Shown: positions 1-64,000 of the stretch, piece after piece
Layout: each line of letters begins with the position of its first letter
Position numbering within the stretch: the first letter of the stretch is position 1
DNA from: Faecalibacterium sp. I3-3-33
GTDB taxonomy: Bacteria; Bacillota; Clostridia; Oscillospirales; Ruminococcaceae
Direction of reading: 5' to 3'
DNA: 64,000 bases
Assembly (NCBI RefSeq): GCF_023347295.1
Contig: NZ_CP094469.1
Coordinates: 1,426,001-1,490,000 of the forward strand
The notes under the pieces: generated by a model
Databases searched by the model: none
What the model was told of the DNA's origin: nothing
What the model saw: only the letters and a program-made list of their open reading frames with translations
Translations under genes and position numbers: made by a program

Positions 1-1049
1 GCAAGCACCTCCTGTAAGGCTTTTAAAAGCTGCTGATTTTCCGGCGCGGTGCGCACGGCGGTACGGTACCAGCTGCCGTCTAACCCGGGGTAATTGCCAC
101 AGCTGCGCAGCACGATGCCGCGCTGCCGCAGGCTGTCGCTCAGTGTTTCCGATGCCTGAAACAGTAGATAATTCGCACTGCCATGCAGCACCCGCAGCCC
201 CAGTGCACGCAAACCATCCCGCAAAACAGGACGCTGCTCTGCAATCAATTCTTGCACCCGTGCTACATAGGCGGTCTCGTCCAGCGCCGCCAGCCCCGCC
301 GCCTGTGCAAGGCTGGAAACTGCCCACGGTTGCCCGGCAGTCTGCATTTTGTCCAGTAGGGCGATGTTGCTGCACAGGCAGTAGCCCAGCCGCACCCCGG
401 CCATGCCGTACAGCTTTGTAAAGGCTTTCAGGATGATAAGGTTCTGGCTTGCCAGCAGCTTTTTGGCAGACAGTGCTTCGCTTTCCGGCAAAAAGTCCAG
501 AAAGCACTCATCCACCACCAACAGCGCACTGCAAGCCTCGCAACGGCGCACCAGCGCCTCCACCAGTGCTAGCGGCGTCAGCTGCCCGGTAGGGTTATTG
601 GGCTGGCAGAGGAATACCATGTCGGTGTCCTCGTCCACAGCGGAAACAAAGGCTTCCGTCACTGCGAAATCTTCGTTCTCGCGCAGAAAATGCCGCCGGA
701 CGGTGCAGCCAGCCGTTTCCAGCGCGGCGGCATATTCCGCAAAGGTAGGGGCGGGCAGCAGCGCGGTGCGGGGCTTTGCCGCCCACACCAGCCGGAAGAT
801 GAGGTCTGCCGCGCCGTTGCCGCAAAGGATCTGCTCTGCAGGCACCTTCTCGTGCACTGCCAGCTTTGCCCGCAGAGCGCGGCAGAGGGGGTCGGGGTAG
901 CGGTCTGCGGTGGTAAGCGCGGCGGTGATGGCCTTTGCCACCCCCTCCGGCAGTCCCAGCGGGCTGACATTGGCCGAAAAGTCCAGCGCGTCCTGTCCGT
1001 ACTGCGCCCGGTAACCCGCCCAGTCGCCGCCATGTACAAGCTGCATCAT
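1..1049 (-). CDS. cobD: Threonine-phosphate decarboxylase CobD (3' end cut by window edge)
   Basis: This is a PLP-dependent class I/II aminotransferase-fold protein. By family, CobD decarboxylates L-threonine phosphate to (R)-1-amino-2-propanol phosphate, the linker that CbiB attaches to the corrin ring. About 349 codons are visible, and the reading frame is still open at position 1, so only the extreme C-terminus is missing. Seen: the N-terminal glycine-rich GNGA turn (about residues 77-80), the CQPNNPTG substrate/PLP loop (about 148-155) and the PLP lysine in FTKLYGMAGVRLGY (about K212). The ATG at 1049 overlaps the cbiB stop as ATGA, which fixes the start and suggests translational coupling. 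A histidinol-phosphate aminotransferase is the main alternative, but the cobamide context argues for CobD. Confidence 0.9.
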   Translation of the reverse strand, partial: MMQLVHGGDWAGYRAQYGQDALDFSANVSPLGLPEGVAKAITAALTTADRYPDPLCRALRAKLAVHEKVPAEQILCGNGAADLIFRLVWAAKPRTALLPAPTFAEYAAALETAGCTVRRHFLRENEDFAVTEAFVSAVDEDTDMVFLCQPNNPTGQLTPLALVEALVRRCEACSALLVVDECFLDFLPESEALSAKKLLASQNLIILKAFTKLYGMAGVRLGYCLCSNIALLDKMQTAGQPWAVSSLAQAAGLAALDETAYVARVQELIAEQRPVLRDGLRALGLRVLHGSANYLLFQASETLSDSLRQRGIVLRSCGNYPGLDGSWYRTAVRTAPENQQLLKALQEVL

Positions 1050-1996
1050 AAAATACCTCGTATCACCAGCCCAAGCGCCAGCGCCAGCAGGCTTTCAGCG
1101 TACATCATGCGGTCCGCGCGGCGGATATCCTCCGGCTCAATGGGACGCACGGCATCGCCGATGGTGGGCTTTTTGTAGTATTCACCAAAATAGTAGGCAG
1201 GCCCCGCCAGCTGCACGTTCAGTGCACCGGCGCAGGCGCTCTCGGTCTGGGCGCTGTTGGGGCTGGCATGGTTGCGGCGGTCCCGCCGCCAGATGCGCCA
1301 CGCGCTGCGGGCATCGTTTCCGGTCAGAGCGGCAGCGACTACCCACAGCAGGGCGGCAATGCGGCTGGGCAGGTAGTTTGCAACATCGTCCAGTTTTGCC
1401 GCCGCACGGCCAAAATAGAGATACTGCGTGTTTTTGTAGCCCACCATGCTGTCCATGGTGTTGATAGCTTTATAAGTCAGCGCCAGCGGAGCGCCGCCCA
1501 GCAGCATATAGAACAGCGGCGCAATCACGCCGTCGCTGGCGTTTTCGGCAACCGTTTCCACAGCGGCCTTGGTCACGCCCTCGGCGGTCAATGCCTGCGT
1601 ATCCCGCCCCACGATGCGGCTCACGGCAGTGCGGGCAGCGGGCAGGTCGGGCTTTGTCAGCTCCCGGTAAACGTTCATGCTCTCCTGCACAAGCCCCTTT
1701 GCCGCCAGTGCCTGTCCGCACCAGAACATCTGCACTGCCAGCCCCAGCAGCGGGTGCAGGGCAGCGGCTCCAATGCAGACAAGGCTCGTAAGCGCAAAGG
1801 TGCCCACCGGCAGACATAAAGCTAGAATGCGCCCGCCCCAAAGCTCACCTTCCGGCGTTTTGGGCAGACGGGCGCGCAGCCCTTTTTCCAGCACAGAGAT
1901 GGCCTTGCCCATGTACACTACCGGGTGCGGCAGCCACGCGGGGTCGCCGAAAATGGCGTCCAGCACAAAACCGCCCAGTACCGCGTAGCCGATCAT
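1046..1996 (-). CDS. cbiB: Adenosylcobinamide-phosphate synthase CbiB
   Basis: This is an integral membrane protein of 316 residues that joins aminopropanol (or its phosphate) to adenosylcobyric acid, giving adenosylcobinamide (phosphate). The start reads MIGYAVLGGFVLDAIFGDP, and the DAIFGDP...HPVVYMG pattern is the hallmark N-terminus of the CbiB/CobD membrane family. Further family segments visible are the ASDGVIAPLFY loop and MDSMVGYKN. Several hydrophobic helices alternate with short loops. A longer in-frame extension reaches 2104, but it lies inside the upstream phosphatase gene. The ATG at 1996 overlaps that gene's TGA by four bases and fits the family length. It lies directly before cobD, whose product supplies its amino-alcohol substrate. 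Confidence 0.93.
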   Translation of the reverse strand: MIGYAVLGGFVLDAIFGDPAWLPHPVVYMGKAISVLEKGLRARLPKTPEGELWGGRILALCLPVGTFALTSLVCIGAAALHPLLGLAVQMFWCGQALAAKGLVQESMNVYRELTKPDLPAARTAVSRIVGRDTQALTAEGVTKAAVETVAENASDGVIAPLFYMLLGGAPLALTYKAINTMDSMVGYKNTQYLYFGRAAAKLDDVANYLPSRIAALLWVVAAALTGNDARSAWRIWRRDRRNHASPNSAQTESACAGALNVQLAGPAYYFGEYYKKPTIGDAVRPIEPEDIRRADRMMYAESLLALALGLVIRGIL

Positions 1997-2592
1997 GCCT
2001 GCGCCTCCTTTGTGTACTGCACGGTCTTTAAAAGATGCAGCACCCGCTTTGCCGCCCAGTCCCGTGCATCCAGCACAAAACCGCCGGCGTTGGGAGCGCA
2101 CCATTCGTAATAATCCTTGTGGGGCAGGGCATAGCGTTCCATGGCAGCCATTTGGGTGCCGCCGTGGGCTAAGATGACCAGCATCTCCTCGCCGTCCGCA
2201 AGGGCTTTATCCACCAGTGCGGAAAAGGCGGCGCAAATGCGCTCACAAAATGCGGCCTTGGTCTCGCCGTCCGGGCAGGGACTTTCGCAGTTGGCGGCTA
2301 CCCATGCAAGATAGTCCGGGTCGTGCTCCATCTCGATATAATTTCTCCCCTCAAAGCTGCCAAAGCACATCTCCTTCAGCCCGTCTATTTCTACAAGCTT
2401 TGCCCCCGGGAACAGCACCTCAGCAGTCTGCCGGGTGCGGCAAAGGGGAGTGATGTACACGGTCTTGGGGGAAATGTCCGCCCGGCACAGCATTGCACGC
2501 CCGGCGGCAGAAAGCGGGATATCCCGCTGCCCCTGATAGCGCTTTTCGGCGTTGTATTCGGTCAGCCCGTGACGTAATAAATAGATCAGCAT
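1993..2592 (-). CDS. cobC: Histidine phosphatase family protein, probable alpha-ribazole phosphatase
   Basis: This is a 199-residue phosphoglycerate-mutase-fold protein. It opens MLIYLLRHGLTEYN, so the phospho-accepting histidine is in the RHG motif at residues 7-9. A second conserved histidine is in the LAHGG segment towards the C-terminus. In the nucleotide-loop branch, CobC removes the phosphate from alpha-ribazole 5'-phosphate or adenosylcobalamin 5'-phosphate. The family is broad, and the assignment rests on its place between CobU/CobS-type genes and cbiB. The start at 2592 overlaps the upstream miniature cobU-like gene by seven bases. The longer in-frame extension to 2649 reads through that gene in another frame and is not used. 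Confidence 0.8.
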   Translation of the reverse strand: MLIYLLRHGLTEYNAEKRYQGQRDIPLSAAGRAMLCRADISPKTVYITPLCRTRQTAEVLFPGAKLVEIDGLKEMCFGSFEGRNYIEMEHDPDYLAWVAANCESPCPDGETKAAFCERICAAFSALVDKALADGEEMLVILAHGGTQMAAMERYALPHKDYYEWCAPNAGGFVLDARDWAAKRVLHLLKTVQYTKEAQA

Positions 2593-2912
2593 TCCGGCAA
2601 TTCTCCTTTCAAAACGGTGGGGATGCCGCAGAACATCTGCACCACGCACGCAGCGCGTGCCGCCAGCATACAGGCCAGCCGCCCGGCGTTTTCCCGCGCG
2701 GCACGCTCGGCGGGGTCTATGGGCACCACACCGCCGCCCACCTCGGTGGACAGCACGATATCATAAGCGGATAATTTGTCCGCGAGTTTCTCAAGTTCAG
2801 CGTTATTTTTGCACCCGGCGGCAAGCTGCTGCGCATCCGCGATGCAGCGGCCGGGCAGGGTGCGGGCAAAGGTGCGCTTGCCGCTGTACAGCGGCCCGGT
2901 GATCAAGATCAT
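2586..2912 (-). CDS. Miniature CobU-like P-loop protein
   Basis: This protein has 108 residues, against about 175-185 for a normal CobU. It begins MILITGPLYSGKRTFAR, a P-loop in the same place as CobU's. Its C-terminal half keeps a CobU-like pattern: STEVGGGVVP, then a basic and acidic helix with ENAGRL, then FCGIPTVLKG. The middle section that holds the guanylylated histidine in CobU is absent. Kinase activity alone is imaginable, but the function is unproven. It is nested between cobS and the phosphatase gene with overlapping ends, so it is co-translated with the nucleotide-loop genes. A complete cobU lies one gene upstream, so this is either a diverged paralogue with a new role or a regulatory or partner subunit. 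Confidence 0.7.
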   Translation of the reverse strand: MILITGPLYSGKRTFARTLPGRCIADAQQLAAGCKNNAELEKLADKLSAYDIVLSTEVGGGVVPIDPAERAARENAGRLACMLAARAACVVQMFCGIPTVLKGELPEC

Positions 2913-3661
2913 AACAGCCCTCCCCATTGGCAGGCGCACAGCGCCGCCAGCATCCACAGCTCAGTCTTTTGCAAAAACCACCCGGCCAAATCGCCGGTAA
3001 TGCCGCCCAGCTGCTGTACGGCTACATGGTGATACCACAAAAACAGCAAAATTGCAACTGCTGCCAGTGCCCCGCCGCCCAAAGCAAGCAGCGCCCCGCA
3101 AAGCAGCACCGTCAGCACGGCAAGCAGGTTGCGCACGGTGGTGCGGTCGGCGGCAGTTGCAAAAGTGTGGGCAAGGCCGGTATTTTTCGCCATGGGAAAA
3201 GCAGCCACCGCAAGGCCGGAAAGCGCCCGCTCCAGCACCAGCGCCAGCGTCCACAGTGCGCCCACCCGGGGCGTGAACTGCACGCAGGCGGCAAGGCAGA
3301 GATAAGCCGCAAAATAGCTGCACAGCCGGATAACGGCAAAGGCGCCGCAGTGCGGATCCTTTAAAATTTCCAGCTTCTTTTCCCGGTCGCCGTAGCTGGC
3401 AAGGGCGTCACAGGTGTCGGCGTAGCCGTCCAGATGGATGCCGCCGGTCACCCACACCGGCACAAGGCAAAACCCTGCCGCCTGCGCCGGGGCAGGCAGG
3501 GGCAGCACCCCGCACACGCACCACAGCGCCCCGCATAAAAGCCCTACCAGCGGGAAGGCGCACAGCGCATACCGCATATTCTTTTCGTTCCACGCAAACT
3601 GCGGCACCGGCACCGCCGAAAACATGGCAAAGGCCACCGCAATGGTCTGCAAAACGATCAT
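2909..3661 (-). CDS. cobS: Adenosylcobinamide-GDP ribazoletransferase CobS
   Basis: This is a 250-residue membrane protein with at least five hydrophobic segments. CobS joins alpha-ribazole (phosphate) to adenosylcobinamide-GDP, the last assembly step of the cobamide. The start MIVLQTIAVAFAMFSAVPVP resembles the family opening. The conserved acidic motif is present as GYADTCDALASYG, followed by KLEILKDPHCGAFAV, which are the metal-binding and active-site signatures of CobS. The length is normal for the family. It overlaps cobU upstream and the mini-CobU downstream by four bases each (ATGA), in line with coupled expression. Confidence 0.93.
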   Translation of the reverse strand: MIVLQTIAVAFAMFSAVPVPQFAWNEKNMRYALCAFPLVGLLCGALWCVCGVLPLPAPAQAAGFCLVPVWVTGGIHLDGYADTCDALASYGDREKKLEILKDPHCGAFAVIRLCSYFAAYLCLAACVQFTPRVGALWTLALVLERALSGLAVAAFPMAKNTGLAHTFATAADRTTVRNLLAVLTVLLCGALLALGGGALAAVAILLFLWYHHVAVQQLGGITGDLAGWFLQKTELWMLAALCACQWGGLL

Positions 3662-4179
3662 TTTTCCACTCCTTTATAATACACAGGAATGCCACACACC
3701 ACCCGCACCACGGCGTCTGCCCGGGCGGCAAGGGCGTTGTTCACCCGCGCCAGCGCCAGCAAATAGCGGTCGGTGTCCCCAACATAGTCCGCGCCGCCGC
3801 TGAACACCTCGTTGGAGACAACGATCAAATTTTCGCACTGCGCGGCAAGGGCGTCCAGCCCCTGCAAAATGTGCTCGGCGGCGGCATCACCAGCCCCGGC
3901 GGGGTCGTACAGCTCGTTGGCGGTCAGGTTGCCCAAGTCCTCCAGCAGCGCTGTGCCCCGGCGCGGCAGATGCACAGCATCCAGATACAGCGGGCACTCG
4001 ATGGTCTTAAACTGTTTTGCAGCGCGCATTTTGCGGTGCTTTTCCACCCGGGCAGCGCACTCGGCATCCCACACCTGCATGGTTGCCAGGTAGTACCGCG
4101 GCAAAGCACTGCACAGCACAAGGGCTTCAGCGTATTCGCTTTTGCCGCTGGCAGCACCGCCCAGCACCAGCGTCAGCAT
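3658..4179 (-). CDS. cobU: Bifunctional adenosylcobinamide kinase / adenosylcobinamide-phosphate guanylyltransferase CobU
   Basis: This 173-residue P-loop enzyme phosphorylates adenosylcobinamide and then transfers GMP to it, making the CobS substrate. The start MLTLVLGGAASGKSEYAE carries the CobU P-loop (residues 7-14). The segment RVEKHRKMR aligns with the region of the guanylylated histidine in the Salmonella enzyme, so H48 is the candidate GMP carrier. The C-terminal NEV...RYLLALARVNNALA and CGIPVYYKG segments are typical. Upstream in-frame codons to 4497 belong to cobT in another frame. The ATG at 4179 overlaps the cobT stop by seven bases and gives the family-typical length. Confidence 0.93.
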   Translation of the reverse strand: MLTLVLGGAASGKSEYAEALVLCSALPRYYLATMQVWDAECAARVEKHRKMRAAKQFKTIECPLYLDAVHLPRRGTALLEDLGNLTANELYDPAGAGDAAAEHILQGLDALAAQCENLIVVSNEVFSGGADYVGDTDRYLLALARVNNALAARADAVVRVVCGIPVYYKGVEK

Positions 4180-5246
4180 TGGGGTGTATACGGCGCAATG
4201 CCGCCCTCCGCAAAGGAATAGCACCCCTCGTACACTGCCAGCGCCATGTCCCACAGCGGGATGCTGGCCACTGCGCCGGTACCCTCGCCCAGATGCAGCC
4301 CGGCGGTAAGCAGGGGCGTTTTGCCCAGCGCTTCCAGTACCAGCCGGGCGGCAGGCTCTGTGGAGCAGTGGCTGGCAAACACGGCCTTTGCCGCTGCCGG
4401 GCACAGCCGCACGGCGCCCAGCGCCGCCACCCCGCTGATGAAACCATCCATCAGCACGGGCACACCCGCCAGTGCCCCGCCCAGAAACATCCCGCACAGC
4501 CCGGCGATATCAAAGCCGCCCAGCTTGCTCAGTACGTCCAAGGCGTCATCAGGGTCGGGACTGTTGCAGGCAATGCCCCTGCGGATGGCATCCACCTTGC
4601 GGGTAAGCCCTGCATCGGAAAGCCCCGCACCACGCCCGGTCATAGTCTGCACCGGCTGTGCCAGCAGCACGGCAGCCACGGCGCTGGAGGTGGTAGTGTT
4701 GCCAATGCCCATCTCGCCGGTAGCCACCAGCCCGTAGCCCTCGGCGGCAAGCTGCCGGGTCAGGGCGATGCCCCGGCCAATGGCCTCCACCGCCTCGGCG
4801 CGTGTCATGGCGGGGCCTTTGGTAAAGTCCGCAGTTCCGGCGGCAATGCGGCAGTCCCGCACGCCGGGCACCGGCGCACCGGCAATGCCCATATCCACCG
4901 GCAGCACATCGCAGTGCGCCGCCTGCGCCATCCGGCAGACGCTGGTGCGCCGCGCGGCAAGGTTTTCGGCTACGGTGCGGGTCACGCTCTGGTCGGTCTG
5001 GCTTACGCCCTGCGCCACCACGCCATTGTCCGCGCAGAGCACCGCCACCGCCCGGCGGGAAAAATCAAACTGCGCCGTGCCGGTAAGTGCGGCGGCATCC
5101 TCCAGCATCGTCTCCAGTGCACCCAGCCCGCCCAAGGGTTTGGCAAGGCTTGCCCAGTGGGCATGGGCGGCGGCGCGGGCGGCTTCGTCCGGCGGGGTGA
5201 TGGCAGCAAGCAGCTGCATCAGTTCAGCTTCGGTCATTTTCGTCAT
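4173..5246 (-). CDS. cobT: Nicotinate-nucleotide--dimethylbenzimidazole phosphoribosyltransferase CobT
   Basis: This 357-residue enzyme activates the lower-ligand base by transferring phosphoribose from nicotinate mononucleotide, giving alpha-ribazole phosphate. Seen: the N-terminal KPLGGLGALETM motif, VCADNGVVAQGVSQTDQSVT, the GEMGIGNTTT loop and the C-terminal LHLGEGTGA segment whose glutamate is the family's catalytic base. Two adjacent ATG codons fit. The one at 5246 overlaps the cbiA stop as ATGA and is preferred. No dimethylbenzimidazole synthesis genes are seen nearby, so the base used by this organism cannot be read from the window. Confidence 0.94.
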   Translation of the reverse strand: MTKMTEAELMQLLAAITPPDEAARAAAHAHWASLAKPLGGLGALETMLEDAAALTGTAQFDFSRRAVAVLCADNGVVAQGVSQTDQSVTRTVAENLAARRTSVCRMAQAAHCDVLPVDMGIAGAPVPGVRDCRIAAGTADFTKGPAMTRAEAVEAIGRGIALTRQLAAEGYGLVATGEMGIGNTTTSSAVAAVLLAQPVQTMTGRGAGLSDAGLTRKVDAIRRGIACNSPDPDDALDVLSKLGGFDIAGLCGMFLGGALAGVPVLMDGFISGVAALGAVRLCPAAAKAVFASHCSTEPAARLVLEALGKTPLLTAGLHLGEGTGAVASIPLWDMALAVYEGCYSFAEGGIAPYTPQC

Positions 5247-6583
5247 CCTTTGTGTTTTAAAAAGTGCTGCGCTGCTTGTACAAAGCGGCGGGGCAGGGCA
5301 GTGCCCGCCCAGTAAAGATGCGGGAAACCGGCATACAAATGCGCGTTTGCAAAGCCGCATTTCCACTGCCTTTTTTCGGTTTTGCGCACAGAAAAGTCTG
5401 CGCCATTCTCGGAGGAATCCCAGTGGTGGAATTCATGGATGGGCAGCGCTTCTCCGGTGCGGAAAAGCATACTGTCGGCCTTTGCCGTCATAGCGGCATA
5501 GCCAAAGCGCACCAGCCGCCCGGCGTTGTGCCCGCTGCCCGGCAGCGCACCCGCCATGGGGTAAACCTTGCCGTCCGTGCCCTCCAACGCCTGCCCTAGG
5601 TACAGAAAGCCGCCGCACTCGGCAGCGGTGGGCAGACCCTCTTGCACAGCGTCCCGGATGGCAGCACGCAGGGCGCAGTTCTCGCTCAGCTGCCGGGCGT
5701 ACAGCTCCGGGTAGCCCCCGGGCAGGTACAGCCCGCTGATATTTTCCGGCAGGGCGGCATCCCGCAGCGGGCTGAAAAACACAAGCTCTGCACCCGCGTC
5801 CCGCAAGGCATCCAGCGTTTCGGCGTAGGCAAAGCAGAAGGCTTCATCCTGCGCCACAGCAATGCGGACGGTGGGTGCGCACGGTGCGGCAAGCTGCGGC
5901 GCAGCTGGGGCAGGGCAGTCGGTCAGCGCCGCCAGCTGTGCCCAGTCCAGCACAAGAGCATCAGCTAATCGCCCCAGTTTTTGCTGTAAGTCTACGATCT
6001 CCCCGGCGGTTTTCAGCCCGAGGTGGCGGCTCTCGATGGCGCACCCCGGCAGATGGGGCAGATACCCCACCACCGGCAACCCGGTCTCGGCTTCCAGCAT
6101 CGGCCGCAGCGTTTTGTATAAAGAATCAGAGCAATCATTGAGTAATAGGCCCGCGATATGGCTGGGCGTGCGGAACTGCAAAAGCCCCCGCAGCTCGGCG
6201 GCAAGGGTGATGCTTGCCCCTTTGGGCTGCACCACCAGCAGCACCGGCAGGGCAAGCGTGTCGGCCAGTTCCCATGCACTTGCGCGTGTGGTCAGCCCCT
6301 GCCCATCGTAAAAGCCCATGGCACCCTCGCATACGGCAGCGCCGTGCCCGGTGGCGTAGCGGGCGTAAAGTGTGTGCACCGTATCCGGGGCAGAGAGGTA
6401 GAGATCTAAGTTGTGGCTTTCTACCCCTAGCGCGCTGCGGTGGAACATGGGGTCGATGTAGTCCGGCCCGCACTTGAAGGCACAGGGATCAGCCCCGCGC
6501 CGCTGCAAGGCGGTAAGCACAGCACAGGTAACGGTGGTCTTGCCGCTGCCGGAGCGCGGCGCGGCGATGAGAAACTGCATCAT
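5243..6583 (-). CDS. cbiA: Cobyrinate a,c-diamide synthase CbiA
   Basis: This 446-residue amidase makes the a- and c-amide groups of cobyrinate using glutamine and ATP. The N-terminal dethiobiotin-synthetase-like ATP domain opens with APRSGSGKTT (about residues 8-17), followed by KCGPDYIDPMFH, a CbiA/CobB signature. The C-terminal half is a class I glutamine amidotransferase domain, with the nucleophile cysteine in AAECGGFLYLG and a histidine near FHHWD. The length is standard. It could be called CobB in aerobic nomenclature, but the surrounding cbi genes indicate the anaerobic route. It overlaps cbiET and cobT by four bases each. Confidence 0.94.
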   Translation of the reverse strand: MMQFLIAAPRSGSGKTTVTCAVLTALQRRGADPCAFKCGPDYIDPMFHRSALGVESHNLDLYLSAPDTVHTLYARYATGHGAAVCEGAMGFYDGQGLTTRASAWELADTLALPVLLVVQPKGASITLAAELRGLLQFRTPSHIAGLLLNDCSDSLYKTLRPMLEAETGLPVVGYLPHLPGCAIESRHLGLKTAGEIVDLQQKLGRLADALVLDWAQLAALTDCPAPAAPQLAAPCAPTVRIAVAQDEAFCFAYAETLDALRDAGAELVFFSPLRDAALPENISGLYLPGGYPELYARQLSENCALRAAIRDAVQEGLPTAAECGGFLYLGQALEGTDGKVYPMAGALPGSGHNAGRLVRFGYAAMTAKADSMLFRTGEALPIHEFHHWDSSENGADFSVRKTEKRQWKCGFANAHLYAGFPHLYWAGTALPRRFVQAAQHFLKHKG

Positions 6584-7776
6584 GTCCGTGTCCCCGTAAT
6601 GAGAAACACTGGGTTATTGGCCATCAGCAGGTGCAGACTGCCCGCCGCTTTTGTGCGGCTGACCGCAATCTGGGTCACCTCGGCAGAAAGCCCGTGTGCA
6701 GTCAGAGCAGCCACGGCTGTGCTGAGCGTTTCCAGCGCAATGGCGGCGATGCACAGCTGCGCGTCTGGATTTTTGTGCAGCACAACGTCTATAACGGCGT
6801 CCATATTGCCCTTTGTGCCGCCGATGAATACAGCATCCGGGGCGGGCAGCGCGTCCAATGCTTCGGGTGCTTTGCCCTCGATCAGGGTTAGATTATAAGC
6901 TGCGAATTTCTCCCGGTTTTTCTGGATAAGTATACAGGCCTCCGGGTCGCACTCCACGGCATATACCTGCCCGGCAGGGGCGGCAAGCGCCAGCTCCACG
7001 CTCACGCTGCCGGTGCCCGCGCCCACGTCCCATAGGGTATCCGTGGGGGTAACTGCCAGCTTTGCCAGCGCGGCGGCGCGCACCTCCTGTTTTGTCATAG
7101 GCACAGCGCCCCGGATAAAAGCATCGTCCGGCAGGCCGGGGGTGCGGCGGGGCGGCAAGGCTTCCCGCTCGATGAGTAGCACGCTCAGCGGTGCGAAGCT
7201 TTGCGCTGCCAGCTCCCGGGCAAGGCCAAACCGGATGGTTTCCACCGGCGTGCCAAGGTTTTCGCCCACAAGGGCGTGGGCAGCGCCCAGCCCGGAGGCG
7301 GTCAGCTTGGCGCACAGCGTGGCAGGGCTATCCCCGCCGCCGGTGAGGAAAAACACCTGCGGATGCGTCAAAACCTCAGCCACCGGGTCGCAGGTACGGC
7401 CATGTGCCGACACCAGTTTCCAGTCCTGCCAAGGGCGTCCCACAGCGGCGGCTAAAAGCTGCACACTGGAAAGCCCGGGCAGCACCCGGACAGAGTATCC
7501 CATAGCCCGCAGCAGGGGTAACAGCTTTGCCGCACCGGAGTAAAACCCGGTGTCGCCGCTGTACAAAACAGCGGTGTCGGTATCTGGCTGTGCGGCAAGA
7601 CAGGCAAGAATTTCCTCGGATTTATACACGGCTTTGCAGTTATCAGTGCACCCCACCGGTAAATGCTCCAGCAGGCGCTTTGCCCCAAGAATGAGCCCTG
7701 CGCCTTGCAGCGCAGCCAGCCCCTGTGCGGTCAGGTTTTCCGGGCAGCCGGAGCCCATTCCGATCAGAGAGATCAT
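6580..7776 (-). CDS. cbiET: Fused cobalt-precorrin-7 C5-methyltransferase / cobalt-precorrin-6B C15-methyltransferase (decarboxylating) CbiET
   Basis: This 398-residue protein combines two enzymes that are separate in Salmonella. Residues 1 to about 200 form a tetrapyrrole methylase domain (ISLIGMGSGCPENLT, then YSGDTGFYSG). Residues about 205-398 form a Rossmann SAM methyltransferase domain with the SAM-binding loop LWDVGAGTGSVSVELA and the acidic VYAVECDPEA strand. Together they methylate C5 and C15 and decarboxylate the C12 acetate. The fusion is common (CobL-type), so it is not novel. It lies between cbiJ and cbiA with ATGA overlaps on both sides. Confidence 0.93.
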   Translation of the reverse strand: MISLIGMGSGCPENLTAQGLAALQGAGLILGAKRLLEHLPVGCTDNCKAVYKSEEILACLAAQPDTDTAVLYSGDTGFYSGAAKLLPLLRAMGYSVRVLPGLSSVQLLAAAVGRPWQDWKLVSAHGRTCDPVAEVLTHPQVFFLTGGGDSPATLCAKLTASGLGAAHALVGENLGTPVETIRFGLARELAAQSFAPLSVLLIEREALPPRRTPGLPDDAFIRGAVPMTKQEVRAAALAKLAVTPTDTLWDVGAGTGSVSVELALAAPAGQVYAVECDPEACILIQKNREKFAAYNLTLIEGKAPEALDALPAPDAVFIGGTKGNMDAVIDVVLHKNPDAQLCIAAIALETLSTAVAALTAHGLSAEVTQIAVSRTKAAGSLHLLMANNPVFLITGTRT

Positions 7777-8510
7777 ACCAGAACCTCCTTGCAGCGTGCC
7801 AGAATTTGTGCAGCAGTTTGTCCGTTTTCAGCCGGGCGGCGCACCACGATCAGCTGTGCGCCGGTGTCCTGCGCGGCCTGTGCCTTTTCGGCAAAGCCGC
7901 CCACAGCACCGCCGTCCTTTGTGACTAGATACCGGATGGAGAATTGCTTCATCAGGGCGCAGTTCAGCGCATAACTGAAAGGCCCCTGCATGGCAATGAT
8001 ATTCTTGTGCGGAATACCAGCAGCCTCGCAGGCGGCAATGCCTTCCCGCGTGGGCAGCACCCGGGGAAATAGCCGCTCCGGGCCGAGTGCCGCAAAAGCG
8101 GCAAGCTCTTTCGCACCGGTGGCCAGCAGCACATTGCCACGGCATCCGGCCAGAAACGCGGCGGCGTGGGCAGCGGTGGCAAACACCATGCTCCCGGCAG
8201 GCAGCGGGCTTTCTGCCCGCAGCAGCCGGTGGTATTCCACTCTGGCTGCTGCACACGCTGCCCGGATGTTTTTGGTGGCGTCCACCGCGTAGGGGTGGGT
8301 GGCGTCCACGCACAAGGCAGCGCCCTGCAAAAGGGCGGCCATTTCTTCGGTGGTCAGCCGCCCGCAGTGCACGGTGATGCCGTCCGCTTCGCCCTGCTCC
8401 TCCGCACCCAGCGGAGTGGCTACGCTGACCAGCACCTCTGCGCCCAGCGCAGCCAGCTGCCGGGAGAACACCCGTCCCTCGGTCGTGCCGCTGAAAACCA
8501 CTGCCTTCAT
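7773..8510 (-). CDS. cbiJ: Cobalt-precorrin-6A reductase CbiJ/CobK
   Basis: This 245-residue NAD(P)H-dependent reductase reduces the corrin ring at the precorrin-6A stage. Seen: the N-terminal dinucleotide-binding VVFSGTTEGR, the VDATHPYAVDATKN motif characteristic of CobK/CbiJ, LLATGAKEL, and MQGPFSYALN with VTKDGG near the C-terminus. The track of in-frame codons extends to 8822, but the ATG at 8510 overlaps the cbiH stop (ATGA) and gives the normal family length. Its neighbours supply the step before (methyltransferases) and after (CbiET). Confidence 0.93.
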   Translation of the reverse strand: MKAVVFSGTTEGRVFSRQLAALGAEVLVSVATPLGAEEQGEADGITVHCGRLTTEEMAALLQGAALCVDATHPYAVDATKNIRAACAAARVEYHRLLRAESPLPAGSMVFATAAHAAAFLAGCRGNVLLATGAKELAAFAALGPERLFPRVLPTREGIAACEAAGIPHKNIIAMQGPFSYALNCALMKQFSIRYLVTKDGGAVGGFAEKAQAAQDTGAQLIVVRRPAENGQTAAQILARCKEVLV

Positions 8511-9274
8511 CTGCGGTACCCCCGCGGGGTGACCATTCTGCTGCCCAGCTGCTTTGTGGCGGCGTTGCCGATGTACACGGTGGTAAACATATCTGCCGCA
8601 GTGCGTTCCAGCTGCGCAAGGGTCAGGACGCGGGCGGTCTGCCCCTCCCGGCCGATGTTGCGCACGATGCCGCAGACGGTATCGGCGCTTTTGCCGTTTT
8701 CCAGCAGGATGCGCACCGCCTTTGCCAGATAGTCCGGCCTGCCTTTGGAGGATGGATTGTACAGCGCAACGCAGAAATCCCCCATGGCGGCACAGGCCAG
8801 CCTCTTTTCGATGACCTCCCACGGGGTCAGCCGGTCGGAAAGGGAAATGACGCAGAAATCGTGCGCCAGCGGCGCGCCCAGTACCGCCCCGCCGCTGAGG
8901 GCAGCGGTCAGTCCGGGTACGACTTCCACGGCAACGTCCGGGTAGTCCGGGGCCAACTCCAGCAGGGGACTTGCCATGCCGTACACCCCGGCATCGCCGG
9001 AGCAGACCAGCGCCACCCGCTTGCCGGTGCGTGCTTTTTCCAGCGCCCAGCGGCAGCGGTCAAGCTCCTGCGTCATGCCGGTGGCATAGTATTCCTCGCA
9101 GGGGAATTCATCGCGGATGAGGTCAAGATAGACCTTATACCCGCAGATAGCGTCAACGCTTTCCAGTGTGTTCGCAGCCTGCTGGGTCATATAAAAAGGC
9201 TCGCCGGGGCCAATCCCCACGACATAAACTACCTTCTCAGGACGGTCGATGTCAATTTCCATCACGTCAATCAT
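8507..9274 (-). CDS. cbiH: Cobalt-factor III / precorrin-3B C17-methyltransferase CbiH/CobJ
   Basis: This 255-residue tetrapyrrole methylase uses SAM to methylate C17 with ring contraction. The core begins at VVYVVGIGPGEPFYMT (about residues 15-30), and the second SAM motif is LVCSGDAGVYGMA. The segment YNPSSKGRPDYL is typical of the CobJ/CbiH branch. The chosen ATG at 9274 overlaps the cbiG stop by eight bases. A further in-frame ATG four codons later is possible. The length agrees with single-domain CbiH, and no ferredoxin-like extension is seen. Confidence 0.92.
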   Translation of the reverse strand: MIDVMEIDIDRPEKVVYVVGIGPGEPFYMTQQAANTLESVDAICGYKVYLDLIRDEFPCEEYYATGMTQELDRCRWALEKARTGKRVALVCSGDAGVYGMASPLLELAPDYPDVAVEVVPGLTAALSGGAVLGAPLAHDFCVISLSDRLTPWEVIEKRLACAAMGDFCVALYNPSSKGRPDYLAKAVRILLENGKSADTVCGIVRNIGREGQTARVLTLAQLERTAADMFTTVYIGNAATKQLGSRMVTPRGYRR

Positions 9275-10265
9275 TCTGCCACCTCCAGTCCGGGGCAAAG
9301 GGCCTGCATGCCAGCGCAAAGGTCACGCCGTTGCAGGCAAATTTCGGGTAAAATAAGCTGCCGTCTGCGTCCAGTACCGCCGCCCGTTCGCAGACGTTAT
9401 CCACCCCGGTCACGCTCTTTACAAAAGGGGAGGGGGTGAACTGCCCGGGCACACTGCACAGCTGTGCGGCAGAGTAAAAACGCACCGGCCAGCCGTGCGC
9501 CTGACAAAAGGCCAGCAAGCCCGGTTCGTTCTTCTTCAGGTCGATGCTTGCAGCGGCGGTAACTGCCTGCGCAGCAAAGCCGTACCGGGCGCAGAAGGCA
9601 GCAAAGGCAGCATCCAGTGTGTCAGCGCTAGTGCCCCGCTTGCAGCCGATGCCCAGCACCCCGATACGCGGCACAAGATGCAGTGCCTGCCCGGTGGGGC
9701 AAAGGGTGAGTGCAAAGTCGGCTTTTTCCTGGGTATCAGCGGGGAATAACCCTGCGGGCACAGTGCCTGTTACCGGGATATCAGTCCGGTAATGTACCGG
9801 CTGTCCGGCCAGTAATTTGCCGCTGACCAGCTTGATGCGCCCCGGCTCCAGCACTATGCAGTTTTGGTGCTTTGCCCACTCGTCCACCGCAAAAATGCCG
9901 TGGGCATCGGTGGCGGTGGTGATCACCGGCACCGCACCGCATACAGCAGCAATGGCCCGCGCCAGATCGTTCGCGCCGCCCAGATGCCCGGACAAAATGG
10001 GCACGGCAAACCGCCCGCATTCATCCACCACCACCACAGCCGGGTCGGTGGTCTTGCTCTTGCAGTGGGGCGCGATAGCCCGCACTGCAATGCCCGCTGC
10101 GCCTACAAATATCAGTGCATCCGACTGCACAAACTGCGTGCTTGTCCATTCGGCAAGAGAAGCGCCATCCTGCCCGCACCGGGCAACGCTGCCGGGCAGG
10201 GCATCGGCAAGGCGTTTTGCCAGCGCAAGACCGGTATCCGTAAAGGCAAGGTAGGCGCGGGTCAT
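9267..10265 (-). CDS. cbiG: Cobalt-precorrin-5A hydrolase CbiG
   Basis: This 332-residue enzyme opens the delta-lactone of cobalt-precorrin-5A and releases acetaldehyde, a step specific to the anaerobic pathway. Seen: the N-terminal domain with DALIFVGAAGIAVRAIAP, VVVVDECGRFAVPILSGHLGGAN and VITTATDAHG, all CbiG signatures, and a C-terminal domain with GIGCKRGTSAD and SIDLKKNEPGL. The order of domains and the length are normal. It overlaps cbiF and cbiH. Its presence is one of the clearest signs that cobalt is inserted early here. Confidence 0.94.
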   Translation of the reverse strand: MTRAYLAFTDTGLALAKRLADALPGSVARCGQDGASLAEWTSTQFVQSDALIFVGAAGIAVRAIAPHCKSKTTDPAVVVVDECGRFAVPILSGHLGGANDLARAIAAVCGAVPVITTATDAHGIFAVDEWAKHQNCIVLEPGRIKLVSGKLLAGQPVHYRTDIPVTGTVPAGLFPADTQEKADFALTLCPTGQALHLVPRIGVLGIGCKRGTSADTLDAAFAAFCARYGFAAQAVTAAASIDLKKNEPGLLAFCQAHGWPVRFYSAAQLCSVPGQFTPSPFVKSVTGVDNVCERAAVLDADGSLFYPKFACNGVTFALACRPFAPDWRWQND

Positions 10266-11026
10266 ACCGGCTCTCCTTTGCGGAACTCGGTGGTAAAGGC
10301 AGGGTCATACAGCTTGCTCCGCTCGTACTGCGTGCCGAGAAAATCTCCCACCACGATAAGCGCCGTCTTGGTAATGCCCGCTGCGCGGGTGCTCTCAGCT
10401 AAAGAACCGACCGTGCACCGTACGATTTTTTCTTCCGGCCAGCTGGCCTTGTACACTACGGCAGCGGGGGTGTCCGGTGTGTACGCACCCTGCAAAAGCG
10501 CTGCCTGCACCTTATCGATCAGCCCGATGGACAGGAAAATCACCATGGTCGCGCCGTGTGCGGCAAGGCTTGCCAGCCTTTCCCGCTCCGGTACCGGGGT
10601 GCGTCCCTCCATGCGGGTGATGATGACCGTCTGGCTGACCGTTGGCAGGGTGTACTCGGCGTTCAGCGCGGCGGCAGCGCCGCAAAAACTGGAAACACCG
10701 GGGGTATCATCGTAACAAATACCGTCTGCATCCAGCGCATCCATCTGTTCCCGGATCGCACCGTACAGGCAGGGGTCGCCGGTGTGCAGACGCACGGTGG
10801 TTTTGCCGGCGGCTTCCATCCGGCGCATCACGTCCAGCACCTGTTCCAGTGTCATCTCGGCGCTGTTATAGATAGTACAGCCGGGCTTTGCCAGCCCAAG
10901 CAGCGCCGGGTTGACCAGACTGCCTGCATAAATAATGCAGTCTGCGGCCTGTAAAAATGCTGCGCCGCGCTGGGTGATTAGATCCGGTGCGCCGGGCCCG
11001 GCGCCCACAAAATGTACCATGTGCAT
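10262..11026 (-). CDS. cbiF: Cobalt-precorrin-4 C11-methyltransferase CbiF/CobM
   Basis: This 254-residue tetrapyrrole methylase adds the C11 methyl group. It starts MHMVHFVGAGPGAPDLIT, the SAM-binding loop of the family, followed by YAGSLVNPALL, RLHTGDPCLYGAIREQM and TPGVSSFCGAAAAL, which together distinguish CbiF/CobM from CbiH and CbiE. In-frame codons continue upstream to 11254, but these run inside the ABC-CbiD gene. The ATG at 11026 shares its A with the TAA stop of that gene (TAATG), a one-base overlap that supports coupled translation. Confidence 0.94.
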   Translation of the reverse strand: MHMVHFVGAGPGAPDLITQRGAAFLQAADCIIYAGSLVNPALLGLAKPGCTIYNSAEMTLEQVLDVMRRMEAAGKTTVRLHTGDPCLYGAIREQMDALDADGICYDDTPGVSSFCGAAAALNAEYTLPTVSQTVIITRMEGRTPVPERERLASLAAHGATMVIFLSIGLIDKVQAALLQGAYTPDTPAAVVYKASWPEEKIVRCTVGSLAESTRAAGITKTALIVVGDFLGTQYERSKLYDPAFTTEFRKGEPV

Positions 11027-12939
11027 TACTCCTTCCATTCGTCTAACAGGCGGGCGGCAGTCTCGGTCTGTCCCAGCGGGCCGTGCTGGTTTGAAAACAG
11101 CACCGCGCCCACCCGGAACGCCCCGCCCGCGCGGCGGTCGAGATGCAGCTGGATGGCGGCAAGCAGGCTTTGCAGCACCGGCTCCCGCAGCCCGGCAGCA
11201 TCCAGAATTTCCAGACAGGCATCCGTGGTGGCTGCATTGTACAGCGCGGTGCAAACCTCCCGGTCAGCACCGCACAGGGCGGCGTGGGTGCAAAACAGCT
11301 CCGTGCGGCAATCTGCCGTGTGGGAGTGGGTGTTCATAATGCCGCCTGCCAGCTTGCACAGCTTGCCGACATGTCCCACCAGCAGCACCTGCTCAAAGTG
11401 TGCCGCTGCTGCCATATCCAGCGTATCTCCGATAAAGTTGGATGTCTTGACCACCGGGATATCAGCAAACTGCGGGTAGGCTTCGTGCAGATAGTCCAGC
11501 CCGTAGTTGCCCGGGGCAAGAATGAGCCGCCGGTGGTCGTTTGCCCGCAGCGCCGCCTGATTCATCTCCAGCTGGATGGTATCCAGAATGGCCTGCTGGC
11601 TCATAGGCTCCACGATACCGCTGGTGCCCAGCACCGACAGCCCGCCCTCCACCCCGATATGCGGGTTGAAGGTGCGCCGAGCCACCTCCTCGCCGCCGGG
11701 GATGGAGATGGTCACGGCAAAACCGCCGGGATAACAGGCGGCTTCTGCCTCCCGGCGTAGCGCCTCGGTGATCATCTGCCGGGGCACATGGTTGATGGCG
11801 GCTTGCCCGACCGGCTGGTCCAGCCCGGGCTTTGTCACCCGGCCAACCCCTGCACCGCCGGTAATGCGCACCTCCGGCGTGCCGGGCAGCAACATCACCG
11901 TGGCGGTCACCGGCAGACCGGTGGTCACGTCCACATCGTCGCCGCCGTCCTTTTCAATGGCGCATTCCGCGCCATCGGCAGCGGTGCGGCAGAACAGGGG
12001 AGCCACCTCCACCACGATGCCTTTTGGCGTGCGCAGAGCGACTGTTTCCGGCGCAGTGCCGGTCAGCAGCAGCCGGGCAGCCCCGGCAGCGGCCAGCGCC
12101 GCGCAGGTGCCGGTGGTGTAGCCGCAGCGCAGCAGCTTTTGCCCGCTGCGCACATAGTGCTCAAATTGGGGCTTTTCCGGCTTTGGTGGGCCAAAAACAG
12201 CGCTGTACTGTTCCTCGGTCAGGCCGTAGAGCGCTTTGATATTTTCCCGGGCAAAGGCCTGCGCCGGGGGCATGGGGGCGGAGACGCCGTGCGGCGAAAC
12301 GCAAACTACCGCGTCCGCGATCTTCTGTGCCATGTCCAGCTCGTGCAGGGTGACGATGACCGCAAGCTGCTGCTCATGCGCCAGTTTTTGCAGGATAGTC
12401 AGCAGCTCTATCTTGCCTTTTACATCTAAAAATGACGTGGGCTCATCCAGCAAAAGCACCTGCGGCTGCTGACAGACTGCCCGCGCCAGCAAAATGCGCT
12501 GCCGCTGCCCGTCGCTGACGCAGTTGAAGTCGCGGTCGGCCAGATGCGCCGCGCCCACCAGCTCCAGCGCGCTCTGTACCTGTTTTTTGTCCTCGGCAGA
12601 AAGGATGCCCAGCCGCCCGGTGTAGGGAATGCGCCCTGCCGCCGCAAACTCAAAGCAAGTAGTCAGCTCGGTGCGGCGGGTGTGGGGCAGCATCAGCGCC
12701 AGTTTTTGCGCCCGTGCGTTGCCGGGGATGCGGGCAAGCTCCTGCCCGTCCAGCAGTACTGCGCCGCCTAAAGGGGAAAGTTGCCCGGCCAAGGTCTTGA
12801 GCAGGGTGGATTTGCCCGCGCCGTTCGGGCCGATGAGCGCTAGTACCTGCCCTTTTGCAGCGCCCAGCGCGATATCCCGCGCAAGGGCAGCTTTGCCGTA
12901 GCCGATGGCAAGGGCATTGGTTTCAACGGAGTTTTTCAT
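11026..12939 (-). CDS. cbiD: Fusion of BtuD/FecE-type ABC ATPase with cobalt-precorrin-5B C1-methyltransferase CbiD
   Basis: One uninterrupted reading frame of 637 residues encodes two unrelated proteins. Residues 1 to about 240 are an ABC ATPase of the iron-chelate/B12 importer type: Walker A GPNGAGKS (37-44), signature VSDGQRQR and Walker B VLLLDEPTSFLD, then a switch histidine in VTLHELD. From about residue 270 the sequence is CbiD: FEHYVRSGQKLLRCGYTTGTC looks like a normal CbiD start without its methionine, followed by GGDDVDVTTGLPV and a complete C-terminal methyltransferase domain. No internal stop or obvious frame change is seen at the seam. The permease gene lies directly upstream and cbiF downstream. 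The ATPase half presumably energises the BtuC/BtuF-like partners, while the CbiD half works in corrin synthesis. Confidence 0.93.
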   Translation of the reverse strand: MKNSVETNALAIGYGKAALARDIALGAAKGQVLALIGPNGAGKSTLLKTLAGQLSPLGGAVLLDGQELARIPGNARAQKLALMLPHTRRTELTTCFEFAAAGRIPYTGRLGILSAEDKKQVQSALELVGAAHLADRDFNCVSDGQRQRILLARAVCQQPQVLLLDEPTSFLDVKGKIELLTILQKLAHEQQLAVIVTLHELDMAQKIADAVVCVSPHGVSAPMPPAQAFARENIKALYGLTEEQYSAVFGPPKPEKPQFEHYVRSGQKLLRCGYTTGTCAALAAAGAARLLLTGTAPETVALRTPKGIVVEVAPLFCRTAADGAECAIEKDGGDDVDVTTGLPVTATVMLLPGTPEVRITGGAGVGRVTKPGLDQPVGQAAINHVPRQMITEALRREAEAACYPGGFAVTISIPGGEEVARRTFNPHIGVEGGLSVLGTSGIVEPMSQQAILDTIQLEMNQAALRANDHRRLILAPGNYGLDYLHEAYPQFADIPVVKTSNFIGDTLDMAAAAHFEQVLLVGHVGKLCKLAGGIMNTHSHTADCRTELFCTHAALCGADREVCTALYNAATTDACLEILDAAGLREPVLQSLLAAIQLHLDRRAGGAFRVGAVLFSNQHGPLGQTETAARLLDEWKE

Positions 12940-13952
12940 CGCACACCCTCCCGGTTGCGGCGCAGCAACAGCCCAATGACCACCGGTGCACCAAATACAG
13001 CGGTGACCGCGCTGATGGAAAGCTCCATGGGCGCAAACAGGCTGCGGGCGATCAGATCACACAGCAGGCAGAACGCCGCCCCGCCCAGGCAGCACCCGGG
13101 CAGCACATACAGCGGGCGGGCGCTGCCCAGCAGCTGCTTGACAAGGTGCGGCACCGCGATGCCCACAAAGGAGATGGGCCCCGCAAAGGCGGTAACACAG
13201 GCGGCCAGCAAACTGGAAAGCAGCACCAGCAGGCGGGAGAAACGCCGCACATCCACGCCCACGCTGCGGGCGTAGGCTTCACCCATCTGGTAAGCTGCCA
13301 TGGGCTTTGCAAGGCAGAAAGCCGCCGCCAGCGCGGGCAGCACCACCAGTGCCGCCGTGCGCACGTTGCCCCACGTCATGCCGGAAAAGCTGCCCTGCGA
13401 CCAGTTGTGCAGGTTGACGATGCTGCTATCCTGCGCAAAGGCCACCACAAACTCGGTGATGGCAGAGCAGATGTAACCGATCATCACGCCGCATATTACA
13501 AGGATGCTCATGCGCTGCACCCGGCGGGCAGCAGCCAGCACAAAGGCCATAGCTGCCATAGCGCCCGCAAAGGCTGCAAGGATCAGCACGGCAGAGCTGG
13601 TCAGCAGACCGTAGTTCAAAAAAAGCACCATCACCAACGCCACCGCCAGCTTTGCTCCGCTGGAAATGCCCATGACAAAGGGGCCGGCAATGGGGTTGGC
13701 AAAAAAGGTCTGCAACAAGTAGCCTGCCGCCGAAAGTGCAGCGCCCAGCAACGCGGCCATCACCGCGCGGGGCAGGCGCAGCTGGGTGATGATGCCTACG
13801 CTCAGCGCGTCCTGTCCGCGGCCGGTCAGGGCGGCAAGCACAGCCTGCGGGGTAAGTGCAACGCTGCCCCAGAACAGGCTTACGGCAAATAGCACCGCCA
13901 GCAGCAGGGCAAGGCAGCAGTAAGATAAAACAAGGCGTTTGCGGCTGGTCAT
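12936..13952 (-). CDS. FecCD/BtuC-family ABC importer permease
   Basis: This 338-residue protein has about nine to ten hydrophobic helices and matches the FecCD permease family, which imports iron chelates, haem or cobamides. Recognisable segments are QLRLPRAVMAALLGAALSAAGYLLQTFFANPIAGPFVMG near the N-terminus (read here only as the well-known RLPR...GAAL...G..LQ...NPLA pattern) and the C-terminal GPISFVGIAVPHLVKQL. The start at 13952 overlaps nothing and sits ten bases after the binding-protein gene. Its stop overlaps the ABC-CbiD start. Position under a cobalamin riboswitch makes a corrinoid the likeliest cargo, but iron-chelate uptake cannot be excluded from sequence alone. Confidence 0.88.
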   Translation of the reverse strand: MTSRKRLVLSYCCLALLLAVLFAVSLFWGSVALTPQAVLAALTGRGQDALSVGIITQLRLPRAVMAALLGAALSAAGYLLQTFFANPIAGPFVMGISSGAKLAVALVMVLFLNYGLLTSSAVLILAAFAGAMAAMAFVLAAARRVQRMSILVICGVMIGYICSAITEFVVAFAQDSSIVNLHNWSQGSFSGMTWGNVRTAALVVLPALAAAFCLAKPMAAYQMGEAYARSVGVDVRRFSRLLVLLSSLLAACVTAFAGPISFVGIAVPHLVKQLLGSARPLYVLPGCCLGGAAFCLLCDLIARSLFAPMELSISAVTAVFGAPVVIGLLLRRNREGVR

Positions 13953-13962
13953 AAGCGGCTCC

Positions 13963-15105
13963 TCAGGTGATCTTAGTCAAAAAATGCAGGGTGTCGGGGT
14001 CGGCAGTCTCTCCGGTAAAAACGGCATGGAGATCCAGCATAAAATCTGCCAGCGCCATGCTCTGCTGGAAGAAGCTGGGTGTGGTGCACCAGATGTCCCC
14101 ATTTTGCACCGCCTTGCACTCTGCCAGCAACGCGCAGCGGGCAAGCAGTTCTTCCTTGGTGGAGATCGTGCCCTCGATGGTGCCGTTATAGATGAGCACA
14201 TCGGCGTCCTTGATCCCGGCGTAAAGATCCTCCAATGGGATATTCATCGTAGAAAGATTGTTGCCACTGTCGGCAAGGTCTGCAAAAACATATTCGCCCC
14301 CGGCCATGCCGATCATCTGCGCCACATAGTCTCCACTTTTGCGCACGGTGGCAAGGCCGCTGGAAGTAATGGAGAAAAACGCGCAGCGTTTGCCGGTAGA
14401 GGGTTGCTTCAGCAGCGGCGCAATGCGCTGCGCCTGCCGGGCGAACACTTCCTCGGCAAGGGTTTCTTTGCCCAGCAAGATGCCATACAGCTTGATCCAT
14501 TCCATTCGCGCCAGCGGGCTGCTCTCGTAGCTGGAACGCTCTACCAGCACCGGAATGCCGAACCGCTCCAGCTGTTCCTTCACTTCCGGGGTGTGGTAGA
14601 TCATGGTGTTTTCCACCGCAAGGCCGCATTCTGCGGTCAGGATGCGCTCATAGTCCGGGGCGCTGTACTTGCCCGCGTAGGCGATGCGCCCGGACTGCAT
14701 GGCCTGCTTGGCCTCGTCCAGATACCAGCCCTCGGCGCGTGTGCCGGAAAGGGCAATGCTGTCCAGCGCGTCCAGATGGAGAAATAAGTCCATGGCAGAG
14801 GTGGACACCAGATAGATGTTCTGCACCGGCTGCTGCAAAACAGTCACGCCCTCTGGTACGGTGCGCAGAGTGGCGGCGCCCTCCGGCCGGACAAGGAACT
14901 TTGCCTGTGTGTCCGGGATGGTCAGCAGGGTAGAGCCGTCCGCATAACAGTCAGCGGTGAACTGGGTGGCGTAGTCCAGCGGATAGGCGTGGTCGAACAC
15001 CAGCTCGTCCGTATCAGCTGGTGCAGTGGGCGCGGCAGCGCAGCCTGCAAGCACCAGTGTTGCGGCGGGCAGTGCCTTTAAAAATTGAGCGCGGGTCAGC
15101 TTCAT
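13963..15105 (-). CDS. BtuF/FepB-type solute-binding lipoprotein
   Basis: This 380-residue lipoprotein has a lipobox LVLAGC with Cys22, so it should be anchored on the outer face of the membrane. The mature part follows the helical-backbone binding-protein fold of FepB/BtuF proteins, with segments such as GEYVFADLADSG and DADVLIYNGTIEG. It would deliver corrinoid or another metal chelate to the FecCD permease directly downstream. Only ten bases separate the two genes. An Arg in the signal (TRAQFLKALPAA) gives it a somewhat Tat-like look, but no twin arginine is present. Substrate specificity is inferred from the riboswitch-controlled setting. Confidence 0.85.
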   Translation of the reverse strand: MKLTRAQFLKALPAATLVLAGCAAAPTAPADTDELVFDHAYPLDYATQFTADCYADGSTLLTIPDTQAKFLVRPEGAATLRTVPEGVTVLQQPVQNIYLVSTSAMDLFLHLDALDSIALSGTRAEGWYLDEAKQAMQSGRIAYAGKYSAPDYERILTAECGLAVENTMIYHTPEVKEQLERFGIPVLVERSSYESSPLARMEWIKLYGILLGKETLAEEVFARQAQRIAPLLKQPSTGKRCAFFSITSSGLATVRKSGDYVAQMIGMAGGEYVFADLADSGNNLSTMNIPLEDLYAGIKDADVLIYNGTIEGTISTKEELLARCALLAECKAVQNGDIWCTTPSFFQQSMALADFMLDLHAVFTGETADPDTLHFLTKIT

Positions 15106-15111
15106 GGAAGG

Positions 15112-15954
15112 TTACTCCAAGGTAAAGGTCAGGGTGTATTCGATCTCGTGGGGCTTGCTCATGGCTACGGTGTCGGCGGTAACAGCCAGCGGGGTGCCCA
15201 GAGCGGCTACGGGAATTTCAAAGGTAGAGTTGCCCTCGGTGTTGGTGGGCAGATACTTCTCGCCGTCCACGATCATGTAGTCGTAGTTGGGGCTGCTCCA
15301 CACGATGGTAGCGGTCATCTTACCGTCTGCCACGGTCAGAGCAGCAGGGCTTTCCACGGTAGCGCGGCCGGAGCCGCCCTCCAGCACCACGGCGGCGGTG
15401 TATGCACCATCTGCGGGGGTCTCGGCGGCCTGTTCCGTCTTAGGCTCGGCATTGCGCACGCTGACGATATGGTCGTACCACTTGCCCTTGGTGCCCAGCA
15501 ATGCCAGCTGGAAGTCAGTGTCCAGCGCTTCCACCGGGATGTCGTAGCCGTACACCTCCTCGGTGGTGCCGTCTGCGTAGGTAACGGTGTCCACGGTGGG
15601 GATGAGCCACGCGGTCTTGTTGGCCTCGGCATCGGCGGCAAGGCCGGGGTAGAGGTTCACGATCTTTTTGGAAGCCAGACTGACGTGGAAGGTCATCACG
15701 CCGTTTTCCACGGTCAAAGTACCCTTTCCGTTGCAGGCCTCGCTGGTGTGGAACATACTGCTGTCGGTCTCAAAATCAGCGGCGTATACGCCATCCGGCA
15801 GGGCAGCCTCTGCCACAGCAGAGGAAACCGCTACAGAAGAAGCAACAGAGCTTGCCGCAGCGGAGGAGGCGGGAGCAGCCCCGCCGCAGCCTGCCAGAGA
15901 AGCAGCCAGCACCACACCGGCCAGAGAAACGATGATAAACTGTTTGCAGCGCAT
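15112..15954 (-). CDS. Lipoprotein with two related beta-rich domains, cobamide-operon associated
   Basis: This 280-residue protein is not confidently recognised. It has a lipoprotein signal (VLAASLAGC, Cys23), a serine/alanine-rich spacer to about residue 48, then two similar domains. Domain 1 contains LTVENGVMTFHVSLASKKIV and later YDIPVEALDTDF. Domain 2 contains LTVADGKMTATIVWSSPNYD and later FEIPVAALGTPL, so an internal duplication is visible. The alternating hydrophobic pattern and the DG(V/A)Y starts suggest compact beta-sandwich domains; NEAT-like haem or chelate binding is one possibility but is inference. It sits between cbiK and the BtuF-like gene, six bases from the latter. The ATG at 15954 was chosen because the signal peptide starts there; the longer ORF upstream crosses a terminator. 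Confidence 0.72.
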   Translation of the reverse strand: MRCKQFIIVSLAGVVLAASLAGCGGAAPASSAAASSVASSVAVSSAVAEAALPDGVYAADFETDSSMFHTSEACNGKGTLTVENGVMTFHVSLASKKIVNLYPGLAADAEANKTAWLIPTVDTVTYADGTTEEVYGYDIPVEALDTDFQLALLGTKGKWYDHIVSVRNAEPKTEQAAETPADGAYTAAVVLEGGSGRATVESPAALTVADGKMTATIVWSSPNYDYMIVDGEKYLPTNTEGNSTFEIPVAALGTPLAVTADTVAMSKPHEIEYTLTFTLE

Positions 15955-16039
15955 AAATAAGTACCTCAGTATCCTAAATTTTTGCCCGGCGTCTAAGCTG
16001 CCGGGGTAGGGGCACGTTCTCCTCGTGCGGGGAATGCAC

Positions 16040-16087
16040 CCATAAAAGAAAGCCCTCTCCGTATGCTTGGCAGCGCCGGAGAGGGCT
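16040..16087 (-). terminator. Intrinsic terminator after cbiK
   Basis: An 11-base perfect inverted repeat (16051-16061 with 16077-16087) is followed, in the minus direction, by a T-rich stretch (TTTCTTTTAT). It lies between cbiK and the two-domain lipoprotein gene. It may stop part of the riboswitch-controlled transcripts before the rest of the operon, so cbiK could be made in excess, or the downstream genes may have a promoter that I did not find. Confidence 0.8.
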
Positions 16088-16097
16088 TCTGAATCCA

Positions 16098-17333
16098 TTA
16101 GCCGTTCAGAAGATCCATAGCGGCCTTGGTATGTGCAATGTACAGCTGCTGGATATCCGCAATGCGGCCCAGACCGGAGATCTGGCAGTCCACATTTTCA
16201 AAGCAGCCTGCGGCGGTAAACTGGCTCAGCCAGCTGTCGGCGTCCTCACCAGCCATGTCGTTGTTGGCGTGGTCGCCTGCTACCACCATCAGCGGGCGCA
16301 GGATGACCTTGGTGTAACCGGCAGCCTTCACGGCCTCGATGACGGCCTCGCAGGAGGTGTCCTCGGGCTCGCCCTCCACCGTGCCGATGAATACGTTGTC
16401 GTAGCCCAAGGTCTGCATGGTGGTCTGCATCTGGCTGTAACTCACCTTGGCGGTGTGGCTAGTGCCGTGACCCATAAAGACGAAAGCAGTCTTATCGGCA
16501 GCGGCAGCAGCGGCGCTGTCGTAACCGGCTTCCTTCACAGCGGCAGCGGTAACGGCCTTGGCAACAGCTTCCTTGTCTGCATTGATGACGGAAGCATCTG
16601 CGCCGACCTCGCCCAGCAGGGGCTCGGCCACAGCGATGCTCTCAAACTTATCGCGGTACTGGTCCAGCATCTCGTTCATCTCGTCGTACTCGGCACCGTG
16701 CATCAGATGGGTGGGCTGCACGATCAGGTTCTTCACGCCGTTTGCCACAGCGCGGTCCAGTGCCTGCTGCATATTGTCGATCTTTTCGCCATCGCGTGCC
16801 TGCACATGGTTGATGATGATCTGTGCGGTAAAGGCGCGGCGCACGCTCCAGTCGGGGTAAGCGGCCTGCAAAGCGTCCTCAATGCCCTTGATGTCAGCAG
16901 CGCGGCTGTCGTTGAAGGAGGTGCCGAAGGACACCACCAGCAGCTCGTTCTCGCCGATCTCATCGGCGTTGCGGGCATCGTCCTTGGAAGCATCGCCGGT
17001 GTCGCGGCCAAAGTAGTCGGGGTCGGCGTTCTCGCCCTCCACCAGCTCCTTCTGGGCATCGGTCAAAGCGTCCCAAGCGGCCTTTGCGGCTTCGCACTGG
17101 GCGTCGGTGTCGTCGGTGCGCTGCTGTACATAGATGGCATCGATCAGGTCTGCCACGTTCTGTGCAGCCAGTGCGTCAGCGTCTGCGCCGGAAGCTTCGC
17201 TGCTGGCGGCAGAACTGGCAGCAACAGAGGAAGCCGTGCTGGAGGCAGCCCCGCCGCAGCCGGTCAGTACACCGGCGCACAGAGCCAGAGCGGTCAGAGC
17301 GGCCGCCGTTTTGCGGATGTTGCGTTTTCTCAT
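16098..17333 (-). CDS. cbiK: Lipoprotein-anchored sirohydrochlorin cobaltochelatase CbiK
   Basis: CbiK inserts cobalt into sirohydrochlorin, the entry step of anaerobic corrin synthesis. This 411-residue version starts with a lipoprotein signal (LCAGVLTGC, Cys26), a Ser/Ala linker and an extra helical segment ending in ALTDAQKELVEGENADPDYFG. The chelatase domain begins near residue 125 (LLVVSFGTSFNDSR). It keeps the metal-binding histidine motifs QPTHLMHGAEYDEM and FMGHGTSHTA. An exported CbiK is known in Desulfovibrio; here the anchor implies a location outside the membrane, which is odd for a cytoplasmic pathway. AGGAAAGGAAAA precedes the ATG at 17333. It is the first gene after the riboswitch. 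Confidence 0.9.
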   Translation of the reverse strand: MRKRNIRKTAAALTALALCAGVLTGCGGAASSTASSVAASSAASSEASGADADALAAQNVADLIDAIYVQQRTDDTDAQCEAAKAAWDALTDAQKELVEGENADPDYFGRDTGDASKDDARNADEIGENELLVVSFGTSFNDSRAADIKGIEDALQAAYPDWSVRRAFTAQIIINHVQARDGEKIDNMQQALDRAVANGVKNLIVQPTHLMHGAEYDEMNEMLDQYRDKFESIAVAEPLLGEVGADASVINADKEAVAKAVTAAAVKEAGYDSAAAAAADKTAFVFMGHGTSHTAKVSYSQMQTTMQTLGYDNVFIGTVEGEPEDTSCEAVIEAVKAAGYTKVILRPLMVVAGDHANNDMAGEDADSWLSQFTAAGCFENVDCQISGLGRIADIQQLYIAHTKAAMDLLNG

Positions 17334-17401
17334 TTTGTTTTCCTTTCCTGATATGGGTAAAATACGGCACCGAACAGAAGGGTACAGGAAAGAGAAGCTA
17401 G

Positions 17402-17561
17402 GGTGTGTCTGAAAACAAAGAAAATGACGAATATTTCGCAAGCACAAGCGGGATTTAAGGCAAATAGCCGCAGGAATCCTTTGTGGATTTCAAGGCTGTT
17501 TAACGCAAAATCCAGCTGTGCTTGTAGAAATAGACTAAATTTTCGACTTTTCAGATACACC
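17402..17561. repeat. 160-base imperfect palindrome (MITE-like) in the cbiK leader
   Basis: The two ends, 17402-17415 and 17548-17561, are inverted repeats with one mismatch (GGTGTGTCTGAAAA and its partner reading GGTGTATCTGAAAA). Matching blocks continue inwards (TCTGAAAA, GAAAAT, CAAGCACA, GGATTT, AGCC, AATCC), so the whole element can fold into one long imperfect hairpin. No protein-coding frame is convincing inside it. It stands between the riboswitch terminator and the cbiK ribosome-binding site. Target-site duplications were not clear, and I see no second copy in this window. Confidence 0.65.
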
Positions 17562-17563
17562 TG

Positions 17564-17613
17564 AAAAAACGGGGCCTTCTGCTTGCGAAATGGCAAAGCA
17601 AAAAGACCCCGTA
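17564..17613 (-). terminator. Leader terminator downstream of the cobalamin riboswitch
   Basis: In the minus direction an ACGGGG...CCCCGT hairpin is followed by six T residues (ACGGGGTC at 17604-17613 pairing with the segment at 17568-17575). It lies about 65 bases after the aptamer and about 230 bases before cbiK, so it is the likely expression platform. A second inverted repeat TTGGTAC/GTACCAA (17627-17633 with 17670-17676) lies between aptamer and terminator and may take part in switching. Confidence 0.75.
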
Positions 17614-17676
17614 TCTTACAGGCTTTTTGGTACAACCAATTCCTCGTGATCTGGGACGGCAAAGCCCCGGTACCAA

Positions 17677-17873
17677 CAGCGGGCAGGTTTCCTGACTGAA
17701 AGTTCAACGCCCGCTGCCGCCTTCCCAAGCCGGATGGCTCAGTGACCGGTGCGAAAGCACCCTGACAGTGGACTCCCTTATCACAGTGACGAGATCGTGC
17801 GGGATTTGCACCCGCTTCCCTTTTAACATTCCTGCCGCCGCCCGGTGGGGCAAAGTGACGGAACGCACCTGCT
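17677..17873 (-). promoter_or_regulatory. Cobalamin riboswitch (AdoCbl class)
   Basis: Read on the minus strand, the segment contains the ordered conserved blocks of the cobalamin aptamer: GTTAAAAGGGAAGC, GGGTGCAAATCCC, a GTCACTG box near CCGGTCACTGAGCC, then GGGAAGG and finally CAGTCAGGAAACCTGCC. It starts a few bases after the promoter at 17897-17925. By family knowledge, bound adenosylcobalamin would turn the downstream genes off, which fits the cobamide synthesis and uptake operon that follows. Confidence 0.93.
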
Positions 17874-17896
17874 GTTTTCTGTTCAGTTCGTCAAAA

Positions 17897-17925
17897 AGTA
17901 TAGCACAGCCCCATACAAAACGCAA
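17897..17925 (-). promoter_or_regulatory. Sigma-A-type promoter of the cobamide operon
   Basis: On the minus strand, -35 TTGCGT (17920-17925) and -10 TATACT (17897-17902) are separated by 17 bases. Transcription would begin just before the riboswitch. Confidence 0.8.
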
Positions 17926-17943
17926 GAAAAAACGGAGAAATGC

Positions 17944-17974
17944 TTGACCTTCCCCCCGCCGGAAGGTGTATACT
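17944..17974 (+). promoter_or_regulatory. Candidate promoter of the ABC exporter pair
   Basis: -35 TTGACC (17944-17949) and -10 TATACT (17969-17974) are separated by 19 bases, which is long, but both boxes are good. It diverges from the cobamide promoter and lies 31 bases before the ATPase gene. Confidence 0.6.
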
Positions 17975-18005
17975 TGGCTCGAAACCGAAAGCAAGGAGGC
18001 AGCCC

Positions 18006-18725
18006 ATGTTAAAAATAGAGCATCTGACCAAAACCTACGGCGGAAAGCCCGCCGTGCAGGACCTTTGTCTGCACATCCGCCCGGGGGAACTGTGCGCCTT
18101 TATCGGCCACAACGGCGCGGGCAAGACCACTACCTTAAAATGCTGCTGCGGCATCCAGCAATTCGATGCCGGCGAAATTTATGTGGACGGCATTTCCGTG
18201 CGAGACGACCCGCTGGAATGCAAGCGCCGCTTAGCCTACCTGCCGGACGACCCGCAGCTTTACGATTATATGACCGGCATCCAGTACCTTGATTTTATTG
18301 CGGATGTTTTTGGCGTAAGCGCGGCACAGCGGGCGCAGCGCATCCGGCAGTACGGCGATGCCTTTGGCCTGACGCAGGACTTGGCACAGTCCATTGGGGC
18401 ATACTCCCACGGCATGAAGCAGAAGCTTGCCATCATTGCGGCGCTGCTGCACGAGCCGAAGCTGATTTTAATGGACGAGCCTTTTGTCGGGCTGGATCCG
18501 CTGGCCTCCCATCAACTCAAGACCCAGATGAAAGCCTTCTGTGCGCAGGGCGGGGCGATCTTCTTCTCCACCCATGTGCTGGAGGTGGCCGAAAAACTCT
18601 GTGACCGGGTAGCCATTCTGCGCAAAGGTCAGCTGGTGCGCGAGGGTGCCATGGAGCAGGTGCGCGGCGATGACACGTTGGAAGAGGTCTTTCTGGAGCT
18701 GGAGGATACGGGGGGAGCGCTATGA
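18006..18725 (+). CDS. ABC transporter ATP-binding protein (exporter type)
   Basis: This 239-residue ATPase has Walker A GHNGAGKTT (34-42), a signature variant YSHGMKQK, Walker B LILMDEPFVGLD and the switch histidine in FFSTHVLEVAEK. The overall pattern is that of ABC-2/CcmA-type exporters. A strong AAGGAGG precedes the ATG at 18006, which excludes the longer upstream reading frame. The stop overlaps the start of the membrane partner (ATGA). It would power export by the downstream permease. The substrate is unknown. It is divergent from the cobamide operon and has no visible cobalamin control. Confidence 0.9.
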   Translation: MLKIEHLTKTYGGKPAVQDLCLHIRPGELCAFIGHNGAGKTTTLKCCCGIQQFDAGEIYVDGISVRDDPLECKRRLAYLPDDPQLYDYMTGIQYLDFIADVFGVSAAQRAQRIRQYGDAFGLTQDLAQSIGAYSHGMKQKLAIIAALLHEPKLILMDEPFVGLDPLASHQLKTQMKAFCAQGGAIFFSTHVLEVAEKLCDRVAILRKGQLVREGAMEQVRGDDTLEEVFLELEDTGGAL

Positions 18726-20314
18726 TCCGTGCATTGCTCAAAAAACAGCTTCTGGAGCTGTGCGCAGCCTTTGTGCGCAGCAGCAAAACTGGCAAGCGGC
18801 GCTCCCGGGTAGAAGCCCTTGGCTACGCACTGCTGTTTACGGTGCTGATCCTGCTGGTCATGCTCAGCTTTGGCTCGATGGCATTGCCTCTGGCAGTGAC
18901 GCTGGTGCCGCAGGGGCTGAACTGGCTCTATTTTGTGCTGATGGAGCTTTCGGCGCTGACGGTCAGTGTGCTGGCCAGCGCCTTTACCAGCTACGGGCAT
19001 TTGTTCCGCTGCCGGGATAACCAGCAGCTGCTGGCGCTGCCCATCCCGCCGGGCGCTATTTTTGCGGTGCGCTGCGGCGGGGTGTACCTGACCGGGCTGA
19101 TTTATCTGCTGCTGGCGTGGGTGCCCTCGGTGGTCTGCTATGCGCTGGCAGCACCCCGCCCCGGCGGAGCCCTGCTGGCGGCGCTGCCGGTGGCGTTGGC
19201 ACTGGCGGGGGTCTCCATGGTGCTGGCCGTTCTGCTGGGCTGGGCGGTGGCGCTGCTCAACCGCCGCGCCCGGCACAAAAGTCTTGTTACAGTGGTGGGT
19301 ACGCTGCTCTTTCTGGCGGCCTACTATGCAGCGTTCTGCTGGGTGGGCGACGCAGTGGATGCTCTTGCGCTGGACGCCGTACAGGCGGGCGCTGCGGCAA
19401 GCCGTGCCGCTGCACCGCTGCGTCTGCTGGGCTTGGCCGCAGTGGGCGATATTCCGGCACTGCTGCTGTTGCTGGTGCTGGCTGCGGCCTGTGTGCTGCT
19501 CTGCGGCAAGGTGCTGGCAAAGCCGTATCTGCGGCTGTTGACCCTTGAACCGGGCAGAGCCAAAACGGTATACCGCGCAAAGGCGCAAAAAAAGCAGTCC
19601 CCGCGCCGGGCATTACTGCGGCGGGAACTGCTGCATCTGGGGGCTTGCCCCATGTGGCTGCTCAACTGCGCATTAAGCAGTCTGCTGCTGCCGGTGCTGG
19701 GCGCAGCAGCGCTGTGGAAGGCCGCAGATCTGCGCGCCTTTACCGCTGTTTACCCGCCCGAGAGTCTGCCCATGCTGTTGTGCGGGGCGGTGTGCGCCGC
19801 AGCTGCCATGAACTTCATCACAGCACCGTCGGTGTCGCTGGAGGGCGGCACCCTTTGGCTGCTGCAAAGCCTGCCGGTGACCCCGCAGCAGGTGCTGCGG
19901 GCAAAGATAGAACTGCAACTGCTGCTTACGCTGCCGGGGGCGTGGCTGTGCGCCGGGTGCGCCATGGCGGCGCTGCGCATTCCGGCAGGGCAGGGACTGC
20001 CGGTGCTGGCTGTGCTGGCAGCCTTTGTGTGGCTGACAGCGCAGCTTGGGCTTGCTTTGGGGTTGTGCCTGCCCAACCTCCACTGGGTCAGCGAAGCCGC
20101 CGTGGTCAAGCGGAGCGCCGCCAGTATGCTGGCCATGTTCGGCGGGTGGCTACTGGCGGGCGGGGTGCTGTTTTTGCCCCTGAGCCTGCTGGACTACGCT
20201 GTGCCGCCGCTGGCAGCACAGGCTGTTAGTCTGGCTGTGCTGCTGGGGCTGGATTTACTGCTGCACCGCTGGCTGTGCACCCGCGGCGCAGCCCGGTTTT
20301 CCACTCTGCACTGA
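18722..20314 (+). CDS. ABC-2-type exporter membrane protein, substrate unknown
   Basis: This 530-residue polytopic protein has roughly a dozen hydrophobic segments and a short basic N-terminus (KKQLLELCAAFVRSSKTGKRR). A cytoplasmic loop in the middle is rich in Lys/Arg (VYRAKAQKKQSPRRALLRREL). Hydrophobic halves before and after this loop look like two six-helix bundles fused into one chain, as in large Firmicute ABC exporter subunits. It is very Leu/Ala-rich. Coupling to the ATPase through the ATGA overlap is the main evidence for function. Nothing in the sequence shows the cargo. Confidence 0.8.
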   Translation: MIRALLKKQLLELCAAFVRSSKTGKRRSRVEALGYALLFTVLILLVMLSFGSMALPLAVTLVPQGLNWLYFVLMELSALTVSVLASAFTSYGHLFRCRDNQQLLALPIPPGAIFAVRCGGVYLTGLIYLLLAWVPSVVCYALAAPRPGGALLAALPVALALAGVSMVLAVLLGWAVALLNRRARHKSLVTVVGTLLFLAAYYAAFCWVGDAVDALALDAVQAGAAASRAAAPLRLLGLAAVGDIPALLLLLVLAAACVLLCGKVLAKPYLRLLTLEPGRAKTVYRAKAQKKQSPRRALLRRELLHLGACPMWLLNCALSSLLLPVLGAAALWKAADLRAFTAVYPPESLPMLLCGAVCAAAAMNFITAPSVSLEGGTLWLLQSLPVTPQQVLRAKIELQLLLTLPGAWLCAGCAMAALRIPAGQGLPVLAVLAAFVWLTAQLGLALGLCLPNLHWVSEAAVVKRSAASMLAMFGGWLLAGGVLFLPLSLLDYAVPPLAAQAVSLAVLLGLDLLLHRWLCTRGAARFSTLH

Positions 20315-20335
20315 GGGGGAAAACTTTATTAGAGC

Positions 20336-20371
20336 AAAATCGGGCAGCCTGCGGGCTGCCCGATTTTGCAT
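20336..20371 (+). terminator. Intrinsic terminator after the ABC exporter pair
   Basis: A 14-base perfect stem (AAAATCGGGCAGCC with its complement, 20336-20349 and 20354-20367) has a four-base loop and ends in TTTTGCATTTT. The A-rich side allows function in both directions. Further towards cutC, a separate small hairpin CTGTTTCC-TGC-GGAAACAG lies at 20415-20433. Confidence 0.85.
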
Positions 20372-20500
20372 TTTCACGGGAGGGGGCGTAATGGGAAACG
20401 GCAGAATGCAGTGCCTGTTTCCTGCGGAAACAGCTGACCTATGTGCAGACGGATGCTTTCCTATTATGCCGGAATAGGATATAAAAGTTTCGTTTGTCCG

Positions 20501-21268
20501 TTACAGCGCATCCAATGCGGTGCGGGCGGCGCGGATGTTTGCTTCGCTGGTCTGCCAAATCTCGAACTCCGAAAAGCCCGGCAGACCCATGGGCACACCC
20601 TCCCGCCGGAAGGTCATGCGGCTGTCCAGCACCTGCTTGCCGGAAAGGTGGAACGCCCGGGCACCAGTCTGGGCGGCAAGGGCGGGGATGTTGGCGGCAG
20701 ATACGCCTGCGCCCACCAATATTTCCACTTCCTGCCCGGCAGCATCTACCAACTGCCGCAGCAGGGCAGCACCCTGCGGGGCGCTTGCGGCCTGTCCGCT
20801 GGTCAAGATGGTGGCAAGCCCCAGCTGCTTTGCAGCTTCCAGCGCGGCAAAGGGGTCGCAGCAGACATCAAAGGCGCGGTGCAGGGTGCAGTCCACGGTG
20901 CGGTGGGCTTTTTCTGCCGCCTGCCGGGCTGCGGCGTAGATGGGGCGCAGGGCATCGGTGTCCAGCGTGCCCGCCGGGGTCAGCACGCCGGTCACGATGC
21001 CGTCTGCACCGGCAGAGACCAGCTCGGCGGCGCACTCAGCCATCTGTGCCAGCTCGTAGCGGTCGTAGCAAAAATCGCCAAAGCGGGGACGGAGCAGCGC
21101 CCGCACCGGCAAGCCGGTCTCGGCCTTGACCTGACGCAGCAGGGCAGGGGAAGGGGTGGTGCCGCCGATGATCAGGTCGGCGCACAGTTCCAGCCGGTCA
21201 GCGCCGCCGCGTTTTGCCGCCAGCGCACTGGCGGTGCTGTCTACGCATACTTCCAAAGTATAATTCAT
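20501..21268 (-). CDS. cutC: CutC family protein
   Basis: This 255-residue TIM-barrel protein of the CutC family was historically linked to copper tolerance, but its biochemical role is not settled. It begins MNYTLEVCVDSTASALAA and then shows GGADRLELCADLIIGGTTPS, the family signature, with later MIRPR-like LLRPRFGDFCY, FHRAFD-like LHRAFDVCCDP, and LTSGQAASAPQGA. AGGAG lies six bases before the ATG at 21268. It follows the gal genes on the same strand after a hairpin, so it may be read through from them or use its own promoter in the AT-rich spacer. Confidence 0.9.
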   Translation of the reverse strand: MNYTLEVCVDSTASALAAKRGGADRLELCADLIIGGTTPSPALLRQVKAETGLPVRALLRPRFGDFCYDRYELAQMAECAAELVSAGADGIVTGVLTPAGTLDTDALRPIYAAARQAAEKAHRTVDCTLHRAFDVCCDPFAALEAAKQLGLATILTSGQAASAPQGAALLRQLVDAAGQEVEILVGAGVSAANIPALAAQTGARAFHLSGKQVLDSRMTFRREGVPMGLPGFSEFEIWQTSEANIRAARTALDAL

Positions 21269-21287
21269 TTGAATCTCCTATAATATA

Positions 21288-21331
21288 AAATAGAGTTGCT
21301 ACACAGTTTTTTGAACGTAGCAACTCTATTT
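21288..21331 (-). terminator. Hairpin terminator after the gal cluster
   Basis: A 15-base perfect inverted repeat (21288-21302 with 21317-21331) is followed, in the minus direction, by TTTTATATTATAG. It separates the small AT-rich ORF from cutC. The T-tract is interrupted, so termination may be partial. Confidence 0.65.
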
Positions 21332-21334
21332 GGC

Positions 21335-21646
21335 TTATGTGAAAGATTGCAGTAGGGTTATAATAGTCGCAAAATCATCTGAAGAAGAATTCAATACATC
21401 AATTGCTTGTGCGATAGAATACCCTTCAAAAATATTTTTGAATTCTCTTGTCAGCCCTAGATGTCGTAAAACATTTCCTGACTTCCAACCGCGCGTTTTT
21501 TGACCATCTAAGCCAAGAACCTCAGTGTCTAACTGACAATGGCCTTTTTTATCAAACAAAAAGCCTTTTACGATTTTTGCTTTTTGGTCAAAAGTATATG
21601 TGTCAAATAAGCGGTCAGGAGTGATTTTCAGGTGTGGAAGCAACAT
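21335..21646 (-). CDS. Small AT-rich hypothetical protein downstream of galT
   Basis: This 103-residue protein is not recognised. It is mostly polar, with the central segment FLFDKKGHCQLDTEVLGL followed by DGQKTRGWKSGNVLRHLGL, and no membrane helix or signal peptide. Its base composition is clearly more AT-rich than galT or cutC, which suggests recent acquisition or the remnant of a larger foreign gene. An AAGGAG ribosome-binding site overlaps the galT stop and lies nine bases before its ATG, so it can be translated from the gal transcript. A perfect hairpin follows it directly. Confidence 0.6.
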   Translation of the reverse strand: MLLPHLKITPDRLFDTYTFDQKAKIVKGFLFDKKGHCQLDTEVLGLDGQKTRGWKSGNVLRHLGLTREFKNIFEGYSIAQAIDVLNSSSDDFATIITLLQSFT

Positions 21647-21660
21647 AGAGATGGAACTCC

Positions 21661-23157
21661 TTATACGCTTTCAAGGAAGCGGACAAAACCGGCGCGGCCT
21701 GCTTCATCCAGCTTGTACACACCGGCATCTGCCAGCACCTGTGCGAACACATGACCCACCTCGTCCTGTAGGATGGTGTGGACGTTATCTGCGTTCAGCT
21801 CCGGGTGCTTTGCAAGAATCTCCCCGGCCCACTCGGCGTGCTTTTGCAGGGCTTCGGGGTACTCTGCGGCGGGCAGGTGCGCCACCAGCACATCTGCAAG
21901 GTCGAACAGCTCCTGCTTCAGGCGGCTGGGCAGCACAGCCAGACCCATCACTTCGATCAGGCCGATGTTCTCTTTTTTGATGTGGTGCAGCTTGGCATGG
22001 GGGTGGTACACACCCAGCGGATGCTCCGGGGTGGTGATGTTGTTGCGCAGCACGAGGTCCAGCTGATACTTGCCGTCCCGCATCCGGGCAATGGGGGTGA
22101 TGGTGTTGTGGGGTTCGCCGTCGGTCTCGGCAAAGATAAAGCAGCTCTCGTCGGTGTAGCCGCGCCAAGCGGTCAGAAGCTTATCGGCCAGCTCTACAAG
22201 GCGTGCATCATCCGCACAGGTCAGGCGGATGCAGCTCATGGGCCAGTGCACGATGCCGGCCTCCACATCCTCAAAGCCGGGGAACACCCAAGCCTTTTCA
22301 ATGGGAGCTTTGGCCATGGCAAATTCGTAGTGACCGCCCTGGAAGTGGTCGTGGCTCAGGATGCTGCCGCCCACGATGGGCAGGTCAGCGTTGCTGCCCA
22401 CAAAGTAGTGGGGGAACAGACCTACAAAATCCAGCAGCTTGCGGAAGGTCGCCCGTTCGATTTTCATAGGGGTGTGCTGGTTATTGAACACGATGCAGTG
22501 CTCGTTGTAGTAAACGTAGGGGCTGTACTGCAAATTCCACGCGCTGTCGTTGATGGTCAGCGGGATGATGCGGTGGTTTTCGCGCGCGGGGTGGTTCATG
22601 CGGCCGGCGTAGCCCTCGTTCTCCACGCACAGCTGGCACTTGGGGTAGGCGCTCTGGGGCGCAAGCTTTGCGGCGGCAATGGCCTTGGGGTCCTTTTCCG
22701 GCTTGGACAGATTGATGGTGATATCCAAGTCACCGTATTCGGTCTTGGTGACCCATTTCAGGTCGCGCTTGATGCGGTAGCGACGGATATAGTCGGTGTC
22801 CTGACTGAACTTGTAGAACCAGTCGGTAGCGGCCTGCGGGCCTTCGTTCTCGTACCGCTCCTCAAAGTTTGCGCGCACGATGCTGGGGCGCGGGGTCAGC
22901 ACGCCCATCAGCTTGGTATCGAACAGGTCGCGTGCGGTGGAGTTGTCCGCGCACACGCCGCGGGCAACGGCATCGTCCACGAGAGTCTTAAGGATGCTTT
23001 CCAGATCGGTATAGCACACCTCGCCCTCCGGGGCAGTAAAGTCGTCCAGCTGCATGGTCATCAGCAGCTGGTTGCGGATATAGATCTCGTCATCGGGCAG
23101 GATCAGCCCGGTGTCCAGCCCGTAGTTCACGAGCTGCTGGATAGCGGTGGAGATCAC
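21661..23157 (-). CDS. galT: UDP-glucose--hexose-1-phosphate uridylyltransferase, class II (GalT)
   Basis: This 498-residue protein belongs to the Firmicute-type GalT family, longer than and distinct from the E. coli enzyme. It exchanges UMP between UDP-glucose and galactose 1-phosphate in the Leloir pathway. Seen: an N-terminal helical region, CQLCVENEGYAGRMNHPAR, FNNQHTPMKI, and the conserved SILSHDHFQGGHYEFAM with its histidine cluster, followed by HPHAKLHHIKKENIGLIE near the C-terminus. The ATG at 23157 overlaps the galK stop by four bases. No galE is seen here, so the epimerase must be elsewhere. Confidence 0.93.
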   Translation of the reverse strand: MISTAIQQLVNYGLDTGLILPDDEIYIRNQLLMTMQLDDFTAPEGEVCYTDLESILKTLVDDAVARGVCADNSTARDLFDTKLMGVLTPRPSIVRANFEERYENEGPQAATDWFYKFSQDTDYIRRYRIKRDLKWVTKTEYGDLDITINLSKPEKDPKAIAAAKLAPQSAYPKCQLCVENEGYAGRMNHPARENHRIIPLTINDSAWNLQYSPYVYYNEHCIVFNNQHTPMKIERATFRKLLDFVGLFPHYFVGSNADLPIVGGSILSHDHFQGGHYEFAMAKAPIEKAWVFPGFEDVEAGIVHWPMSCIRLTCADDARLVELADKLLTAWRGYTDESCFIFAETDGEPHNTITPIARMRDGKYQLDLVLRNNITTPEHPLGVYHPHAKLHHIKKENIGLIEVMGLAVLPSRLKQELFDLADVLVAHLPAAEYPEALQKHAEWAGEILAKHPELNADNVHTILQDEVGHVFAQVLADAGVYKLDEAGRAGFVRFLESV

Positions 23158-24440
23158 AGCACAGCACCTCCTTCGGGACGGATGCTCAGCACATGGCAGC
23201 GGCCAGCGCCGAGGATCTTCTCCATGTTGGTCTTAAAGTCTGCCAGCATCTCCACCGGCACAAAGGCCTGCACCGTACCGGCAAAACCGCCGCCGTGCAC
23301 GCGTACAGCGCCCTTGCCGCCCAGATAGTGCTTGGCAGCGGCGATGGTTACAGCTACCTCCTGATGCTCCTTGTACCCGGCGGGGATCACATTCTGCAGA
23401 TACTCCCAGCTGCTGTCGCCGGAGGCAGTCACCATCTGCAAAAAGGCGTCAAAGTCGCCCTCGCGCAGGGCAGCTACCTGCTGGGGTACGCGGTCGTTGT
23501 CGGCGTAGAAGTGGAAGGCGCGCAGCACAGCGCGGTCGCCGCACTGCTTGCGGCAGGCCGGGACATTTGCAAGGAAGGTCTCAAAGGGTACGTCCCGCAG
23601 CACTTCGCCGCCGCACACAGCGGCCACAGCGCGGCACTCGTTGGGGATGGCGGCGTACTCATCGGTCAGGTCGGCATGGTCTGCACCGGAGTCCAGAATG
23701 CACAGCGCCAGACCGGCCTTGGAAAAGTCCACCTGCACCGGCTCCACGTCGGGGTTTGCCTTGTCGGCAAAGTCGATGGTGATAATGTTGCCCACGCTGG
23801 AGGCCATCTGATCCATCAGGCCGCAGGGCTTGCCAAAGTAGACGTTCTCTGCCCACTGGCCGATCTGCGCAATGGCGATGGGGGAGACCTTTTCTGCCAT
23901 GAAGCAGTCGTTCAGGATCACGCCGACCAGCACCTCAAAGGCGGCAGAGGAAGAAACGCCGCTGCCCTTGGGCACGTTAGAGGAGATGTACACGTCCAGG
24001 CCGGACAGCTTTGCGCCACGCTGACGGAAAGCCTCGCACTCGCCGCGCAGTAGGGAAGCAGTGGTGTTCTCTTCCTCCTTGCGGGCAGTCAGGTCATCAA
24101 GGTCGATAACGCACAGGTCGTAGCCCTCGCTCTGCACGCGCAGCTGGTTCAGGCTGTTGGGAGCGGCAGCAGCGATCATATCAATGTTCACGCTGCCTGC
24201 CAGCACACGGCCATGCTGGTGGTCGGTGTGGTTGCCGCCGATCTCGGTGCGGCCGGGGGCACTATACAGACCGGCCTCGGTATGTGCGCCAAAGGTGGTC
24301 TCTAACCCGTCCAGAACAGCCGCATAGCGGGCTGCCTGTGCAGGAGTTTCCTCGGGGGTGCAGCAGTACAGCGCAGCCAGACGCGCAGCGTGTGCGCCCT
24401 CGGTCAGCTCCTGCTTCCAGGTGGAAATGGACTTCATCAT
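23154..24440 (-). CDS. galK: Galactokinase
   Basis: This 428-residue GHMP kinase phosphorylates galactose at C1. Seen: the family signature GRTEIGGNHTDHQHG (substrate binding), the ATP-binding glycine/serine loop NVPKGSGVSSSAAFEV, the KPCGLMDQMASSVG segment and the C-terminal VRVHGGGFAGTVQAFVP motif. It is longer than E. coli GalK, as in other Clostridia. AGGAGG lies eight bases before the first of two adjacent ATG codons (24440). It heads a galK-galT-small ORF unit. The promoter region is AT-rich, but I could not place the promoter with confidence. Confidence 0.94.
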   Translation of the reverse strand: MMKSISTWKQELTEGAHAARLAALYCCTPEETPAQAARYAAVLDGLETTFGAHTEAGLYSAPGRTEIGGNHTDHQHGRVLAGSVNIDMIAAAAPNSLNQLRVQSEGYDLCVIDLDDLTARKEEENTTASLLRGECEAFRQRGAKLSGLDVYISSNVPKGSGVSSSAAFEVLVGVILNDCFMAEKVSPIAIAQIGQWAENVYFGKPCGLMDQMASSVGNIITIDFADKANPDVEPVQVDFSKAGLALCILDSGADHADLTDEYAAIPNECRAVAAVCGGEVLRDVPFETFLANVPACRKQCGDRAVLRAFHFYADNDRVPQQVAALREGDFDAFLQMVTASGDSSWEYLQNVIPAGYKEHQEVAVTIAAAKHYLGGKGAVRVHGGGFAGTVQAFVPVEMLADFKTNMEKILGAGRCHVLSIRPEGGAVL

Positions 24441-24722
24441 GGAAATTTCCTCCTACTATTATGATCGGAAAAGTTGATGCAGCCGTTCGCAGCTGCCGTA
24501 ACTGCTTCTATAATAGTCAAATGCAGCGCAAAAAACCATGTGTTATTGTTGCATCTCGATGAAAAGTTGCAAAAAACGCCGGTGGAAGCTGATCGGCTGC
24601 TTGCAAACAAATAAAATAAAAATTTCTTGGGCAAATCAAAATGCTTGGCATAAATGCACACAAATCTCGGAATTTTGAGCGCAGCGTCCAAAAAAGACGG
24701 GATGGAAAATTGCACTTTGCAC
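24441..24722. other. Intergenic region upstream of galK
   Basis: No convincing gene is present. On the minus strand a TATTAT box is visible about 70 bases before galK, without a good -35 at the normal distance. The stretch also holds a TTGCAA-rich segment and an AT-rich tract. Sites for a sugar-responsive regulator are likely but not identifiable by eye. Confidence 0.4.
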
Positions 24723-24763
24723 AAAAAATGCCCCCGCACCGATGCAGCCATCGGGTGCGGGGG
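24723..24763 (-). terminator. Intrinsic terminator after the XpaC-like gene
   Basis: A GC-rich stem (CCCCCGCACC-GATG with its complement, 24731-24763) is followed, in the minus direction, by CATTTTTTG. It lies seven bases after the stop of the upstream gene. Confidence 0.88.
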
Positions 24764-24769
24764 TGGGGC

Positions 24770-25876
24770 TTAGCGGGTAAATTCGCTGCCGGTCAGTCCG
24801 TCAAGGTTCAGCATTCCTTCCAATGCGGCAATGTCGGCGTTCACGTCCAGCGCATCGGCTTGGAACAGCTTGTCCAGCTGGTTTTCAAAGGCGGTCACCA
24901 GCAGATCCATGCTGCGTTCAATGCTGTGCTTGGCCTCGGTAATGTTCGTGCCCTCCACTGCCTGCCCGGAAAGGCTGGCGTAGGTGTTCAACAGCTTGAG
25001 TGCAGTGGGCAGATAGTAGTTCATAAACTTTTGCAGCTGCGCTTTTTTGTCCGGGTCCTTTTGCGCCAGCGCAAAGATACGCCCGCTGACCTCTTCCAGC
25101 CGGGAGATCTTCTGGCTCATCACCGGGTCGGGGATGGCATTGTTCACCTCCCGCAGCTGGCGCAGCAGGGCAGCGTACTCGTCCTCTGCGGCGGGCTGAG
25201 CTTTAGGTGCCGGAGCGGGTGCGGGCTTTTTCGGCTGCGGTGCCGCGCCCCGCACCACCAGCGTGTCGGTGCGGTTGTCAATGTAGGCATCCGCGCCGAA
25301 GTATCCGTGCTCGATGGCGCTTTTTACCGCAGTGCGCCCCCGGGCAGCGTCCACCCCGGCGGCGGCAAACAACTCCGGCAAAGAGATGTTATCCCGCTCG
25401 CCCACTACTTTATCCAGCAGCCGTTCCAGCTTGCGGGTGCTCTTCATCCGCAGGCCGGTCAGCAGCGCACCGCCGCCGCCAATGGCCATGGCAATATTGG
25501 AAAACAGCTCCCCGGGGTCGGGCAGCACCTGCCATGCACCAATGATATCCACCGCATCCATCACCCCGGCAAACAGGAAAACGGCACCCATAATGGTGCA
25601 GAGGGCGGCAATATTCTTGTGCCACTGTTTGGCGCTTTTCTGCTCTGCCGTGGGGACATCGTGGCCGTAGACGGGTGCGCTCTTCCGGTCAGGCTCCGGC
25701 CCAAGGTCAGCGCGGTAATTACCCTGGGCGCGGGCGGCTTCCTGCTCCTCCTTCTGCACCTTCTGGTCGATGCCCTTCAGGATGAACAGCAGCACCCCCA
25801 ACGGCCCGGACATCGCCATGACGATAAAGATGGCAATAGTGGGGATCTTTGCAAAATAATGTTTTCTCGGCTCCAT
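24770..25876 (-). CDS. XpaC-like membrane protein (5-bromo-4-chloroindolyl phosphate hydrolysis family)
   Basis: This 368-residue protein has one hydrophobic helix at about residues 10-35, a charged linker, a second hydrophobic pair around residues 90-140 and a long C-terminal cytoplasmic helical region (about 230-368). The final part, with QLREVNNAIPDPVMSQKISRLEE and LPTALKLLNTYASL, resembles the XpaC family, named after a Bacillus phenotype; the biochemical role is unclear. An alanine/proline spacer (KKPAPAPAPKAQPA) separates the domains. It has its own promoter and terminator, so it is a single-gene unit. Confidence 0.75.
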   Translation of the reverse strand: MEPRKHYFAKIPTIAIFIVMAMSGPLGVLLFILKGIDQKVQKEEQEAARAQGNYRADLGPEPDRKSAPVYGHDVPTAEQKSAKQWHKNIAALCTIMGAVFLFAGVMDAVDIIGAWQVLPDPGELFSNIAMAIGGGGALLTGLRMKSTRKLERLLDKVVGERDNISLPELFAAAGVDAARGRTAVKSAIEHGYFGADAYIDNRTDTLVVRGAAPQPKKPAPAPAPKAQPAAEDEYAALLRQLREVNNAIPDPVMSQKISRLEEVSGRIFALAQKDPDKKAQLQKFMNYYLPTALKLLNTYASLSGQAVEGTNITEAKHSIERSMDLLVTAFENQLDKLFQADALDVNADIAALEGMLNLDGLTGSEFTR

Positions 25877-25927
25877 GAAACAGAATTCCTTTCACAGAAA
25901 GATAAAATTAAGACCGTGTTCCACTCT

Positions 25928-25956
25928 ATTATAGCGGAGCGCGGCCTTTTTGTTAA
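25928..25956 (-). promoter_or_regulatory. Promoter of the XpaC-like gene
   Basis: On the minus strand, -35 TTAACA (25951-25956) and a perfect -10 TATAAT (25928-25933) are separated by 17 bases, about 50 bases before the ATG. Confidence 0.82.
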
Positions 25957-26035
25957 GGGGGTATTTCTGCTCCCGTGAAAATGCGCTTGGAGCGGTTCGC
26001 AGACTGTGACAAACGCAAAATTAAAAATTGTTGAC

Positions 26036-26073
26036 GCAAAAAAGAAGCCGCTGCGCAAATGCAACAGCGGCCT
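26036..26073 (-). terminator. Intrinsic terminator after htpG
   Basis: A GGCCGCTG...CAGCGGC stem is followed in the minus direction by TTCTTTTTTG. It begins about a dozen bases after the htpG stop. Confidence 0.85.
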
Positions 26074-26085
26074 CTCCATAAAAGT

Positions 26086-28014
26086 TTACTTCATCAGGCT
26101 GCAAACGGCCTCGGCATAAGCGGCGGGGTCGTCCACGGGCAGACCCTCGATCAGCTGTGCCTGTGCGTACAGCAGGGCGCTGTACTTGTTCAGCTTCTCG
26201 GTGTCACCGGCCTCCTGTGCGGCCTTCAGGGCAGCAAACACGGGGTGGTTCACGTTCAGTTCCAGCACCTTGTCGCTCTTCACACCCTCGCTGCCGGGCT
26301 GCTTGGACAGCACCTTCTCCATCTCAATGGACAGCGGGCCGTCAGCGCTCAGGCAGACGGGGTGATCCTTCAGGCGGGTGGAGACCTTGACCTCCTTCAC
26401 CTTGCCGTTCAGCGCGTCCTTCATGGCGTCGAACAGAGCCTTGTTCTCGGCAGTGGCATCCTCGGCGGCCTTCTTCTCCTCCTCAGATTCCAGACCCAGA
26501 TCACCGCTGTTCACGTTCTTGAACTCCACGGTGCCATCCTTGCCCTCAGCATCCTTGCGGGGATAGCTGTGCAGGATCTGCAGGCAGAACTCGTCCACGT
26601 CCTCGGTCAGCAGCAGTACGTCAAAGCCCTTGTCCAGCACCAGCTCTGCGGAGGGCAGCTTTGCCAGACGGTCGGTGGAATCGCCTGCGGCGAAGTAGAT
26701 GTACTTCTGCTCGGCGGGCATCTTGTCGATGTACTCCTGCAGGGTGACCATCTTCTGCTCCTTGGCAGACCAGAACAGCAGCAGGTCGCGCAGCAGCTCG
26801 GCGTGCATGCCGTAGTCAGAGTAAGCACCGAACTTGATCTGACGGCCGAACTCCTTCCAGAACTCCTCGTACTTTGCACGGTCGTTGTTCAGCATGGCGT
26901 GCAGCTCGTTCTTGATCTTCTTTTCCAGTGCGTTGTGGATCAGCTTCAGCTGGCTGTCCTTCTGCAGCATCTCACGGCTGATGTTCAGGCTCAGGTCCTG
27001 ACTGTCCACGATACCCTTGACAAAGCTGAAGTAATCCGGCAGCAGGTCAGCGCACTTTTCCATAATCAGCACGCCGGAAGCGTACAGAGCCAGACCCTTC
27101 TCGTAGTCCTTGGTGTAGAAATCGTAGGGGCGGTGGCTGGGCACGAACAGCAGGGCGTTGTAGTTGGCAGTGCCCTCGGTGCGGCTCACGATGACCCGGG
27201 CGGGGTCGGCATAATCGCCGAACTTATCCTTGTAGAAGCTGTTGTACTCCTCGTCGGTCACTTCGCTCTTCTGCTTCTTCCAGATGGGGATCATGCTGTT
27301 CAGAGTTTCCAGCTCAGTGTAGGTCTCCCACTCCGGCTTGTAATCCTCAGGTTTGGGGTCCGGTTCCGGCTTCTGACGGCTCTTTTCGCGCTCCATCTGG
27401 ATGGGGTAGCGCACATAGTCGCTGTACTTCTTCACGATAGCCACAATGCCGTATTCATCCAGGAAGTTATCGTATTTCTCGGTGTCAGTATCCGGCTTGA
27501 TGTGCAGAATGATCTGGGTGCCCACGGTGTCCTTCTGGGCGGGGGTCATCTCGTAGCCGTCCACACCGGAGGACTCCCACTGCCATGCCTCGTCCGAGCC
27601 ATAAGCCTTGGAGATAACGGTCAGTTTATCGGCTACCATAAAGGCAGAGTAGAAGCCCACGCCGAACTGACCGATGATGTCAATGTTCTCGTCCCTGTTG
27701 TCCTTCTTAAAATCCAGAGAACCGGAGTGTGCGATGGTGCCCAGATTCTGCTCCAGCTCTTCCTTGGTCATACCGATGCCGTTATCCTCCACGGTCAGGA
27801 TGCGGTTTTCCTTATCACGGGTGATGAGGATACGGAAATCGCCCTTGTTCATGCCCACGGAGGTGTCGGTCAGGCTCTTATAGTACAGCTTATCAATGGC
27901 GTCCGAAGCGTTGGAGATCAGCTCCCGCAGGAAGATCTCTTTATTGGTATAGATGGAGTTGATCATCATGTCCATCAGTTTTTTGCTTTCTGCCTGAAAT
28001 TCTTTCTTGGCCAT
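26086..28014 (-). CDS. htpG: Molecular chaperone HtpG (Hsp90)
   Basis: This 642-residue Hsp90 has all three domains. The N-terminal GHKL ATPase shows ELISNASDAIDKLYY, VEDNGIGM and GQFGVGFYSAFMVAD. The middle domain has LNISREMLQ, with its catalytic-loop arginine. The C-terminal dimerisation region begins after the acidic stretch near residue 500 (LESEEEKKAAED). The length is slightly above the E. coli protein. It is transcribed alone, from a promoter carrying a perfect CIRCE, and has its own terminator. This implies HrcA control, whereas B. subtilis htpG is known not to use CIRCE. Confidence 0.97.
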   Translation of the reverse strand: MAKKEFQAESKKLMDMMINSIYTNKEIFLRELISNASDAIDKLYYKSLTDTSVGMNKGDFRILITRDKENRILTVEDNGIGMTKEELEQNLGTIAHSGSLDFKKDNRDENIDIIGQFGVGFYSAFMVADKLTVISKAYGSDEAWQWESSGVDGYEMTPAQKDTVGTQIILHIKPDTDTEKYDNFLDEYGIVAIVKKYSDYVRYPIQMEREKSRQKPEPDPKPEDYKPEWETYTELETLNSMIPIWKKQKSEVTDEEYNSFYKDKFGDYADPARVIVSRTEGTANYNALLFVPSHRPYDFYTKDYEKGLALYASGVLIMEKCADLLPDYFSFVKGIVDSQDLSLNISREMLQKDSQLKLIHNALEKKIKNELHAMLNNDRAKYEEFWKEFGRQIKFGAYSDYGMHAELLRDLLLFWSAKEQKMVTLQEYIDKMPAEQKYIYFAAGDSTDRLAKLPSAELVLDKGFDVLLLTEDVDEFCLQILHSYPRKDAEGKDGTVEFKNVNSGDLGLESEEEKKAAEDATAENKALFDAMKDALNGKVKEVKVSTRLKDHPVCLSADGPLSIEMEKVLSKQPGSEGVKSDKVLELNVNHPVFAALKAAQEAGDTEKLNKYSALLYAQAQLIEGLPVDDPAAYAEAVCSLMK

Positions 28015-28074
28015 AATACAAAACCTCTTTTATCACATATTTGGTGCGCCGTGTCCGGCAGAATGCCGGAATAC

Positions 28075-28101
28075 TTAGCACTCATAACTTCTGAGTGCTA
28101 A
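28075..28101. promoter_or_regulatory. CIRCE operator (HrcA-binding site)
   Basis: A perfect TTAGCACTC-N9-GAGTGCTAA inverted repeat lies at the transcription start region of htpG, touching the -10 box at its right end. HrcA bound here would block transcription until heat stress. Confidence 0.96.
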
Positions 28102-28128
28102 TATACAACGACTTGCAGGGAAAATCAA
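28100..28128 (-). promoter_or_regulatory. Promoter of htpG
   Basis: On the minus strand, -35 TTGATT (28123-28128) and -10 TATATT (28100-28105) are separated by 17 bases. The -10 overlaps the CIRCE edge by two bases. Confidence 0.83.
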
Positions 28129-28248
28129 GGCTTTTCATAAAAAGTTAAAATTTGTTCTCCTGTGCGCGAAGCGGCGCGCCTGGATCGTATCTTATATAAA
28201 GGGTGAAATTTTTCCTGAAAAGCTTTCCCACTTTTGCGCAGACTGTGC

Positions 28249-28254
28249 TATAAT
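28249..28254 (+). promoter_or_regulatory. -10 box upstream of the C-GCAxxG-C-C gene
   Basis: A perfect TATAAT lies 30 bases before the ATG. The -35 region is weak, so an activator or a relaxed promoter is possible. Confidence 0.5.
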
Positions 28255-28284
28255 GGAGCGAGTATGCCGGAAGGATGTGAGAAA

Positions 28285-28776
28285 ATGTCAAAACAGGGCG
28301 ATGCCGCCTACGCATGGTTCTTAAAGGGCTACAATTGCAGTCAGAGCGTAGTGGCGGCGTTTGCACCCCAGCTTGGCTTGACCGAGGAGATAGCGCTGCG
28401 CCTTTCCGCAGGCTTTGGCGCAGGTATTGGCCGGATGCGGGAGGTGTGCGGGGCGTTCTGCGGCGTGGTGACCGTGCTGAGCATGGTCTATGCCGACCCC
28501 GCCGACCCCAAGGATAAATCCCGGATGTACGCGCTGGTGCAGCAGGCGGCAGAACAGTACCGCGCCCGCAACGGCGGCGGCAGCATTATATGCCGGGAAC
28601 TGCTGGCAAAGGCGGGCGCTGCCCCTACCGGTGGCACGGCGGCAGAGGACCGCACCGCAGATTACTATAAAAAGCGTCCCTGCCCGGAATTATGCCGCCT
28701 GTGCGCAGACTTGTGCACAGAATTTATTGCGGCGCACCCGGAGGGACGGCACGGATTTTATAAGGTGGATGCGTAA
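28285..28776 (+). CDS. C-GCAxxG-C-C family (putative redox-active) protein
   Basis: This 163-residue protein has the cysteine pattern of the C_GCAxxG_C_C family: an N-terminal YNCSQSVV cysteine, the central EVCGAFCGVVTVLSMVY segment, and C-terminal cysteines in RPCPELCRLCADLC. The family is presumed redox-active or metal-binding, but its role is unknown. An AAGGA ribosome-binding site precedes the ATG at 28285; the longer frame upstream would start within the promoter. The stop codon abuts the ATG of the hydrolase gene, so the two are co-expressed. Confidence 0.85.
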   Translation: MSKQGDAAYAWFLKGYNCSQSVVAAFAPQLGLTEEIALRLSAGFGAGIGRMREVCGAFCGVVTVLSMVYADPADPKDKSRMYALVQQAAEQYRARNGGGSIICRELLAKAGAAPTGGTAAEDRTADYYKKRPCPELCRLCADLCTEFIAAHPEGRHGFYKVDA

Positions 28777-29553
28777 ATGCAGCTTGAGCAACTGGAACTG
28801 ACCGGCGGCGGTACGCTGACGCTCTACCTGCGGGAGAGCGTGGAGGCTATGCCGCACTTCCGGCAGCGCCCGCTGGTGCTGGTGGTGCCCGGCGGCGGAT
28901 ATAACCATGTCAGCCCCCGGGAGGGCGACCCTGTGGCGCTGCAATTTGCGGCAGCCGGGTATCACACGGCGGTGCTGCACTACGCAGTAGGGGAGAGTGC
29001 CCGGGATGCGCTGCCCATGCGGCAGCTGGCACAGGCCATCGGCCTTGTGCGGCAGCACGCAGAACAGTGGAATATTTTGCCGGATCAGATCGCTTTGTGC
29101 GGCTTTTCCGCCGGCGGGCATCTGGCACTGTCCGGTGCGGTGTGGGAGATCCCCGGCATGGCAGACCAGCCGCGGCCCAACGCCCTGCTGCTGGCCTACC
29201 CGGTGGTCACCGCCGGGGAATATGCCCACAGGGACAGCTTTGTGCAGCTGACAGGCACGCAGGATGTCGCCGCCCACCAGCGCTTTACGCTGGAGGATAA
29301 GATCACCCCGGCCACACCACCGGTGTTCGTCTGGCATACCATGGAGGACGAAACTGTCCCGGTGGAAAACACCTTGCTGCTGCTGAATGCCCTGCACAAG
29401 GCAGGCGTGCCGTGCGAAGCACACCTGTTTGAAAAGGGCTGCCACGGCACCAGTATCTGCACCCCGGAGGTGGACGCCGACAGTGCCCACCGCCACTGCT
29501 GGGTGCAGCTTGCGGTGGAATGGCTGAACGATACCTTTTCCTTCCACGCCTGA
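28777..29553 (+). CDS. Alpha/beta hydrolase, esterase/acetylesterase-like
   Basis: This 258-residue cytoplasmic hydrolase has no signal peptide. Seen: the oxyanion-hole HGGG-type segment as VVPGGGYNHVSPREGD, the nucleophile elbow GFSAGGHLA, a candidate acid in EDETVPVENT and the catalytic histidine in EKGCHGTSIC. This is the BD-FAE/Axe-like acetylesterase pattern, and a carbohydrate ester is a plausible substrate, though not proven. It starts directly after the TAA of the redox-type gene. Confidence 0.85.
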   Translation: MQLEQLELTGGGTLTLYLRESVEAMPHFRQRPLVLVVPGGGYNHVSPREGDPVALQFAAAGYHTAVLHYAVGESARDALPMRQLAQAIGLVRQHAEQWNILPDQIALCGFSAGGHLALSGAVWEIPGMADQPRPNALLLAYPVVTAGEYAHRDSFVQLTGTQDVAAHQRFTLEDKITPATPPVFVWHTMEDETVPVENTLLLLNALHKAGVPCEAHLFEKGCHGTSICTPEVDADSAHRHCWVQLAVEWLNDTFSFHA

Positions 29554-29624
29554 GATAACCGACTAAAACAGGAAAAGCGTGTGTAAATTTTAGTCATACC
29601 TACAAAAAATTCACAAATAAACCG

Positions 29625-29653
29625 TTGACTTGCACAGGCGTATGCCGTATACT
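29625..29653 (+). promoter_or_regulatory. Promoter of the 29.7-kb gene pair
   Basis: -35 TTGACT (29625-29630) and -10 TATACT (29648-29653) are separated by 17 bases, about 40 bases upstream of the next gene. Confidence 0.87.
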
Positions 29654-29692
29654 GTCCAACGGGGATAAAAACCACGAAAGAAGGAAACAAAA

Positions 29693-30133
29693 ATGGTTAT
29701 GGATCCCACACTGCCGCGCATCAAGGTGCGCGATCTGCTTATGCAGGCATTTCTCACCGGCTGGGAGCGCTCCGATAAGAGCACCTCGCAGGACGAGTAC
29801 CTGCAAAGTTCCATTCAGGTCATTGAGATGCTGCAGGTAGAGCCGGAAAACCTCTATGCAGAGGAAGGTCTTGGCCTGCCGGACGGCGAAGAGGTGGATC
29901 ATCTGGACGATCTGCTGCGGGCAGACGGCTTCTGGCTGTACTACGGAGTGGAAGCGGAAAACTTCTTCCTCATCCAGTGGTACCCGGACGAAGCTTCTGC
30001 CAATGCAAAGCTTGCACAGCTGGAAGAACTGGGCGATGGCAAGCAGTATCTGGTGGATCTGACCCTCAAGCGGACAAACCCGTCCGAGGCCGAAAACTTT
30101 GGCAATTCCAACCCGGTGCAGCTCCGCTCTTGA
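29693..30133 (+). CDS. Acidic hypothetical protein
   Basis: This 146-residue protein is not recognised. It is acidic, without signal peptide or membrane helix. The middle holds the Leu/Asp-rich GLPDGEEVDHLDDLLRADGF, followed by a likely beta segment FWLYYGVEAENFFLIQWY and a helix EASANAKLAQLEEL. AAGGAA lies seven bases before the first ATG. It precedes an HD-domain gene by 32 bases and shares its strong promoter, so a linked role is plausible. Confidence 0.7.
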   Translation: MVMDPTLPRIKVRDLLMQAFLTGWERSDKSTSQDEYLQSSIQVIEMLQVEPENLYAEEGLGLPDGEEVDHLDDLLRADGFWLYYGVEAENFFLIQWYPDEASANAKLAQLEELGDGKQYLVDLTLKRTNPSEAENFGNSNPVQLRS

Positions 30134-30165
30134 ATCATGTTTTGAGTTGAAAGGAAATTTTGCTC

Positions 30166-30690
30166 ATGCAGCTTTCTGTTACGGAACGCGAACGGCTTTA
30201 TGCCATTCTGGAAAAATATGATCAGAACCCCAAGGTGCAGCAGATGCGAGAGTTCATCCAGCACGGGGATGTTACCACCTATCAGCACTGCAAAAACGTG
30301 GTGCTGGTCAGTTGCTGGCTGAACCACCGCCTGCATCTGGGCGCAGACGAGACCTCGCTGGCTGTCGGTGCTTTCCTGCACGATTTTTACCTGTATGACT
30401 GGCACAAAAAGGGTACCTTCCACGGCATCCGCCGCCTGTTCGAGATGCACGGCTTCTCCCACCCGGGCTGCGCCTGCGTCAATGCAGAACAGGTGTTCCA
30501 TATCACCAAAAAGGAACAGAGCATCATTTCCAGCCACATGTGGCCGCTGACCTTCCGTCATGTGCCCAGCTGCCGCGAGGCCATCATCGTCTGCCTTGCC
30601 GATAAATACTGCGCTGTGGTGGAAAGCATGTTCAAGCGCAGCCGCGTGGCTGCCGCCAAAAATGCCGACGGCGAATACGACGAGTGGTAA
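30166..30690 (+). CDS. HD-domain phosphohydrolase-like protein
   Basis: This 174-residue protein has an HD-type metal-site pattern. The first histidine is in YQHCKNVVLVSCWL, the HD pair in LAVGAFLHDFYLYDWH, and further histidines in SHPGC and SSHMWPLT, with the aspartate in CLADKYCAVVES. Such small stand-alone HD proteins act on nucleotides or phosphoesters, but the substrate is unknown. AAAGGAA precedes the ATG at 30166; an upstream TTG at 30160 is less likely. Confidence 0.82.
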   Translation: MQLSVTERERLYAILEKYDQNPKVQQMREFIQHGDVTTYQHCKNVVLVSCWLNHRLHLGADETSLAVGAFLHDFYLYDWHKKGTFHGIRRLFEMHGFSHPGCACVNAEQVFHITKKEQSIISSHMWPLTFRHVPSCREAIIVCLADKYCAVVESMFKRSRVAAAKNADGEYDEW

Positions 30691-30710
30691 AACTGGATCA
30701 TCACAAATAA

Positions 30711-30750
30711 AAGGAGCTGCTGCACCAAAAAAGTGCAGCGGCTCCTTCTG
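30711..30750 (+). terminator. Terminator after the HD-domain gene
   Basis: A 15-base stem with one mismatch (30711-30725 with 30733-30747) has an A-rich loop and ends in CTTCTGCTTT. Confidence 0.7.
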
Positions 30751-30775
30751 CTTTACGCTCCTACTTCGTGAAGAG

Positions 30776-30811
30776 GTAGGCCGGGAAAATCCGCAGATTT
30801 TCCCGGCCTAC
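30776..30811. repeat. Perfect 16-base inverted repeat between convergent genes
   Basis: GTAGGCCGGGAAAATC (30776-30791) pairs with its exact complement at 30796-30811 around a four-base loop. It stands between the HD gene and the GNAT gene, which converge here, and may be a second terminator, although neither side has a strong T-run. Confidence 0.65.
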
Positions 30812-30893
30812 AAATAAAAATGATCATTCCGCTAAAAATGGTCAGAGCGCAGCGGAGACCATATCCAATCGTTAGCCTGCACCAAGCGGCTGG

Positions 30894-31412
30894 TTACAGC
30901 TTTTTGAACCCCTCCGGTTCGTCTGCGGCGGCGCGGCGCTCCATCAGGTAGGTGTCCAGCCAGCGGCCGTGACAGTCCCGTGCAATGCGTTCCCGGCGTC
31001 CCACCAGCCGGAAACCGCACTTGGCGTGCAGGGCACGGCTGGCGGCGTTATCCTGTAAAACGGTGGATTGCAGCGTCCAGTACCCGGCCTTTTCGGCAGC
31101 AGCGCACAGGGCGCTCAAAAGCCGAAAGCCCAGCCCGTGCCCCCGGAACTGCTCGCCTACATAGATGCTTACCTCGGCTACGCCCCGGTAGCACCAGCGG
31201 GGGTCTACCCGGTGCAAGGCGCACCACCCCGCCAGCACCCCGCCGGAAAGGATGACCAAGCGGCACTCCTTTGTGTGGGAAGCGTCCCACGCGGTGTAGG
31301 GCGGGCATTCGGTCTGGAAGGTGGCGTATTCCGTAGCGATGCCCTCAACATAGATTCTGGAGACTGCGCTCCAGTCCTCCGGCGTCATAGGCCGGATGAT
31401 GATCTTATCCAT
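30894..31412 (-). CDS. GNAT N-acetyltransferase, phosphinothricin-acetyltransferase-like
   Basis: This 172-residue GNAT protein starts MDKIIIRPMTPEDWSAVSRIYVEGI and resembles the PAT/YwnH subgroup. The acetyl-CoA loop is EQFRGHGLGFRLLSAL, and the C-terminal LHAKCGFRLVGRRERIA segment is typical of GNATs. The substrate is unknown; amine or small amino-acid-like compounds are usual in this group. The ATG at 31412 is preferred over the long upstream extension, which crosses the promoter. It is divergent from the secreted hydrolase gene. Confidence 0.86.
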   Translation of the reverse strand: MDKIIIRPMTPEDWSAVSRIYVEGIATEYATFQTECPPYTAWDASHTKECRLVILSGGVLAGWCALHRVDPRWCYRGVAEVSIYVGEQFRGHGLGFRLLSALCAAAEKAGYWTLQSTVLQDNAASRALHAKCGFRLVGRRERIARDCHGRWLDTYLMERRAAADEPEGFKKL

Positions 31413-31473
31413 ACTTTCATCCTCGGCGGGCCGAAAAATGCCCGCACTCTCTTTCCACTCCCGGATAAATTTC

Positions 31474-31502
31474 AGTATAGCAGAATTTGCCGGACGGTAC
31501 AA
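31474..31502 (-). promoter_or_regulatory. Promoter of the GNAT gene
   Basis: On the minus strand, -35 TTGTAC (31497-31502) and -10 TATACT (31474-31479) are separated by 17 bases. Confidence 0.8.
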
Positions 31503-31526
31503 GAAGCGGACTGCACAGAAATTGCT

Positions 31527-31554
31527 TTGACATCCCACCCGTTTGTGATACAAT
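31527..31554 (+). promoter_or_regulatory. Promoter of the secreted hydrolase gene
   Basis: A perfect -35 TTGACA (31527-31532) and -10 TACAAT (31549-31554) are separated by 16 bases. It is divergent from the GNAT promoter. Confidence 0.82.
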
Positions 31555-31615
31555 AAGGGAACAAGAATACGGAGCGGGGCAGTGCAGGGGCGTGCTGTCC
31601 TCCCATGGAGGATGT

Positions 31616-32683
31616 ATGAAGAAAACTGTACATGTGCTGCTGTGTATGGTATGGCTTGTGCTTTGTGCGGCGCTGTCTGCCTTTGGCGCAGAGAGCGCAC
31701 CCCATGTTACTGCGGAAACTACGATGGCACAGCTGCGCGCGAACCCGGCGATCCAAGGGACCGGCTATTATACATATTGCCGCGAGATGACACCGCTGAT
31801 GGTGGAGCGATGGAAAAACAAGACTCTGCACGATTATTTTGGCAATACCGACCGGGAATCCGGCATTGCTGCGCTGAACCTTATCATTGATAACTATAAC
31901 AAGGGCGTCAAGGTCACCTATCAGGTCTACACCCCGGAAGAGATCGAGCAGAATTCCAGTCTGGGCTGTGTGCAGTTGTTCTATTACCCGGCAGAGACGC
32001 CCAACGCCAAAACGGCTATCGTGATCCCCGGCAATGCCCTGACCATGACCTCCGAGATGGGCGAGGGCGGCTCCACCGCCTACGAGCTGCATAAACGGGG
32101 CTATGCTGTGTTCGTGCTGCGCTACCGCACCTTCTTGGATCTGGGCAATAACGCCCCGCTTCAGGATCTGGCACGGGCGGTGCAGCTGGTGACGAGCCTT
32201 GACGAGGAGCTTTCCATCCAGACACAGGACTATGCGCTGGTAGGCTACTCCTCCGGTGGTCAGCTTGCGGGTGTGTTTGCGAACAAGGAGCGCGGCTACG
32301 GCCATTACGGCGTTGCAAGACCCGGCGCATTGCTGCTGGGTTATTCAGTTGTGAACTTTTCAGAGGTAAAGATCGCGTATCAGGCGTTTATGGATACCGG
32401 CAACTATGGATGGCACTATTACTGCTCCAGTGTGGCAGATCTTATCACGGATGATTATCCGCCGGTATTTTTCTGGTACGGGAAGGATGACAAGGTGCTG
32501 CCATGGATGATCAATCAGGTGCAGGGCCCGGCGCTGCAAGCAGCGCTGGAAGCTCATAAGGTGCCTTATGTTGTAAAAGTGTTTGAGTCTGCACCCCATT
32601 GCATCGGGGTAGGCGATACCACCGATGCCGAGGGCTGGCTGACGGAAGCCGTAGCTTTCTGGGAGCAGCAGACCGCTGCCTGA
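31616..32683 (+). CDS. Secreted alpha/beta hydrolase
   Basis: This 355-residue protein has a cleavable-looking signal peptide (MKKTVHVLLCMVWLVLCAAL, then SAFGAES) and no lipobox cysteine. The mature part has the alpha/beta-hydrolase order: IVIPGNALTMTSEMGEGG near the oxyanion hole, nucleophile elbow GYSSGGQLAG, FWYGKDDKVLP carrying the acid, and a histidine in SAPHCIGVGD. The substrate is unknown. GGAGG lies only four bases before the ATG at 31616, but an earlier ATG at 31605 ends immediately in a stop. A transglutaminase-like gene follows 23 bases later in the same unit. Confidence 0.82.
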   Translation: MKKTVHVLLCMVWLVLCAALSAFGAESAPHVTAETTMAQLRANPAIQGTGYYTYCREMTPLMVERWKNKTLHDYFGNTDRESGIAALNLIIDNYNKGVKVTYQVYTPEEIEQNSSLGCVQLFYYPAETPNAKTAIVIPGNALTMTSEMGEGGSTAYELHKRGYAVFVLRYRTFLDLGNNAPLQDLARAVQLVTSLDEELSIQTQDYALVGYSSGGQLAGVFANKERGYGHYGVARPGALLLGYSVVNFSEVKIAYQAFMDTGNYGWHYYCSSVADLITDDYPPVFFWYGKDDKVLPWMINQVQGPALQAALEAHKVPYVVKVFESAPHCIGVGDTTDAEGWLTEAVAFWEQQTAA

Positions 32684-32706
32684 CCATAAATAAAAAGGAG
32701 TAGAGC

Positions 32707-34170
32707 ATGATGGATCAGAATACTTGTTTTGCATACCTGAATATGGAGCTGCCGGACGATATCCGCCGCCTGAAGGAGGCAGGCTATTACGATGCCGCCA
32801 TTGCGCGTATCGATGCCTGTCTGGCCGAGGACTGGACTGCCAGCCAGAACCAGCCCCTGCACCCGCAGGGTGCGCTGCCTGTAAACCCCACCCCCCACGG
32901 CGTGGATGCGTGGCGGCAGGGTCTGCTGGCACACCGGGAAATTTTGCGCCGTCTGCCGCGGGACTACACTCTCACCGCCGAGCAGCTGCTGAACCAGCTG
33001 CAGGCCACCCTGCGGGACTTTACCGCCGAGGAGTTCGCTGCGCTGGACGCTGCCGGGCAGATGGACTGGCGCTTTGTGGAAGGGCAGAAGCGCTATATCT
33101 ACCGCGCCGCCGAAACGCTGGTGGCTACCCATCCCGACCTTGCCGCCCGTCAGCTGGACCCGCCCGTCCCGGAGCGCAGCTGGGATCGTTTTGAGCCCCA
33201 GCACGACCAGATGGTGCGCACCGGTGCAGTCAGTGCAGACATCACCCTGCGCACCAGCATCGGCATGACCGACGAGACCTTTGCCCGCGCCCTTGCCGCT
33301 GCAAAGGCTGAGGGCAGAAACACCGTACACGTCAAAGTATGGCTGCCGCTGCCTGCTGCCTGCCCGGCACAGAGCAATATCACGCTGGACAGCTTTACCG
33401 CCCAGCCCACTTATATTGCGCCGGAAACTGCACCCCAGCGTACCGCGTACTGGGAGGCAGACCTTGCCGAGAATTGCCGTTTTGGCGCACAGTACAGCTA
33501 CCGCAGCACCGCGCACTACGCTGCCCCGCTGGAATTGCACGCCGACCCCGTGCAGCCGGATTTTGACACCGCCGAGCAGCTGCCCCACATCGCCTTTACC
33601 CCCTATATGAAGGCACTGGCTGCCCAGCTGACCGAGGGTATCACTGACCCGGTGCAGAAGGCAAAGCGCATTTACGATTTTGTCACCCTGAACGTGCACT
33701 ATCACTTCCAGCCCATGTATTTTGTGCACGAGAACATCACCGATAACTGCGCCCGCAGCCGCCGGGGAGATTGCGGCGTGATGGCAGCTACCTTTATCAC
33801 ACTTTGCCGCATTGCAGGCATCCCGGCAAAGTGGCAGAGCGGCATGGTGGCACGGCCGGAGACAGCCGGCTGCCACGACTGGGCAATGTTCTACATTGCG
33901 CCCAAGGGCTGGATGTACGCCGATTGCTCTGCCGGTGCGTCTATGGCGCGTGCGGGCAACGAGAAGATGCGCCTGCACTACTTCGGCAATCTGGACACCG
34001 ACCGCATGGTAGCTAACAGCGATATCTGCGCGCCCTTCGACCCGCCCATGTGCGCCTTCCGCGCCGACCCCTGTGATAATCAGGTGGGCGAGATGGAGGT
34101 AGACGGTGTGGGTCTGTACGGCCAGCAGGTGGAGACCACGCAGGAGATCGTAAAGCATCAGGAAGTATAA
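32707..34170 (+). CDS. Transglutaminase-like domain protein
   Basis: This 487-residue protein lacks a signal peptide. The N-terminal 300 residues are helical and then beta-rich without a recognised name. The transglutaminase core spans about residues 300-430, with the nucleophile in RRGDCGVMAATFITLCRIAGI, the histidine in CHDWAMFYIAP and the aspartate in WMYADCS, so a full Cys-His-Asp triad is present. Members can be proteases or amide-transfer enzymes; the substrate is unknown. AAGGAG precedes the ATG. It is probably co-transcribed with the secreted hydrolase. Confidence 0.85.
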   Translation: MMDQNTCFAYLNMELPDDIRRLKEAGYYDAAIARIDACLAEDWTASQNQPLHPQGALPVNPTPHGVDAWRQGLLAHREILRRLPRDYTLTAEQLLNQLQATLRDFTAEEFAALDAAGQMDWRFVEGQKRYIYRAAETLVATHPDLAARQLDPPVPERSWDRFEPQHDQMVRTGAVSADITLRTSIGMTDETFARALAAAKAEGRNTVHVKVWLPLPAACPAQSNITLDSFTAQPTYIAPETAPQRTAYWEADLAENCRFGAQYSYRSTAHYAAPLELHADPVQPDFDTAEQLPHIAFTPYMKALAAQLTEGITDPVQKAKRIYDFVTLNVHYHFQPMYFVHENITDNCARSRRGDCGVMAATFITLCRIAGIPAKWQSGMVARPETAGCHDWAMFYIAPKGWMYADCSAGASMARAGNEKMRLHYFGNLDTDRMVANSDICAPFDPPMCAFRADPCDNQVGEMEVDGVGLYGQQVETTQEIVKHQEV

Positions 34171-34176
34171 GCATAT

Positions 34177-34210
34177 CCGGGTCTGCCATTACCGCAAGAC
34201 CCGGATTTTT
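34177..34210 (+). terminator. Terminator after the transglutaminase-like gene
   Basis: CCGGGTCT (34177-34184) pairs with AGACCCGG (34197-34204) and is followed by ATTTTT. rmuC begins 22 bases later. Confidence 0.82.
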
Positions 34211-34232
34211 GAGTTAAAAGGAGAACTGATTC

Positions 34233-35570
34233 ATGGAATTTTTGGCAGGACTGTACACGCTTCTGCTGGTAGTCATCTGTCTGCTGCAGGCGCTTTTGCT
34301 GTACCGCACCGGCAAGCCCGCTGCCCGGCAGGACGATGAAGCCCTGAAGGAGTGGCTACGCCAGCAGCTGGAAGCACAGGCGCGGGTGTTGGAAGAAAAA
34401 CAGACGCAGCAGGCACAGCAGAATCTGGCCGCGATGGCGCACATCAGCGATACCCTTCAAACCGCAGTGCAGGGCATGAGCAGCACCCTGACGGCGGGGC
34501 AGAATGCCCAGCAGCAGACCATGGAGCAGCGCTTGCAGGGGCTGGAAGCCTCCAACGCCCGCAAGCTGGAGGAGATGCGCAAAACGCTGGCAGACGGTCT
34601 TGCCGCCATGCAGGCACAGAACGCTCAGAAGCTGGACGAGATCCGCCACACCGTGGACGAGCAATTGCAGGACGCACTGCAAAAGCGGGTGACTGAAAGC
34701 TTTAAGGCGGTCAACGACCAGCTGGAACAGGTGTACAAGGGCTTGGGCGAGATGCAGAGCCTTGCTGCCGATGTGGGCGGGCTGAAGCAGGTGCTTTCCG
34801 GCGTCAAGACCCGCGGCATTCTGGGCGAGATCCAGCTGGGCGCAATTCTGGAAGAAATCCTTGCGCCGGAGCAGTACGACACCAACGTAGCCACCATCCC
34901 CGGCAGCACCCAGCGGGTGGAGTACGCCATCCGGATGCCCGGCGTGGACGGCGGCAGCGTCTGGCTGCCCATCGATTCCAAGTTTCCCGGCGATACCTAC
35001 GCCCACCTGCAGGATGCACAGGCCTCCGGCGATGCGCAGGCTGTGGAAAACGCCCGCCACGCGCTGGAACTGGTGCTGCGCAGCGAGGCAAAGGATATCC
35101 GGGAAAAATATGTGGAACCGCCCTACACCACAGCTTTCGGCATCCTGTTTCTGCCCTTTGAGGGGCTGTACGCCGAGGTGGTGAACGCCGGGCTGCTGGA
35201 GGTTTTGCAGCGGGATTATCAGGTGAACGTGGCCGGTCCCAGCACCATGGCAGCATTGCTCAACAGCCTGCAAATGGGCTTCAAGACCCTTGCCATCCAG
35301 AAGCGCTCCGGCGAGGTGTGGCGGCTGCTGGGTGCGGTCAAAACCGAGTTCGACAAGTTTGGGCAGGGGCTTTCCAAAATGCAGCAGCGCCTGCGCCAGA
35401 CCGATGAAGAGCTGGACAACCTCATCGGGGTGCGCAGCCGCGCCATCAGCCGCAAGCTGCGTGCAGTGCAGACGCTGGACGAGAACACCGCCGCCGCGCT
35501 GCTGGAGCTGGACACTGAGCCGGGCAGACCAGTAGCGGCACGTCTGCCGGAGAGCGGGGAAGAGGTTTGA
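34233..35570 (+). CDS. rmuC: DNA recombination protein RmuC
   Basis: This 445-residue protein has one N-terminal membrane helix (about residues 3-24), a long coiled coil rich in Gln/Ala/Glu (about 30-180), then the RmuC nuclease-like domain. The latter shows GGLKQVLSGVKTRGILGEIQLG, LPIDSKFPGDTY, the EAKDIREKYVEPPYTT segment and FLPFEGLYAEV, which are the core RmuC motifs. In E. coli, RmuC limits inversions at short inverted repeats. The AAAGGAG site before the ATG supports the start. Confidence 0.93.
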   Translation: MEFLAGLYTLLLVVICLLQALLLYRTGKPAARQDDEALKEWLRQQLEAQARVLEEKQTQQAQQNLAAMAHISDTLQTAVQGMSSTLTAGQNAQQQTMEQRLQGLEASNARKLEEMRKTLADGLAAMQAQNAQKLDEIRHTVDEQLQDALQKRVTESFKAVNDQLEQVYKGLGEMQSLAADVGGLKQVLSGVKTRGILGEIQLGAILEEILAPEQYDTNVATIPGSTQRVEYAIRMPGVDGGSVWLPIDSKFPGDTYAHLQDAQASGDAQAVENARHALELVLRSEAKDIREKYVEPPYTTAFGILFLPFEGLYAEVVNAGLLEVLQRDYQVNVAGPSTMAALLNSLQMGFKTLAIQKRSGEVWRLLGAVKTEFDKFGQGLSKMQQRLRQTDEELDNLIGVRSRAISRKLRAVQTLDENTAAALLELDTEPGRPVAARLPESGEEV

Positions 35571-35596
35571 TGTGCAGAACTTCTCTGCGTTATCCC

Positions 35597-35625
35597 TTGC
35601 GAAATTTATGACAATGTGGTATTAT
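35597..35625 (+). promoter_or_regulatory. Promoter of the flavodiiron gene
   Basis: -35 TTGCGA (35597-35602) and -10 TATTAT (35620-35625) are separated by 17 bases, about 65 bases before the ATG. Confidence 0.72.
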
Positions 35626-35691
35626 AGGAATTGTTCTTATAAATTTTTGCCAATTCACGGCACAACATAAAACAAAAGGAGTCTGAACGGT

Positions 35692-36873
35692 ATGAGCATG
35701 AAAAAAATCAGCGAAGCCATTCTTGGTGTAGGCGTGGACGATACTACCATCGACCTGTTCGAGAGCCAGTATCCGGTGCCCACCGGGGTCAGCTATAATT
35801 CCTATGTCATTCTGGACGAAAAGACCACCATTCTGGACACGGTGGACGCCCGCGCCACTGAGCCTTGGCTGGAAAACCTTGCCGAGGCACTGGGCGGCTG
35901 CAAGCCCGCCTATCTGGTTGTCTCCCACATGGAGCCGGACCACGGTGCCAACGTGGCAAAGCTGGCAGCCCTCTACCCGGAAATGCAGGTGGTGGGCAAC
36001 GCCAAGACCTTCCAGTATATGGAGCAGTTCTTTGGCGCAGATGCCATTGCTCCGGAGCGCCGCGTGGTGGTGAAGGACGGCGAGAGCCTGAGCCTTGGCG
36101 CCCACACCCTCACCTTTGTGTTTGCCCCCATGGTGCACTGGCCGGAGGTCATGGTCAGCTACGAGAGCAGCGAGAAGGTGCTGTTCTCCGCCGATGGCTT
36201 TGGCCGCTTTGGCGCTGTGGCAAAGTTTGACGAAAACGCCGACTGGGCCAGCGAAGCCCGCCGCTACTACCTGAACATCGTGGGCAAGTACGGCCCGCAG
36301 GTGCAGGCACTGCTCAAAAAAGCTGCGGCACTGGACATCAAGACGATCTGCCCGCTGCACGGCCCGGTGCTTACCGGCGATCTGAGCAAGTACCTGAACT
36401 ACTACGATCTCTGGTCCAGCTACAAGGCTGAGGAGCCGGAAAAGATCCTGGTAGCCAGCGCATCCATCCACGGCCACACTCGCGCCGCCGCCCACACCAT
36501 GGCTGAAAAGCTGCGCGCACAGGGCGCAAAGGTGGTGGAGATGGACCTGACCCGCACTGATGTGTCCTACGCCGTCACCGAGGCTTTCCGCTGCGGCAAG
36601 ATCGTGTTGGCCTGCGCCACCTACGATGGCTTCCTCTTCCCGCCGATGGAGAACCTGCTGGCTCACCTCAAGACCAAGAACTTCCAGAACCGCACCGTCG
36701 GCCTGATGGAAAACGGCACTTGGGCACCCATGGCTGCAAAGCTTATGCATGCAGAGCTGGAGAGCATGAAGAACATCACCCTCTGCGAGAATGTGGTCAC
36801 CATCCGCTCTGCCGCCAACGCCGCCGCTGAGGCACAGATGGACGCCCTTGCCGCAGAACTCGTGGCAAAGTAA
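35692..36873 (+). CDS. Flavodiiron protein (FprA family)
   Basis: This 393-residue protein has a metallo-beta-lactamase-like diiron domain and a C-terminal flavodoxin domain. The diiron ligands are visible as HMEPDH (residues 79-84), the histidine in APMVHWPE, the aspartate in FSADGFG and the histidine in CPLHGP. The FMN phosphate loop is VASASIHGHTRAAA. Such enzymes reduce O2 to water or NO to N2O, using a rubredoxin-type donor. In an oxygen-sensitive gut anaerobe it most likely protects against O2. It stands alone between its promoter and a strong terminator. Confidence 0.94.
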   Translation: MSMKKISEAILGVGVDDTTIDLFESQYPVPTGVSYNSYVILDEKTTILDTVDARATEPWLENLAEALGGCKPAYLVVSHMEPDHGANVAKLAALYPEMQVVGNAKTFQYMEQFFGADAIAPERRVVVKDGESLSLGAHTLTFVFAPMVHWPEVMVSYESSEKVLFSADGFGRFGAVAKFDENADWASEARRYYLNIVGKYGPQVQALLKKAAALDIKTICPLHGPVLTGDLSKYLNYYDLWSSYKAEEPEKILVASASIHGHTRAAAHTMAEKLRAQGAKVVEMDLTRTDVSYAVTEAFRCGKIVLACATYDGFLFPPMENLLAHLKTKNFQNRTVGLMENGTWAPMAAKLMHAELESMKNITLCENVVTIRSAANAAAEAQMDALAAELVAK

Positions 36874-36900
36874 CACGATATAAAATCAGTTGAACGCAAA

Positions 36901-36943
36901 CACTCCCGGGTCTTCCTATAAAAAGCCCGGGAGTGTTTTTTTT
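36901..36943 (+). terminator. Strong terminator after the flavodiiron gene
   Basis: A ten-base perfect stem (CACTCCCGGG, 36901-36910, with 36925-36934) is followed by eight or nine T residues. Confidence 0.94.
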
Positions 36944-37012
36944 GGCAGTCTAATGGGGAGTTTACGAGGCGTTAGCACGAAATTTTACGTCATTTTTTGA
37001 AATGGACACAAA

Positions 37013-37055
37013 CAAAAAAGCGGTAAAACGAACAAATTCTGAACGCTTCACCGCT
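37013..37055 (-). terminator. Terminator after tRNA-Gly
   Basis: In the minus direction, AGCGGT...ACCGCT forms the base of a hairpin followed by six T residues. It begins seven bases after the tRNA 3' end. Confidence 0.8.
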
Positions 37056-37061
37056 ATATTT

Positions 37062-37137
37062 TGGAGCAGGATACGGGACTCGAACCCGCCGCCTACTGCT
37101 TGGGAAGCAGTCGCTCTACCGGATGAGCTAACCCTGC
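37062..37137 (-). tRNA. tRNA-Gly (anticodon CCC)
   Basis: The 76-base sequence folds as a cloverleaf: acceptor GCAGGGT pairing with ATCCTGC, D-arm GCTC/GAGC, anticodon stem ACTGC/GCAGT with loop TTCCCAA, and a GGTTCGAGTCC T-arm. The CCA end is encoded. The loop gives anticodon CCC, hence glycine (GGG codons), and base 73 is T, as usual for bacterial tRNA-Gly. It is a single tRNA gene with its own promoter and terminator. Confidence 0.95.
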
Positions 37138-37149
37138 AAGTGCTCCATT

Positions 37150-37178
37150 ATTGTAACAAAGCAGGGCAGGAATGTCAA
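37150..37178 (-). promoter_or_regulatory. Promoter of tRNA-Gly
   Basis: On the minus strand, a perfect -35 TTGACA (37173-37178) and -10 TACAAT (37150-37155) are separated by 17 bases, ending 12 bases before the mature 5' end. Confidence 0.9.
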
Positions 37179-37202
37179 GGCTTTTCCGCACGAAATTTGC
37201 GG

Positions 37203-38789
37203 TCAACTCATTTTGGCCCAAGTCAGGTCCAGCACAGGGAAAAACGGGTCGAATACCAAGTCGCGCACGCCATTTGCCAGCAGCAGACGCTTCTGCTGTG
37301 CCATCAGGGGCACTACGGTGCAGCTTTCCAGCAGCTGCCGCTCGCACTGCGCCAACAGAGCGCAACGGTCCTTGCCGGTCTGCTGTGCGCTCAGTGCCAG
37401 CCGGTCGGCATAAACAGTATCGGCATAGCCGGTCAGGCTACCTCCCTCAGTGGTGAACTGCTGCAGCATCTGGTACACGCTGCCGCCCTCGGCACGGATG
37501 GGCGCAAGGGCAATGGTGTATTTCCCGGCGGCAATGCGGGCGTCAAATTCGTCTTGTTCTACCTCCTCCACCGAGAAGAACAGGGAGCACTCCTTCTGCC
37601 ATGCGCTGTTGATCTGGTCGGCCAGTTCGCCCAGCCCGGCGTTCTTGGGCAGCAGCAGGGTCACGCCGGAAAAATCCGAGGTCGCCATGCCCTGCCGCGC
37701 AGCCAGATACAAGGCCTTCGGCTCCGGGATGGTGGGCAGGGGATTCCCGGCAGTCTCGCGGTAGTCCAGACCGTCCACGGTCAGACCCTCCGGCACAAGC
37801 CCCTTTGCGGCGGCGTACAGGCCGCTGGAGGGCACATCGGCGTTTTCCCGGGCAATCCCGGCCAGCGCCTGCCGCAGCTGCTGGTTCTGGAACACCGACC
37901 CCTCCGCCGCGTTGAACAGCAGCGCCCATGTGGTGTCGGAATAGCTTACGGTCTGTAAGCTGGTGGCTTCGCCGCTCTCGTCCAGCGCTGCCGAGCATTT
38001 GTCGTCGGCAATAAGCTGGGCTGCGCTTTTGCCGCTGCCGCTGGTGTCCTGCACCAGACGCAGACTGCCGACCAGTGGGCTTTCCACGGTGCGCCGCAAA
38101 AACAGGCCGTTCGTCGTCCAGTTATACAGGTAAAAGCTGCCGCTTGCAAGCGTAGTCTTGGCAGTCAGCCCATAGGTGCCCCGGGTGCTCTCAAAAAAGG
38201 CCTCGTCACAGGGGGCTGCACCGGGCAATGCCAGCTTTGCTAAGAAGTTATCGTCCCGCTCACTCAGCCGGAACACCAACGTCAGCGCCCCATTGGCCGA
38301 AACGCCCAGACTGCTTTCGTCCGCCAGTCCCGCTTGCACGGCGGCGCTGTTCTGGATGGCGGAAAACTCCACCGCATAGGGCGAGGCGGTATCGGCGCGG
38401 AAAATACGCCGGAACGCAAACACAAAGTCCTCGGCGGTAATGTCGTACTCTGTGGCGGCACCCTTGGCGGCTGCGTAGGTCAGGCCGTCCTTCAGGGTAA
38501 AGGTGTAGGTCAGCCCGTCCGAGGACACCGTCCACTTCTCACAGAGCCCCGGCACAAGTTCACCGTCCGGGTCCTTGCGCACCAGTGTGCCGTACAGGTT
38601 CTCGCAGGCGATGACATCCGACGCAGCGGAAGCCACCTGCGGATCCAGATTTGCGGGGATGCTGTCCACGAACCATGTAAAGCTGGCAGAGTTTGTGGAG
38701 CTGCCGCAGCCGGTCAGGGCAAAAAGAAACGCAGCAGCCAGTACCGCTGCGGTAAAACGCAACCATCGTTTCAAAAAGAATAACCTCAT
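37203..38789 (-). CDS. ABC transporter substrate-binding lipoprotein, family 5 (peptide/nickel type)
   Basis: This 528-residue lipoprotein (LTGC, Cys28) belongs to the OppA/DppA group. Seen: SIPANLDPQVASAASDVIACENLYGTL (the usual N-terminal signature region), GLCEKWTVSSDGLTYTFTLKDGL, ITAEDFVFAFRRIF and a C-terminal TIALAPIRAEGGSVYQML segment. No permease or ATPase genes are adjacent, so it is an orphan binding protein that must share a transporter encoded elsewhere. Two ATGs (38798 and 38789) are close; the second is slightly favoured by a GAAG element nine bases upstream. The terminator for this gene was not clear. Confidence 0.88.
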   Translation of the reverse strand: MRLFFLKRWLRFTAAVLAAAFLFALTGCGSSTNSASFTWFVDSIPANLDPQVASAASDVIACENLYGTLVRKDPDGELVPGLCEKWTVSSDGLTYTFTLKDGLTYAAAKGAATEYDITAEDFVFAFRRIFRADTASPYAVEFSAIQNSAAVQAGLADESSLGVSANGALTLVFRLSERDDNFLAKLALPGAAPCDEAFFESTRGTYGLTAKTTLASGSFYLYNWTTNGLFLRRTVESPLVGSLRLVQDTSGSGKSAAQLIADDKCSAALDESGEATSLQTVSYSDTTWALLFNAAEGSVFQNQQLRQALAGIARENADVPSSGLYAAAKGLVPEGLTVDGLDYRETAGNPLPTIPEPKALYLAARQGMATSDFSGVTLLLPKNAGLGELADQINSAWQKECSLFFSVEEVEQDEFDARIAAGKYTIALAPIRAEGGSVYQMLQQFTTEGGSLTGYADTVYADRLALSAQQTGKDRCALLAQCERQLLESCTVVPLMAQQKRLLLANGVRDLVFDPFFPVLDLTWAKMS

Positions 38790-38836
38790 TCCGTTCATCT
38801 TCGCGCAGAAACGGCAAAAAGCGCTCTGCAACGACA

Positions 38837-38865
38837 AGTGTAGCAGAAAGCAGCAGAAAAAACAA
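38837..38865 (-). promoter_or_regulatory. Promoter of the family 5 binding-protein gene
   Basis: On the minus strand, -35 TTGTTT (38860-38865) and -10 TACACT (38837-38842) are separated by 17 bases. Confidence 0.65.
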
Positions 38866-38918
38866 TTGCCTTTTTGTGAATTTATCGGGCTTTTTGAAGC
38901 AGACTGTGCGGTTTTCCG

Positions 38919-38947
38919 TTGCCAATTGCGCGCAAATGGACTATAAT
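38919..38947 (+). promoter_or_regulatory. Promoter of murD
   Basis: -35 TTGCCA (38919-38924) and a perfect -10 TATAAT (38942-38947) are separated by 17 bases, divergent from the binding-protein promoter. Confidence 0.85.
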
Positions 38948-39024
38948 GGTACAGCAAAGTGATCCCCGCGCTGCCCGTGCGGCGCAGTGTTATACCATGA
39001 TCCTATAGAGGAGGAACTGTTTTT

Positions 39025-40428
39025 ATGCAGAAAGATCAGCAGAAGCTTGCCCAGCTTATTCAGGGCAAAAAGGTCGCCTTTATCGGCGCAGGCGTCAGCC
39101 ACAAGACCCTCATCAAGGAGTTTGTGGAGCTGGGCGCTCATGTGACCCTGTGCGACCAGAAAAAGAGCGTGGAGGACTTTGGCGATTACGCCGCCACCAT
39201 CCGGGAGCTGGGTATTGACCTGAGCCTTGGCGAAAACTATCTGGACGGCTTCAAGGGACAGGACATCATCATGCGCACCCCGGGCTTTGTGGGCTACTTT
39301 GAAAAGCCCCTGCAGGATGCCATGGCTGCTGGTACCATGGTCACCAGTGAGGTGGAACTGTTCTTCGACTTCTGCCCCTGCGAGATCGTGGCCGTGACCG
39401 GCTCGGACGGCAAGACCACCACCACCACCCTTATCTCCAAGTTCTACGAGGCTGCAGGCCGCAAGGTGCATTTGGGCGGCAACATTGGCGCAGCGCTGCT
39501 GCCCATGCTGCCGGAGGTGTCCCCGGAGGATGTGGCTGTGGTAGAGCTTTCCAGCTTCCAGCTGATCAGCATGCACGCAAGCCCCAACATTGCGGTGGTC
39601 ACCAACGTGACCCCGAACCATCTGGACCACCACAAGGACATGCAGGAATACATCGATGCCAAGCGCAATATCCTGCTGTACCAGAAGCAGCCCTGCCGCG
39701 CCGTGCTGGGCTATGAGAACGAGATCAGCCGCTCCATGCAGGCAGACTGCAAGGGCAAGCAGGTGTGGTTCACCCGCCTGCACGATACCGACAACGGTGC
39801 TTTCCTGCGCAAGGAGGACGGCATGCTCTGCATGGCTGAGGATGGCGTCGTGACCCCTTTCCTTGCCCAAAAGGACATCAAGCTGCGCGGTCTGCACAAC
39901 ATCGAAAACCTGCTGGCTGCGGCCGCTGCTGTGTGGGGCGAGGTGCCCGTAGAAGCCATCCGTCAGGTGGGCAGCACCTTCACCGGTGTGGAGCACCGCA
40001 TCGAGCCGGTGCGCACTCTGGACGGCGTGCTGTACTATAACGACTCCATCGGTACCAGCCCTACCCGCACCATTGCCGGTCTGCGCAGCTTTGACCGTAA
40101 GGTCATCCTCATCGCGGGCGGCTACGATAAGCACATCCCCTACGAGCCGCTGGCACCGGAGATCATCGCCCACGTCAAAAATCTGGTGCTGATGGGCGCT
40201 ACCGGCCCCCGCATCGAGCAGGCTGTGCGGGAGTGCCCCGGCTTTGACGAGACTGCGCTGCCCATTCAGCACGCAGATAACATGCAGCACGCCGTAGAGC
40301 TGGCGCGTGCCGCCGCAAAGCCGGGCGATATCATCATTCTGTCCCCGGCAAGCGCCTCCTTTGATCTGTATCCCAACTTTGAAGTGCGCGGCCGCGAGTT
40401 CAAAAAGATCGTCAACGCGCTCAAGTGA
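39025..40428 (+). CDS. murD: UDP-N-acetylmuramoyl-L-alanine--D-glutamate ligase MurD
   Basis: This 467-residue Mur ligase adds D-glutamate to UDP-MurNAc-L-Ala in the cytoplasmic stage of peptidoglycan synthesis. The N-terminal Rossmann-like domain has FIGAGVSHK, the ATP loop is GSDGKTTTT (126-134), the NVTPNHLDHHKDMQEY segment holds the metal and substrate ligands, and the C-terminal domain has GGYDKHIPYEPL and LSPASASFDLYPNFEVRG. It is not in a mur/fts cluster here. It overlaps a GNAT gene at its 3' end (GTGA). Confidence 0.95.
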   Translation: MQKDQQKLAQLIQGKKVAFIGAGVSHKTLIKEFVELGAHVTLCDQKKSVEDFGDYAATIRELGIDLSLGENYLDGFKGQDIIMRTPGFVGYFEKPLQDAMAAGTMVTSEVELFFDFCPCEIVAVTGSDGKTTTTTLISKFYEAAGRKVHLGGNIGAALLPMLPEVSPEDVAVVELSSFQLISMHASPNIAVVTNVTPNHLDHHKDMQEYIDAKRNILLYQKQPCRAVLGYENEISRSMQADCKGKQVWFTRLHDTDNGAFLRKEDGMLCMAEDGVVTPFLAQKDIKLRGLHNIENLLAAAAAVWGEVPVEAIRQVGSTFTGVEHRIEPVRTLDGVLYYNDSIGTSPTRTIAGLRSFDRKVILIAGGYDKHIPYEPLAPEIIAHVKNLVLMGATGPRIEQAVRECPGFDETALPIQHADNMQHAVELARAAAKPGDIIILSPASASFDLYPNFEVRGREFKKIVNALK

Positions 40429-41186
40429 TTGCACAGGTAAAGGATGCAAAGCGCCGTACCCGGTTCGCGAATGCCTGCCGGGGTCTGCCGGTGCTGGACG
40501 CTCTGCTGCCGCTGGACTGTGCGCTCTTTCGCAAAAGTCAGCCGTGGCGGTTCTACGCGGGTTCCACGCTGGCACTGGAACTTTCCGGCAGCACGGCATG
40601 GCTGGCGGGGCACGCAAACCCAGCAGAGCTGGCAAGCTTTTTGTCCTTCTGCGGGTGCGAGAGTGCCATTCTGGACGAGACTGTCTGCCCGCCGCCGGAC
40701 GGCTGGCACAAGGCAGAAACGCTGACCGTGTTCGGTCTGCCGCAGACTGGGCCGCTGCCCCTGCCCGCCGTGGACGAAGCCTTGTGGGCGCAGCTGACCC
40801 TCTGTCGGGAAGCGCCCGCCGCCCGGGTGGCAGCAGCACTTTACCCCGCAGACCCCGCCCGGCAGGCAGACTTTTACTCAGAACTGTGCACAAAGCGCAG
40901 CCGGGGCAGGGCAATGGCGTGGACATTGGAGCAGGGTAGCGCGGTCGTCTGCACCGTGGGTGCTTATGCCCTGTGCAATGGGCAGGCCTACATGGCCTGC
41001 GGGCAGACCGCAGAGCCGCTGCGGGGCAGAGGCATCGGCGGGCGGCTCATTGTGGAAATGGCAAACAGCCTTGCCGCTGAAGGGCTGCGCCCGGTGTTCC
41101 TCTGCGCACCGGAGCGGGTGCGGTTTTATGCCCGCCTTGGCTTTGCAAAGCAGGCAGAGTATGCCCGCTATGTGCCCGAAAAATAA
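40425..41186 (+). CDS. GNAT-fold protein coupled to murD
   Basis: This 253-residue protein starts at a GTG that overlaps the murD TGA as GTGA, which argues for coupled translation. The C-terminal 120 residues are a GNAT domain with the CoA loop AEPLRGRGIGGRLIVEMA and the final VRFYARLGFAKQAEYARY. The N-terminal 120 residues look like a degenerate second GNAT-like half (LALELSGSTAWLAGHAN). The substrate is unknown. Linkage to murD hints at, but does not show, a cell-wall or amino-acid target. Confidence 0.75.
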   Translation: MIAQVKDAKRRTRFANACRGLPVLDALLPLDCALFRKSQPWRFYAGSTLALELSGSTAWLAGHANPAELASFLSFCGCESAILDETVCPPPDGWHKAETLTVFGLPQTGPLPLPAVDEALWAQLTLCREAPAARVAAALYPADPARQADFYSELCTKRSRGRAMAWTLEQGSAVVCTVGAYALCNGQAYMACGQTAEPLRGRGIGGRLIVEMANSLAAEGLRPVFLCAPERVRFYARLGFAKQAEYARYVPEK

Positions 41187-41205
41187 TAAAGCTTTTTGCG
41201 CAAAA

Positions 41206-41239
41206 TGCCAGTTCTCCCGAAAGGAAGAACTGGCATTGC
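41206..41239. repeat. Hairpin between the GNAT gene and the YnbB-family gene
   Basis: ATGCCAGTTCT and its exact complement flank a short loop. On the plus strand no T-run follows; on the minus side TTTT follows, but no minus gene ends here. It may be a leader structure or processing site. Confidence 0.5.
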
Positions 41240-41291
41240 AACACAACGGCTCAGAGAGCCGAAAATAACAGGAAGGAACTATCACGTTATA

Positions 41292-42560
41292 ATGTCGATT
41301 CTGAACCACTTTTTTGATTACAAGCCCGAGGTACTGGCGCTGGATGAAAAGGCTATGGAGCTGTGCCAGCCCTATTTCCGCCAGATGGAGGAGATCCGGG
41401 ACTTCAACCAGCTGAAGATGCTCAAGGCCTTTGCCGATACCCAGATGTCCTCCACCGATATGCTGGGCACCACCGGCTACGGCCTGTGGGATACCGGCCG
41501 CGCCAAGCTGGAGCAGATCTTTGCGCAGGTCATGGGCGCAGAGGATGCGCTGGTGCGCAGCCAGTTCCAAAGCGGCACCCACACGCTGGCGGTGGCGCTG
41601 TTCGGTCTGCTGCGGGCAGGGGATACCCTGCTGGCCGCCACCGGCCGTCCCTACGATACGCTGGAGGGCGTCATCGGTCTGGACGGCAAGGGCAAGGGCA
41701 CTGGTACCCTGATGGACTACGGCGTGAACTATGACGAAGCCCCTCTCAAGGCCGACTTCACCCCGGATTACGACCTGATCGCCCAGAAAGCCCCCGGCGC
41801 AAAGGTATGCCATATCCAGCGCAGCCGCGGCTATTTACAGCGCAACGCCTTTGATCTGGCCACCATCCGCAAAATTGCCGATACCGCCCGCGCCGCAAAC
41901 CCGGAGATCATCATCTTTGTGGACAACTGCTACGGCGAGTTCACCCAGACGCAGGAACCCTGTCAGGTGGGCGCGGATATCGCAGTGGGCAGCCTGATCA
42001 AGAACCCCGGCGGCGGCATTGCTCCCACCGGCGGCTACATCGTGGGTCGCAAGGATCTGGTGGAACTGTGCGCTTACCGCCTGAACGCCCCTGGCCTTGG
42101 CAAGGAGCTGGGTTGCACGTTGGAGACCCCCCGGGATATGTATCTGGGCTTCTACTACGCCCCCGGCGTGGTGTGCGAGGCTATCAAGACCGCCATCTAC
42201 GCCCAGTGCATGCTGGAGCTGCTGGGCAAAAAGCCCATCCCGCGCTACTGCGAGGATCACAACGATATCGTTACCTGCTTTGATGCCGGTACGGCGGAGG
42301 CGCTCATCGGCTTCTGTCAGGGGATTCAGGCTGCCAGCCCCGTGGACAGCTACGCCGCCCCGGAACCCAGTCCGGAGCCGGGCTATACCGATGAGGTGGT
42401 TATGGCCAGCGGCAGCTTTACGCAGGGCAGCACCATCGAGCTTTCCTGCGATGGCCCTCTGCGCGCCCCCTATACCTGCTACCTGCAGGGCGGCTTGAAC
42501 TTTGCAGCCAGCCGCGCCGGTGTGCTGCTGGCTATCCAGAAAGCATATTTTAAGGAGTAA
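41292..42560 (+). CDS. PLP-dependent methionine gamma-lyase/aluminium-resistance family protein (YnbB-like)
   Basis: This 422-residue protein has the YnbB family pattern: STDMLGTTGYGLWDTGRAKLE, RSQFQSGTHTLAVALFGLLR, FVDNCYGEFTQTQEPCQVGAD and the PLP lysine in VGSLIKNPGGGIAPTGGYI. Family members are annotated as cystathionine/methionine lyase-related or aluminium-resistance proteins; the true reaction is uncertain. The ATG at 41292 follows an AGGAAGGAA site at a somewhat long distance. It stands before a strong terminator and has no other gene in the unit except possibly murD-GNAT. Confidence 0.87.
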   Translation: MSILNHFFDYKPEVLALDEKAMELCQPYFRQMEEIRDFNQLKMLKAFADTQMSSTDMLGTTGYGLWDTGRAKLEQIFAQVMGAEDALVRSQFQSGTHTLAVALFGLLRAGDTLLAATGRPYDTLEGVIGLDGKGKGTGTLMDYGVNYDEAPLKADFTPDYDLIAQKAPGAKVCHIQRSRGYLQRNAFDLATIRKIADTARAANPEIIIFVDNCYGEFTQTQEPCQVGADIAVGSLIKNPGGGIAPTGGYIVGRKDLVELCAYRLNAPGLGKELGCTLETPRDMYLGFYYAPGVVCEAIKTAIYAQCMLELLGKKPIPRYCEDHNDIVTCFDAGTAEALIGFCQGIQAASPVDSYAAPEPSPEPGYTDEVVMASGSFTQGSTIELSCDGPLRAPYTCYLQGGLNFAASRAGVLLAIQKAYFKE

Positions 42561-42593
42561 TGTTTGCCCGGTGGGCAAATAACACGCAAACAA

Positions 42594-42636
42594 AAAGGAG
42601 CTATCGCACAACACGCTGCGATAGCTCCTTTTTTCC
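42594..42636 (+). terminator. Strong terminator after the YnbB-family gene
   Basis: AAAGGAGCTATCGCA pairs with its complement around an eight-base loop, followed by TTTTTT. It also separates this gene from the convergent mgsA. Confidence 0.92.
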
Positions 42637-42668
42637 CTCTATACACAAAGTAACACACAAATAAACGC

Positions 42669-43109
42669 TTACACGGCACGAGCCTGCACCACGGGGATCG
42701 GCTCGATCAAGGCCGGGTGCATCCCCTCACGGTAGTCCAGATCTCCCTGATCCAGACCGCGCAGCAGCACCTCTGCGGTAGCAATGTTGGTAGCAATGGG
42801 TACGCTGTGCATATCGCACAGGCGCAGCAGATTCTGCTCGGTCAGGCTGGCGGCATCGGCCTTCAGCGGGTCGCGGAAGAACAGCACCAGATCCACTTCA
42901 TCGCAGGCAACGCGGGAGGTGATCTGCTGCACACCGCCCAGCTTACCGGAGAGGTAGCAGTGCACCGGCAGGCCGGTGGTCTGCGCAAGCATCCGACCGG
43001 TGGTACCGGTGGCGATAACATTATTGCGGGAAAGGATGGCACTGTAAGCGGTACAGAATTGCAGAGCCAGTTCTTTGCGGGAATCATGGGCAAGAATTGC
43101 AATCGTCAT
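42669..43109 (-). CDS. mgsA: Methylglyoxal synthase
   Basis: This 146-residue enzyme converts dihydroxyacetone phosphate to methylglyoxal and phosphate, a bypass that relieves sugar-phosphate build-up. It begins MTIAILAHDSRKELALQFC, and then shows ATGTTGRML, the SGKLGGVQQI loop, the catalytic LVLFFRDPLKAD aspartates, and CDMHSVPIATNIATAE. These are the standard MgsA motifs at the normal length. AAAGGAGAG precedes the ATG. It is a single-gene unit with its own promoter. Confidence 0.95.
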   Translation of the reverse strand: MTIAILAHDSRKELALQFCTAYSAILSRNNVIATGTTGRMLAQTTGLPVHCYLSGKLGGVQQITSRVACDEVDLVLFFRDPLKADAASLTEQNLLRLCDMHSVPIATNIATAEVLLRGLDQGDLDYREGMHPALIEPIPVVQARAV

Positions 43110-43214
43110 AAGATGCTCTCTCCTTTACTTATTTTTACATAGTACCAGTTGTGATGTACGAATTTTGAAATCCTGTGAAACGGAAGTGAAATCGATATCA
43201 AATCTTACAATATA

Positions 43215-43243
43215 GTTTTACCGCATCAAAAACGCTCTGTCAA
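43215..43243 (-). promoter_or_regulatory. Promoter of mgsA
   Basis: On the minus strand, a perfect -35 TTGACA (43238-43243) and a weaker -10 TAAAAC (43215-43220) are separated by 17 bases. Confidence 0.65.
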
Positions 43244-43404
43244 GAGAAAATTTTGCTTTTTTGACCTATAAAAACATAAAAGTACTACTTTTACATTGTG
43301 AGAAACGGCAAATTCTTGGATACATAACACCATCCAAGAGAATCCATTTTCTAGGAAAAGTGAAATATTTTTCACTTGAATCGAAATACAGTCCATCCCG
43401 ATAA

Positions 43405-43443
43405 AACAAAAATACAGGCCAAAGCAACTTGCATCGGCCTGTA
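43405..43443 (-). terminator. Terminator of the proCBA unit
   Basis: TACAGGCC...GGCCTGTA forms a hairpin followed, in the minus direction, by TTTTTGTTTT, about 95 bases after proA. Confidence 0.75.
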
Positions 43444-43538
43444 CAGGAAATTTTTTTCAACTATGAAAAACTTACCTGCCGCGCCCACAGAGTGGACGGA
43501 ATTGTAAAAAAATTATGAAGAAGCCGGGACAGGGGAGA

Positions 43539-44801
43539 TCAGCGAATCTGCCCGTCACCGTGGATAACGTACTTGTAGCTGCAAAGTTCCTCCAGCCCCA
43601 TGGGGCCCCGGGCGTGCAGCTTCTGAGTGGAAATACCCATCTCGCAGCCCAGACCAAACTCGCCGCCGTCCGTAAAGCGGGTGGAGCAGTTCACATACAC
43701 AGCGGCGCTGTCTACCGCAGCGGTGAACCGGTCGGCGTCTGCCTGCGTCCGGGTCAGAATGGCCTCGCTGTGGCCGGTGGAGTGCTGCGCAATGTGGGCA
43801 ATGGCTTCGTCCACGCTGTCCACCACCTTGACGGCAAGGATGTAGTCCAGAAACTCGGTGTCAAAGTCCGCAGGGCCGGCGGGTGTGCCGGGAATAATGG
43901 CGGCGGCGCGTGCGTCCAGCCGCAGCTCTACCGGCAGCTTGCCCGCAGCCACGCGGTCGGGGCCAAGACGCTGTGCGAGCTTGGGAAGAAACTCCTGTGC
44001 AATGGCAGAGTGCACCAGACACACCTCCTCGGCGTTGCACACGCTGGGGCGGCTGGCCTTGGCGTTTTCAATAATGTCCAGCGCCTTGGCCTGATCGGCG
44101 GTGTCGTCCACAAAAATGTGGCAGATACCGGTACCGGTCTGGATGCAGGGTACCTTGGCATTCTCCACGCAGGCGCGGATCAGCCCTGCGCCGCCCCGGG
44201 GGATCAGCAGATCCACATAGCCCACGGCGGTCATCAGGGCGTTGGCAGAAGCGTGGGTGGTATCCTCGATCAGGCAGACCGCGTTTTCCGGCAGGCTGTT
44301 CTCCCGCAGCCCCTGCCGCAGAGCCTGCACAATGGCGTTGGCGCTGCGCCATGCTTCCTTGCCGCAGCGCAGGATGCAGGCGTTGCCGCTCTTGATAGCA
44401 AGGGCGGCGGCATCGCTGGTCACGTTGGGACGGCTCTCGTAGATGATGGCAATCACGCCCATGGGCACGGCGGTCTTTTCGATTACCAGCCCGTTGGGGC
44501 GCTCCACCCGCTTCAGCACCCGGCCCACCGGATCGGGCAGGGCGGCAACCTCTTCAATGCCCTTTGCCATGGCGCGGATGCGCTCCTCGGTCAGGGCAAG
44601 ACGATCCAGCATCACCTCGCTGATATGTCCCTTTGCAGCGGCCATATCGTCGGCGTTGGCGGAAAGGATGGCAGTCATGCTATCCGGGCTGCACAGCTGC
44701 GCAGCCATACTGTGCAGTGCCTGTGTGCGGGTAGCGCCATCAGCCAGTGCCAGCGCAGCCTTTGCCCCGCGGGCGGCTTCCAGAATTTCCTGTGTAGTCA
44801 T
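43539..44801 (-). CDS. proA: Gamma-glutamyl phosphate reductase ProA
   Basis: This 420-residue aldehyde-dehydrogenase-fold enzyme reduces gamma-glutamyl phosphate to glutamate semialdehyde with NADPH. Seen: [37 protein letters not shown], the [10 protein letters not shown] segment and the nucleophile cysteine in [14 protein letters not shown] (the first, SVCNA), then the ending [15 protein letters not shown]. The length is standard. It follows proB by three bases in a proC-proB-proA operon, so the full glutamate-to-proline route is encoded here. Confidence 0.96.
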
Positions 44802-44804
44802 AGC

Positions 44805-45602
44805 TCAAACCTCCTGTGTGGACAGTGCAGGCTGCTTGTGCCCGGCAAAGCGGGTGCCGATGGGCTTGCCCGCAGCGATATCATACAGCAGCTCCGGGTG
44901 TGCGCCGTTGGCAATGACCATATCTGCACCGCTGCCGGTCACCATGCGGGCAGCCCGCAGCTTGGTGGCCATGCCGCCGGTGCCCAGCGCCGAGCCCGCA
45001 CCGTCTGCCAGCGCCATAACTTCCGAGGTGATCTCTTCCACCAGCGGGATGAGTGCCGCATCCGGGTGGGTGTGGGGGTTGGCGGTGTACAGGCCGTCAA
45101 TGTCGCTCAGCAGCACCAGCAGGTCGGCCTTGCAGCAGCAGGCCACAATAGCGGCCAGCGTGTCGTTGTCGCCAATGGAGGTGATCTCATCGGTGGCAAC
45201 ACTGTCGTTTTCATTGATGATGGGCAGTGCACCCAGCTCCAGCAGGCGAGTCAGGGTGTTCTGGATATTTACCCGGCGCTCGGTGTGCTCCACGTCCACG
45301 CCGGTAAGCAAGATCTGCGCTACCGTGTGATCGTAGGCACTGAACAGCCGGTCGTAGGTGTACATCAGCTCGCACTGTCCCACGGCAGCGCAGGCCTGCT
45401 TGGTGGTGGTATCCTTGGGGCGTGCAGGCAGCGAAAGCTTGCCCACGCCCATGCCAATAGCGCCGGAGGACACCAGAATGACCTCGTGTCCCTCGTTCTT
45501 TAAATCGCTCAATACCTTGACCAGTTCCTCTGCATGGCGGATGTTCAGCCGCCCGGTGGGGTATGCCAATGTGGAGGTGCCCACTTTCACAACGATGCGC
45601 AT
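44805..45602 (-). CDS. proB: Glutamate 5-kinase ProB, short form without PUA domain
   Basis: This amino-acid-kinase-fold enzyme has 265 residues, about 100 fewer than E. coli ProB, because the C-terminal PUA domain is absent. Seen: VVKVGTSTLAYPTG at the start, VILVSSGAIGMGVGKL, NENDSVAT with DNDTLAAIVA, LLSDIDGLYTANP and GTGGMATKLRAA. All are the catalytic-domain motifs for glutamate and ATP binding. Proline feedback usually involves the catalytic domain, so regulation may be retained. The ATG at 45602 is seven bases after the proC stop. Confidence 0.94.
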   Translation of the reverse strand: MRIVVKVGTSTLAYPTGRLNIRHAEELVKVLSDLKNEGHEVILVSSGAIGMGVGKLSLPARPKDTTTKQACAAVGQCELMYTYDRLFSAYDHTVAQILLTGVDVEHTERRVNIQNTLTRLLELGALPIINENDSVATDEITSIGDNDTLAAIVACCCKADLLVLLSDIDGLYTANPHTHPDAALIPLVEEITSEVMALADGAGSALGTGGMATKLRAARMVTGSGADMVIANGAHPELLYDIAAGKPIGTRFAGHKQPALSTQEV

Positions 45603-45609
45603 GATTCCA

Positions 45610-46416
45610 TTAACCCTTTCCCATTTCTTTTGTTTTGTCGTAAGCGGCCAGCACGGCATCCATCACCGCACCGCGCAGCCCGTGTTCTTCCAGTACCCGC
45701 ACGCCCTGAATGGTGCTGCCGCCGGGGCTACACACAGCGTCCTTCAGCGCGCCGGGGTGCTTGCCGCTTTCCAGCACCAGCTTTGCGCTGCCCAGCACCA
45801 TCTGTGCGGCGTATTCCTGTGCCTTTGCCCGGGGCAGACCGCAGGCCACGCCGCCATCGGCCAGCGCTTCAATAAACTGGTACACCCATGCCGGGCCGCA
45901 GCCGGAAACGCAGCTTGCGGCATCGATCATGCCCTCGGCTACGGCGTCCAGACGCCCGGCGGGAGCCATCAGCTGACAGAATGCGGCCTCCTCCTCGGCG
46001 GTCACGTTGACAGAGCAATACTGGATCATGCCTTCGCCTACCGACGCCGGGGTGTTGGGCATGATACGGATAACAGGGTAGTCGCCGCCCGCCATCTCCT
46101 GAATGCGTGCCACCGGTAAGCCGGCTGCCATGGTGCACAGCACGAACCGCTTGGTGCGCTCGGCAAGGATGAACCGCAGCGGCTCCAGCATGGCCTCCAT
46201 CATCTGGGGCTTTACCGCCAGAAAGATCAGGTCGCAGTCACCGGCGACCTCGGCGTTGGTGGCGGTCTGACAGCCCAGTTCTGCGGCAAGCGCTTCAGCC
46301 TTTGCCGCTGTACGGTTCGCCAGAAACACATTCTCAGGCTCGGTAGCCTTGCACACAGCGCGGGCAATAGCACCGCCCATGTTTCCACAGCCTAAAAACC
46401 CAATGGTTTTCATCAT
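45610..46416 (-). CDS. proC: Pyrroline-5-carboxylate reductase ProC
   Basis: This 268-residue enzyme makes proline from pyrroline-5-carboxylate. It begins MMKTIGFLGCGNMGGAIA, with the dinucleotide-binding GxGxMG. Further motifs are LAVKPQMME, IRIMPNTPASVGEG and the C-terminal dimer signature GGVACGLPRAKAQEYAAQ with SPGGSTIQGV. GGAGGG lies eight bases before the first of two adjacent ATGs. It is the first gene of the operon. Confidence 0.96.
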   Translation of the reverse strand: MMKTIGFLGCGNMGGAIARAVCKATEPENVFLANRTAAKAEALAAELGCQTATNAEVAGDCDLIFLAVKPQMMEAMLEPLRFILAERTKRFVLCTMAAGLPVARIQEMAGGDYPVIRIMPNTPASVGEGMIQYCSVNVTAEEEAAFCQLMAPAGRLDAVAEGMIDAASCVSGCGPAWVYQFIEALADGGVACGLPRAKAQEYAAQMVLGSAKLVLESGKHPGALKDAVCSPGGSTIQGVRVLEEHGLRGAVMDAVLAAYDKTKEMGKG

Positions 46417-46470
46417 AACAATAACCCTCCCTCGGCAGGTATGCACTGCATTAAATTCTGCTTCTTATTC

Positions 46471-46499
46471 ATTCTAAGCAACCGCTGTGAGAAAATCAA
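46471..46499 (-). promoter_or_regulatory. Promoter of proCBA
   Basis: On the minus strand, -35 TTGATT (46494-46499) and -10 TAGAAT (46471-46476) are separated by 17 bases. Confidence 0.78.
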
Positions 46500-46595
46500 G
46501 ACTTTTGTCTTATTTTTGGCGGATATAATGTAAAAACAGCACCTTCGGGGTGGGCAGCGCACACACAAACTTCATAAAAAGGTAAGAATCTTTAC

Positions 46596-46625
46596 TTGAA
46601 ATAAGGTCGTATTTTGCGGTAAAAT
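46596..46625 (+). promoter_or_regulatory. Promoter of the TetR-family gene
   Basis: -35 TTGAAA (46596-46601) and -10 TAAAAT (46620-46625) are separated by 18 bases, divergent from proC. Confidence 0.7.
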
Positions 46626-46686
46626 AAATCATGGGGTATCATTCACGGAAACGGCAGCGGCGTCTGCCGGGAAAGGATGGGTTTTT

Positions 46687-47262
46687 GTGTCACAAACGAC
46701 AAAACGGGCACTGGAGGCATCTTTGAAGAAGCTGCTGCTGGAAAAGCCCCTGAACAAGATCACGATCAACGATATCACCGAGGACTGCGGGGTCAACCGC
46801 ATGACCTTTTATTACCATTTTAAGGACATCTACGATCTGGTGGACTGGATCCTTGCAGAGGATGCCGCCAAGGCAATGGAAGGCCGCCGGGGCTTTGGTA
46901 CATGGAGCGAAGCCTATCTGGACGTTCTGCACCAGCTTCAGGACAACAAGACCCTTGTGCTCAACGTTTACCGCTCGGTGGGCAGGGAACAGGTGGAACA
47001 GTACCTTTATAGATTGCTGGACCCCATCCTGAAGGACTTTGCAGACCGCGAATGCCACGATATCACCGTGCAGGACGCAGACAAGCAGTTTGTCGTCGAT
47101 TTTTACAAGTATGCACTGGTGGGCATGACGCTGGAATGGACCCGCCGGGATATGAAAGGCGACCCCAAGAAGATGGTGGAGCGCGTGAGCACCATGATCC
47201 ACGGGGATTTCCGCCGGGCACTGTGCCGCCTGAGCACCGGCAGCTTGAAAATAGAGGAATGA
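46687..47262 (+). CDS. TetR/AcrR-family regulator (DhaS-like)
   Basis: This 191-residue regulator starts at GTG, with AAAGGA nine bases upstream. The N-terminal helix-turn-helix reads KITINDITEDCGVNRMTFYYHFKDIYDLV, a normal TetR DNA-binding domain (described here only by its T-x-NDI...VNRMTFYYHF pattern). The C-terminal part is helical, with YKYALVGMTLEWTRRDM near the end, like the DhaS-type C-terminal domain. The ligand and targets are unknown. The radical SAM gene 168 bases downstream, after a terminator, is the obvious candidate target; proCBA is the divergent alternative. Confidence 0.88.
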   Translation: MSQTTKRALEASLKKLLLEKPLNKITINDITEDCGVNRMTFYYHFKDIYDLVDWILAEDAAKAMEGRRGFGTWSEAYLDVLHQLQDNKTLVLNVYRSVGREQVEQYLYRLLDPILKDFADRECHDITVQDADKQFVVDFYKYALVGMTLEWTRRDMKGDPKKMVERVSTMIHGDFRRALCRLSTGSLKIEE

Positions 47263-47308
47263 AGCGCTTTTTGTCCGTGCGGCTTCAATAGAATTTTATC
47301 AAAGGGTG

Positions 47309-47343
47309 CGCCGTGATGGGTTTTCCATCACGGCGTATTTTCT
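47309..47343 (+). terminator. Terminator between the TetR and radical SAM genes
   Basis: An 11-base perfect stem (47309-47319 with 47325-47335) has a five-base loop and ends in TATTTTCTG. The radical SAM gene probably needs its own promoter in the following 90 bases, which I could not place. Confidence 0.78.
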
Positions 47344-47430
47344 GTTTATGGTACAAAAATATGCAAAGTGGTAGGATGTGGTCAAGCAGAATAAGGATTT
47401 CCAAAGGAATCGTTTCGGGAGGAAAAAGCT

Positions 47431-48861
47431 ATGAATACATCTCTTGAGAATCTGACCCACAAGATGCAGCGTGCTGCACTTGGTAAAATAGTGGATATGG
47501 CGCTTTCCCATGCCGAGCAAGACCGTGAAAAGACGATGACCCAGCTGGTAGATGTTGCAAAGCAGTTCTACGGCAGCGGCTTCAGCGATGAGACCTACGA
47601 GAATGCCAAAAAAGTCCTGACCGACCCCAACAGCAAGTGGACGAAACTCATCAACTGCGTGCTGGACCAGACCGACCCCCATGTGGCGCGTACCACCGCG
47701 CTGAATCTGGGCTACGAAGCCTTCTTCCGCGGCACCAAGACCATCCGTGAGAACCGCGTCAAGTACCAGTGCAACATCCCCTGGCTGATTTTGTTCGACC
47801 CCACCTCTGCCTGCAATATGCACTGCGTTGGCTGCTGGGCAGGCGAGTACGGCCACAAGAACAACCTCAGCTTTGAGGACATGGACAAGATCGTTACGCA
47901 GGGCAAGGAACTGGGCGTTTACCTGTATATGCTGACCGGCGGTGAGCCGCTGGTGCGCAAGAAGGACGTGCTCAAGCTGGCCGAAAAGCATAACGACGTG
48001 GAATTTGCCATCTACACCAACTCCACCCTCATCGATGAGCCCTTCTGTGAAGAAGTGCGGCGTCTGGGAAATATCGCCTTTATGCTGTCCATCGAGGGCA
48101 CCCCGGAGACCAACGATGCCCGCCGCGGCGAAGGCCACTATGCCGCTGTGATGCACGCCATGGATCTGCTCAAGAAGTACGGCATTATCTTCGGTACCTC
48201 CATCTGCTACACTCGCCAGAACATCGACGCTGTCACCAACGACGCGTTCATGCGCTTCCTGTGCGAGAAGGGGGCACACTTTGGCTTCTACTTCCACTAT
48301 ATGCCGGTGGGCAACGAGGCCGCCCCGGAGCTGATGCCCACCCCGGAGCAGCGCAAATATATGATCGACCGTATCCGCTATCTGCGCTCTTCCGAGTGCG
48401 ATATCCCGTTCTACCCCATGGACTTCCAGAACGACGGCGAGTTCGTGGGCGGCTGCATCGCCGGCGGCCGCAACTACTTCCATATCAACTCTGCCGGTGA
48501 CGCCGAGCCCTGCGTGTTCATCCACTACTCCAACGCCAATATCCACGACCAGTCTATTCTGGAGATTCTGCACAGCCCGCTGTTCATGGCTTACCACAAC
48601 GGTCAGCCCTTCAACAAGAACCATCTGCGTCCCTGCCCGATGCTGGAAAACCCCGAGCTGCTGGAAAAGATGGTGCACGAGACCGGTGCCCACAGCACCG
48701 ACCTGCAGTCCCCGGAAAGCGTCGAGCACCTGTGCGAGAAGTGCAAGAACTACGCCGCCGACTGGCAGCCCACCGCAGACGAAGTGTGGTCTCACCACAA
48801 GGTCCGCGAGAGCCGCTACGAAAACTATAAGGACTGGAAGCCCTCTCAGCCGCTGGACTGA
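47431..48861 (+). CDS. Radical SAM enzyme with SPASM-like C-terminus, substrate unknown
   Basis: This 476-residue enzyme binds a [4Fe-4S] cluster through CNMHCVGC (Cys128, Cys132, Cys135) within DPTSACNMHCVGCWAGEYG. The SAM-binding MLTGGEPLVRKKD follows. The N-terminal 110 residues are helical and precede the barrel. The C-terminal region has more cysteines (GGCIAGGRNYFHINSAGDAEPC, RPCPMLENP, CEKCKNYA), a SPASM-like arrangement suggesting extra iron-sulphur clusters. No small peptide substrate gene was seen next to it. A role in lipid or cofactor modification is speculation. AGGAGGA-like sequence precedes the ATG. Confidence 0.87.
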   Translation: MNTSLENLTHKMQRAALGKIVDMALSHAEQDREKTMTQLVDVAKQFYGSGFSDETYENAKKVLTDPNSKWTKLINCVLDQTDPHVARTTALNLGYEAFFRGTKTIRENRVKYQCNIPWLILFDPTSACNMHCVGCWAGEYGHKNNLSFEDMDKIVTQGKELGVYLYMLTGGEPLVRKKDVLKLAEKHNDVEFAIYTNSTLIDEPFCEEVRRLGNIAFMLSIEGTPETNDARRGEGHYAAVMHAMDLLKKYGIIFGTSICYTRQNIDAVTNDAFMRFLCEKGAHFGFYFHYMPVGNEAAPELMPTPEQRKYMIDRIRYLRSSECDIPFYPMDFQNDGEFVGGCIAGGRNYFHINSAGDAEPCVFIHYSNANIHDQSILEILHSPLFMAYHNGQPFNKNHLRPCPMLENPELLEKMVHETGAHSTDLQSPESVEHLCEKCKNYAADWQPTADEVWSHHKVRESRYENYKDWKPSQPLD

Positions 48862-48886
48862 GCTGAAACCTGATTCAAAACAATAA

Positions 48887-48936
48887 CAAGACCCCCGCCC
48901 TGTGTTCCTGCCCGGAACATAAGGCGGGGGTCTTGT
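48887..48936 (+). terminator. Terminator after the radical SAM gene
   Basis: CAAGACCCCCGCC pairs with GGCGGGGGTCTTG (48924-48936), with a nested TGTTCC...GGAACA hairpin inside. The T-run is poor, but the stem is very strong. Confidence 0.7.
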
Positions 48937-48962
48937 TGTATAAACTGGAATTTATAGTCCTC

Positions 48963-49382
48963 TCAAAACCAATTTGCTTTTTCTTCTCGAAATACGGGAA
49001 TATCACTATCTCGATATGGATTGTAATTATGAAGATTGCAACCAAACTCTTTTAATGATTTTATTTTGTTATCCTGTGTCCATACAATTAAAGATATTCC
49101 GTCAAATTCTTCAACATTTCCATTATTCATTTTGTTTTTAAAATACCACTCCACGATTGTTTGATTGCCTTGATGAAAAAATTGCTTAATCTCCCAGACA
49201 AGAACAGTTCCGCGTGTATTCCATTCGTCAAACCAGTGCTTTACCGTTTTGCAGTTTTCATATTTAGGACTCCAACTCTCAGTATATACAACATCATCTG
49301 TAAAAATATTGTCAATTCCTAAATCTGCTTTCTTAATCCACATATCAAACCATAATCGGATAATTTTTTCTCTCTCGTTCAT
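48963..49382 (-). CDS. SnoaL/NTF2-like domain protein, AT-rich
   Basis: This 139-residue protein starts MNEREKIIRLWFDMWIKK and continues DNIFTDDVVYTESWSPKY and KHWFDEWNTRG, a pattern typical of small SnoaL/NTF2-like cone-shaped folds. The function cannot be deduced; members include isomerases, hydrolases and ligand binders. It is much more AT-rich than its neighbours, with codons such as AAA, AAT and ATT, so it may have been acquired recently. It lies alone between the radical SAM and AI-2E-family genes. Confidence 0.72.
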   Translation of the reverse strand: MNEREKIIRLWFDMWIKKADLGIDNIFTDDVVYTESWSPKYENCKTVKHWFDEWNTRGTVLVWEIKQFFHQGNQTIVEWYFKNKMNNGNVEEFDGISLIVWTQDNKIKSLKEFGCNLHNYNPYRDSDIPVFREEKANWF

Positions 49383-49426
49383 AAAGTACCTCCATAACTT
49401 CCGATTTATAATTTGTAATATGATTA

Positions 49427-49464
49427 AAAAATACCCCGCATCGGAAGTGCTCTGATGCGGGGCA
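49427..49464 (-). terminator. Terminator after the AI-2E-family gene
   Basis: CCCCGCATC...GATGCGGGG is followed, in the minus direction, by TATTTTTTAATC, a few bases after the stop. Confidence 0.9.
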
Positions 49465-49472
49465 GGGAAGGT

Positions 49473-50735
49473 TTACTGGTTCTCAGCAGGTTGTGATGCA
49501 GCGGGCTGTGCGGCTGCATCGTCTGCGGGGTCGCCGAACTGGTCGTGATAATTGTTCAGCAGGGTCAGCTCCTGATTGCGCTGCAAGCCGTGGATGACCA
49601 GCTTTTTGATGACGTCGTAGATAACGGCAAACAGCGGCACACCCACGATCATGCCCACAAAACCCCACAGGCCGCCAAACAGCAGGATGGCGAACAGCAC
49701 CCAGAAGCTGGAAAGACCGGTGGTGTTGCCCAGAATTTTGGGCCCGATGATATTGCCGTCCAGCTGCTGCAAAACCAGCACGAACAGCACGAACCACAGC
49801 GCCTTGATGGGGTTCTGGATGAGGATGAGGAGCGTGGCCGGAATGGCACCGATAAAGGGGCCGAAGAAGGGGATAACATTGGTCACACCGATGATCACCG
49901 ATACCAGCAGCGCACTGGGGAACTTAAAGACCAGACAGCCGATATAGCACAGCACGCCGATGATGGCAGAGTCCATGATCTTGCCGTTGATAAAGCCGCC
50001 GAACATCCGGTCTGCGTACTTCACTTCCTCGGTGATCAGCTGCGCCCAGCGGGGACGGACGATGCTGTGCAGCACCAGATTGCCCTGCTGGACGAACCGC
50101 TTGCGGCTTGCCAGCATATACACCGCCACGATGATGCCGATGATCAGGTTCTTAGCCATCGTCACCACGTTCAGCACACCAATGGCTGCGCCGCTTACGA
50201 TGTTCTGCATGGAGGGCAGCAGGGTGTTCTTGAGCCATGTGTTCCATGTGCCCAGATTGGTATTCAGGGCGGCGTAGGCCGAGTTGAGCAGCTCCGTGAT
50301 CTGTTCATTCTTTTCAATAAACTCCAGATGGCTTGCCCAGTTCATGAACTTTGTAATGTTGGCCTGCGCGGTGTAGTACAGGGTAGTCACACTGGTAATG
50401 AGCTGCGGCACGATCATCATGACAAGCGCATACACCAGCAAAAGCCCGAACAGGATGGTAAGCGCCACGGATAGCGCGTTGATCAGACCGTTCATCTTTT
50501 CCGGGATAAACCGGCGCAGAAAGCCTTCGATGCTGTTGCATACCGGCTTGAGCAGATAGGCAATGACGGCACCGTAGATAAAGGGCATCAGGATGCCGGT
50601 CAGGGTAGAGATAGCCGAGCCGAAGCCGTCAAAGCGGTAAATGAGGAAAAAGAAGATGATGCTCAGTGCAATGGCACCAAACCCTGCGAGCATCCCATAG
50701 AGATACGGTTTGATGTGCGGCTTTTTGTCCATCAT
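49473..50735 (-). CDS. AI-2E family transporter
   Basis: This 420-residue membrane protein has about eight hydrophobic helices and a soluble region near the middle. Seen: LTGILMPFIYGAVIAYLLKPVCN, GVTNVIPFFGPFIGAIPATLL, QLDGNIIGPKILGNTTGLSSFWVLFAIL and GFVGMIVGVPLFAVIYD, the family hallmark segments. The family (TqsA/YdiK type) includes autoinducer-2 exporters and Na+/H+ antiporters, so the substrate is uncertain. The ATG at 50735 has GGAG six bases upstream and is preferred to the one at 50747. The end is Ala/Gln-rich. Confidence 0.9.
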   Translation of the reverse strand: MMDKKPHIKPYLYGMLAGFGAIALSIIFFFLIYRFDGFGSAISTLTGILMPFIYGAVIAYLLKPVCNSIEGFLRRFIPEKMNGLINALSVALTILFGLLLVYALVMMIVPQLITSVTTLYYTAQANITKFMNWASHLEFIEKNEQITELLNSAYAALNTNLGTWNTWLKNTLLPSMQNIVSGAAIGVLNVVTMAKNLIIGIIVAVYMLASRKRFVQQGNLVLHSIVRPRWAQLITEEVKYADRMFGGFINGKIMDSAIIGVLCYIGCLVFKFPSALLVSVIIGVTNVIPFFGPFIGAIPATLLILIQNPIKALWFVLFVLVLQQLDGNIIGPKILGNTTGLSSFWVLFAILLFGGLWGFVGMIVGVPLFAVIYDVIKKLVIHGLQRNQELTLLNNYHDQFGDPADDAAAQPAASQPAENQ

Positions 50736-50783
50736 GACAAACTCCATTCCTGCTGCGGGCAGCGGGAATACCCGCAGCGCTTA

Positions 50784-52130
50784 TTAAATTTTGTTGCTTC
50801 TGCGCCAGATATGCAGCTTATCGGCCTCGCGGATCAGCTCCTCACGGAAATCCGGGTGTGCCACGCTGATCAGAGCCTCGGCCTTTTCCCAGGAGGTCAA
50901 GCCCTTCAGGTTCACGCAGCCATACTCGGTGCACAGATAGTGCACGTTGGCGCGGGTGTCGGTAACGATGCTGCCATTCTCCAGCGTGGGACGGATGCGG
51001 CTTTCCAGCTGGCCGGTCTTTTTATTAAAGAAGGTGGAGGACAGGCAGATAAAGCTCTTGCCACCCTTGGAAAGGTATGCGCCCAGCACGAAGTCCAGCT
51101 GACCGCCTGCGCCGGAAATGTGCTTCACACCGGCGCTCTCGGCATTCACCTGACCAAACAGGTCGATATCCACGGCATTGTTGATGGAGATAAAGTTATC
51201 CAGTGCGGAAATGCTGCGGATGTCGTTAGTGTAGTCCACCGGGGCAGACATGCACTCCGGGTTATCGTTCAGGTAATCGTACATCTTCTGGGTGCCGGCA
51301 CCAAAGGCGTAGACCTGACGGCCCTTGTCCAGCTGCTTGCGGCTGCCGTTGATCTTGCCGGCCTTGGCAATATCCACAAAGGCATCCACATACATTTCGG
51401 TGTGCACGCCCAGATCCTTCAGATTGCTCTGTGCGATCAGCCCGCCGATGGCGTTGGGCATACCGCCGATGCCCAGCTGCAGGCAGGCACCGTTAGGGAT
51501 CTGCGGCACGATGAGGTTGGCCACCTTCAGATCCACCTCGGTGGCGGCACCGGCAGCGGCCATCTGGCCGATGGGGGGATTTGCGCCCTCTACAATGCCG
51601 GTCACCTGAGAAACGTGTACGCAGTTCTCCATGCCGCCAAGGCAGCGCGGCATATTGGTGTTGACCTCCACGATGATCTTTTTGGCCTTCTCACAAACAG
51701 CGCCCAGATGCGAAGCGCTGGGGCCGAAGTTGAAGTAGCCGTGCTCGTCCATGGGGGTCACCTGAAATACTGCCACATCCACGGGGTCGCTGCTCTCGCG
51801 GTAGTAGCGGGGCAGCTCAGAGTAGCGGATGGGGGAGTAGAAGGAGAAGCCCTGCGCAATGGCCTTGCGCTCAATGCCGCCCATGTGCCAGCTGTTCCAA
51901 GTCATGTGGGCAGCAGGGTCGTCGATCTGGAAGATCTCCGGCACCCACATCAGAATGCCGCCCCGGAAGTTGACCCCTTCCAGCTCCGGCAGGCGCTTCG
52001 CCAGTTCGGCATCCACGGCCACAGGGGTGTTCACAGCCCAGCCGTAATCCACCCAGTCGCCGCTTTTGACCAGAGCAGCAGCCTGCGCAGCAGTCATAAG
52101 CTTCTGTGCGTACAGTTCCTTGCAATCCAT
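50784..52130 (-). CDS. but: Butyryl-CoA:acetate CoA-transferase
   Basis: This 448-residue enzyme is a member of the acetyl-CoA hydrolase/transferase family and matches the length known for the Faecalibacterium butyryl-CoA transferase. It swaps CoA from butyryl-CoA to acetate, releasing butyrate and conserving energy as acetyl-CoA. Seen: [15 protein letters not shown] at the start, [13 protein letters not shown], the [10 protein letters not shown] segment with the likely catalytic Glu245, [19 protein letters not shown] and the ending [21 protein letters not shown] precedes the ATG at 52130. It is divergent from the butyrate operon, whose final product it processes. Confidence 0.93.
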
Positions 52131-52305
52131 TATAAACCATCCTCTCTTAAAATACATAAAAGAATTGTAAACAATTCTGTGCGGACAAATTATGCAGCTG
52201 TTTTACGCCTGTTTTGCGGAATGCACACCGTTTTGCCACATCTGTATGGTAACCTTATAAACAAGGCAGCAGTGTGTGTTCCGCGCTGCGCAGAACAGCT
52301 CAACT

Positions 52306-52323
52306 TAGTTATAACATTAACAA
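52306..52323. promoter_or_regulatory. Rex-like operator overlapping the but promoter
   Basis: On the minus strand this reads TTGTTAATGTTATAACTA, which matches 12 of the 14 fixed positions of the Clostridial Rex consensus TTGTTAA-N4-TTAACAA. It overlaps the but -10 box, so binding of the NADH-sensing repressor would block transcription. Binding is inferred. Confidence 0.55.
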
Positions 52324-52336
52324 AGTGTAGAATCAA
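52308..52336 (-). promoter_or_regulatory. Promoter of but
   Basis: On the minus strand, -35 TTGATT (52331-52336) and -10 TATAAC (52308-52313) are separated by 17 bases. Confidence 0.78.
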
Positions 52337-52507
52337 TAGTTTTGGCTAAAAAACAGCCGGTATAGCATAATGAACAGTTTTCTTGGCTTTATGTGGGGAT
52401 TGTTTGGTACGTAAAAAACAAAAAAATTGAGAAAAAGTCTTGATAAAATTTTGACGATGTGCTTTACTAATAGCGTGGGAAGCAACTGCGGAGCAGTGCG
52501 GAATGAT

Positions 52508-52525
52508 TCGTTTAAAATTTAACGA
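52508..52525. promoter_or_regulatory. Second Rex-like palindrome upstream of coaD
   Basis: TCGTTTAAAATTTAACGA matches 11 of the 14 fixed Rex positions and is a near-palindrome. It ends 26 bases before the coaD -35 box. Confidence 0.4.
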
Positions 52526-52550
52526 TAAAACGCACCACAGCAGTTACAGG

Positions 52551-52579
52551 TTGCACCCAAGGCTGGAAAGTGCTATCAT
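52551..52579 (+). promoter_or_regulatory. Promoter of coaD and possibly the butyrate operon
   Basis: -35 TTGCAC (52551-52556) and -10 TATCAT (52574-52579) are separated by 17 bases. No terminator is seen between coaD and thl, so transcripts may continue into the butyrate genes, which may also have a promoter of their own. Confidence 0.68.
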
Positions 52580-52632
52580 GGCAGAACCACATCGCGCTTA
52601 GTAATTACAGCGCACAAGGAGGACACTGACCG

Positions 52633-53133
52633 ATGGCAACAGCAGTTTATCCCGGGTCGTTCGATCCGGTCACCAAGGGACATCTTGATATCATCAAGCG
52701 CGCAGCAAAGATCAACGACCACCTCATTGTGGCGGTGCTGATCAACAGCGCCAAGCATCCGCTGTTCACAGTGGAGGAGCGGGTGGCTATGCTGCAGGAA
52801 TGCTGCAAGAACATCCCCAACGTGACCGTGGAAGGCTTCGACGGCCTGACCGTGGAGTTCGCAAAAAAGCGCCACGCATCCGTAATGGTGCGCGGGCTGC
52901 GGGCGGTAACGGACTTTGAAAACGAGATCCAGCTTGCGCAAACGAACCACGCACTGATGCCCGGCATCGAGACCATGTTTCTTGCCACCAGCATCAAATG
53001 GAGTTATCTTTCCTCCACCATCGTAAAGGAAGCAGCGTATTACGGCAGTGACATCAGCAAGTTCGTCACACCCAATGTGGAAAAGGCCGTCAACGAAAAA
53101 TACGCACAGCTCCGGGAGAGGGAAGAGACCTGA
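52633..53133 (+). CDS. coaD: Phosphopantetheine adenylyltransferase CoaD
   Basis: This 166-residue nucleotidyltransferase makes dephospho-CoA from 4'-phosphopantetheine and ATP. It begins [21 protein letters not shown], which contains the TxGH nucleotide-binding motif as [24 protein letters not shown] and the C-terminal [14 protein letters not shown] are the other family signatures. AGGAGG precedes the ATG. Standing immediately upstream of a run of acyl-CoA genes, it would raise CoA supply in step with them, if the transcripts are shared. Confidence 0.96.
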
Positions 53134-53214
53134 TACCGCAAAAATGCCGCAGGGCGTTTTGATAAATGGGTAACCGATAAGTAACACACATACACAATTC
53201 AGGAGGCTATTCAC

Positions 53215-54432
53215 ATGAAAAAGATCGTTATCGCATCTGCATGCCGCACCGCTATCGGCAAGTTCGGTGGCACTCTGGCCAACGTTCCCGCTGCTGAGCT
53301 GGGCTCCATCGTCATTAAGGAAGCTCTGGACCGTGCAAACGTCAAGCCCGAGCAGGTCGATCATGTTTACATGGGCTGCGTCATTCAGGCTGGTCTGGGC
53401 CAGAACGTCGCTCGTCAGGCTGCCCTGAAGGCTGGTCTGCCCATCGAGACCCCCGCTGTCACCGTCAACGTGGTCTGCGGCTCCGGTCTGAACTGCGTGA
53501 ACATGGCTGCTCAGATGATCGAGGCAGGCGATGCTGATATCGTTGTTGCAGGCGGCATGGAGAACATGGATATGGCTCCCTTCGCACTGCAGAAGGCTCG
53601 CTACGGCTACCGCATGGGCGCTCCCATGGGCAAGAGCGAGATCGTGGATACCATGGTCAACGATGCACTGTGGGATGCCTGCGGCTTCAACAAGCACATG
53701 GGCATGACCGCTGAGAACGTCTGCACCAACGAGACCTACCAGAAGAAGTACGGCTACAGCCCCATCACCCGCGAGATGCTGGACGAGTTCGCATACAACA
53801 GCCAGCTGAAGGCTGACAAGGCCATCAAGGACGGCGCTTTCAAGGACGAGATCGTTCCTGTTGTCATCAAGGGCAAGAAGGGCGACACCGTGTTCGATAC
53901 CGATGAGGGCCCCCGTCTGAGCGCTCCCGAGGTTCTGGCAAAGCTGAAGCCCGCCTTCACCAAGGACGGCATCGTCACCGCTGCTAACTCTTCTGCCATC
54001 AACGACGGCGCTGCTGCTCTGGTCGTCATGAGCGAGGAGAAGGCTAAGGAGCTGGGCGTGAAGCCTCTGGCAACTTGGGTCGCCGGTGCTCTGGCAGGCG
54101 TTGAGCCCGAGGTCATGGGTCTGGGCCCCATCGCTGCTACCAAGAAGGTCATGGCCAAGACCGGCATGACCGTTGCCGATATGGATCTGGTCGAGGCCAA
54201 CGAGGCATTCGCAGCACAGTCCATCGCTGTCGGCGAGGCTCTGGGCTTCGATAAGGACAAGCTGAACGTCAACGGCGGCGCAATCGCTCTGGGCCACCCG
54301 GTCGGCGCTTCCGGTGCTCGTATTCTGGTCACCCTGCTGTACGCTATGAAGCACCGTGGTGCTCACAAGGGTCTGGCTACCCTGTGCATCGGCGGCGGCA
54401 TGGGCTGCGCTACCATCGTTGAGATGGACTAA
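53215..54432 (+). CDS. thlA: Acetyl-CoA C-acetyltransferase (thiolase)
   Basis: This 405-residue biosynthetic thiolase condenses two acetyl-CoA to acetoacetyl-CoA, the first step to butyrate. The acyl-accepting cysteine is Cys88 in [12 protein letters not shown]. The catalytic histidine is in [15 protein letters not shown], and the second cysteine in [10 protein letters not shown]. The length is close to that of Clostridium ThlA, with a short insertion. Codons are strongly biased (GCT, GGT, AAG, GAG, CTG), a sign of very high expression. AGGAGG lies nine bases upstream of the ATG. Confidence 0.97.
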
Positions 54433-54466
54433 GCACTCTTTCTCTGAATCCTGATTGAACCACAGA

Positions 54467-54510
54467 CCCGGAGCGCCGGAGGGAACCGGAGAGCCCTCCC
54501 GCGTTCCGGG
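54467..54510 (+). promoter_or_regulatory. Strong intercistronic hairpin between thl and crt
   Basis: A 17-base stem with one mismatch (54467-54483 with 54494-54510) has a ten-base loop and is followed by GCTGTTTTG. The T-run is weak, so it may be a partial terminator or an RNA end that protects the thl mRNA. A smaller hairpin CTCCCG...CGGGAG lies between hbd and bcd (56271-56299). Confidence 0.7.
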
Positions 54511-54555
54511 GGCTGTTTTGAAAAAACTGAACTGTATGAAATGGAGGTTTTCACA

Positions 54556-55341
54556 ATGGCATTTGTAAAAACCGAGGTGCAGGGCGCTGTTGAGATCATT
54601 ACCATCGACCGTCCCAAGGCACTGAACGCCCTGAACCCCGAGGTTCTGGCTGACCTGAAGGCTGCTTTTGAGGCAGTCGATCAGGAGACTGTCCGCTGCA
54701 TCGTTCTGACCGGCGAAGGCGACAAGAGCTTTGTTGCCGGTGCCGATATCGGTTCCATGAGCACCATGACCAAGGCAGAAGGCGAGGCCTTCGGCAAGCT
54801 GGGCAATGATGTGTTCCTGATGATCGAGCATTTCCCCATCCCCGTCATCGCAGCCGTCAACGGCTTTGCACTGGGCGGCGGCAACGAGCTGGCTATGAGC
54901 TGCGATTTCCGCATCTGCTCTGACAACGCTGTGTTCGGTCAGCCGGAAGTCGGTCTGGGCATCACCCCGGGCTTCGGCGGCACCCAGCGTCTGGCTCGTC
55001 TGGTCGGCATGGGCATGGCAAAGCAGCTGGTCTACTCTGCTCTGAACATCAAGGCTGACGAGGCTTACCGCATTGGTCTGGTCAACGCTGTGTATCCGCA
55101 GGCTGAGCTGATGGAGAACGTCCTGAAGCTGGCCGGCAAGATCGCAAAGAACGCTCCCATTGCTGTGCGTAACTGCAAGAAGGCAATGAACGACGGCATC
55201 AGCCTGCCCATCGAGAAGGCTGTTGAGGTCGAGGAGAAGCTGTTCGGCGATTGCTTCGAGACCCACGATCAGGTGGAGGGCATGAGCTGCTTCCTGTCCC
55301 GTGAGAAACCGAAGCCCAAGGCAGTTTTCACCAACAACTAA
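54556..55341 (+). CDS. crt: Crotonase / 3-hydroxybutyryl-CoA dehydratase
   Basis: This 261-residue enoyl-CoA hydratase removes water from 3-hydroxybutyryl-CoA to give crotonyl-CoA. The oxyanion-hole segments are SFVAGADIGSM and NGFALGGGNELAMSCDFR, where the first catalytic glutamate lies. The second is in FGQPEVGLGITPGFGGTQRL. The start MAFVKTEVQGAVEIITIDRPKALNAL is typical. GGAGG lies eight bases before the ATG at 54556, so the earlier in-frame ATG at 54541 is not used. It shares the biased codons of the operon. Confidence 0.96.
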   Translation: MAFVKTEVQGAVEIITIDRPKALNALNPEVLADLKAAFEAVDQETVRCIVLTGEGDKSFVAGADIGSMSTMTKAEGEAFGKLGNDVFLMIEHFPIPVIAAVNGFALGGGNELAMSCDFRICSDNAVFGQPEVGLGITPGFGGTQRLARLVGMGMAKQLVYSALNIKADEAYRIGLVNAVYPQAELMENVLKLAGKIAKNAPIAVRNCKKAMNDGISLPIEKAVEVEEKLFGDCFETHDQVEGMSCFLSREKPKPKAVFTNN

Positions 55342-55381
55342 TCCACTACATAATTTTTGATATTTAAAGGAGAGATTTCCT

Positions 55382-56254
55382 ATGAAGATCGGTGTTATCG
55401 GCGCTGGCACTATGGGTCAGGGCATCGCAAAGGCATTTGCACAGGTTGAGGGCAACACCGTTGCTCTGTGCGACATCAAGCAGGAGTGGGCCGAGAATGG
55501 TCTGGCAAAGATCAAGAAGGGCTACGAGAAGCTGGTTGCTAAGGGAAAGATGACCCAGGAGAAGGCTGACGCTATCGTCGCCGCCATCACTCCGGGCCTG
55601 AAGGAAGATCTGTGCGCAGACTGCGATCTGGTCGTTGAGGCTGCATTCGAGGATATGAAGGTCAAGCAGACCACCTTCGGCGAGCTGGACAAGATTTGCA
55701 AGCCCGAGTGCGTCTTCGCTTCCAACACTTCTTCTCTGTCCATCACCGAGATCGGCAAGGGTCTGACCCGTCCCCTGATCGGTATGCACTTCTTCAACCC
55801 CGCAGACCGCATGAAGCTGATCGAGGTCATCGCCGGCTGCAACACTCCCGCCGAGACCGTTGAGAAGATCAAGGAGATCTCCGTTGCCATCGGCAAGAGC
55901 CCTGTTCAGGTCAACGAGGCTGCCGGCTTTGTGGTCAACCGCATCCTGATCCCCATGATCAACGAGGCTGCCTTCATTAAGATGGAGGGCGTTTCCGATA
56001 TCGCCGGCATCGACACCGCTATGAAGCTGGGTGCTAACCACCCCATGGGACCCCTGGAACTGGGCGACTTCATCGGTCTGGACATCTGCCTGGCCATCAT
56101 GGACGTGCTGTACAACGAGACCGGCGACAGCAAGTACCGTGCCTGCCCGCTGATCCGCAAGATGGTGCGTGGCGGCAATCTGGGCTGCAAGACCGGTAAG
56201 GGCTTCTACATTTACAACGCAGACCGCACCAAGACCCCTGTTGACCAGCTGTAA
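55382..56254 (+). CDS. hbd: 3-Hydroxybutyryl-CoA dehydrogenase
   Basis: This 290-residue dehydrogenase reduces acetoacetyl-CoA to 3-hydroxybutyryl-CoA with NAD(P)H. The N-terminal dinucleotide loop is GAGTMGQGIA (7-16). The catalytic histidine-glutamate region is GMHFFNPADRMKLIEV, and the C-terminal domain has NEAAGFVVNRILIPMINEA and the ending TGKGFYIY. Length and motifs match Clostridium Hbd. It follows crt by 40 bases with AGGAGAG before the ATG. Confidence 0.97.
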   Translation: MKIGVIGAGTMGQGIAKAFAQVEGNTVALCDIKQEWAENGLAKIKKGYEKLVAKGKMTQEKADAIVAAITPGLKEDLCADCDLVVEAAFEDMKVKQTTFGELDKICKPECVFASNTSSLSITEIGKGLTRPLIGMHFFNPADRMKLIEVIAGCNTPAETVEKIKEISVAIGKSPVQVNEAAGFVVNRILIPMINEAAFIKMEGVSDIAGIDTAMKLGANHPMGPLELGDFIGLDICLAIMDVLYNETGDSKYRACPLIRKMVRGGNLGCKTGKGFYIYNADRTKTPVDQL

Positions 56255-56360
56255 GTTCTGATAAACATTTCTCCCGGCTGCGGGGAAAGCGGTCGGGAGG
56301 AATTTGTTTGCACCGGGCTATTCCGGTAAATGAAAAAAGACCTGTTAGGAGGATATAGCG

Positions 56361-57530
56361 ATGGATTTTACTCTGTCCAAGCAGCAGCAGATGGTGCAGA
56401 AAATGTACCGCGAGTTTGCTGAGAACGAAGTCAAGCCTCTGGCAAAGAAGGTTGACGCAGAGGAATACTTCCCCAAGGAGACCGTCGAAAAGATGGGCAA
56501 GCTGGGCATGATGGGCATCTATTTCCCGACTGAGGTCGGCGGTGCAGGCGGCGATGTGCTGTCCTACGTCATGGCCGTGGAGGAGCTGAGCAAGGTCTGC
56601 GGCACCACCGGTGTCATCGTCTCTGCTCACACCAGCCTGTGCGCTGCTCCCATTTACGAGAACGGCACCCCCGAGCAGAAGGCTAAGTACCTGCCCAAGC
56701 TGTGCAGCGGCGAGTGGCTGGGTGCTTTCGGCCTGACCGAGCCGGGCGCTGGTACCGATGCGCAGGGTCAGCAGACCATTGCCAAGGAAGAGGATGACTG
56801 CTGGGTGCTGAACGGCTCCAAGATCTTCATCACCAACGCCGGCTTTGCTGATGTGTTCATCGTCATCGCCGTTACCGATAACGTGCTGGATAAGCGCGGC
56901 CGTCCCACTAAGCTCTGCTCCGCCTTCATCGTGGAGCGCACCGACCCGGGCTTCTCTGTTGGTAAGGCAGAGGACAAGATGGGTATCCGCGGTTCTTCTA
57001 CCTGCGAGCTGATCTTTGAGGATTGCCGCATCCCGAAGGATCGTATGCTGGGCGTGCGCGGCAAGGGCTTCCAGCTGGCTATGGCTACGCTGGACGGCGG
57101 CCGTATCGGCATCGCTTCTCAGGCTCTGGGCATCGCCGAGGGCGCTCTGGAGGAGACCGTTGCTTACGTCAAGGAGCGCAAGCAGTTCGGCCGTGCCATC
57201 GCTGCTTTCCAGAACACCCAGTTCGAGCTGGCTGAGATGAAGGCTCGTGTTGAGGCTGCGAAGTATCTGGTTTATGCTGCCGCTCTGAAGAAGCAGCAGG
57301 CTATGGATGGCGCAAAGGTTCGTTACAGCGTCGAGGCTGCACAGGCTAAGCTGATCGCTGCCCGCACCGCAAGTGATGTGACCCGCCGTTGCCTGCAGCT
57401 GTTCGGTGGCTACGGCTACACCCGTGACTACCCCATCGAGCGCATGATGCGTGATGCCAAGATCACTGAGATCTACGAGGGCACCAGCGAAGTGCAGATG
57501 ATGGTCATTTCCGGCGCGCTGCTGAAGTAA
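56361..57530 (+). CDS. bcd: Butyryl-CoA dehydrogenase
   Basis: This 389-residue acyl-CoA dehydrogenase reduces crotonyl-CoA to butyryl-CoA. Together with EtfAB it is expected to form the electron-bifurcating complex that also reduces ferredoxin. Seen: GLTEPGAGTDAQGQQT and WVLNGSKIFITNAG (FAD and substrate), FGGYGYTRDYPIERMMRDAKI, and the catalytic glutamate in EIYEGTSEVQMMVI. GTC/GTT-rich, pyrimidine-biased codons indicate high expression. AGGAGG lies upstream, and etfB follows by 17 bases. Confidence 0.97.
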   Translation: MDFTLSKQQQMVQKMYREFAENEVKPLAKKVDAEEYFPKETVEKMGKLGMMGIYFPTEVGGAGGDVLSYVMAVEELSKVCGTTGVIVSAHTSLCAAPIYENGTPEQKAKYLPKLCSGEWLGAFGLTEPGAGTDAQGQQTIAKEEDDCWVLNGSKIFITNAGFADVFIVIAVTDNVLDKRGRPTKLCSAFIVERTDPGFSVGKAEDKMGIRGSSTCELIFEDCRIPKDRMLGVRGKGFQLAMATLDGGRIGIASQALGIAEGALEETVAYVKERKQFGRAIAAFQNTQFELAEMKARVEAAKYLVYAAALKKQQAMDGAKVRYSVEAAQAKLIAARTASDVTRRCLQLFGGYGYTRDYPIERMMRDAKITEIYEGTSEVQMMVISGALLK

Positions 57531-57547
57531 GGGAGGCAAGAGTTACA

Positions 57548-58342
57548 ATGAAAGCAATTGTTTGTGTAAAGCAGGTTCCTGATACCTCCGGCAAGGTGTC
57601 CGTCAAGCCCGATGGCACTCTGGATCGTGCATCCATGGCAACCATCACCAACCCCGATGACCTGAACGCTCTGGAGGCCGCCCTGAAGCTGAAGGACGCC
57701 ACCGGCTGCGAGGTCGTTGTTGTCACCATGGGTCCCCCGCCGGCAGAGGGCATGCTGCGTGAGCTGCTGGCCCGCGGCGCTGATAAGGCCGTTCTGGTCT
57801 CCGGCCGTGAGTTCGGCGGTTCCGATACCTTTGCAACCAGCCAGATCCTGGCTGCTGCCGTCAACAAGATCGGTGTTGGCCCCGAGGACGTTGTGTTCTG
57901 CGGCCGTCAGGCAATTGATGGCGATACCGCACAGGTCGGCCCCCAGATCGCTGAAAAGCTGCATCTGCCGCAGGTCACCTACGTTGCCGACATCCAGAAG
58001 GACGGCAACACCCTGACCGTGAAGCGTATGCTGGAGGACGGCTACATGATGGTCAAGGTGCAGACTCCCTGCCTGCTGACCTGCATCAAGGAGCTGAACG
58101 ACCCCCGCTACATGAGCGTGAACGGCATCTTTACCTGCTACGACAAGCCCATGGAAGTGTTCGACTACAACGCACTGAAGGACGATCCGCTGATCGAGGT
58201 GGACACCATTGGCCTGAAGGGCTCTCCGACGAACGTCTTTAAGTCCTTCACTCCTCCGCAGAAGGGCGCAGGCACCATGCTGCAGGGCGACGATGTTGCT
58301 GCCCAGCTGGCTGGCATCCTGGCCAAGAAGCACCTGATCTGA
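57548..58342 (+). CDS. etfB: Electron transfer flavoprotein beta subunit EtfB
   Basis: This 264-residue subunit starts MKAIVCVKQVPDTSGKVSV, the usual EtfB opening, and has NPDDLNALEAALKLKDATG, the MGPPPAEGMLRE loop and VVFCGRQAIDGDTAQVGPQIAE. In bifurcating systems EtfB carries the FAD that splits electrons between Bcd and ferredoxin. It is shorter than some homologues only at the C-terminus. It sits between bcd and etfA, as in other butyrate producers. Confidence 0.96.
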   Translation: MKAIVCVKQVPDTSGKVSVKPDGTLDRASMATITNPDDLNALEAALKLKDATGCEVVVVTMGPPPAEGMLRELLARGADKAVLVSGREFGGSDTFATSQILAAAVNKIGVGPEDVVFCGRQAIDGDTAQVGPQIAEKLHLPQVTYVADIQKDGNTLTVKRMLEDGYMMVKVQTPCLLTCIKELNDPRYMSVNGIFTCYDKPMEVFDYNALKDDPLIEVDTIGLKGSPTNVFKSFTPPQKGAGTMLQGDDVAAQLAGILAKKHLI

Positions 58343-58363
58343 TGAAAGGAGCATAGGATTACA

Positions 58364-59458
58364 ATGGCTGATTTTAACGAATACAAGGGCGTATGGGTCT
58401 TTTGCGAGCAGCGCCAGGGCGCACTGATGTCCACTGACTTCGAGCTGGTGAGCGAGGCCCGTAAGCTGGCCGACGAGCTGGGCTGCGAAGTCACCGGCCT
58501 GCTGCTGGGCGACAACGTGGAGGGCATTGCCAAGGAACTGGGCGGCTACGGTGCCGACAAGGTTCTGGTCTGCGACAGCCCCCTGCTGAAGGATTACACC
58601 ACCGACGCATACGCTAAGGTCGTGTGCGATATGGTCAACGAGTACAAGCCTGAGGTGCTGCTGATCGGCGCTACCAACATTGGCCGCGACCTCGGCCCCC
58701 GCTGCGCAGCCCGTCTGCACACCGGCCTGACCGCTGATGCTACCCATCTGGATATCGATACTGCAAAGTACATCGACTTCCTGAAGGAGAGCTCCACCAT
58801 CGACCTGTCCAAGCAGAAGTTCGATATGGAAGACCGTAACCTGAAGATGACCCGTCCCGCATTCGGCGGCCATCTGATGGCTACCATCATCTGCCCCCGC
58901 TTCCGTCCCCAGATGTCCACCGTGCGTCCCGGCGTTATGAAGAAGGCTCCCTTCGATCAGGCTAAGGCTGATGCCTGCCAGATCGTCAAGCCCGCCTTCA
59001 GCCTGACCGCTGAGGACATTAAGACCGAAGTGCTGAGCGTGGAGAAGGCCGCTGAGAAGCTGGTTGACCTGATCGGCGCAGACGTTATCGTCTCTGTTGG
59101 CCGTGGCATCAGCAAGGATGTCAACAAGGGCATCGAGCTGGCCGAGCAGCTGGCAGCCGCTCTGGGCGGCGGCGTTGTGGGCGCATCCCGTGCCGTCACC
59201 GATGCAGGCTGGATGACCGCTGACCATCAGGTCGGTCAGACCGGTAAGACCGTGCACCCCAAGATCTATGTGGCTCTGGGCATTTCCGGTGCCATCCAGC
59301 ACACCGCCGGTATGCAGGATTCTGAGTGCATCATCGCTGTCAACAAGAACGAGGGTGCTCCCATCTTCGGTGTTGCTGACTACGGCATTGTGGGCGATCT
59401 GTTCAAGGTCGTGCCCGAACTCATCAAGCAGATCGAGGCAGCAAAGGCTGCTCTGTGA
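58364..59458 (+). CDS. etfA: Electron transfer flavoprotein alpha subunit EtfA
   Basis: This 364-residue subunit has the N-terminal domain (YKGVWVFCEQRQG, VLLIGATNIGRDLGPR) and a C-terminal FAD domain with VSVGRGISKDVNKGIELAEQLA, DHQVGQTGKTVHPKIYVALGISGAIQH and AINKN-like VNKNEGAPIF. It lacks the extra ferredoxin domain found in some clostridial EtfA. It is the last gene of the butyrate operon, and a strong terminator follows. Confidence 0.96.
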   Translation: MADFNEYKGVWVFCEQRQGALMSTDFELVSEARKLADELGCEVTGLLLGDNVEGIAKELGGYGADKVLVCDSPLLKDYTTDAYAKVVCDMVNEYKPEVLLIGATNIGRDLGPRCAARLHTGLTADATHLDIDTAKYIDFLKESSTIDLSKQKFDMEDRNLKMTRPAFGGHLMATIICPRFRPQMSTVRPGVMKKAPFDQAKADACQIVKPAFSLTAEDIKTEVLSVEKAAEKLVDLIGADVIVSVGRGISKDVNKGIELAEQLAAALGGGVVGASRAVTDAGWMTADHQVGQTGKTVHPKIYVALGISGAIQHTAGMQDSECIIAVNKNEGAPIFGVADYGIVGDLFKVVPELIKQIEAAKAAL

Positions 59459-59503
59459 TCAGCTGTCCCGGAACATCGTTCAATAGCATAGCCTGAATTG
59501 TGA

Positions 59504-59541
59504 GGGGCCGTTGCACATTTTTGTGCAGCGGCCCCTTTTTT
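59504..59541 (+). terminator. Strong terminator of the butyrate operon
   Basis: A 14-base stem with one mismatch (59504-59517 with 59522-59535) is followed by six T residues. Confidence 0.95.
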
Positions 59542-60005
59542 GTGCTTTTTATCAAGGAGCTGTTGTGCCGGGCACTGCACAGCGGCTCCAATTTGCTTTC
59601 CGTGGGAAAGGAGCCGAAAAGGAAATAGAACGAAGCGGCACAAAAGCGTACACAAAGCTTTGATATGCATATAAATGTATATAAATACTATAATATGCAA
59701 ACCGGAGCGCACCAGAACGCCCCAAAAAGTGTGCAATACCTGTTGCACTTGGCTGATTTTGTGGAGAAGCGCAACACAACTGTAACGTTTTCGGACTGCT
59801 TGTTACGCTTGAGTTGCGATAAAAGGGCGGAGATTTTTTAAAAAATCCGTATTTTTCTGCAAAACAGCCTCTGAACCTCTTGACGTCTGTACGTTTTTGT
59901 GATACTCTTGTGACACAAGAGTTGCAGATGTGATACAACAGAGTTGCAAACAAGTTGCAAAATCCAACATCACACTGCATGAGGCAACAGACCGGAGGCA
60001 ATCTT
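59542..60005. other. Intergenic region before the CAP-domain gene
   Basis: No convincing gene is present. The left part (about 59556-59650) can form a GGAGC...GGCTCC hairpin with a nested GTGC-CGG-GCAC, and then an AT-rich block with a TATAAT at about 59690-59695, so a small RNA is possible but unsupported. The right part holds a TTGACG box at about 59879 and the repeat cluster listed separately. A minus-strand frame of 181 codons across it runs antisense into the CAP gene and has no support. Confidence 0.5.
59898..59960. repeat. Operator-like repeat cluster upstream of the CAP-domain gene
   Basis: A perfect palindrome ACTCTTGTG-A-CACAAGAGT lies at 59904-59922. TGTGATAC occurs twice, at 59898-59905 and 59929-59936, exactly 31 bases apart, and AGAGTTGCA twice, at 59918-59926 and 59940-59948, with a third related AAGTTGCAA at 59952-59960. 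The arrangement suggests one or more binding sites for a dimeric regulator just before the ribosome-binding site. Confidence 0.7.
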
Positions 60006-60944
60006 ATGAAGCGTGCAATGAGTACCGTAAAGAATATCGCAGCAGCTGCTATGACGCTGGCTGTGGTTTTTGGCTTTGCAGGCTTCAAGCCCGTCACCGC
60101 AAACGCTGCACAGGCTGCCGTTCCTGCTACCGCTTCTGTGGAAGAAGAGAACTCTTACTTTGAAGAAGACGCTTACCAGCGCAGCTTCCTGACGCTGGTC
60201 AATAACGAGCGTGCACAGGCTGGTTTGGCTCCCGTTGCTCTGGGCGACAGCAGCCACAACGCCGCTGCAATGGAGCGTGCCGAGGAGCTGGCAGTTTCTT
60301 ACTCCTACGTCCGTCCCAACGGTCAGCGCGATTTCACCGTTCTGGCAGAGAACGGCATCAGCGATGTCTCCATCGGCGAGAACTACATGGCTGGCTGCTC
60401 CACTCCCGACGCCGCAATGGATCAGTGGATGGCTACCGATTTTACCCGCGAGCGTATCCTGAACGCCGATGCTACCACTGTGAGCGTTGGCTACTACGAA
60501 GGCGGCGTCTACAATAACTACTGGGTGCTGATCTTCTCTTACCCCGAAAATTCTCACACTGAGGACTACCGTCAGGAAGTTCTGGATCTGGTCAATGCCC
60601 AGCGCGCAAAGTACGGTCTGACTGCTCTGGAAATGGGTGATGATAACTTGACTGCCGCTGCACAGACCCGTGCCGAGGAGATCGCCGTTGTGAACTCCCA
60701 CGTCCGTCCCGATGGTTCCAAGTGCTTCACCGTCCTGAGGGACTACGGCGTCACCGATACCCCCACCGGCGAGAATGCCGCATGGGGCAGCGTCTCTCCT
60801 GAAGAGGTCGTCAACGCATGGATGAACTCCGAAGGCCATCGCGCTAACATCCTGAACCCTGAGGCTCGCAAGATGAGTGTTGGCTACTACTACAACAGCA
60901 ACAGCACTTGGGGTCATCAGTGGATCCAGATCTTTACCAAGTGA
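60006..60944 (+). CDS. Secreted protein with two tandem CAP/SCP domains
   Basis: This 312-residue protein has a signal peptide (KNIAAAAMTLAVVFGFAGF, cleavage near ANAAQA). Two CAP domains follow: the first at about residues 55-180 (LTLVNNERAQAGLAPVALG) and the second at about 190-312 (LDLVNAQRAKYGLTALEMG). The second keeps the HRANIL and GENAAWG cavity motifs; in the first, the histidine of HRANIL is replaced (TRERIL), so it may be inactive. The role of bacterial CAP proteins is poorly known. GGAGG lies seven bases before the ATG at 60006. Codon bias resembles highly expressed genes. Confidence 0.87.
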   Translation: MKRAMSTVKNIAAAAMTLAVVFGFAGFKPVTANAAQAAVPATASVEEENSYFEEDAYQRSFLTLVNNERAQAGLAPVALGDSSHNAAAMERAEELAVSYSYVRPNGQRDFTVLAENGISDVSIGENYMAGCSTPDAAMDQWMATDFTRERILNADATTVSVGYYEGGVYNNYWVLIFSYPENSHTEDYRQEVLDLVNAQRAKYGLTALEMGDDNLTAAAQTRAEEIAVVNSHVRPDGSKCFTVLRDYGVTDTPTGENAAWGSVSPEEVVNAWMNSEGHRANILNPEARKMSVGYYYNSNSTWGHQWIQIFTK

Positions 60945-60963
60945 TCAACTGCTTTCTTCTTAT

Positions 60964-61007
60964 AAAAAGACTGGCGGGGCCGCAAGGCTTCGTCAGTCTT
61001 TTTATTT
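60964..61007 (+). terminator. Terminator after the CAP-domain gene
   Basis: AAAAAGACTG pairs with CAGTCTTTTT (60964-60973 and 60994-61003) around a GC-rich inner helix. Confidence 0.88.
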
Positions 61008-61018
61008 GCGCCCGTTTG

Positions 61019-61027
61019 TGCTATACT
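61019..61027 (+). promoter_or_regulatory. Extended -10 promoter of the YigZ-family gene
   Basis: TG-C-TATACT forms an extended -10 box. No good -35 is seen at 17 bases. The GTG start follows 31 bases later. Confidence 0.6.
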
Positions 61028-61057
61028 TATTCTGAGTTCTTATCAGGAGGATCTAAC

Positions 61058-61678
61058 GTGGAGGATTACCGCACCGTCCGGGGCACGGCCACCGGCGAAT
61101 ACGAAGAGAAAAAGAGCCGCTTTATCGCGCAGCTCTCCTTTGCCGACAGCGAGGAAGTCGCCGTTGCCTTTCTGGAACAGGTGCGGGCGGCCAACCGCAC
61201 CGCACGGCACAACGTCTATGCCTATCGTCTGCGGGCGGGCAACCGCGAGCGCTATTCCGATGACGGCGAGCCGGCCAAGACCGCCGGTACGCCCGCGCTG
61301 GAGGTGCTGCAGCACAGCGGCCTGACTGACCTGATCGTGGTGATCACCCGTTATTTTGGCGGGGTGCTGCTGGGCACCGGCGGCTTGGTGCGTGCCTACA
61401 CCACCGCCACCGCCCGCGCACTGGAGAATGCCGAGGTGGTCACGGTGCGCAGCGTGGTGGAATTACAGGTGGCTGTGGACTACGCCCTCTACGAACGTGC
61501 GTCCCTGCTCATTGATGCCGCCGGGGCAAAGCAGGCACCGCCGGAGTTTACGGATCGCGTCACCCTGCGCTGGCAGATGCCGGAACACACCGAAGCTCCA
61601 CTGTTGGAGCAGCTGCGGGAGTTGACCCGGGGCAGTGCTCAGGTAACGGTGTCCGACCCGTTCTACGCACCATTTTAA
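61058..61678 (+). CDS. YigZ/IMPACT family protein
   Basis: This 206-residue protein starts at GTG with a perfect AGGAGG seven bases upstream. The sequence EYEEKKSRFIAQLSFADS, then RHNVYAYRL, SDDGEPAKTAGTPALEVL and RYFGGVLLGTGGLVRAYTTA, is the family's N-terminal domain. The C-terminal part is the DUF1949-type ferredoxin-like domain. The E. coli relative YigZ and eukaryotic IMPACT bind nucleic acid or ribosome-associated partners; the bacterial function is unsettled. The longer ORF upstream crosses the CAP-gene terminator. Confidence 0.9.
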   Translation: MEDYRTVRGTATGEYEEKKSRFIAQLSFADSEEVAVAFLEQVRAANRTARHNVYAYRLRAGNRERYSDDGEPAKTAGTPALEVLQHSGLTDLIVVITRYFGGVLLGTGGLVRAYTTATARALENAEVVTVRSVVELQVAVDYALYERASLLIDAAGAKQAPPEFTDRVTLRWQMPEHTEAPLLEQLRELTRGSAQVTVSDPFYAPF

Positions 61679-61738
61679 AAAACAAAGTCTTTTTTGCAAA
61701 CCGACACCGAACTTCCCCCTTCGACACGGCCGATGTGC

Positions 61739-61744
61739 TACAAT
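61739..61744 (+). promoter_or_regulatory. -10 box of the dGTPase-like gene
   Basis: TACAAT preceded by TG-C gives an extended -10. The -35 region is weak. A CAATTGC...GCAATTG inverted repeat (61741-61763) overlaps its end and could be an operator. Confidence 0.5.
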
Positions 61745-61820
61745 TGCCGCAGCGCAGCAATTGGGATCGGCTGCGTGCAGAGGGGAGGGAAGAAGCCCAA
61801 AAAACAAAAGGAGGATCTGT

Positions 61821-62819
61821 ATGGATGTGCGCCGGAGAACCGAAGAGATCGAGCACCTTACCTTTGCGCCGTGGGCGACCTTCAGCGATGCAAGCCGTGG
61901 CCGCGCTGTGCCGGAGCCGCAGGACCCGCTGCGCCCGGTGTTTCAGCGGGACCGCGACCGGGTGCTGCACTGCAAGGCCTTCCGACGTCTCAAGCAGAAA
62001 ACGCAGGTGTTCCTCTCGCCGGAGGGCGACCTGTACCGCACCCGGCTGACCCATACGCTGGAGGTTTCGCAGATCGCCCGCACCATCGCCCGGGGTCTGC
62101 GCTTGAACGAGGATCTGACCGAAGCCATCAGCCTTGCGCATGATCTGGGGCACACTCCCTTTGGCCACGCAGGCGAAAAGGCACTGAACGACCTTTGCCC
62201 GGGCGGCTTCCATCATTATATGCAAAGCCTGCGTGTGGTGGACCGGCTGGAAAAGGACGGCGAGGGGCTTAACCTGACGTGGGAAGTGCGCAACGGCATC
62301 GTGACCCACACCAAGGGTACATGGGCGGCTACCCCAGAGGGGCGCATCGTGCGCTTGGCAGATCAGATCGCCTTTGTCAACCATGATATCGAGGACGCCG
62401 TGCGCGCCGGTGTGCTGGACGCTGCCACCCTGCCTAAGGACTGCACGGCGATGCTGGGACAGACCAAATCTGCCCGCATCACTACCATGATCAACAGCAT
62501 CCTTACCCACAGCGAGGGGGATGTCCGCATGGGCACGGAGGAATACGAGGCATTTCTCGCCCTGCGAGATTTCATGTACGCTACCGTGTATGTGGACAAA
62601 AACGCCAAGCGCGAGGAGCAGAAGGTGGACAAGCTCATTGCCGAGCTGTACGAGTACTACCTGACCCATGTGGATCAGATGTCTAACTTTTATGTGCAGC
62701 TGGCTTATCAGGAGGGGCGGGAGCGTGCCGTCACCGACTACATCAGCGGTATGAGCGATGAGTTTGCCATCCGCACTTTTGAAGAACTGTTCGTGCCCCA
62801 GAAATGGCACGTCCTTTAA
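61821..62819 (+). CDS. dgt: dGTP triphosphohydrolase-like HD protein
   Basis: This 332-residue HD protein belongs to the dGTPase/dNTPase group, which splits dNTPs to nucleoside and triphosphate. Seen: RDRDRVLHCKAFRRLKQKTQV at the N-terminus, the histidine in RLTHTLEVSQIAR, the HD motif in SLAHDLGHTPFGHAGE and the last aspartate in RLADQIAFVNHDIED. The short form is usual in Firmicutes. AAAGGAGG lies six bases before the ATG at 61821. It directly precedes dnaG, which is a common Firmicute order and suggests joint expression. Confidence 0.93.
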   Translation: MDVRRRTEEIEHLTFAPWATFSDASRGRAVPEPQDPLRPVFQRDRDRVLHCKAFRRLKQKTQVFLSPEGDLYRTRLTHTLEVSQIARTIARGLRLNEDLTEAISLAHDLGHTPFGHAGEKALNDLCPGGFHHYMQSLRVVDRLEKDGEGLNLTWEVRNGIVTHTKGTWAATPEGRIVRLADQIAFVNHDIEDAVRAGVLDAATLPKDCTAMLGQTKSARITTMINSILTHSEGDVRMGTEEYEAFLALRDFMYATVYVDKNAKREEQKVDKLIAELYEYYLTHVDQMSNFYVQLAYQEGRERAVTDYISGMSDEFAIRTFEELFVPQKWHVL

Positions 62820-62844
62820 AACTGGAGAGGTCGTTTAAATCAAC

Positions 62845-64000
62845 ATGATCCCACACGAATACATTGAGGAACTTACCCGCCGCACCGACATCGTGGAACT
62901 GGTGGGCAGCTATGTGCAGCTCAAGCGCAAGGGACGGCTGTACGGCGGTCTGTGCCCTTTTCACAGCGAAAAAACGCCGTCCTTCTATGTGTACCCGGAC
63001 ACCCAAAGCTTTTACTGCTTCGGCTGTCAGGCAGCCGGAGATGCCATCAGCTTTGTCAAAAAGATCAACAACATCAGCAGCGGCGAGGCCATCAAGATGC
63101 TGGCCTCCCGCGCCGGGATGCCGGAGCCGCAGGAGGACGACAAGACCGGCCGTCTGCGCAGCCGGGTGCTTTCCATGAACAAGGAGGCAGCTCGCTTTTT
63201 CCACGCCTGCCTGAACTCTACCGTGGAGGAAGCGCGGCAGGCGCGCGCCTACTGGCGGCGGCGCGGGCTGGACGATAAGACCATCGTCCGGTTCGGGTTG
63301 GGCTATGCCCCCAACGACGGACAGGCGCTGTACCAGTACCTGCGGGATAAGGGCTACAACCAGCAGGAGCTGGACGCCAGCGGTCTGTTCAAGCGCAGTC
63401 CCTCCGGGCGCATCTACTGCCTGTTCTGGAAGCGCGTCATGACCCCCATCTTTGACCTGCGCGGTAATATCATTGCCTTTGGTGGGCGCGTGATGGACGA
63501 CTCCAAGCCCAAATACGTCAACAGCCCGGAAACGCTGGTCTACCACAAATCCGAGACGGTGTTTGCCATGCAAATTGCAAAACGCAGCGCTTCCCGGCGG
63601 TTCGTGCTGTGTGAGGGCTATATGGATGTCATCAGCATGCAGCAGGCTGGTATCGACACCGCCGTCTGTGCTTGCGGCACCGCCCTGACCCCCGGGCAGG
63701 TGCGCATCATCAGCGAGTATGCCGATGAAGTCATTCTGAGCTACGACTCGGACGAGGCCGGCCAGAAAGCGACCCTGCGCTCGCTGGAGCTGTTCCGTAA
63801 CAGCCCGGTAAAGGTGGGTGTGCTGCAGATCCCCGGTGCAAAGGACCCGGACGAGTATATCAAAAAATACGGTCCGGAGCGCTTTCAGGCGCTTCTGGAT
63901 GGGGTGGGCAACGCGCTGGATTTCCGGCTCAAGCGCCTGCGGGATCAGTACGATCTCTCACAGGATGCGCAGCGGCTGCAATATGTAAAGGAAGCCGTGG
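62845..64000 (+). CDS. dnaG: DNA primase DnaG (3' end beyond the window)
   Basis: At least 385 codons are visible and the frame is open at the window edge. The N-terminal CHC2 zinc domain shows CPFHSEKTPSF and FYCFGCQAAGDAI (zinc ligands Cys, His, Cys, Cys). The catalytic core contains FGGRVMDDSKPKYVNSPET, and the TOPRIM domain has LCEGYMDVISMQQAG and the acidic ILSYDSDEAGQKA. DnaG makes RNA primers for DNA replication. The ribosome-binding site before the ATG at 62845 is weak, which fits coupling to dgt 25 bases upstream. rpoD often follows in this order, but it is outside the window. Confidence 0.95.
   Translation, partial: MIPHEYIEELTRRTDIVELVGSYVQLKRKGRLYGGLCPFHSEKTPSFYVYPDTQSFYCFGCQAAGDAISFVKKINNISSGEAIKMLASRAGMPEPQEDDKTGRLRSRVLSMNKEAARFFHACLNSTVEEARQARAYWRRRGLDDKTIVRFGLGYAPNDGQALYQYLRDKGYNQQELDASGLFKRSPSGRIYCLFWKRVMTPIFDLRGNIIAFGGRVMDDSKPKYVNSPETLVYHKSETVFAMQIAKRSASRRFVLCEGYMDVISMQQAGIDTAVCACGTALTPGQVRIISEYADEVILSYDSDEAGQKATLRSLELFRNSPVKVGVLQIPGAKDPDEYIKKYGPERFQALLDGVGNALDFRLKRLRDQYDLSQDAQRLQYVKEAV

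Follow-up and report, generated by a model that had tools for sequence, protein, structure and literature searches.

The window, that is, the whole stretch of 64,000 nucleotides analysed here, carries an uptake cassette headed by a cobalamin riboswitch and, behind it, a corrin operon (Table 1). The order in the cassette is riboswitch, lipoprotein CbiK, NEAT-like lipoprotein, binding protein, BtuC-like permease, and ATPase, and the ATPase shares one open frame with CbiD. The initial annotation had placed permease and binding-protein genes directly upstream of this frame, and they are indeed there: the permease gene and the ATPase start share 4 bases, and the gene for the binding protein comes next. 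There is no cbiL between the fused gene and cbiF. Two further genes of the pathway, cbiP and cbiC, are located just left of the window.

Table 1. Features of the cassette and the corrin operon, with positions in the window
Feature	Coordinates	Strand	Basis
Cobalamin riboswitch heading the operon	17665..17887	-	RF00174, 101 bits (gathering 31.5)
CbiK with lipoprotein signal (LTGC lipobox by pattern)	16098..17333	-	PF06180, 244 bits (cut-off 26.2)
NEAT-like (lipo)protein, used as cassette marker	15112..15954	-	PF05031, 24.2 bits, below cut-off 32.8
Substrate-binding protein (Peripla_BP_2)	13963..15105	-	PF01497, 95.1 bits
FecCD/BtuC-like permease	12936..13952	-	PF01032, 264.5 bits
Fused frame, ABC importer ATPase and CbiD, 637 aa	11026..12939	-	Open frame, ATG start, Pfam/TIGR matches
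ATPase half, residues 1-241	12217..12939	-	Pfam ABC_tran, motifs, fold matches
Linker, residues 242-258 (boundary is our own cut), EEQYSAVFGPPKPEKPQ	12166..12216	-	pLDDT dip, comparison of loci
CbiD half, residues 259-637 and stop	11026..12165	-	TIGR00312, conserved columns, fold matches
cbiF; start ATG and the stop of the fused gene have one base in common (TAATG)	10262..11026	-	TIGR01465, sequence
cbiG, cbiH, cbiJ, cbiET, cbiA, cobT (rest of ring operon)	4173..10265	-	Profile matches
cobU, cobS, cbiB, cobD	3..4200	-	Profile matches

Profile searches show a full ABC ATPase and a full CbiD on the 637-aa chain, joined by a short linker; this bears out the in-frame fusion proposed in the initial annotation. 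A search for the same architecture in other Faecalibacterium genomes found it in nine of the 25 genomes of the genus, the window's own included, with no internal stops; the window's genome and four other fusion-bearing genomes of the genus are single-contig assemblies. Two genomes of a neighbouring genus (g71) also carry the fusion, giving 11 fused genomes, whose proteins are 75-97% identical to that of the window. In precomputed domain assignments, 119 of the 120 top database matches listed carry both Pfam domains. Because the same open fusion recurs in the nine genus genomes and in these 119 proteins, a frame or assembly error is excluded, and the one-chain ATPase-CbiD fusion is a confirmed observation. 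Some candidate variants were examined at the same time. A triple fusion of permease, ATPase, and CbiD in G006 and G011 (open frames of 994-997 aa) was rejected, since the permease lies in another frame. A fusion in Lachnospiraceae SIG280 (L081) was also rejected: the match spans 7-633, yet the ATPase and CbiD occupy two distinct, adjacent frames. Two longer fusions with extra ABC sequence (P0001 and P0082) are single sequences, each on one contig.

The ATPase half matches Pfam ABC_tran at residues 22-169 (107.6 bits, cut-off 25). The motifs read in the initial annotation, namely Walker A, the signature (SDGQRQR), Walker B, and the switch His, are conserved in all 11 fused rows aligned. The Q-loop Gln is missing at its aligned column, where all 11 fused rows have Pro followed by His, all five unfused cassette ATPases have Thr followed by Asp or Glu, and the six other ATPases aligned have Gln. 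By structure comparison, the fold of this half resembles HmuV, BhuV, CbiO, and BtuD, and the heme importers HmuV and BhuV are the closest. The corrinoid-ATPase model NF007082 gives the fusion 170.3 bits, below its equivalog cut-off of 537, and none of the ATPase models among the 25 models listed reaches its cut-off. The fused protein aligns to this model of 402 positions only as far as position 237. Three unfused cassette ATPases extend the alignment to 349, 355, and 356 by way of an additional C-terminal domain, and NF007082 is their best model at 213-244 bits, again below 537. All five unfused cassette ATPases examined have this other C-terminal domain at the place of CbiD. It matches no Pfam family in the four proteins scanned, and an alpha/beta fold is predicted for it from a five-row alignment; structure comparison of an unfused ATPase was dominated by the ATPase part and barely probed the extra domain.

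The CbiD half is, by family membership, a predicted cobalt-precorrin-5B C1-methyltransferase. It matches the full profile of Pfam CbiD (PF01888) at residues 270-533 (301.3 bits, cut-off 25) and exceeds the cut-off of TIGR00312 (402.1 bits against 200), and it scores 294.1 bits with a second equivalog, NF000849, under the cut-off of 348. Of 80 columns that are near-invariant in 29 stand-alone CbiD rows, 76 are retained in each of the 11 fused rows, and the fold matches include the CbiD structure 1sr8. The seam FEHYVRSGQKLLRCGYTTGT looks like a stand-alone CbiD N-terminus, as had been noted initially: among the 15 of 21 relatives listed, several begin with M-A-FEHYIRSGQKMLRCGYTTGT and others with VAFEHY, MPPFEHY, MALDYY, MSFDH, or MFEHY. 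In a CbiD tree of 36 selected rows (G016 is among those left out), the 11 fused proteins form one clade with a support of 100/100 that contains no unfused member. Comparison with relatives thus indicates a single origin of the fusion. Purifying selection acts on both halves (dN/dS in eight pairs: ATPase half, 0.035-0.183; CbiD half, 0.057-0.203).

The upstream cassette resembles known importers without matching their equivalog models. The permease scores best of 16 models with BtuC (NF003001) at 208.8 bits, where the cut-off is 334, and none of the 16 reaches its cut-off. CbiK scores 191.1 bits with the equivalog NF047852, under the cut-off of 400. In alignments, the lipoprotein CbiK has His motifs, which we take to be catalytic. 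Each of the 11 fused genomes has one CbiK with a lipobox, as judged by a sequence pattern and not by a signal-peptide predictor; in the window's genome, the exported CbiK is the sole CbiK match. No lipobox is seen in the 276-aa frame of L179 (G014, where only the CbiK end matched), and CbiK of L081 does not match the pattern. The NEAT-like protein gene also occurs in the cassette of other genomes. In one unfused genome (G001), the cassette and the CbiD operon are separate operons, and each has a cobalamin riboswitch of its own; riboswitch scans of relatives covered eight of 14 loci and then eight of 12 later loci.

Early genes of tetrapyrrole synthesis appear to be missing. Neither HemB nor HemC was found in any of 28 genomes, and CobA, CbiL, CbiX, and CobN were not found in the genome of the window. 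Its four TP methylases are CbiF, CbiH, CbiE (by position), and RsmI, with no CobA among them. CobN was found in none of the 28 genomes, and the 10 CbiX matches in these genomes all lie inside CbiK genes; CbiX or CobN as a backup for CbiK was dropped, the candidates being only cross-matches on CbiK genes. With HemB, HemC, and, in the window's genome, CobA absent, the cells appear unable to start tetrapyrrole synthesis themselves. The later pathway is largely retained: the ring enzymes other than cbiL are present in the window's genome, including CbiP, and CbiC is present in all 28 genomes. At E <= 1e-20, cbiL was not found in this genome and six other fused genomes, and it is kept in four of the 11.

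With the NEAT-like gene as the marker, the cassette was sought in 396 genomes of the family and was present in 50, of which 46 have CbiD and four have no CbiD match at the threshold. Of the CbiD genomes, 8 of 46 with the marker have hemB, versus 37 of 65 without it, a link whose Fisher value (3e-5) is overstated by the relatedness of the genomes; it gives p 0.02 after a genus-by-state collapse and a median p of 0.005 with one genome per genus (1000 draws). In the whole family, hemB is found in 45 of 111 CbiD genomes (66 lack it) versus 27 of 285 others. A table row for F. prausnitzii in PMC8123684 was ambiguous and was set aside.

From the fusion and its context, we infer the substrate of the importer and a possible channelling. 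Since the cells appear unable to begin tetrapyrrole synthesis, the starting ring may be imported. The riboswitch, the lipoprotein CbiK, the absent front end, and CbiD in place of a C-terminal domain point to precursor import. We give a probability of about one half to the reading in which the fused chain powers an importer that supplies ring synthesis with a ready-made tetrapyrrole and keeps CbiD tethered where the ring enters. The initial annotation had proposed corrinoid or metal-chelate uptake; its importer ATPase and its fusion stand, while the context points beyond uptake of these compounds alone. One polypeptide would unite the ATPase of a type II ABC importer with the C1-methyltransferase CbiD. 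It may have arisen when a riboswitch-led uptake cassette was placed ahead of a corrin operon, the ATPase lost its own C-terminal domain, and the N-terminus of CbiD was joined in frame via a flexible linker. As genes for uroporphyrinogen III and precorrin-2 appear to be lacking in the host, the importer would most likely bring in a tetrapyrrole at the level of sirohydrochlorin or later, which CbiH, F, G, D, J, E/T, C, A, and P would turn into corrin. The exported CbiK may insert cobalt before import. With two motor subunits in each transporter, two CbiD domains would sit at the channel's inner mouth, and tethering would fix the ratio of CbiD to transporter and hold the ring pathway close to where the substrate enters. 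A direct hand-over is not obvious, because CbiD acts in the middle of the pathway and not on the likely imported substrate. Several observations count against this reading: the unfused G001 has a cassette of this kind as well, four of the 11 fused genomes keep cbiL, the Q-loop Gln is off its aligned place, 9 of the 50 genomes with the NEAT marker keep hemB (eight with CbiD and one without), four of the 50 have no CbiD match at the threshold, and family-wide hemB goes with CbiD.

Other readings start from the seam. The linker is 16-30 aa long, varies in length and sequence among 13 fused loci, and is rich in Pro, Lys, Ala, and Glu. Structure prediction gives two confident domains and a weak, flexible linker, with the mean pLDDT falling to 61 at residues 251-260, and the relative placement of the domains is not confidently predicted (pTM 0.51). 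A flexible linker of this composition would suit a precursor that is cut into two proteins, a reading that we consider improbable; by eye, the 13 linkers share no cleavage motif. Two proteins could also arise by internal initiation near residue 260, which the initial annotation had raised together with a frame error. In the window's genome, a GTG is located four codons into the seam; 12 of the 13 loci have an ATG or GTG 36-44 codons ahead of the seam, and in G020 AAGGAG precedes a GTG at -11. The seam GTG, however, occurs in only four of the 13 loci, where it lacks a ribosome site, and the 13 share no start codon at the seam that is preceded by such a site. The upstream codon lies inside ATPase sequence and has no consistent ribosome site in these loci. 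With the same open fusion in 11 genomes and the 119 database proteins, both an error and an internal start are very unlikely explanations.

The fusion could instead be neutral: the ATPase stop was lost beside cbiD, and the halves work independently with no special role for the tether. The variable linker and the low confidence in the predicted placement of the domains agree with this, as does the recurrent gene order in relatives, with a transport ATPase gene close to cbiK and cbiD. The fused clade without unfused members in the 36-row tree argues against it, and the join removed a domain that is found in the five unfused cassette ATPases examined; we regard neutrality as possible, if rather unlikely. 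Much the same weight goes to a conventional transporter that takes up finished corrinoids (or heme or cobalt), with another uptake route supplying the missing front end. NEAT domains usually bind heme, and the closest folds of the ATPase half are heme importers; the cobalamin riboswitch fits as well, and so does the corrinoid ATPase model as the best, below-cut-off match of the three unfused ATPases. A plain B12 importer, however, should also serve genomes without ring synthesis, whereas 46 of the 50 marker-bearing genomes have CbiD, and the head of the cassette is a lipoprotein CbiK with its presumably catalytic His motifs.

Precursor import with a tethered CbiD allows a bolder extension, which we hold to be doubtful: Faecalibacterium would build corrin from a borrowed macrocycle, with uptake and mid-pathway B12 synthesis forming one membrane-bound machine. 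Surface CbiK would put cobalt into an isobacteriochlorin from neighbours (factor II, or factor III where cbiL is missing). The NEAT-like and binding lipoproteins would pass the ring to the importer, and ATPase-CbiD would hold the ring-building enzymes at the inner gate.

The locus shares parts with several known systems. Type II importers of the BtuCDF/FecBCDE type (ATPases BtuD, FecE, and HmuV) have in common with it the ATPase domain, the FecCD permease, the Peripla_BP_2 protein, and the cobalamin riboswitch. It differs from them in the CbiD fused to the ATPase, the displaced Q-loop Gln, and ATPase and permease scores below the cut-offs of the ATPase and permease models listed. The corrinoid ATPase of NF007082 has an extra C-terminal part into which the match of three unfused cassette ATPases extends, where the fused protein has CbiD instead. 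Desulfovibrio vulgaris has a periplasmic CbiK, likewise an exported chelatase of the CbiK family; here, the chelatase is a lipoprotein, belongs to an importer cassette led by a riboswitch, and is the only CbiK match in the genome. CbiMNQO is a cobalt ECF transporter. A transport ATPase gene of undefined class preceding cbiK and cbiD in several relatives is reminiscent of it, but CbiMNQO belongs to a different transporter class and consists of separate proteins. Cobalt transport near cbi operons is described in the accessible part of PMC7689651. In-frame joining is also seen in CbiET of this operon, in the CobBC model NF053748, and in cbiFGH of Akkermansia (PMC6974653, available portion); these fusions pair two enzymes, whereas the present one couples a transport motor to an enzyme. 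A BtuD-CbiZ fusion, considered as a precedent, was set aside as no supporting open-licence paper was found. The accessible sections of the open-licence literature searched gave no description of a transport motor combined with a corrin enzyme.

According to the available parts of PMC6461909 and PMC6593275, some bacteria, many of them host-associated, are predicted to make B12 only from external early tetrapyrroles, and the transporters for B12 and its precursors are an open problem in gut genomes. These precursor salvagers, or precorrin-2 auxotrophs, resemble the present case in keeping ring synthesis while early tetrapyrrole genes are missing. They differ in that those parts name no precursor transporter, whereas here there are a candidate importer, a CbiD fusion, and an absence of cbiL as well. 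Salvagers in PMC6461909, as far as its accessible text goes, would have complete corrin ring synthesis, whereas cbiL was not found in the window's genome at E <= 1e-20. Within the open-licence literature searched, the fusion appears to be a new protein architecture, with a transport motor and a corrin enzyme in one chain, in a common human gut bacterium. The locus provides a named candidate for a precursor importer in the major gut genus Faecalibacterium, with a riboswitch, a putative surface chelatase, and a physical tie to the pathway that it may feed.

The initial annotation read an ABC importer ATPase and CbiD as one chain, with a seam resembling a CbiD N-terminus without its Met, and both points hold. 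The gene is a single open frame carrying both Pfam domains: ABC_tran matches residues 22-169, and residues 270-533 cover the whole CbiD profile. Stand-alone CbiD of several relatives starts M-A-FEHY, and the fused CbiD runs on from FEHY. The protein passes the CbiD model TIGR00312 (402, cut-off 200) and stays below the cut-off of a second one, NF000849 (294, cut-off 348); no ATPase model reached its cut-off among the 25 models shown of 193. The AlphaFold2 model (51-row alignment; mean pLDDT 90.6, pTM 0.51) contains two confident domains whose relative placement is unreliable, and residues 251-260 dip to a mean pLDDT of 61. The fold comparison matched the heme importer ATPases HmuV and BhuV, CbiO and BtuD, and CbiD 1sr8 for the second half. 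One database source names such a fused protein siderophore ATPase YusV and another CbiD, each name describing one half.

Features of the fused operon and of related loci
Feature	Location	Strand	Remark
Fused ATPase-CbiD frame	window 11026-12939	-	637 aa, ATG to stop
Stretch with the aligned Q-loop place	window 12217-12939	-	Pro then His
Cobalamin riboswitch of fused operon	window 17665-17887		
Putative ABC pair	window 17940-20314	+	divergent from riboswitch operon
G001 cassette operon	L128		CbiK-NEAT-BP-permease-ATPase
G001 ring operon	L117		CbiD + ring genes
Extra part of unfused ATPase	L128:8750-9098		
T-box leader	L117:12189-12445		near ring operon
T-box leader	L111:12595-12862		near ring operon
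NEAT-like gene in two pieces	L199:8421-9397		intervening gap
NEAT-like gene in two pieces	L200:4751-5727		intervening gap

Both halves are maintained: across eight pairs, the ATPase half has a dN/dS of 0.035-0.183 and the CbiD half one of 0.057-0.203. An alignment of 11 fused rows, which includes ATCC 27768 and CNCM I-4541 and leaves out G393 and G424 of a neighbouring genus, shows four ATPase motifs conserved: Walker A, signature, Walker B and switch His. All 11 rows also keep 76 of the 80 columns that are near-invariant in 29 stand-alone CbiDs. Three of the other four show mild changes (A to G, L to I or M, I to V); the fourth, P414 to Glu or Lys in some fused rows, is not mild. The Q-loop glutamine is missing at its aligned place, where 11/11 fused rows have Pro then His; the same column holds Thr then Asp or Glu in 5/5 unfused cassette ATPases (L128, L129, L130, L121, L081). 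The cassette ATPase signature is SDGQ.

The linker is variable, at 16-30 aa. Two separate proteins from internal initiation near residue 260, which the initial annotation considered, are not supported by the loci compared. GTG encodes the seam Val in only four of 13 loci, which are closely related; the remaining nine use GTC or ATC. In 12 of the 13 there is an ATG or GTG 36-44 codons ahead of the seam, within ATPase sequence, with no consistent ribosome site; G020 alone has AAGGAG ahead of a GTG at -11. Internal initiation is therefore not conserved at sequence level.

The same architecture recurs in the genus. Both halves share a single frame, free of internal stops, in 9 of 25 genus genomes, the window's included (41 genomes searched); CbiD stands alone in 10, and no CbiD-covering match was listed for 6. 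At E <= 1e-85, 111 of 396 family genomes gave a match, five of them across both halves: three in the genus and two (G393, G424) in the neighbouring genus g71. Among named-species genomes (80 loci kept of 228 confirmed), both halves were matched in 8, seven of them (L031-L037) titled Faecalibacterium; L081, the eighth, was rejected because its halves are separate frames. In a protein search, both Pfam domains occur in 119 of the best 120 proteins listed. Two database proteins, P0001 and P0082 (821 and 957 aa), carry extra ABC sequence ahead of CbiD, each known from a single sequence and a single contig. All 11 fused proteins form one clade (support 100/100) in a CbiD tree built from 36 selected rows, which shows a single origin of the fusion. 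With midpoint rooting, G393 and G424 branch as the sister group of the other nine, so the fusion is older than the split of these lineages or was transferred between them.

In the unfused relative G001, two operons each have their own cobalamin riboswitch; in the fused lineage, cassette and CbiD/ring genes are joined in one operon. Five unfused cassette ATPases, 360-372 aa from match start, carry about 110 aa beyond the ATPase domain (L128, L129, L130, L121, L081). An alpha/beta fold is predicted for this extra C-terminal domain, and no Pfam family matched it in the four scanned. In three, its match to the corrinoid-ATPase model NF007082 extends to positions 349-356. The fused ATPase reaches only position 237, and CbiD therefore occupies that domain's former place. 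T-box leaders lie near the ring operon of unfused relatives. At L129 (G019) and L130 (G010), from two genomes of the genus, the transporter lies beside cbiA, cbiC, cbiJ and cobT, with no CbiK or CbiD match listed.

The cassette was surveyed at 12 hand-chosen loci, out of 50 NEAT-bearing genomes, in ten other family genera. CbiK, the NEAT-like lipoprotein and the binding protein (BP) were present in all 12; within the stretches read, 11 loci showed the permease and 10 the ATPase. Six of eight loci scanned had a cobalamin riboswitch; none was found at L192 and L193. A lipoprotein pattern marks CbiK at all 12 loci and in G001, G031 and all 11 fused genomes. It was not seen in the short CbiK frame of L179 (G014), nor in the short CbiK of unfused relatives, judged from the six of 12 that the search for this frame picked up. 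The NEAT-like gene was matched as two pieces at L199, L200 and in G310. The putative ABC pair in the window consists of an ATPase-like frame with a visible Walker A and a long hydrophobic frame.

The front end of the pathway appears to be absent. HemB and HemC models matched in 0/28 genomes and in 11/14 controls; HemB was detected in 72/396 family genomes. The TP methylases of the window's genome are CbiF, CbiH, CbiE (by position) and RsmI, without CobA or CbiL. CbiL (E <= 1e-20) was not found in 7 of 11 fused genomes, this one among them; these retain the remaining ring genes. It is present in the other 4, in 10/10 unfused CbiD-bearing genus genomes and in five other unfused CbiD genomes searched, and was likewise not found in G010 and G019, which lack CbiD. 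Judged by eye, the tree calls for two or more losses, or a regain. In the window, the CbiD stop overlaps the CbiF start, with no space for cbiL. Every fused genome carries a single CbiK match, which is the exported CbiK; all ten matches to CbiX, considered as a further chelatase, fall within CbiK genes, and CobN was found in 0/28 genomes. The window's genome has the remaining ring and loop enzymes, namely CbiF, G, H, J, ET, A, CobT, CobU, CbiC, CbiP, CobD, CbiB and CobS, with CobS and CobU under their cut-offs. With the first half missing and the second intact, an imported ring is needed unless unrecognised enzymes bridge the gap.

Published work divides salvagers of tetrapyrrole precursors into five types (PMC6461909); a precorrin-2 type at 0.6% is quoted from it in PMC8123684. 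The term precorrin-2 auxotroph was suggested for species left unexplained by a B12 analysis, and the same paper calls transporters of B12 and its precursors an open problem (PMC6593275). The main text of a metabolic-fusion survey (PMC4921024) does not mention CbiD, and the portions of open-licence literature searched gave no description of the ATPase-CbiD fusion or the cassette.

If the cassette were a plain B12 importer, it would be expected in genomes lacking ring synthesis as well. With the NEAT-like gene as cassette marker, 50 of 396 family genomes were positive and 46 of these had CbiD, which counts for precursor import. Among the 111 CbiD genomes, hemB occurs in 8/46 with the marker versus 37/65 without (Fisher 3e-5; genus-by-state collapse p 0.02; one genome per genus, median p 0.005). 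Against precursor import, nine marker genomes keep hemB, eight of them with CbiD; four marker genomes gave no CbiD match; and in general hemB is commoner with CbiD (45/111 vs 27/285 other family genomes). The link is a tendency rather than a rule.

Under precursor import, the molecule would be a ring at the level of sirohydrochlorin or, in genomes lacking cbiL, factor III. It may be loaded with cobalt by the exported CbiK, and two fused motors would place two CbiD domains at the inner gate. Because CbiD acts in mid-pathway, the channel is unlikely to hand the ring straight to it; more probable roles are holding the ring enzymes close to the point of entry, or simple co-supply. That the tether has no function is a serious rival. 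The initial interpretation, an uptake motor tied to a biosynthetic enzyme, is partly supported and extended: the fusion is real and sits in a riboswitch-led importer operon, and the import reading and the missing front end are added. At roughly one chance in five, uptake of a borrowed, CbiK-loaded ring by the importer and mid-pathway B12 synthesis may form one membrane-bound machine.
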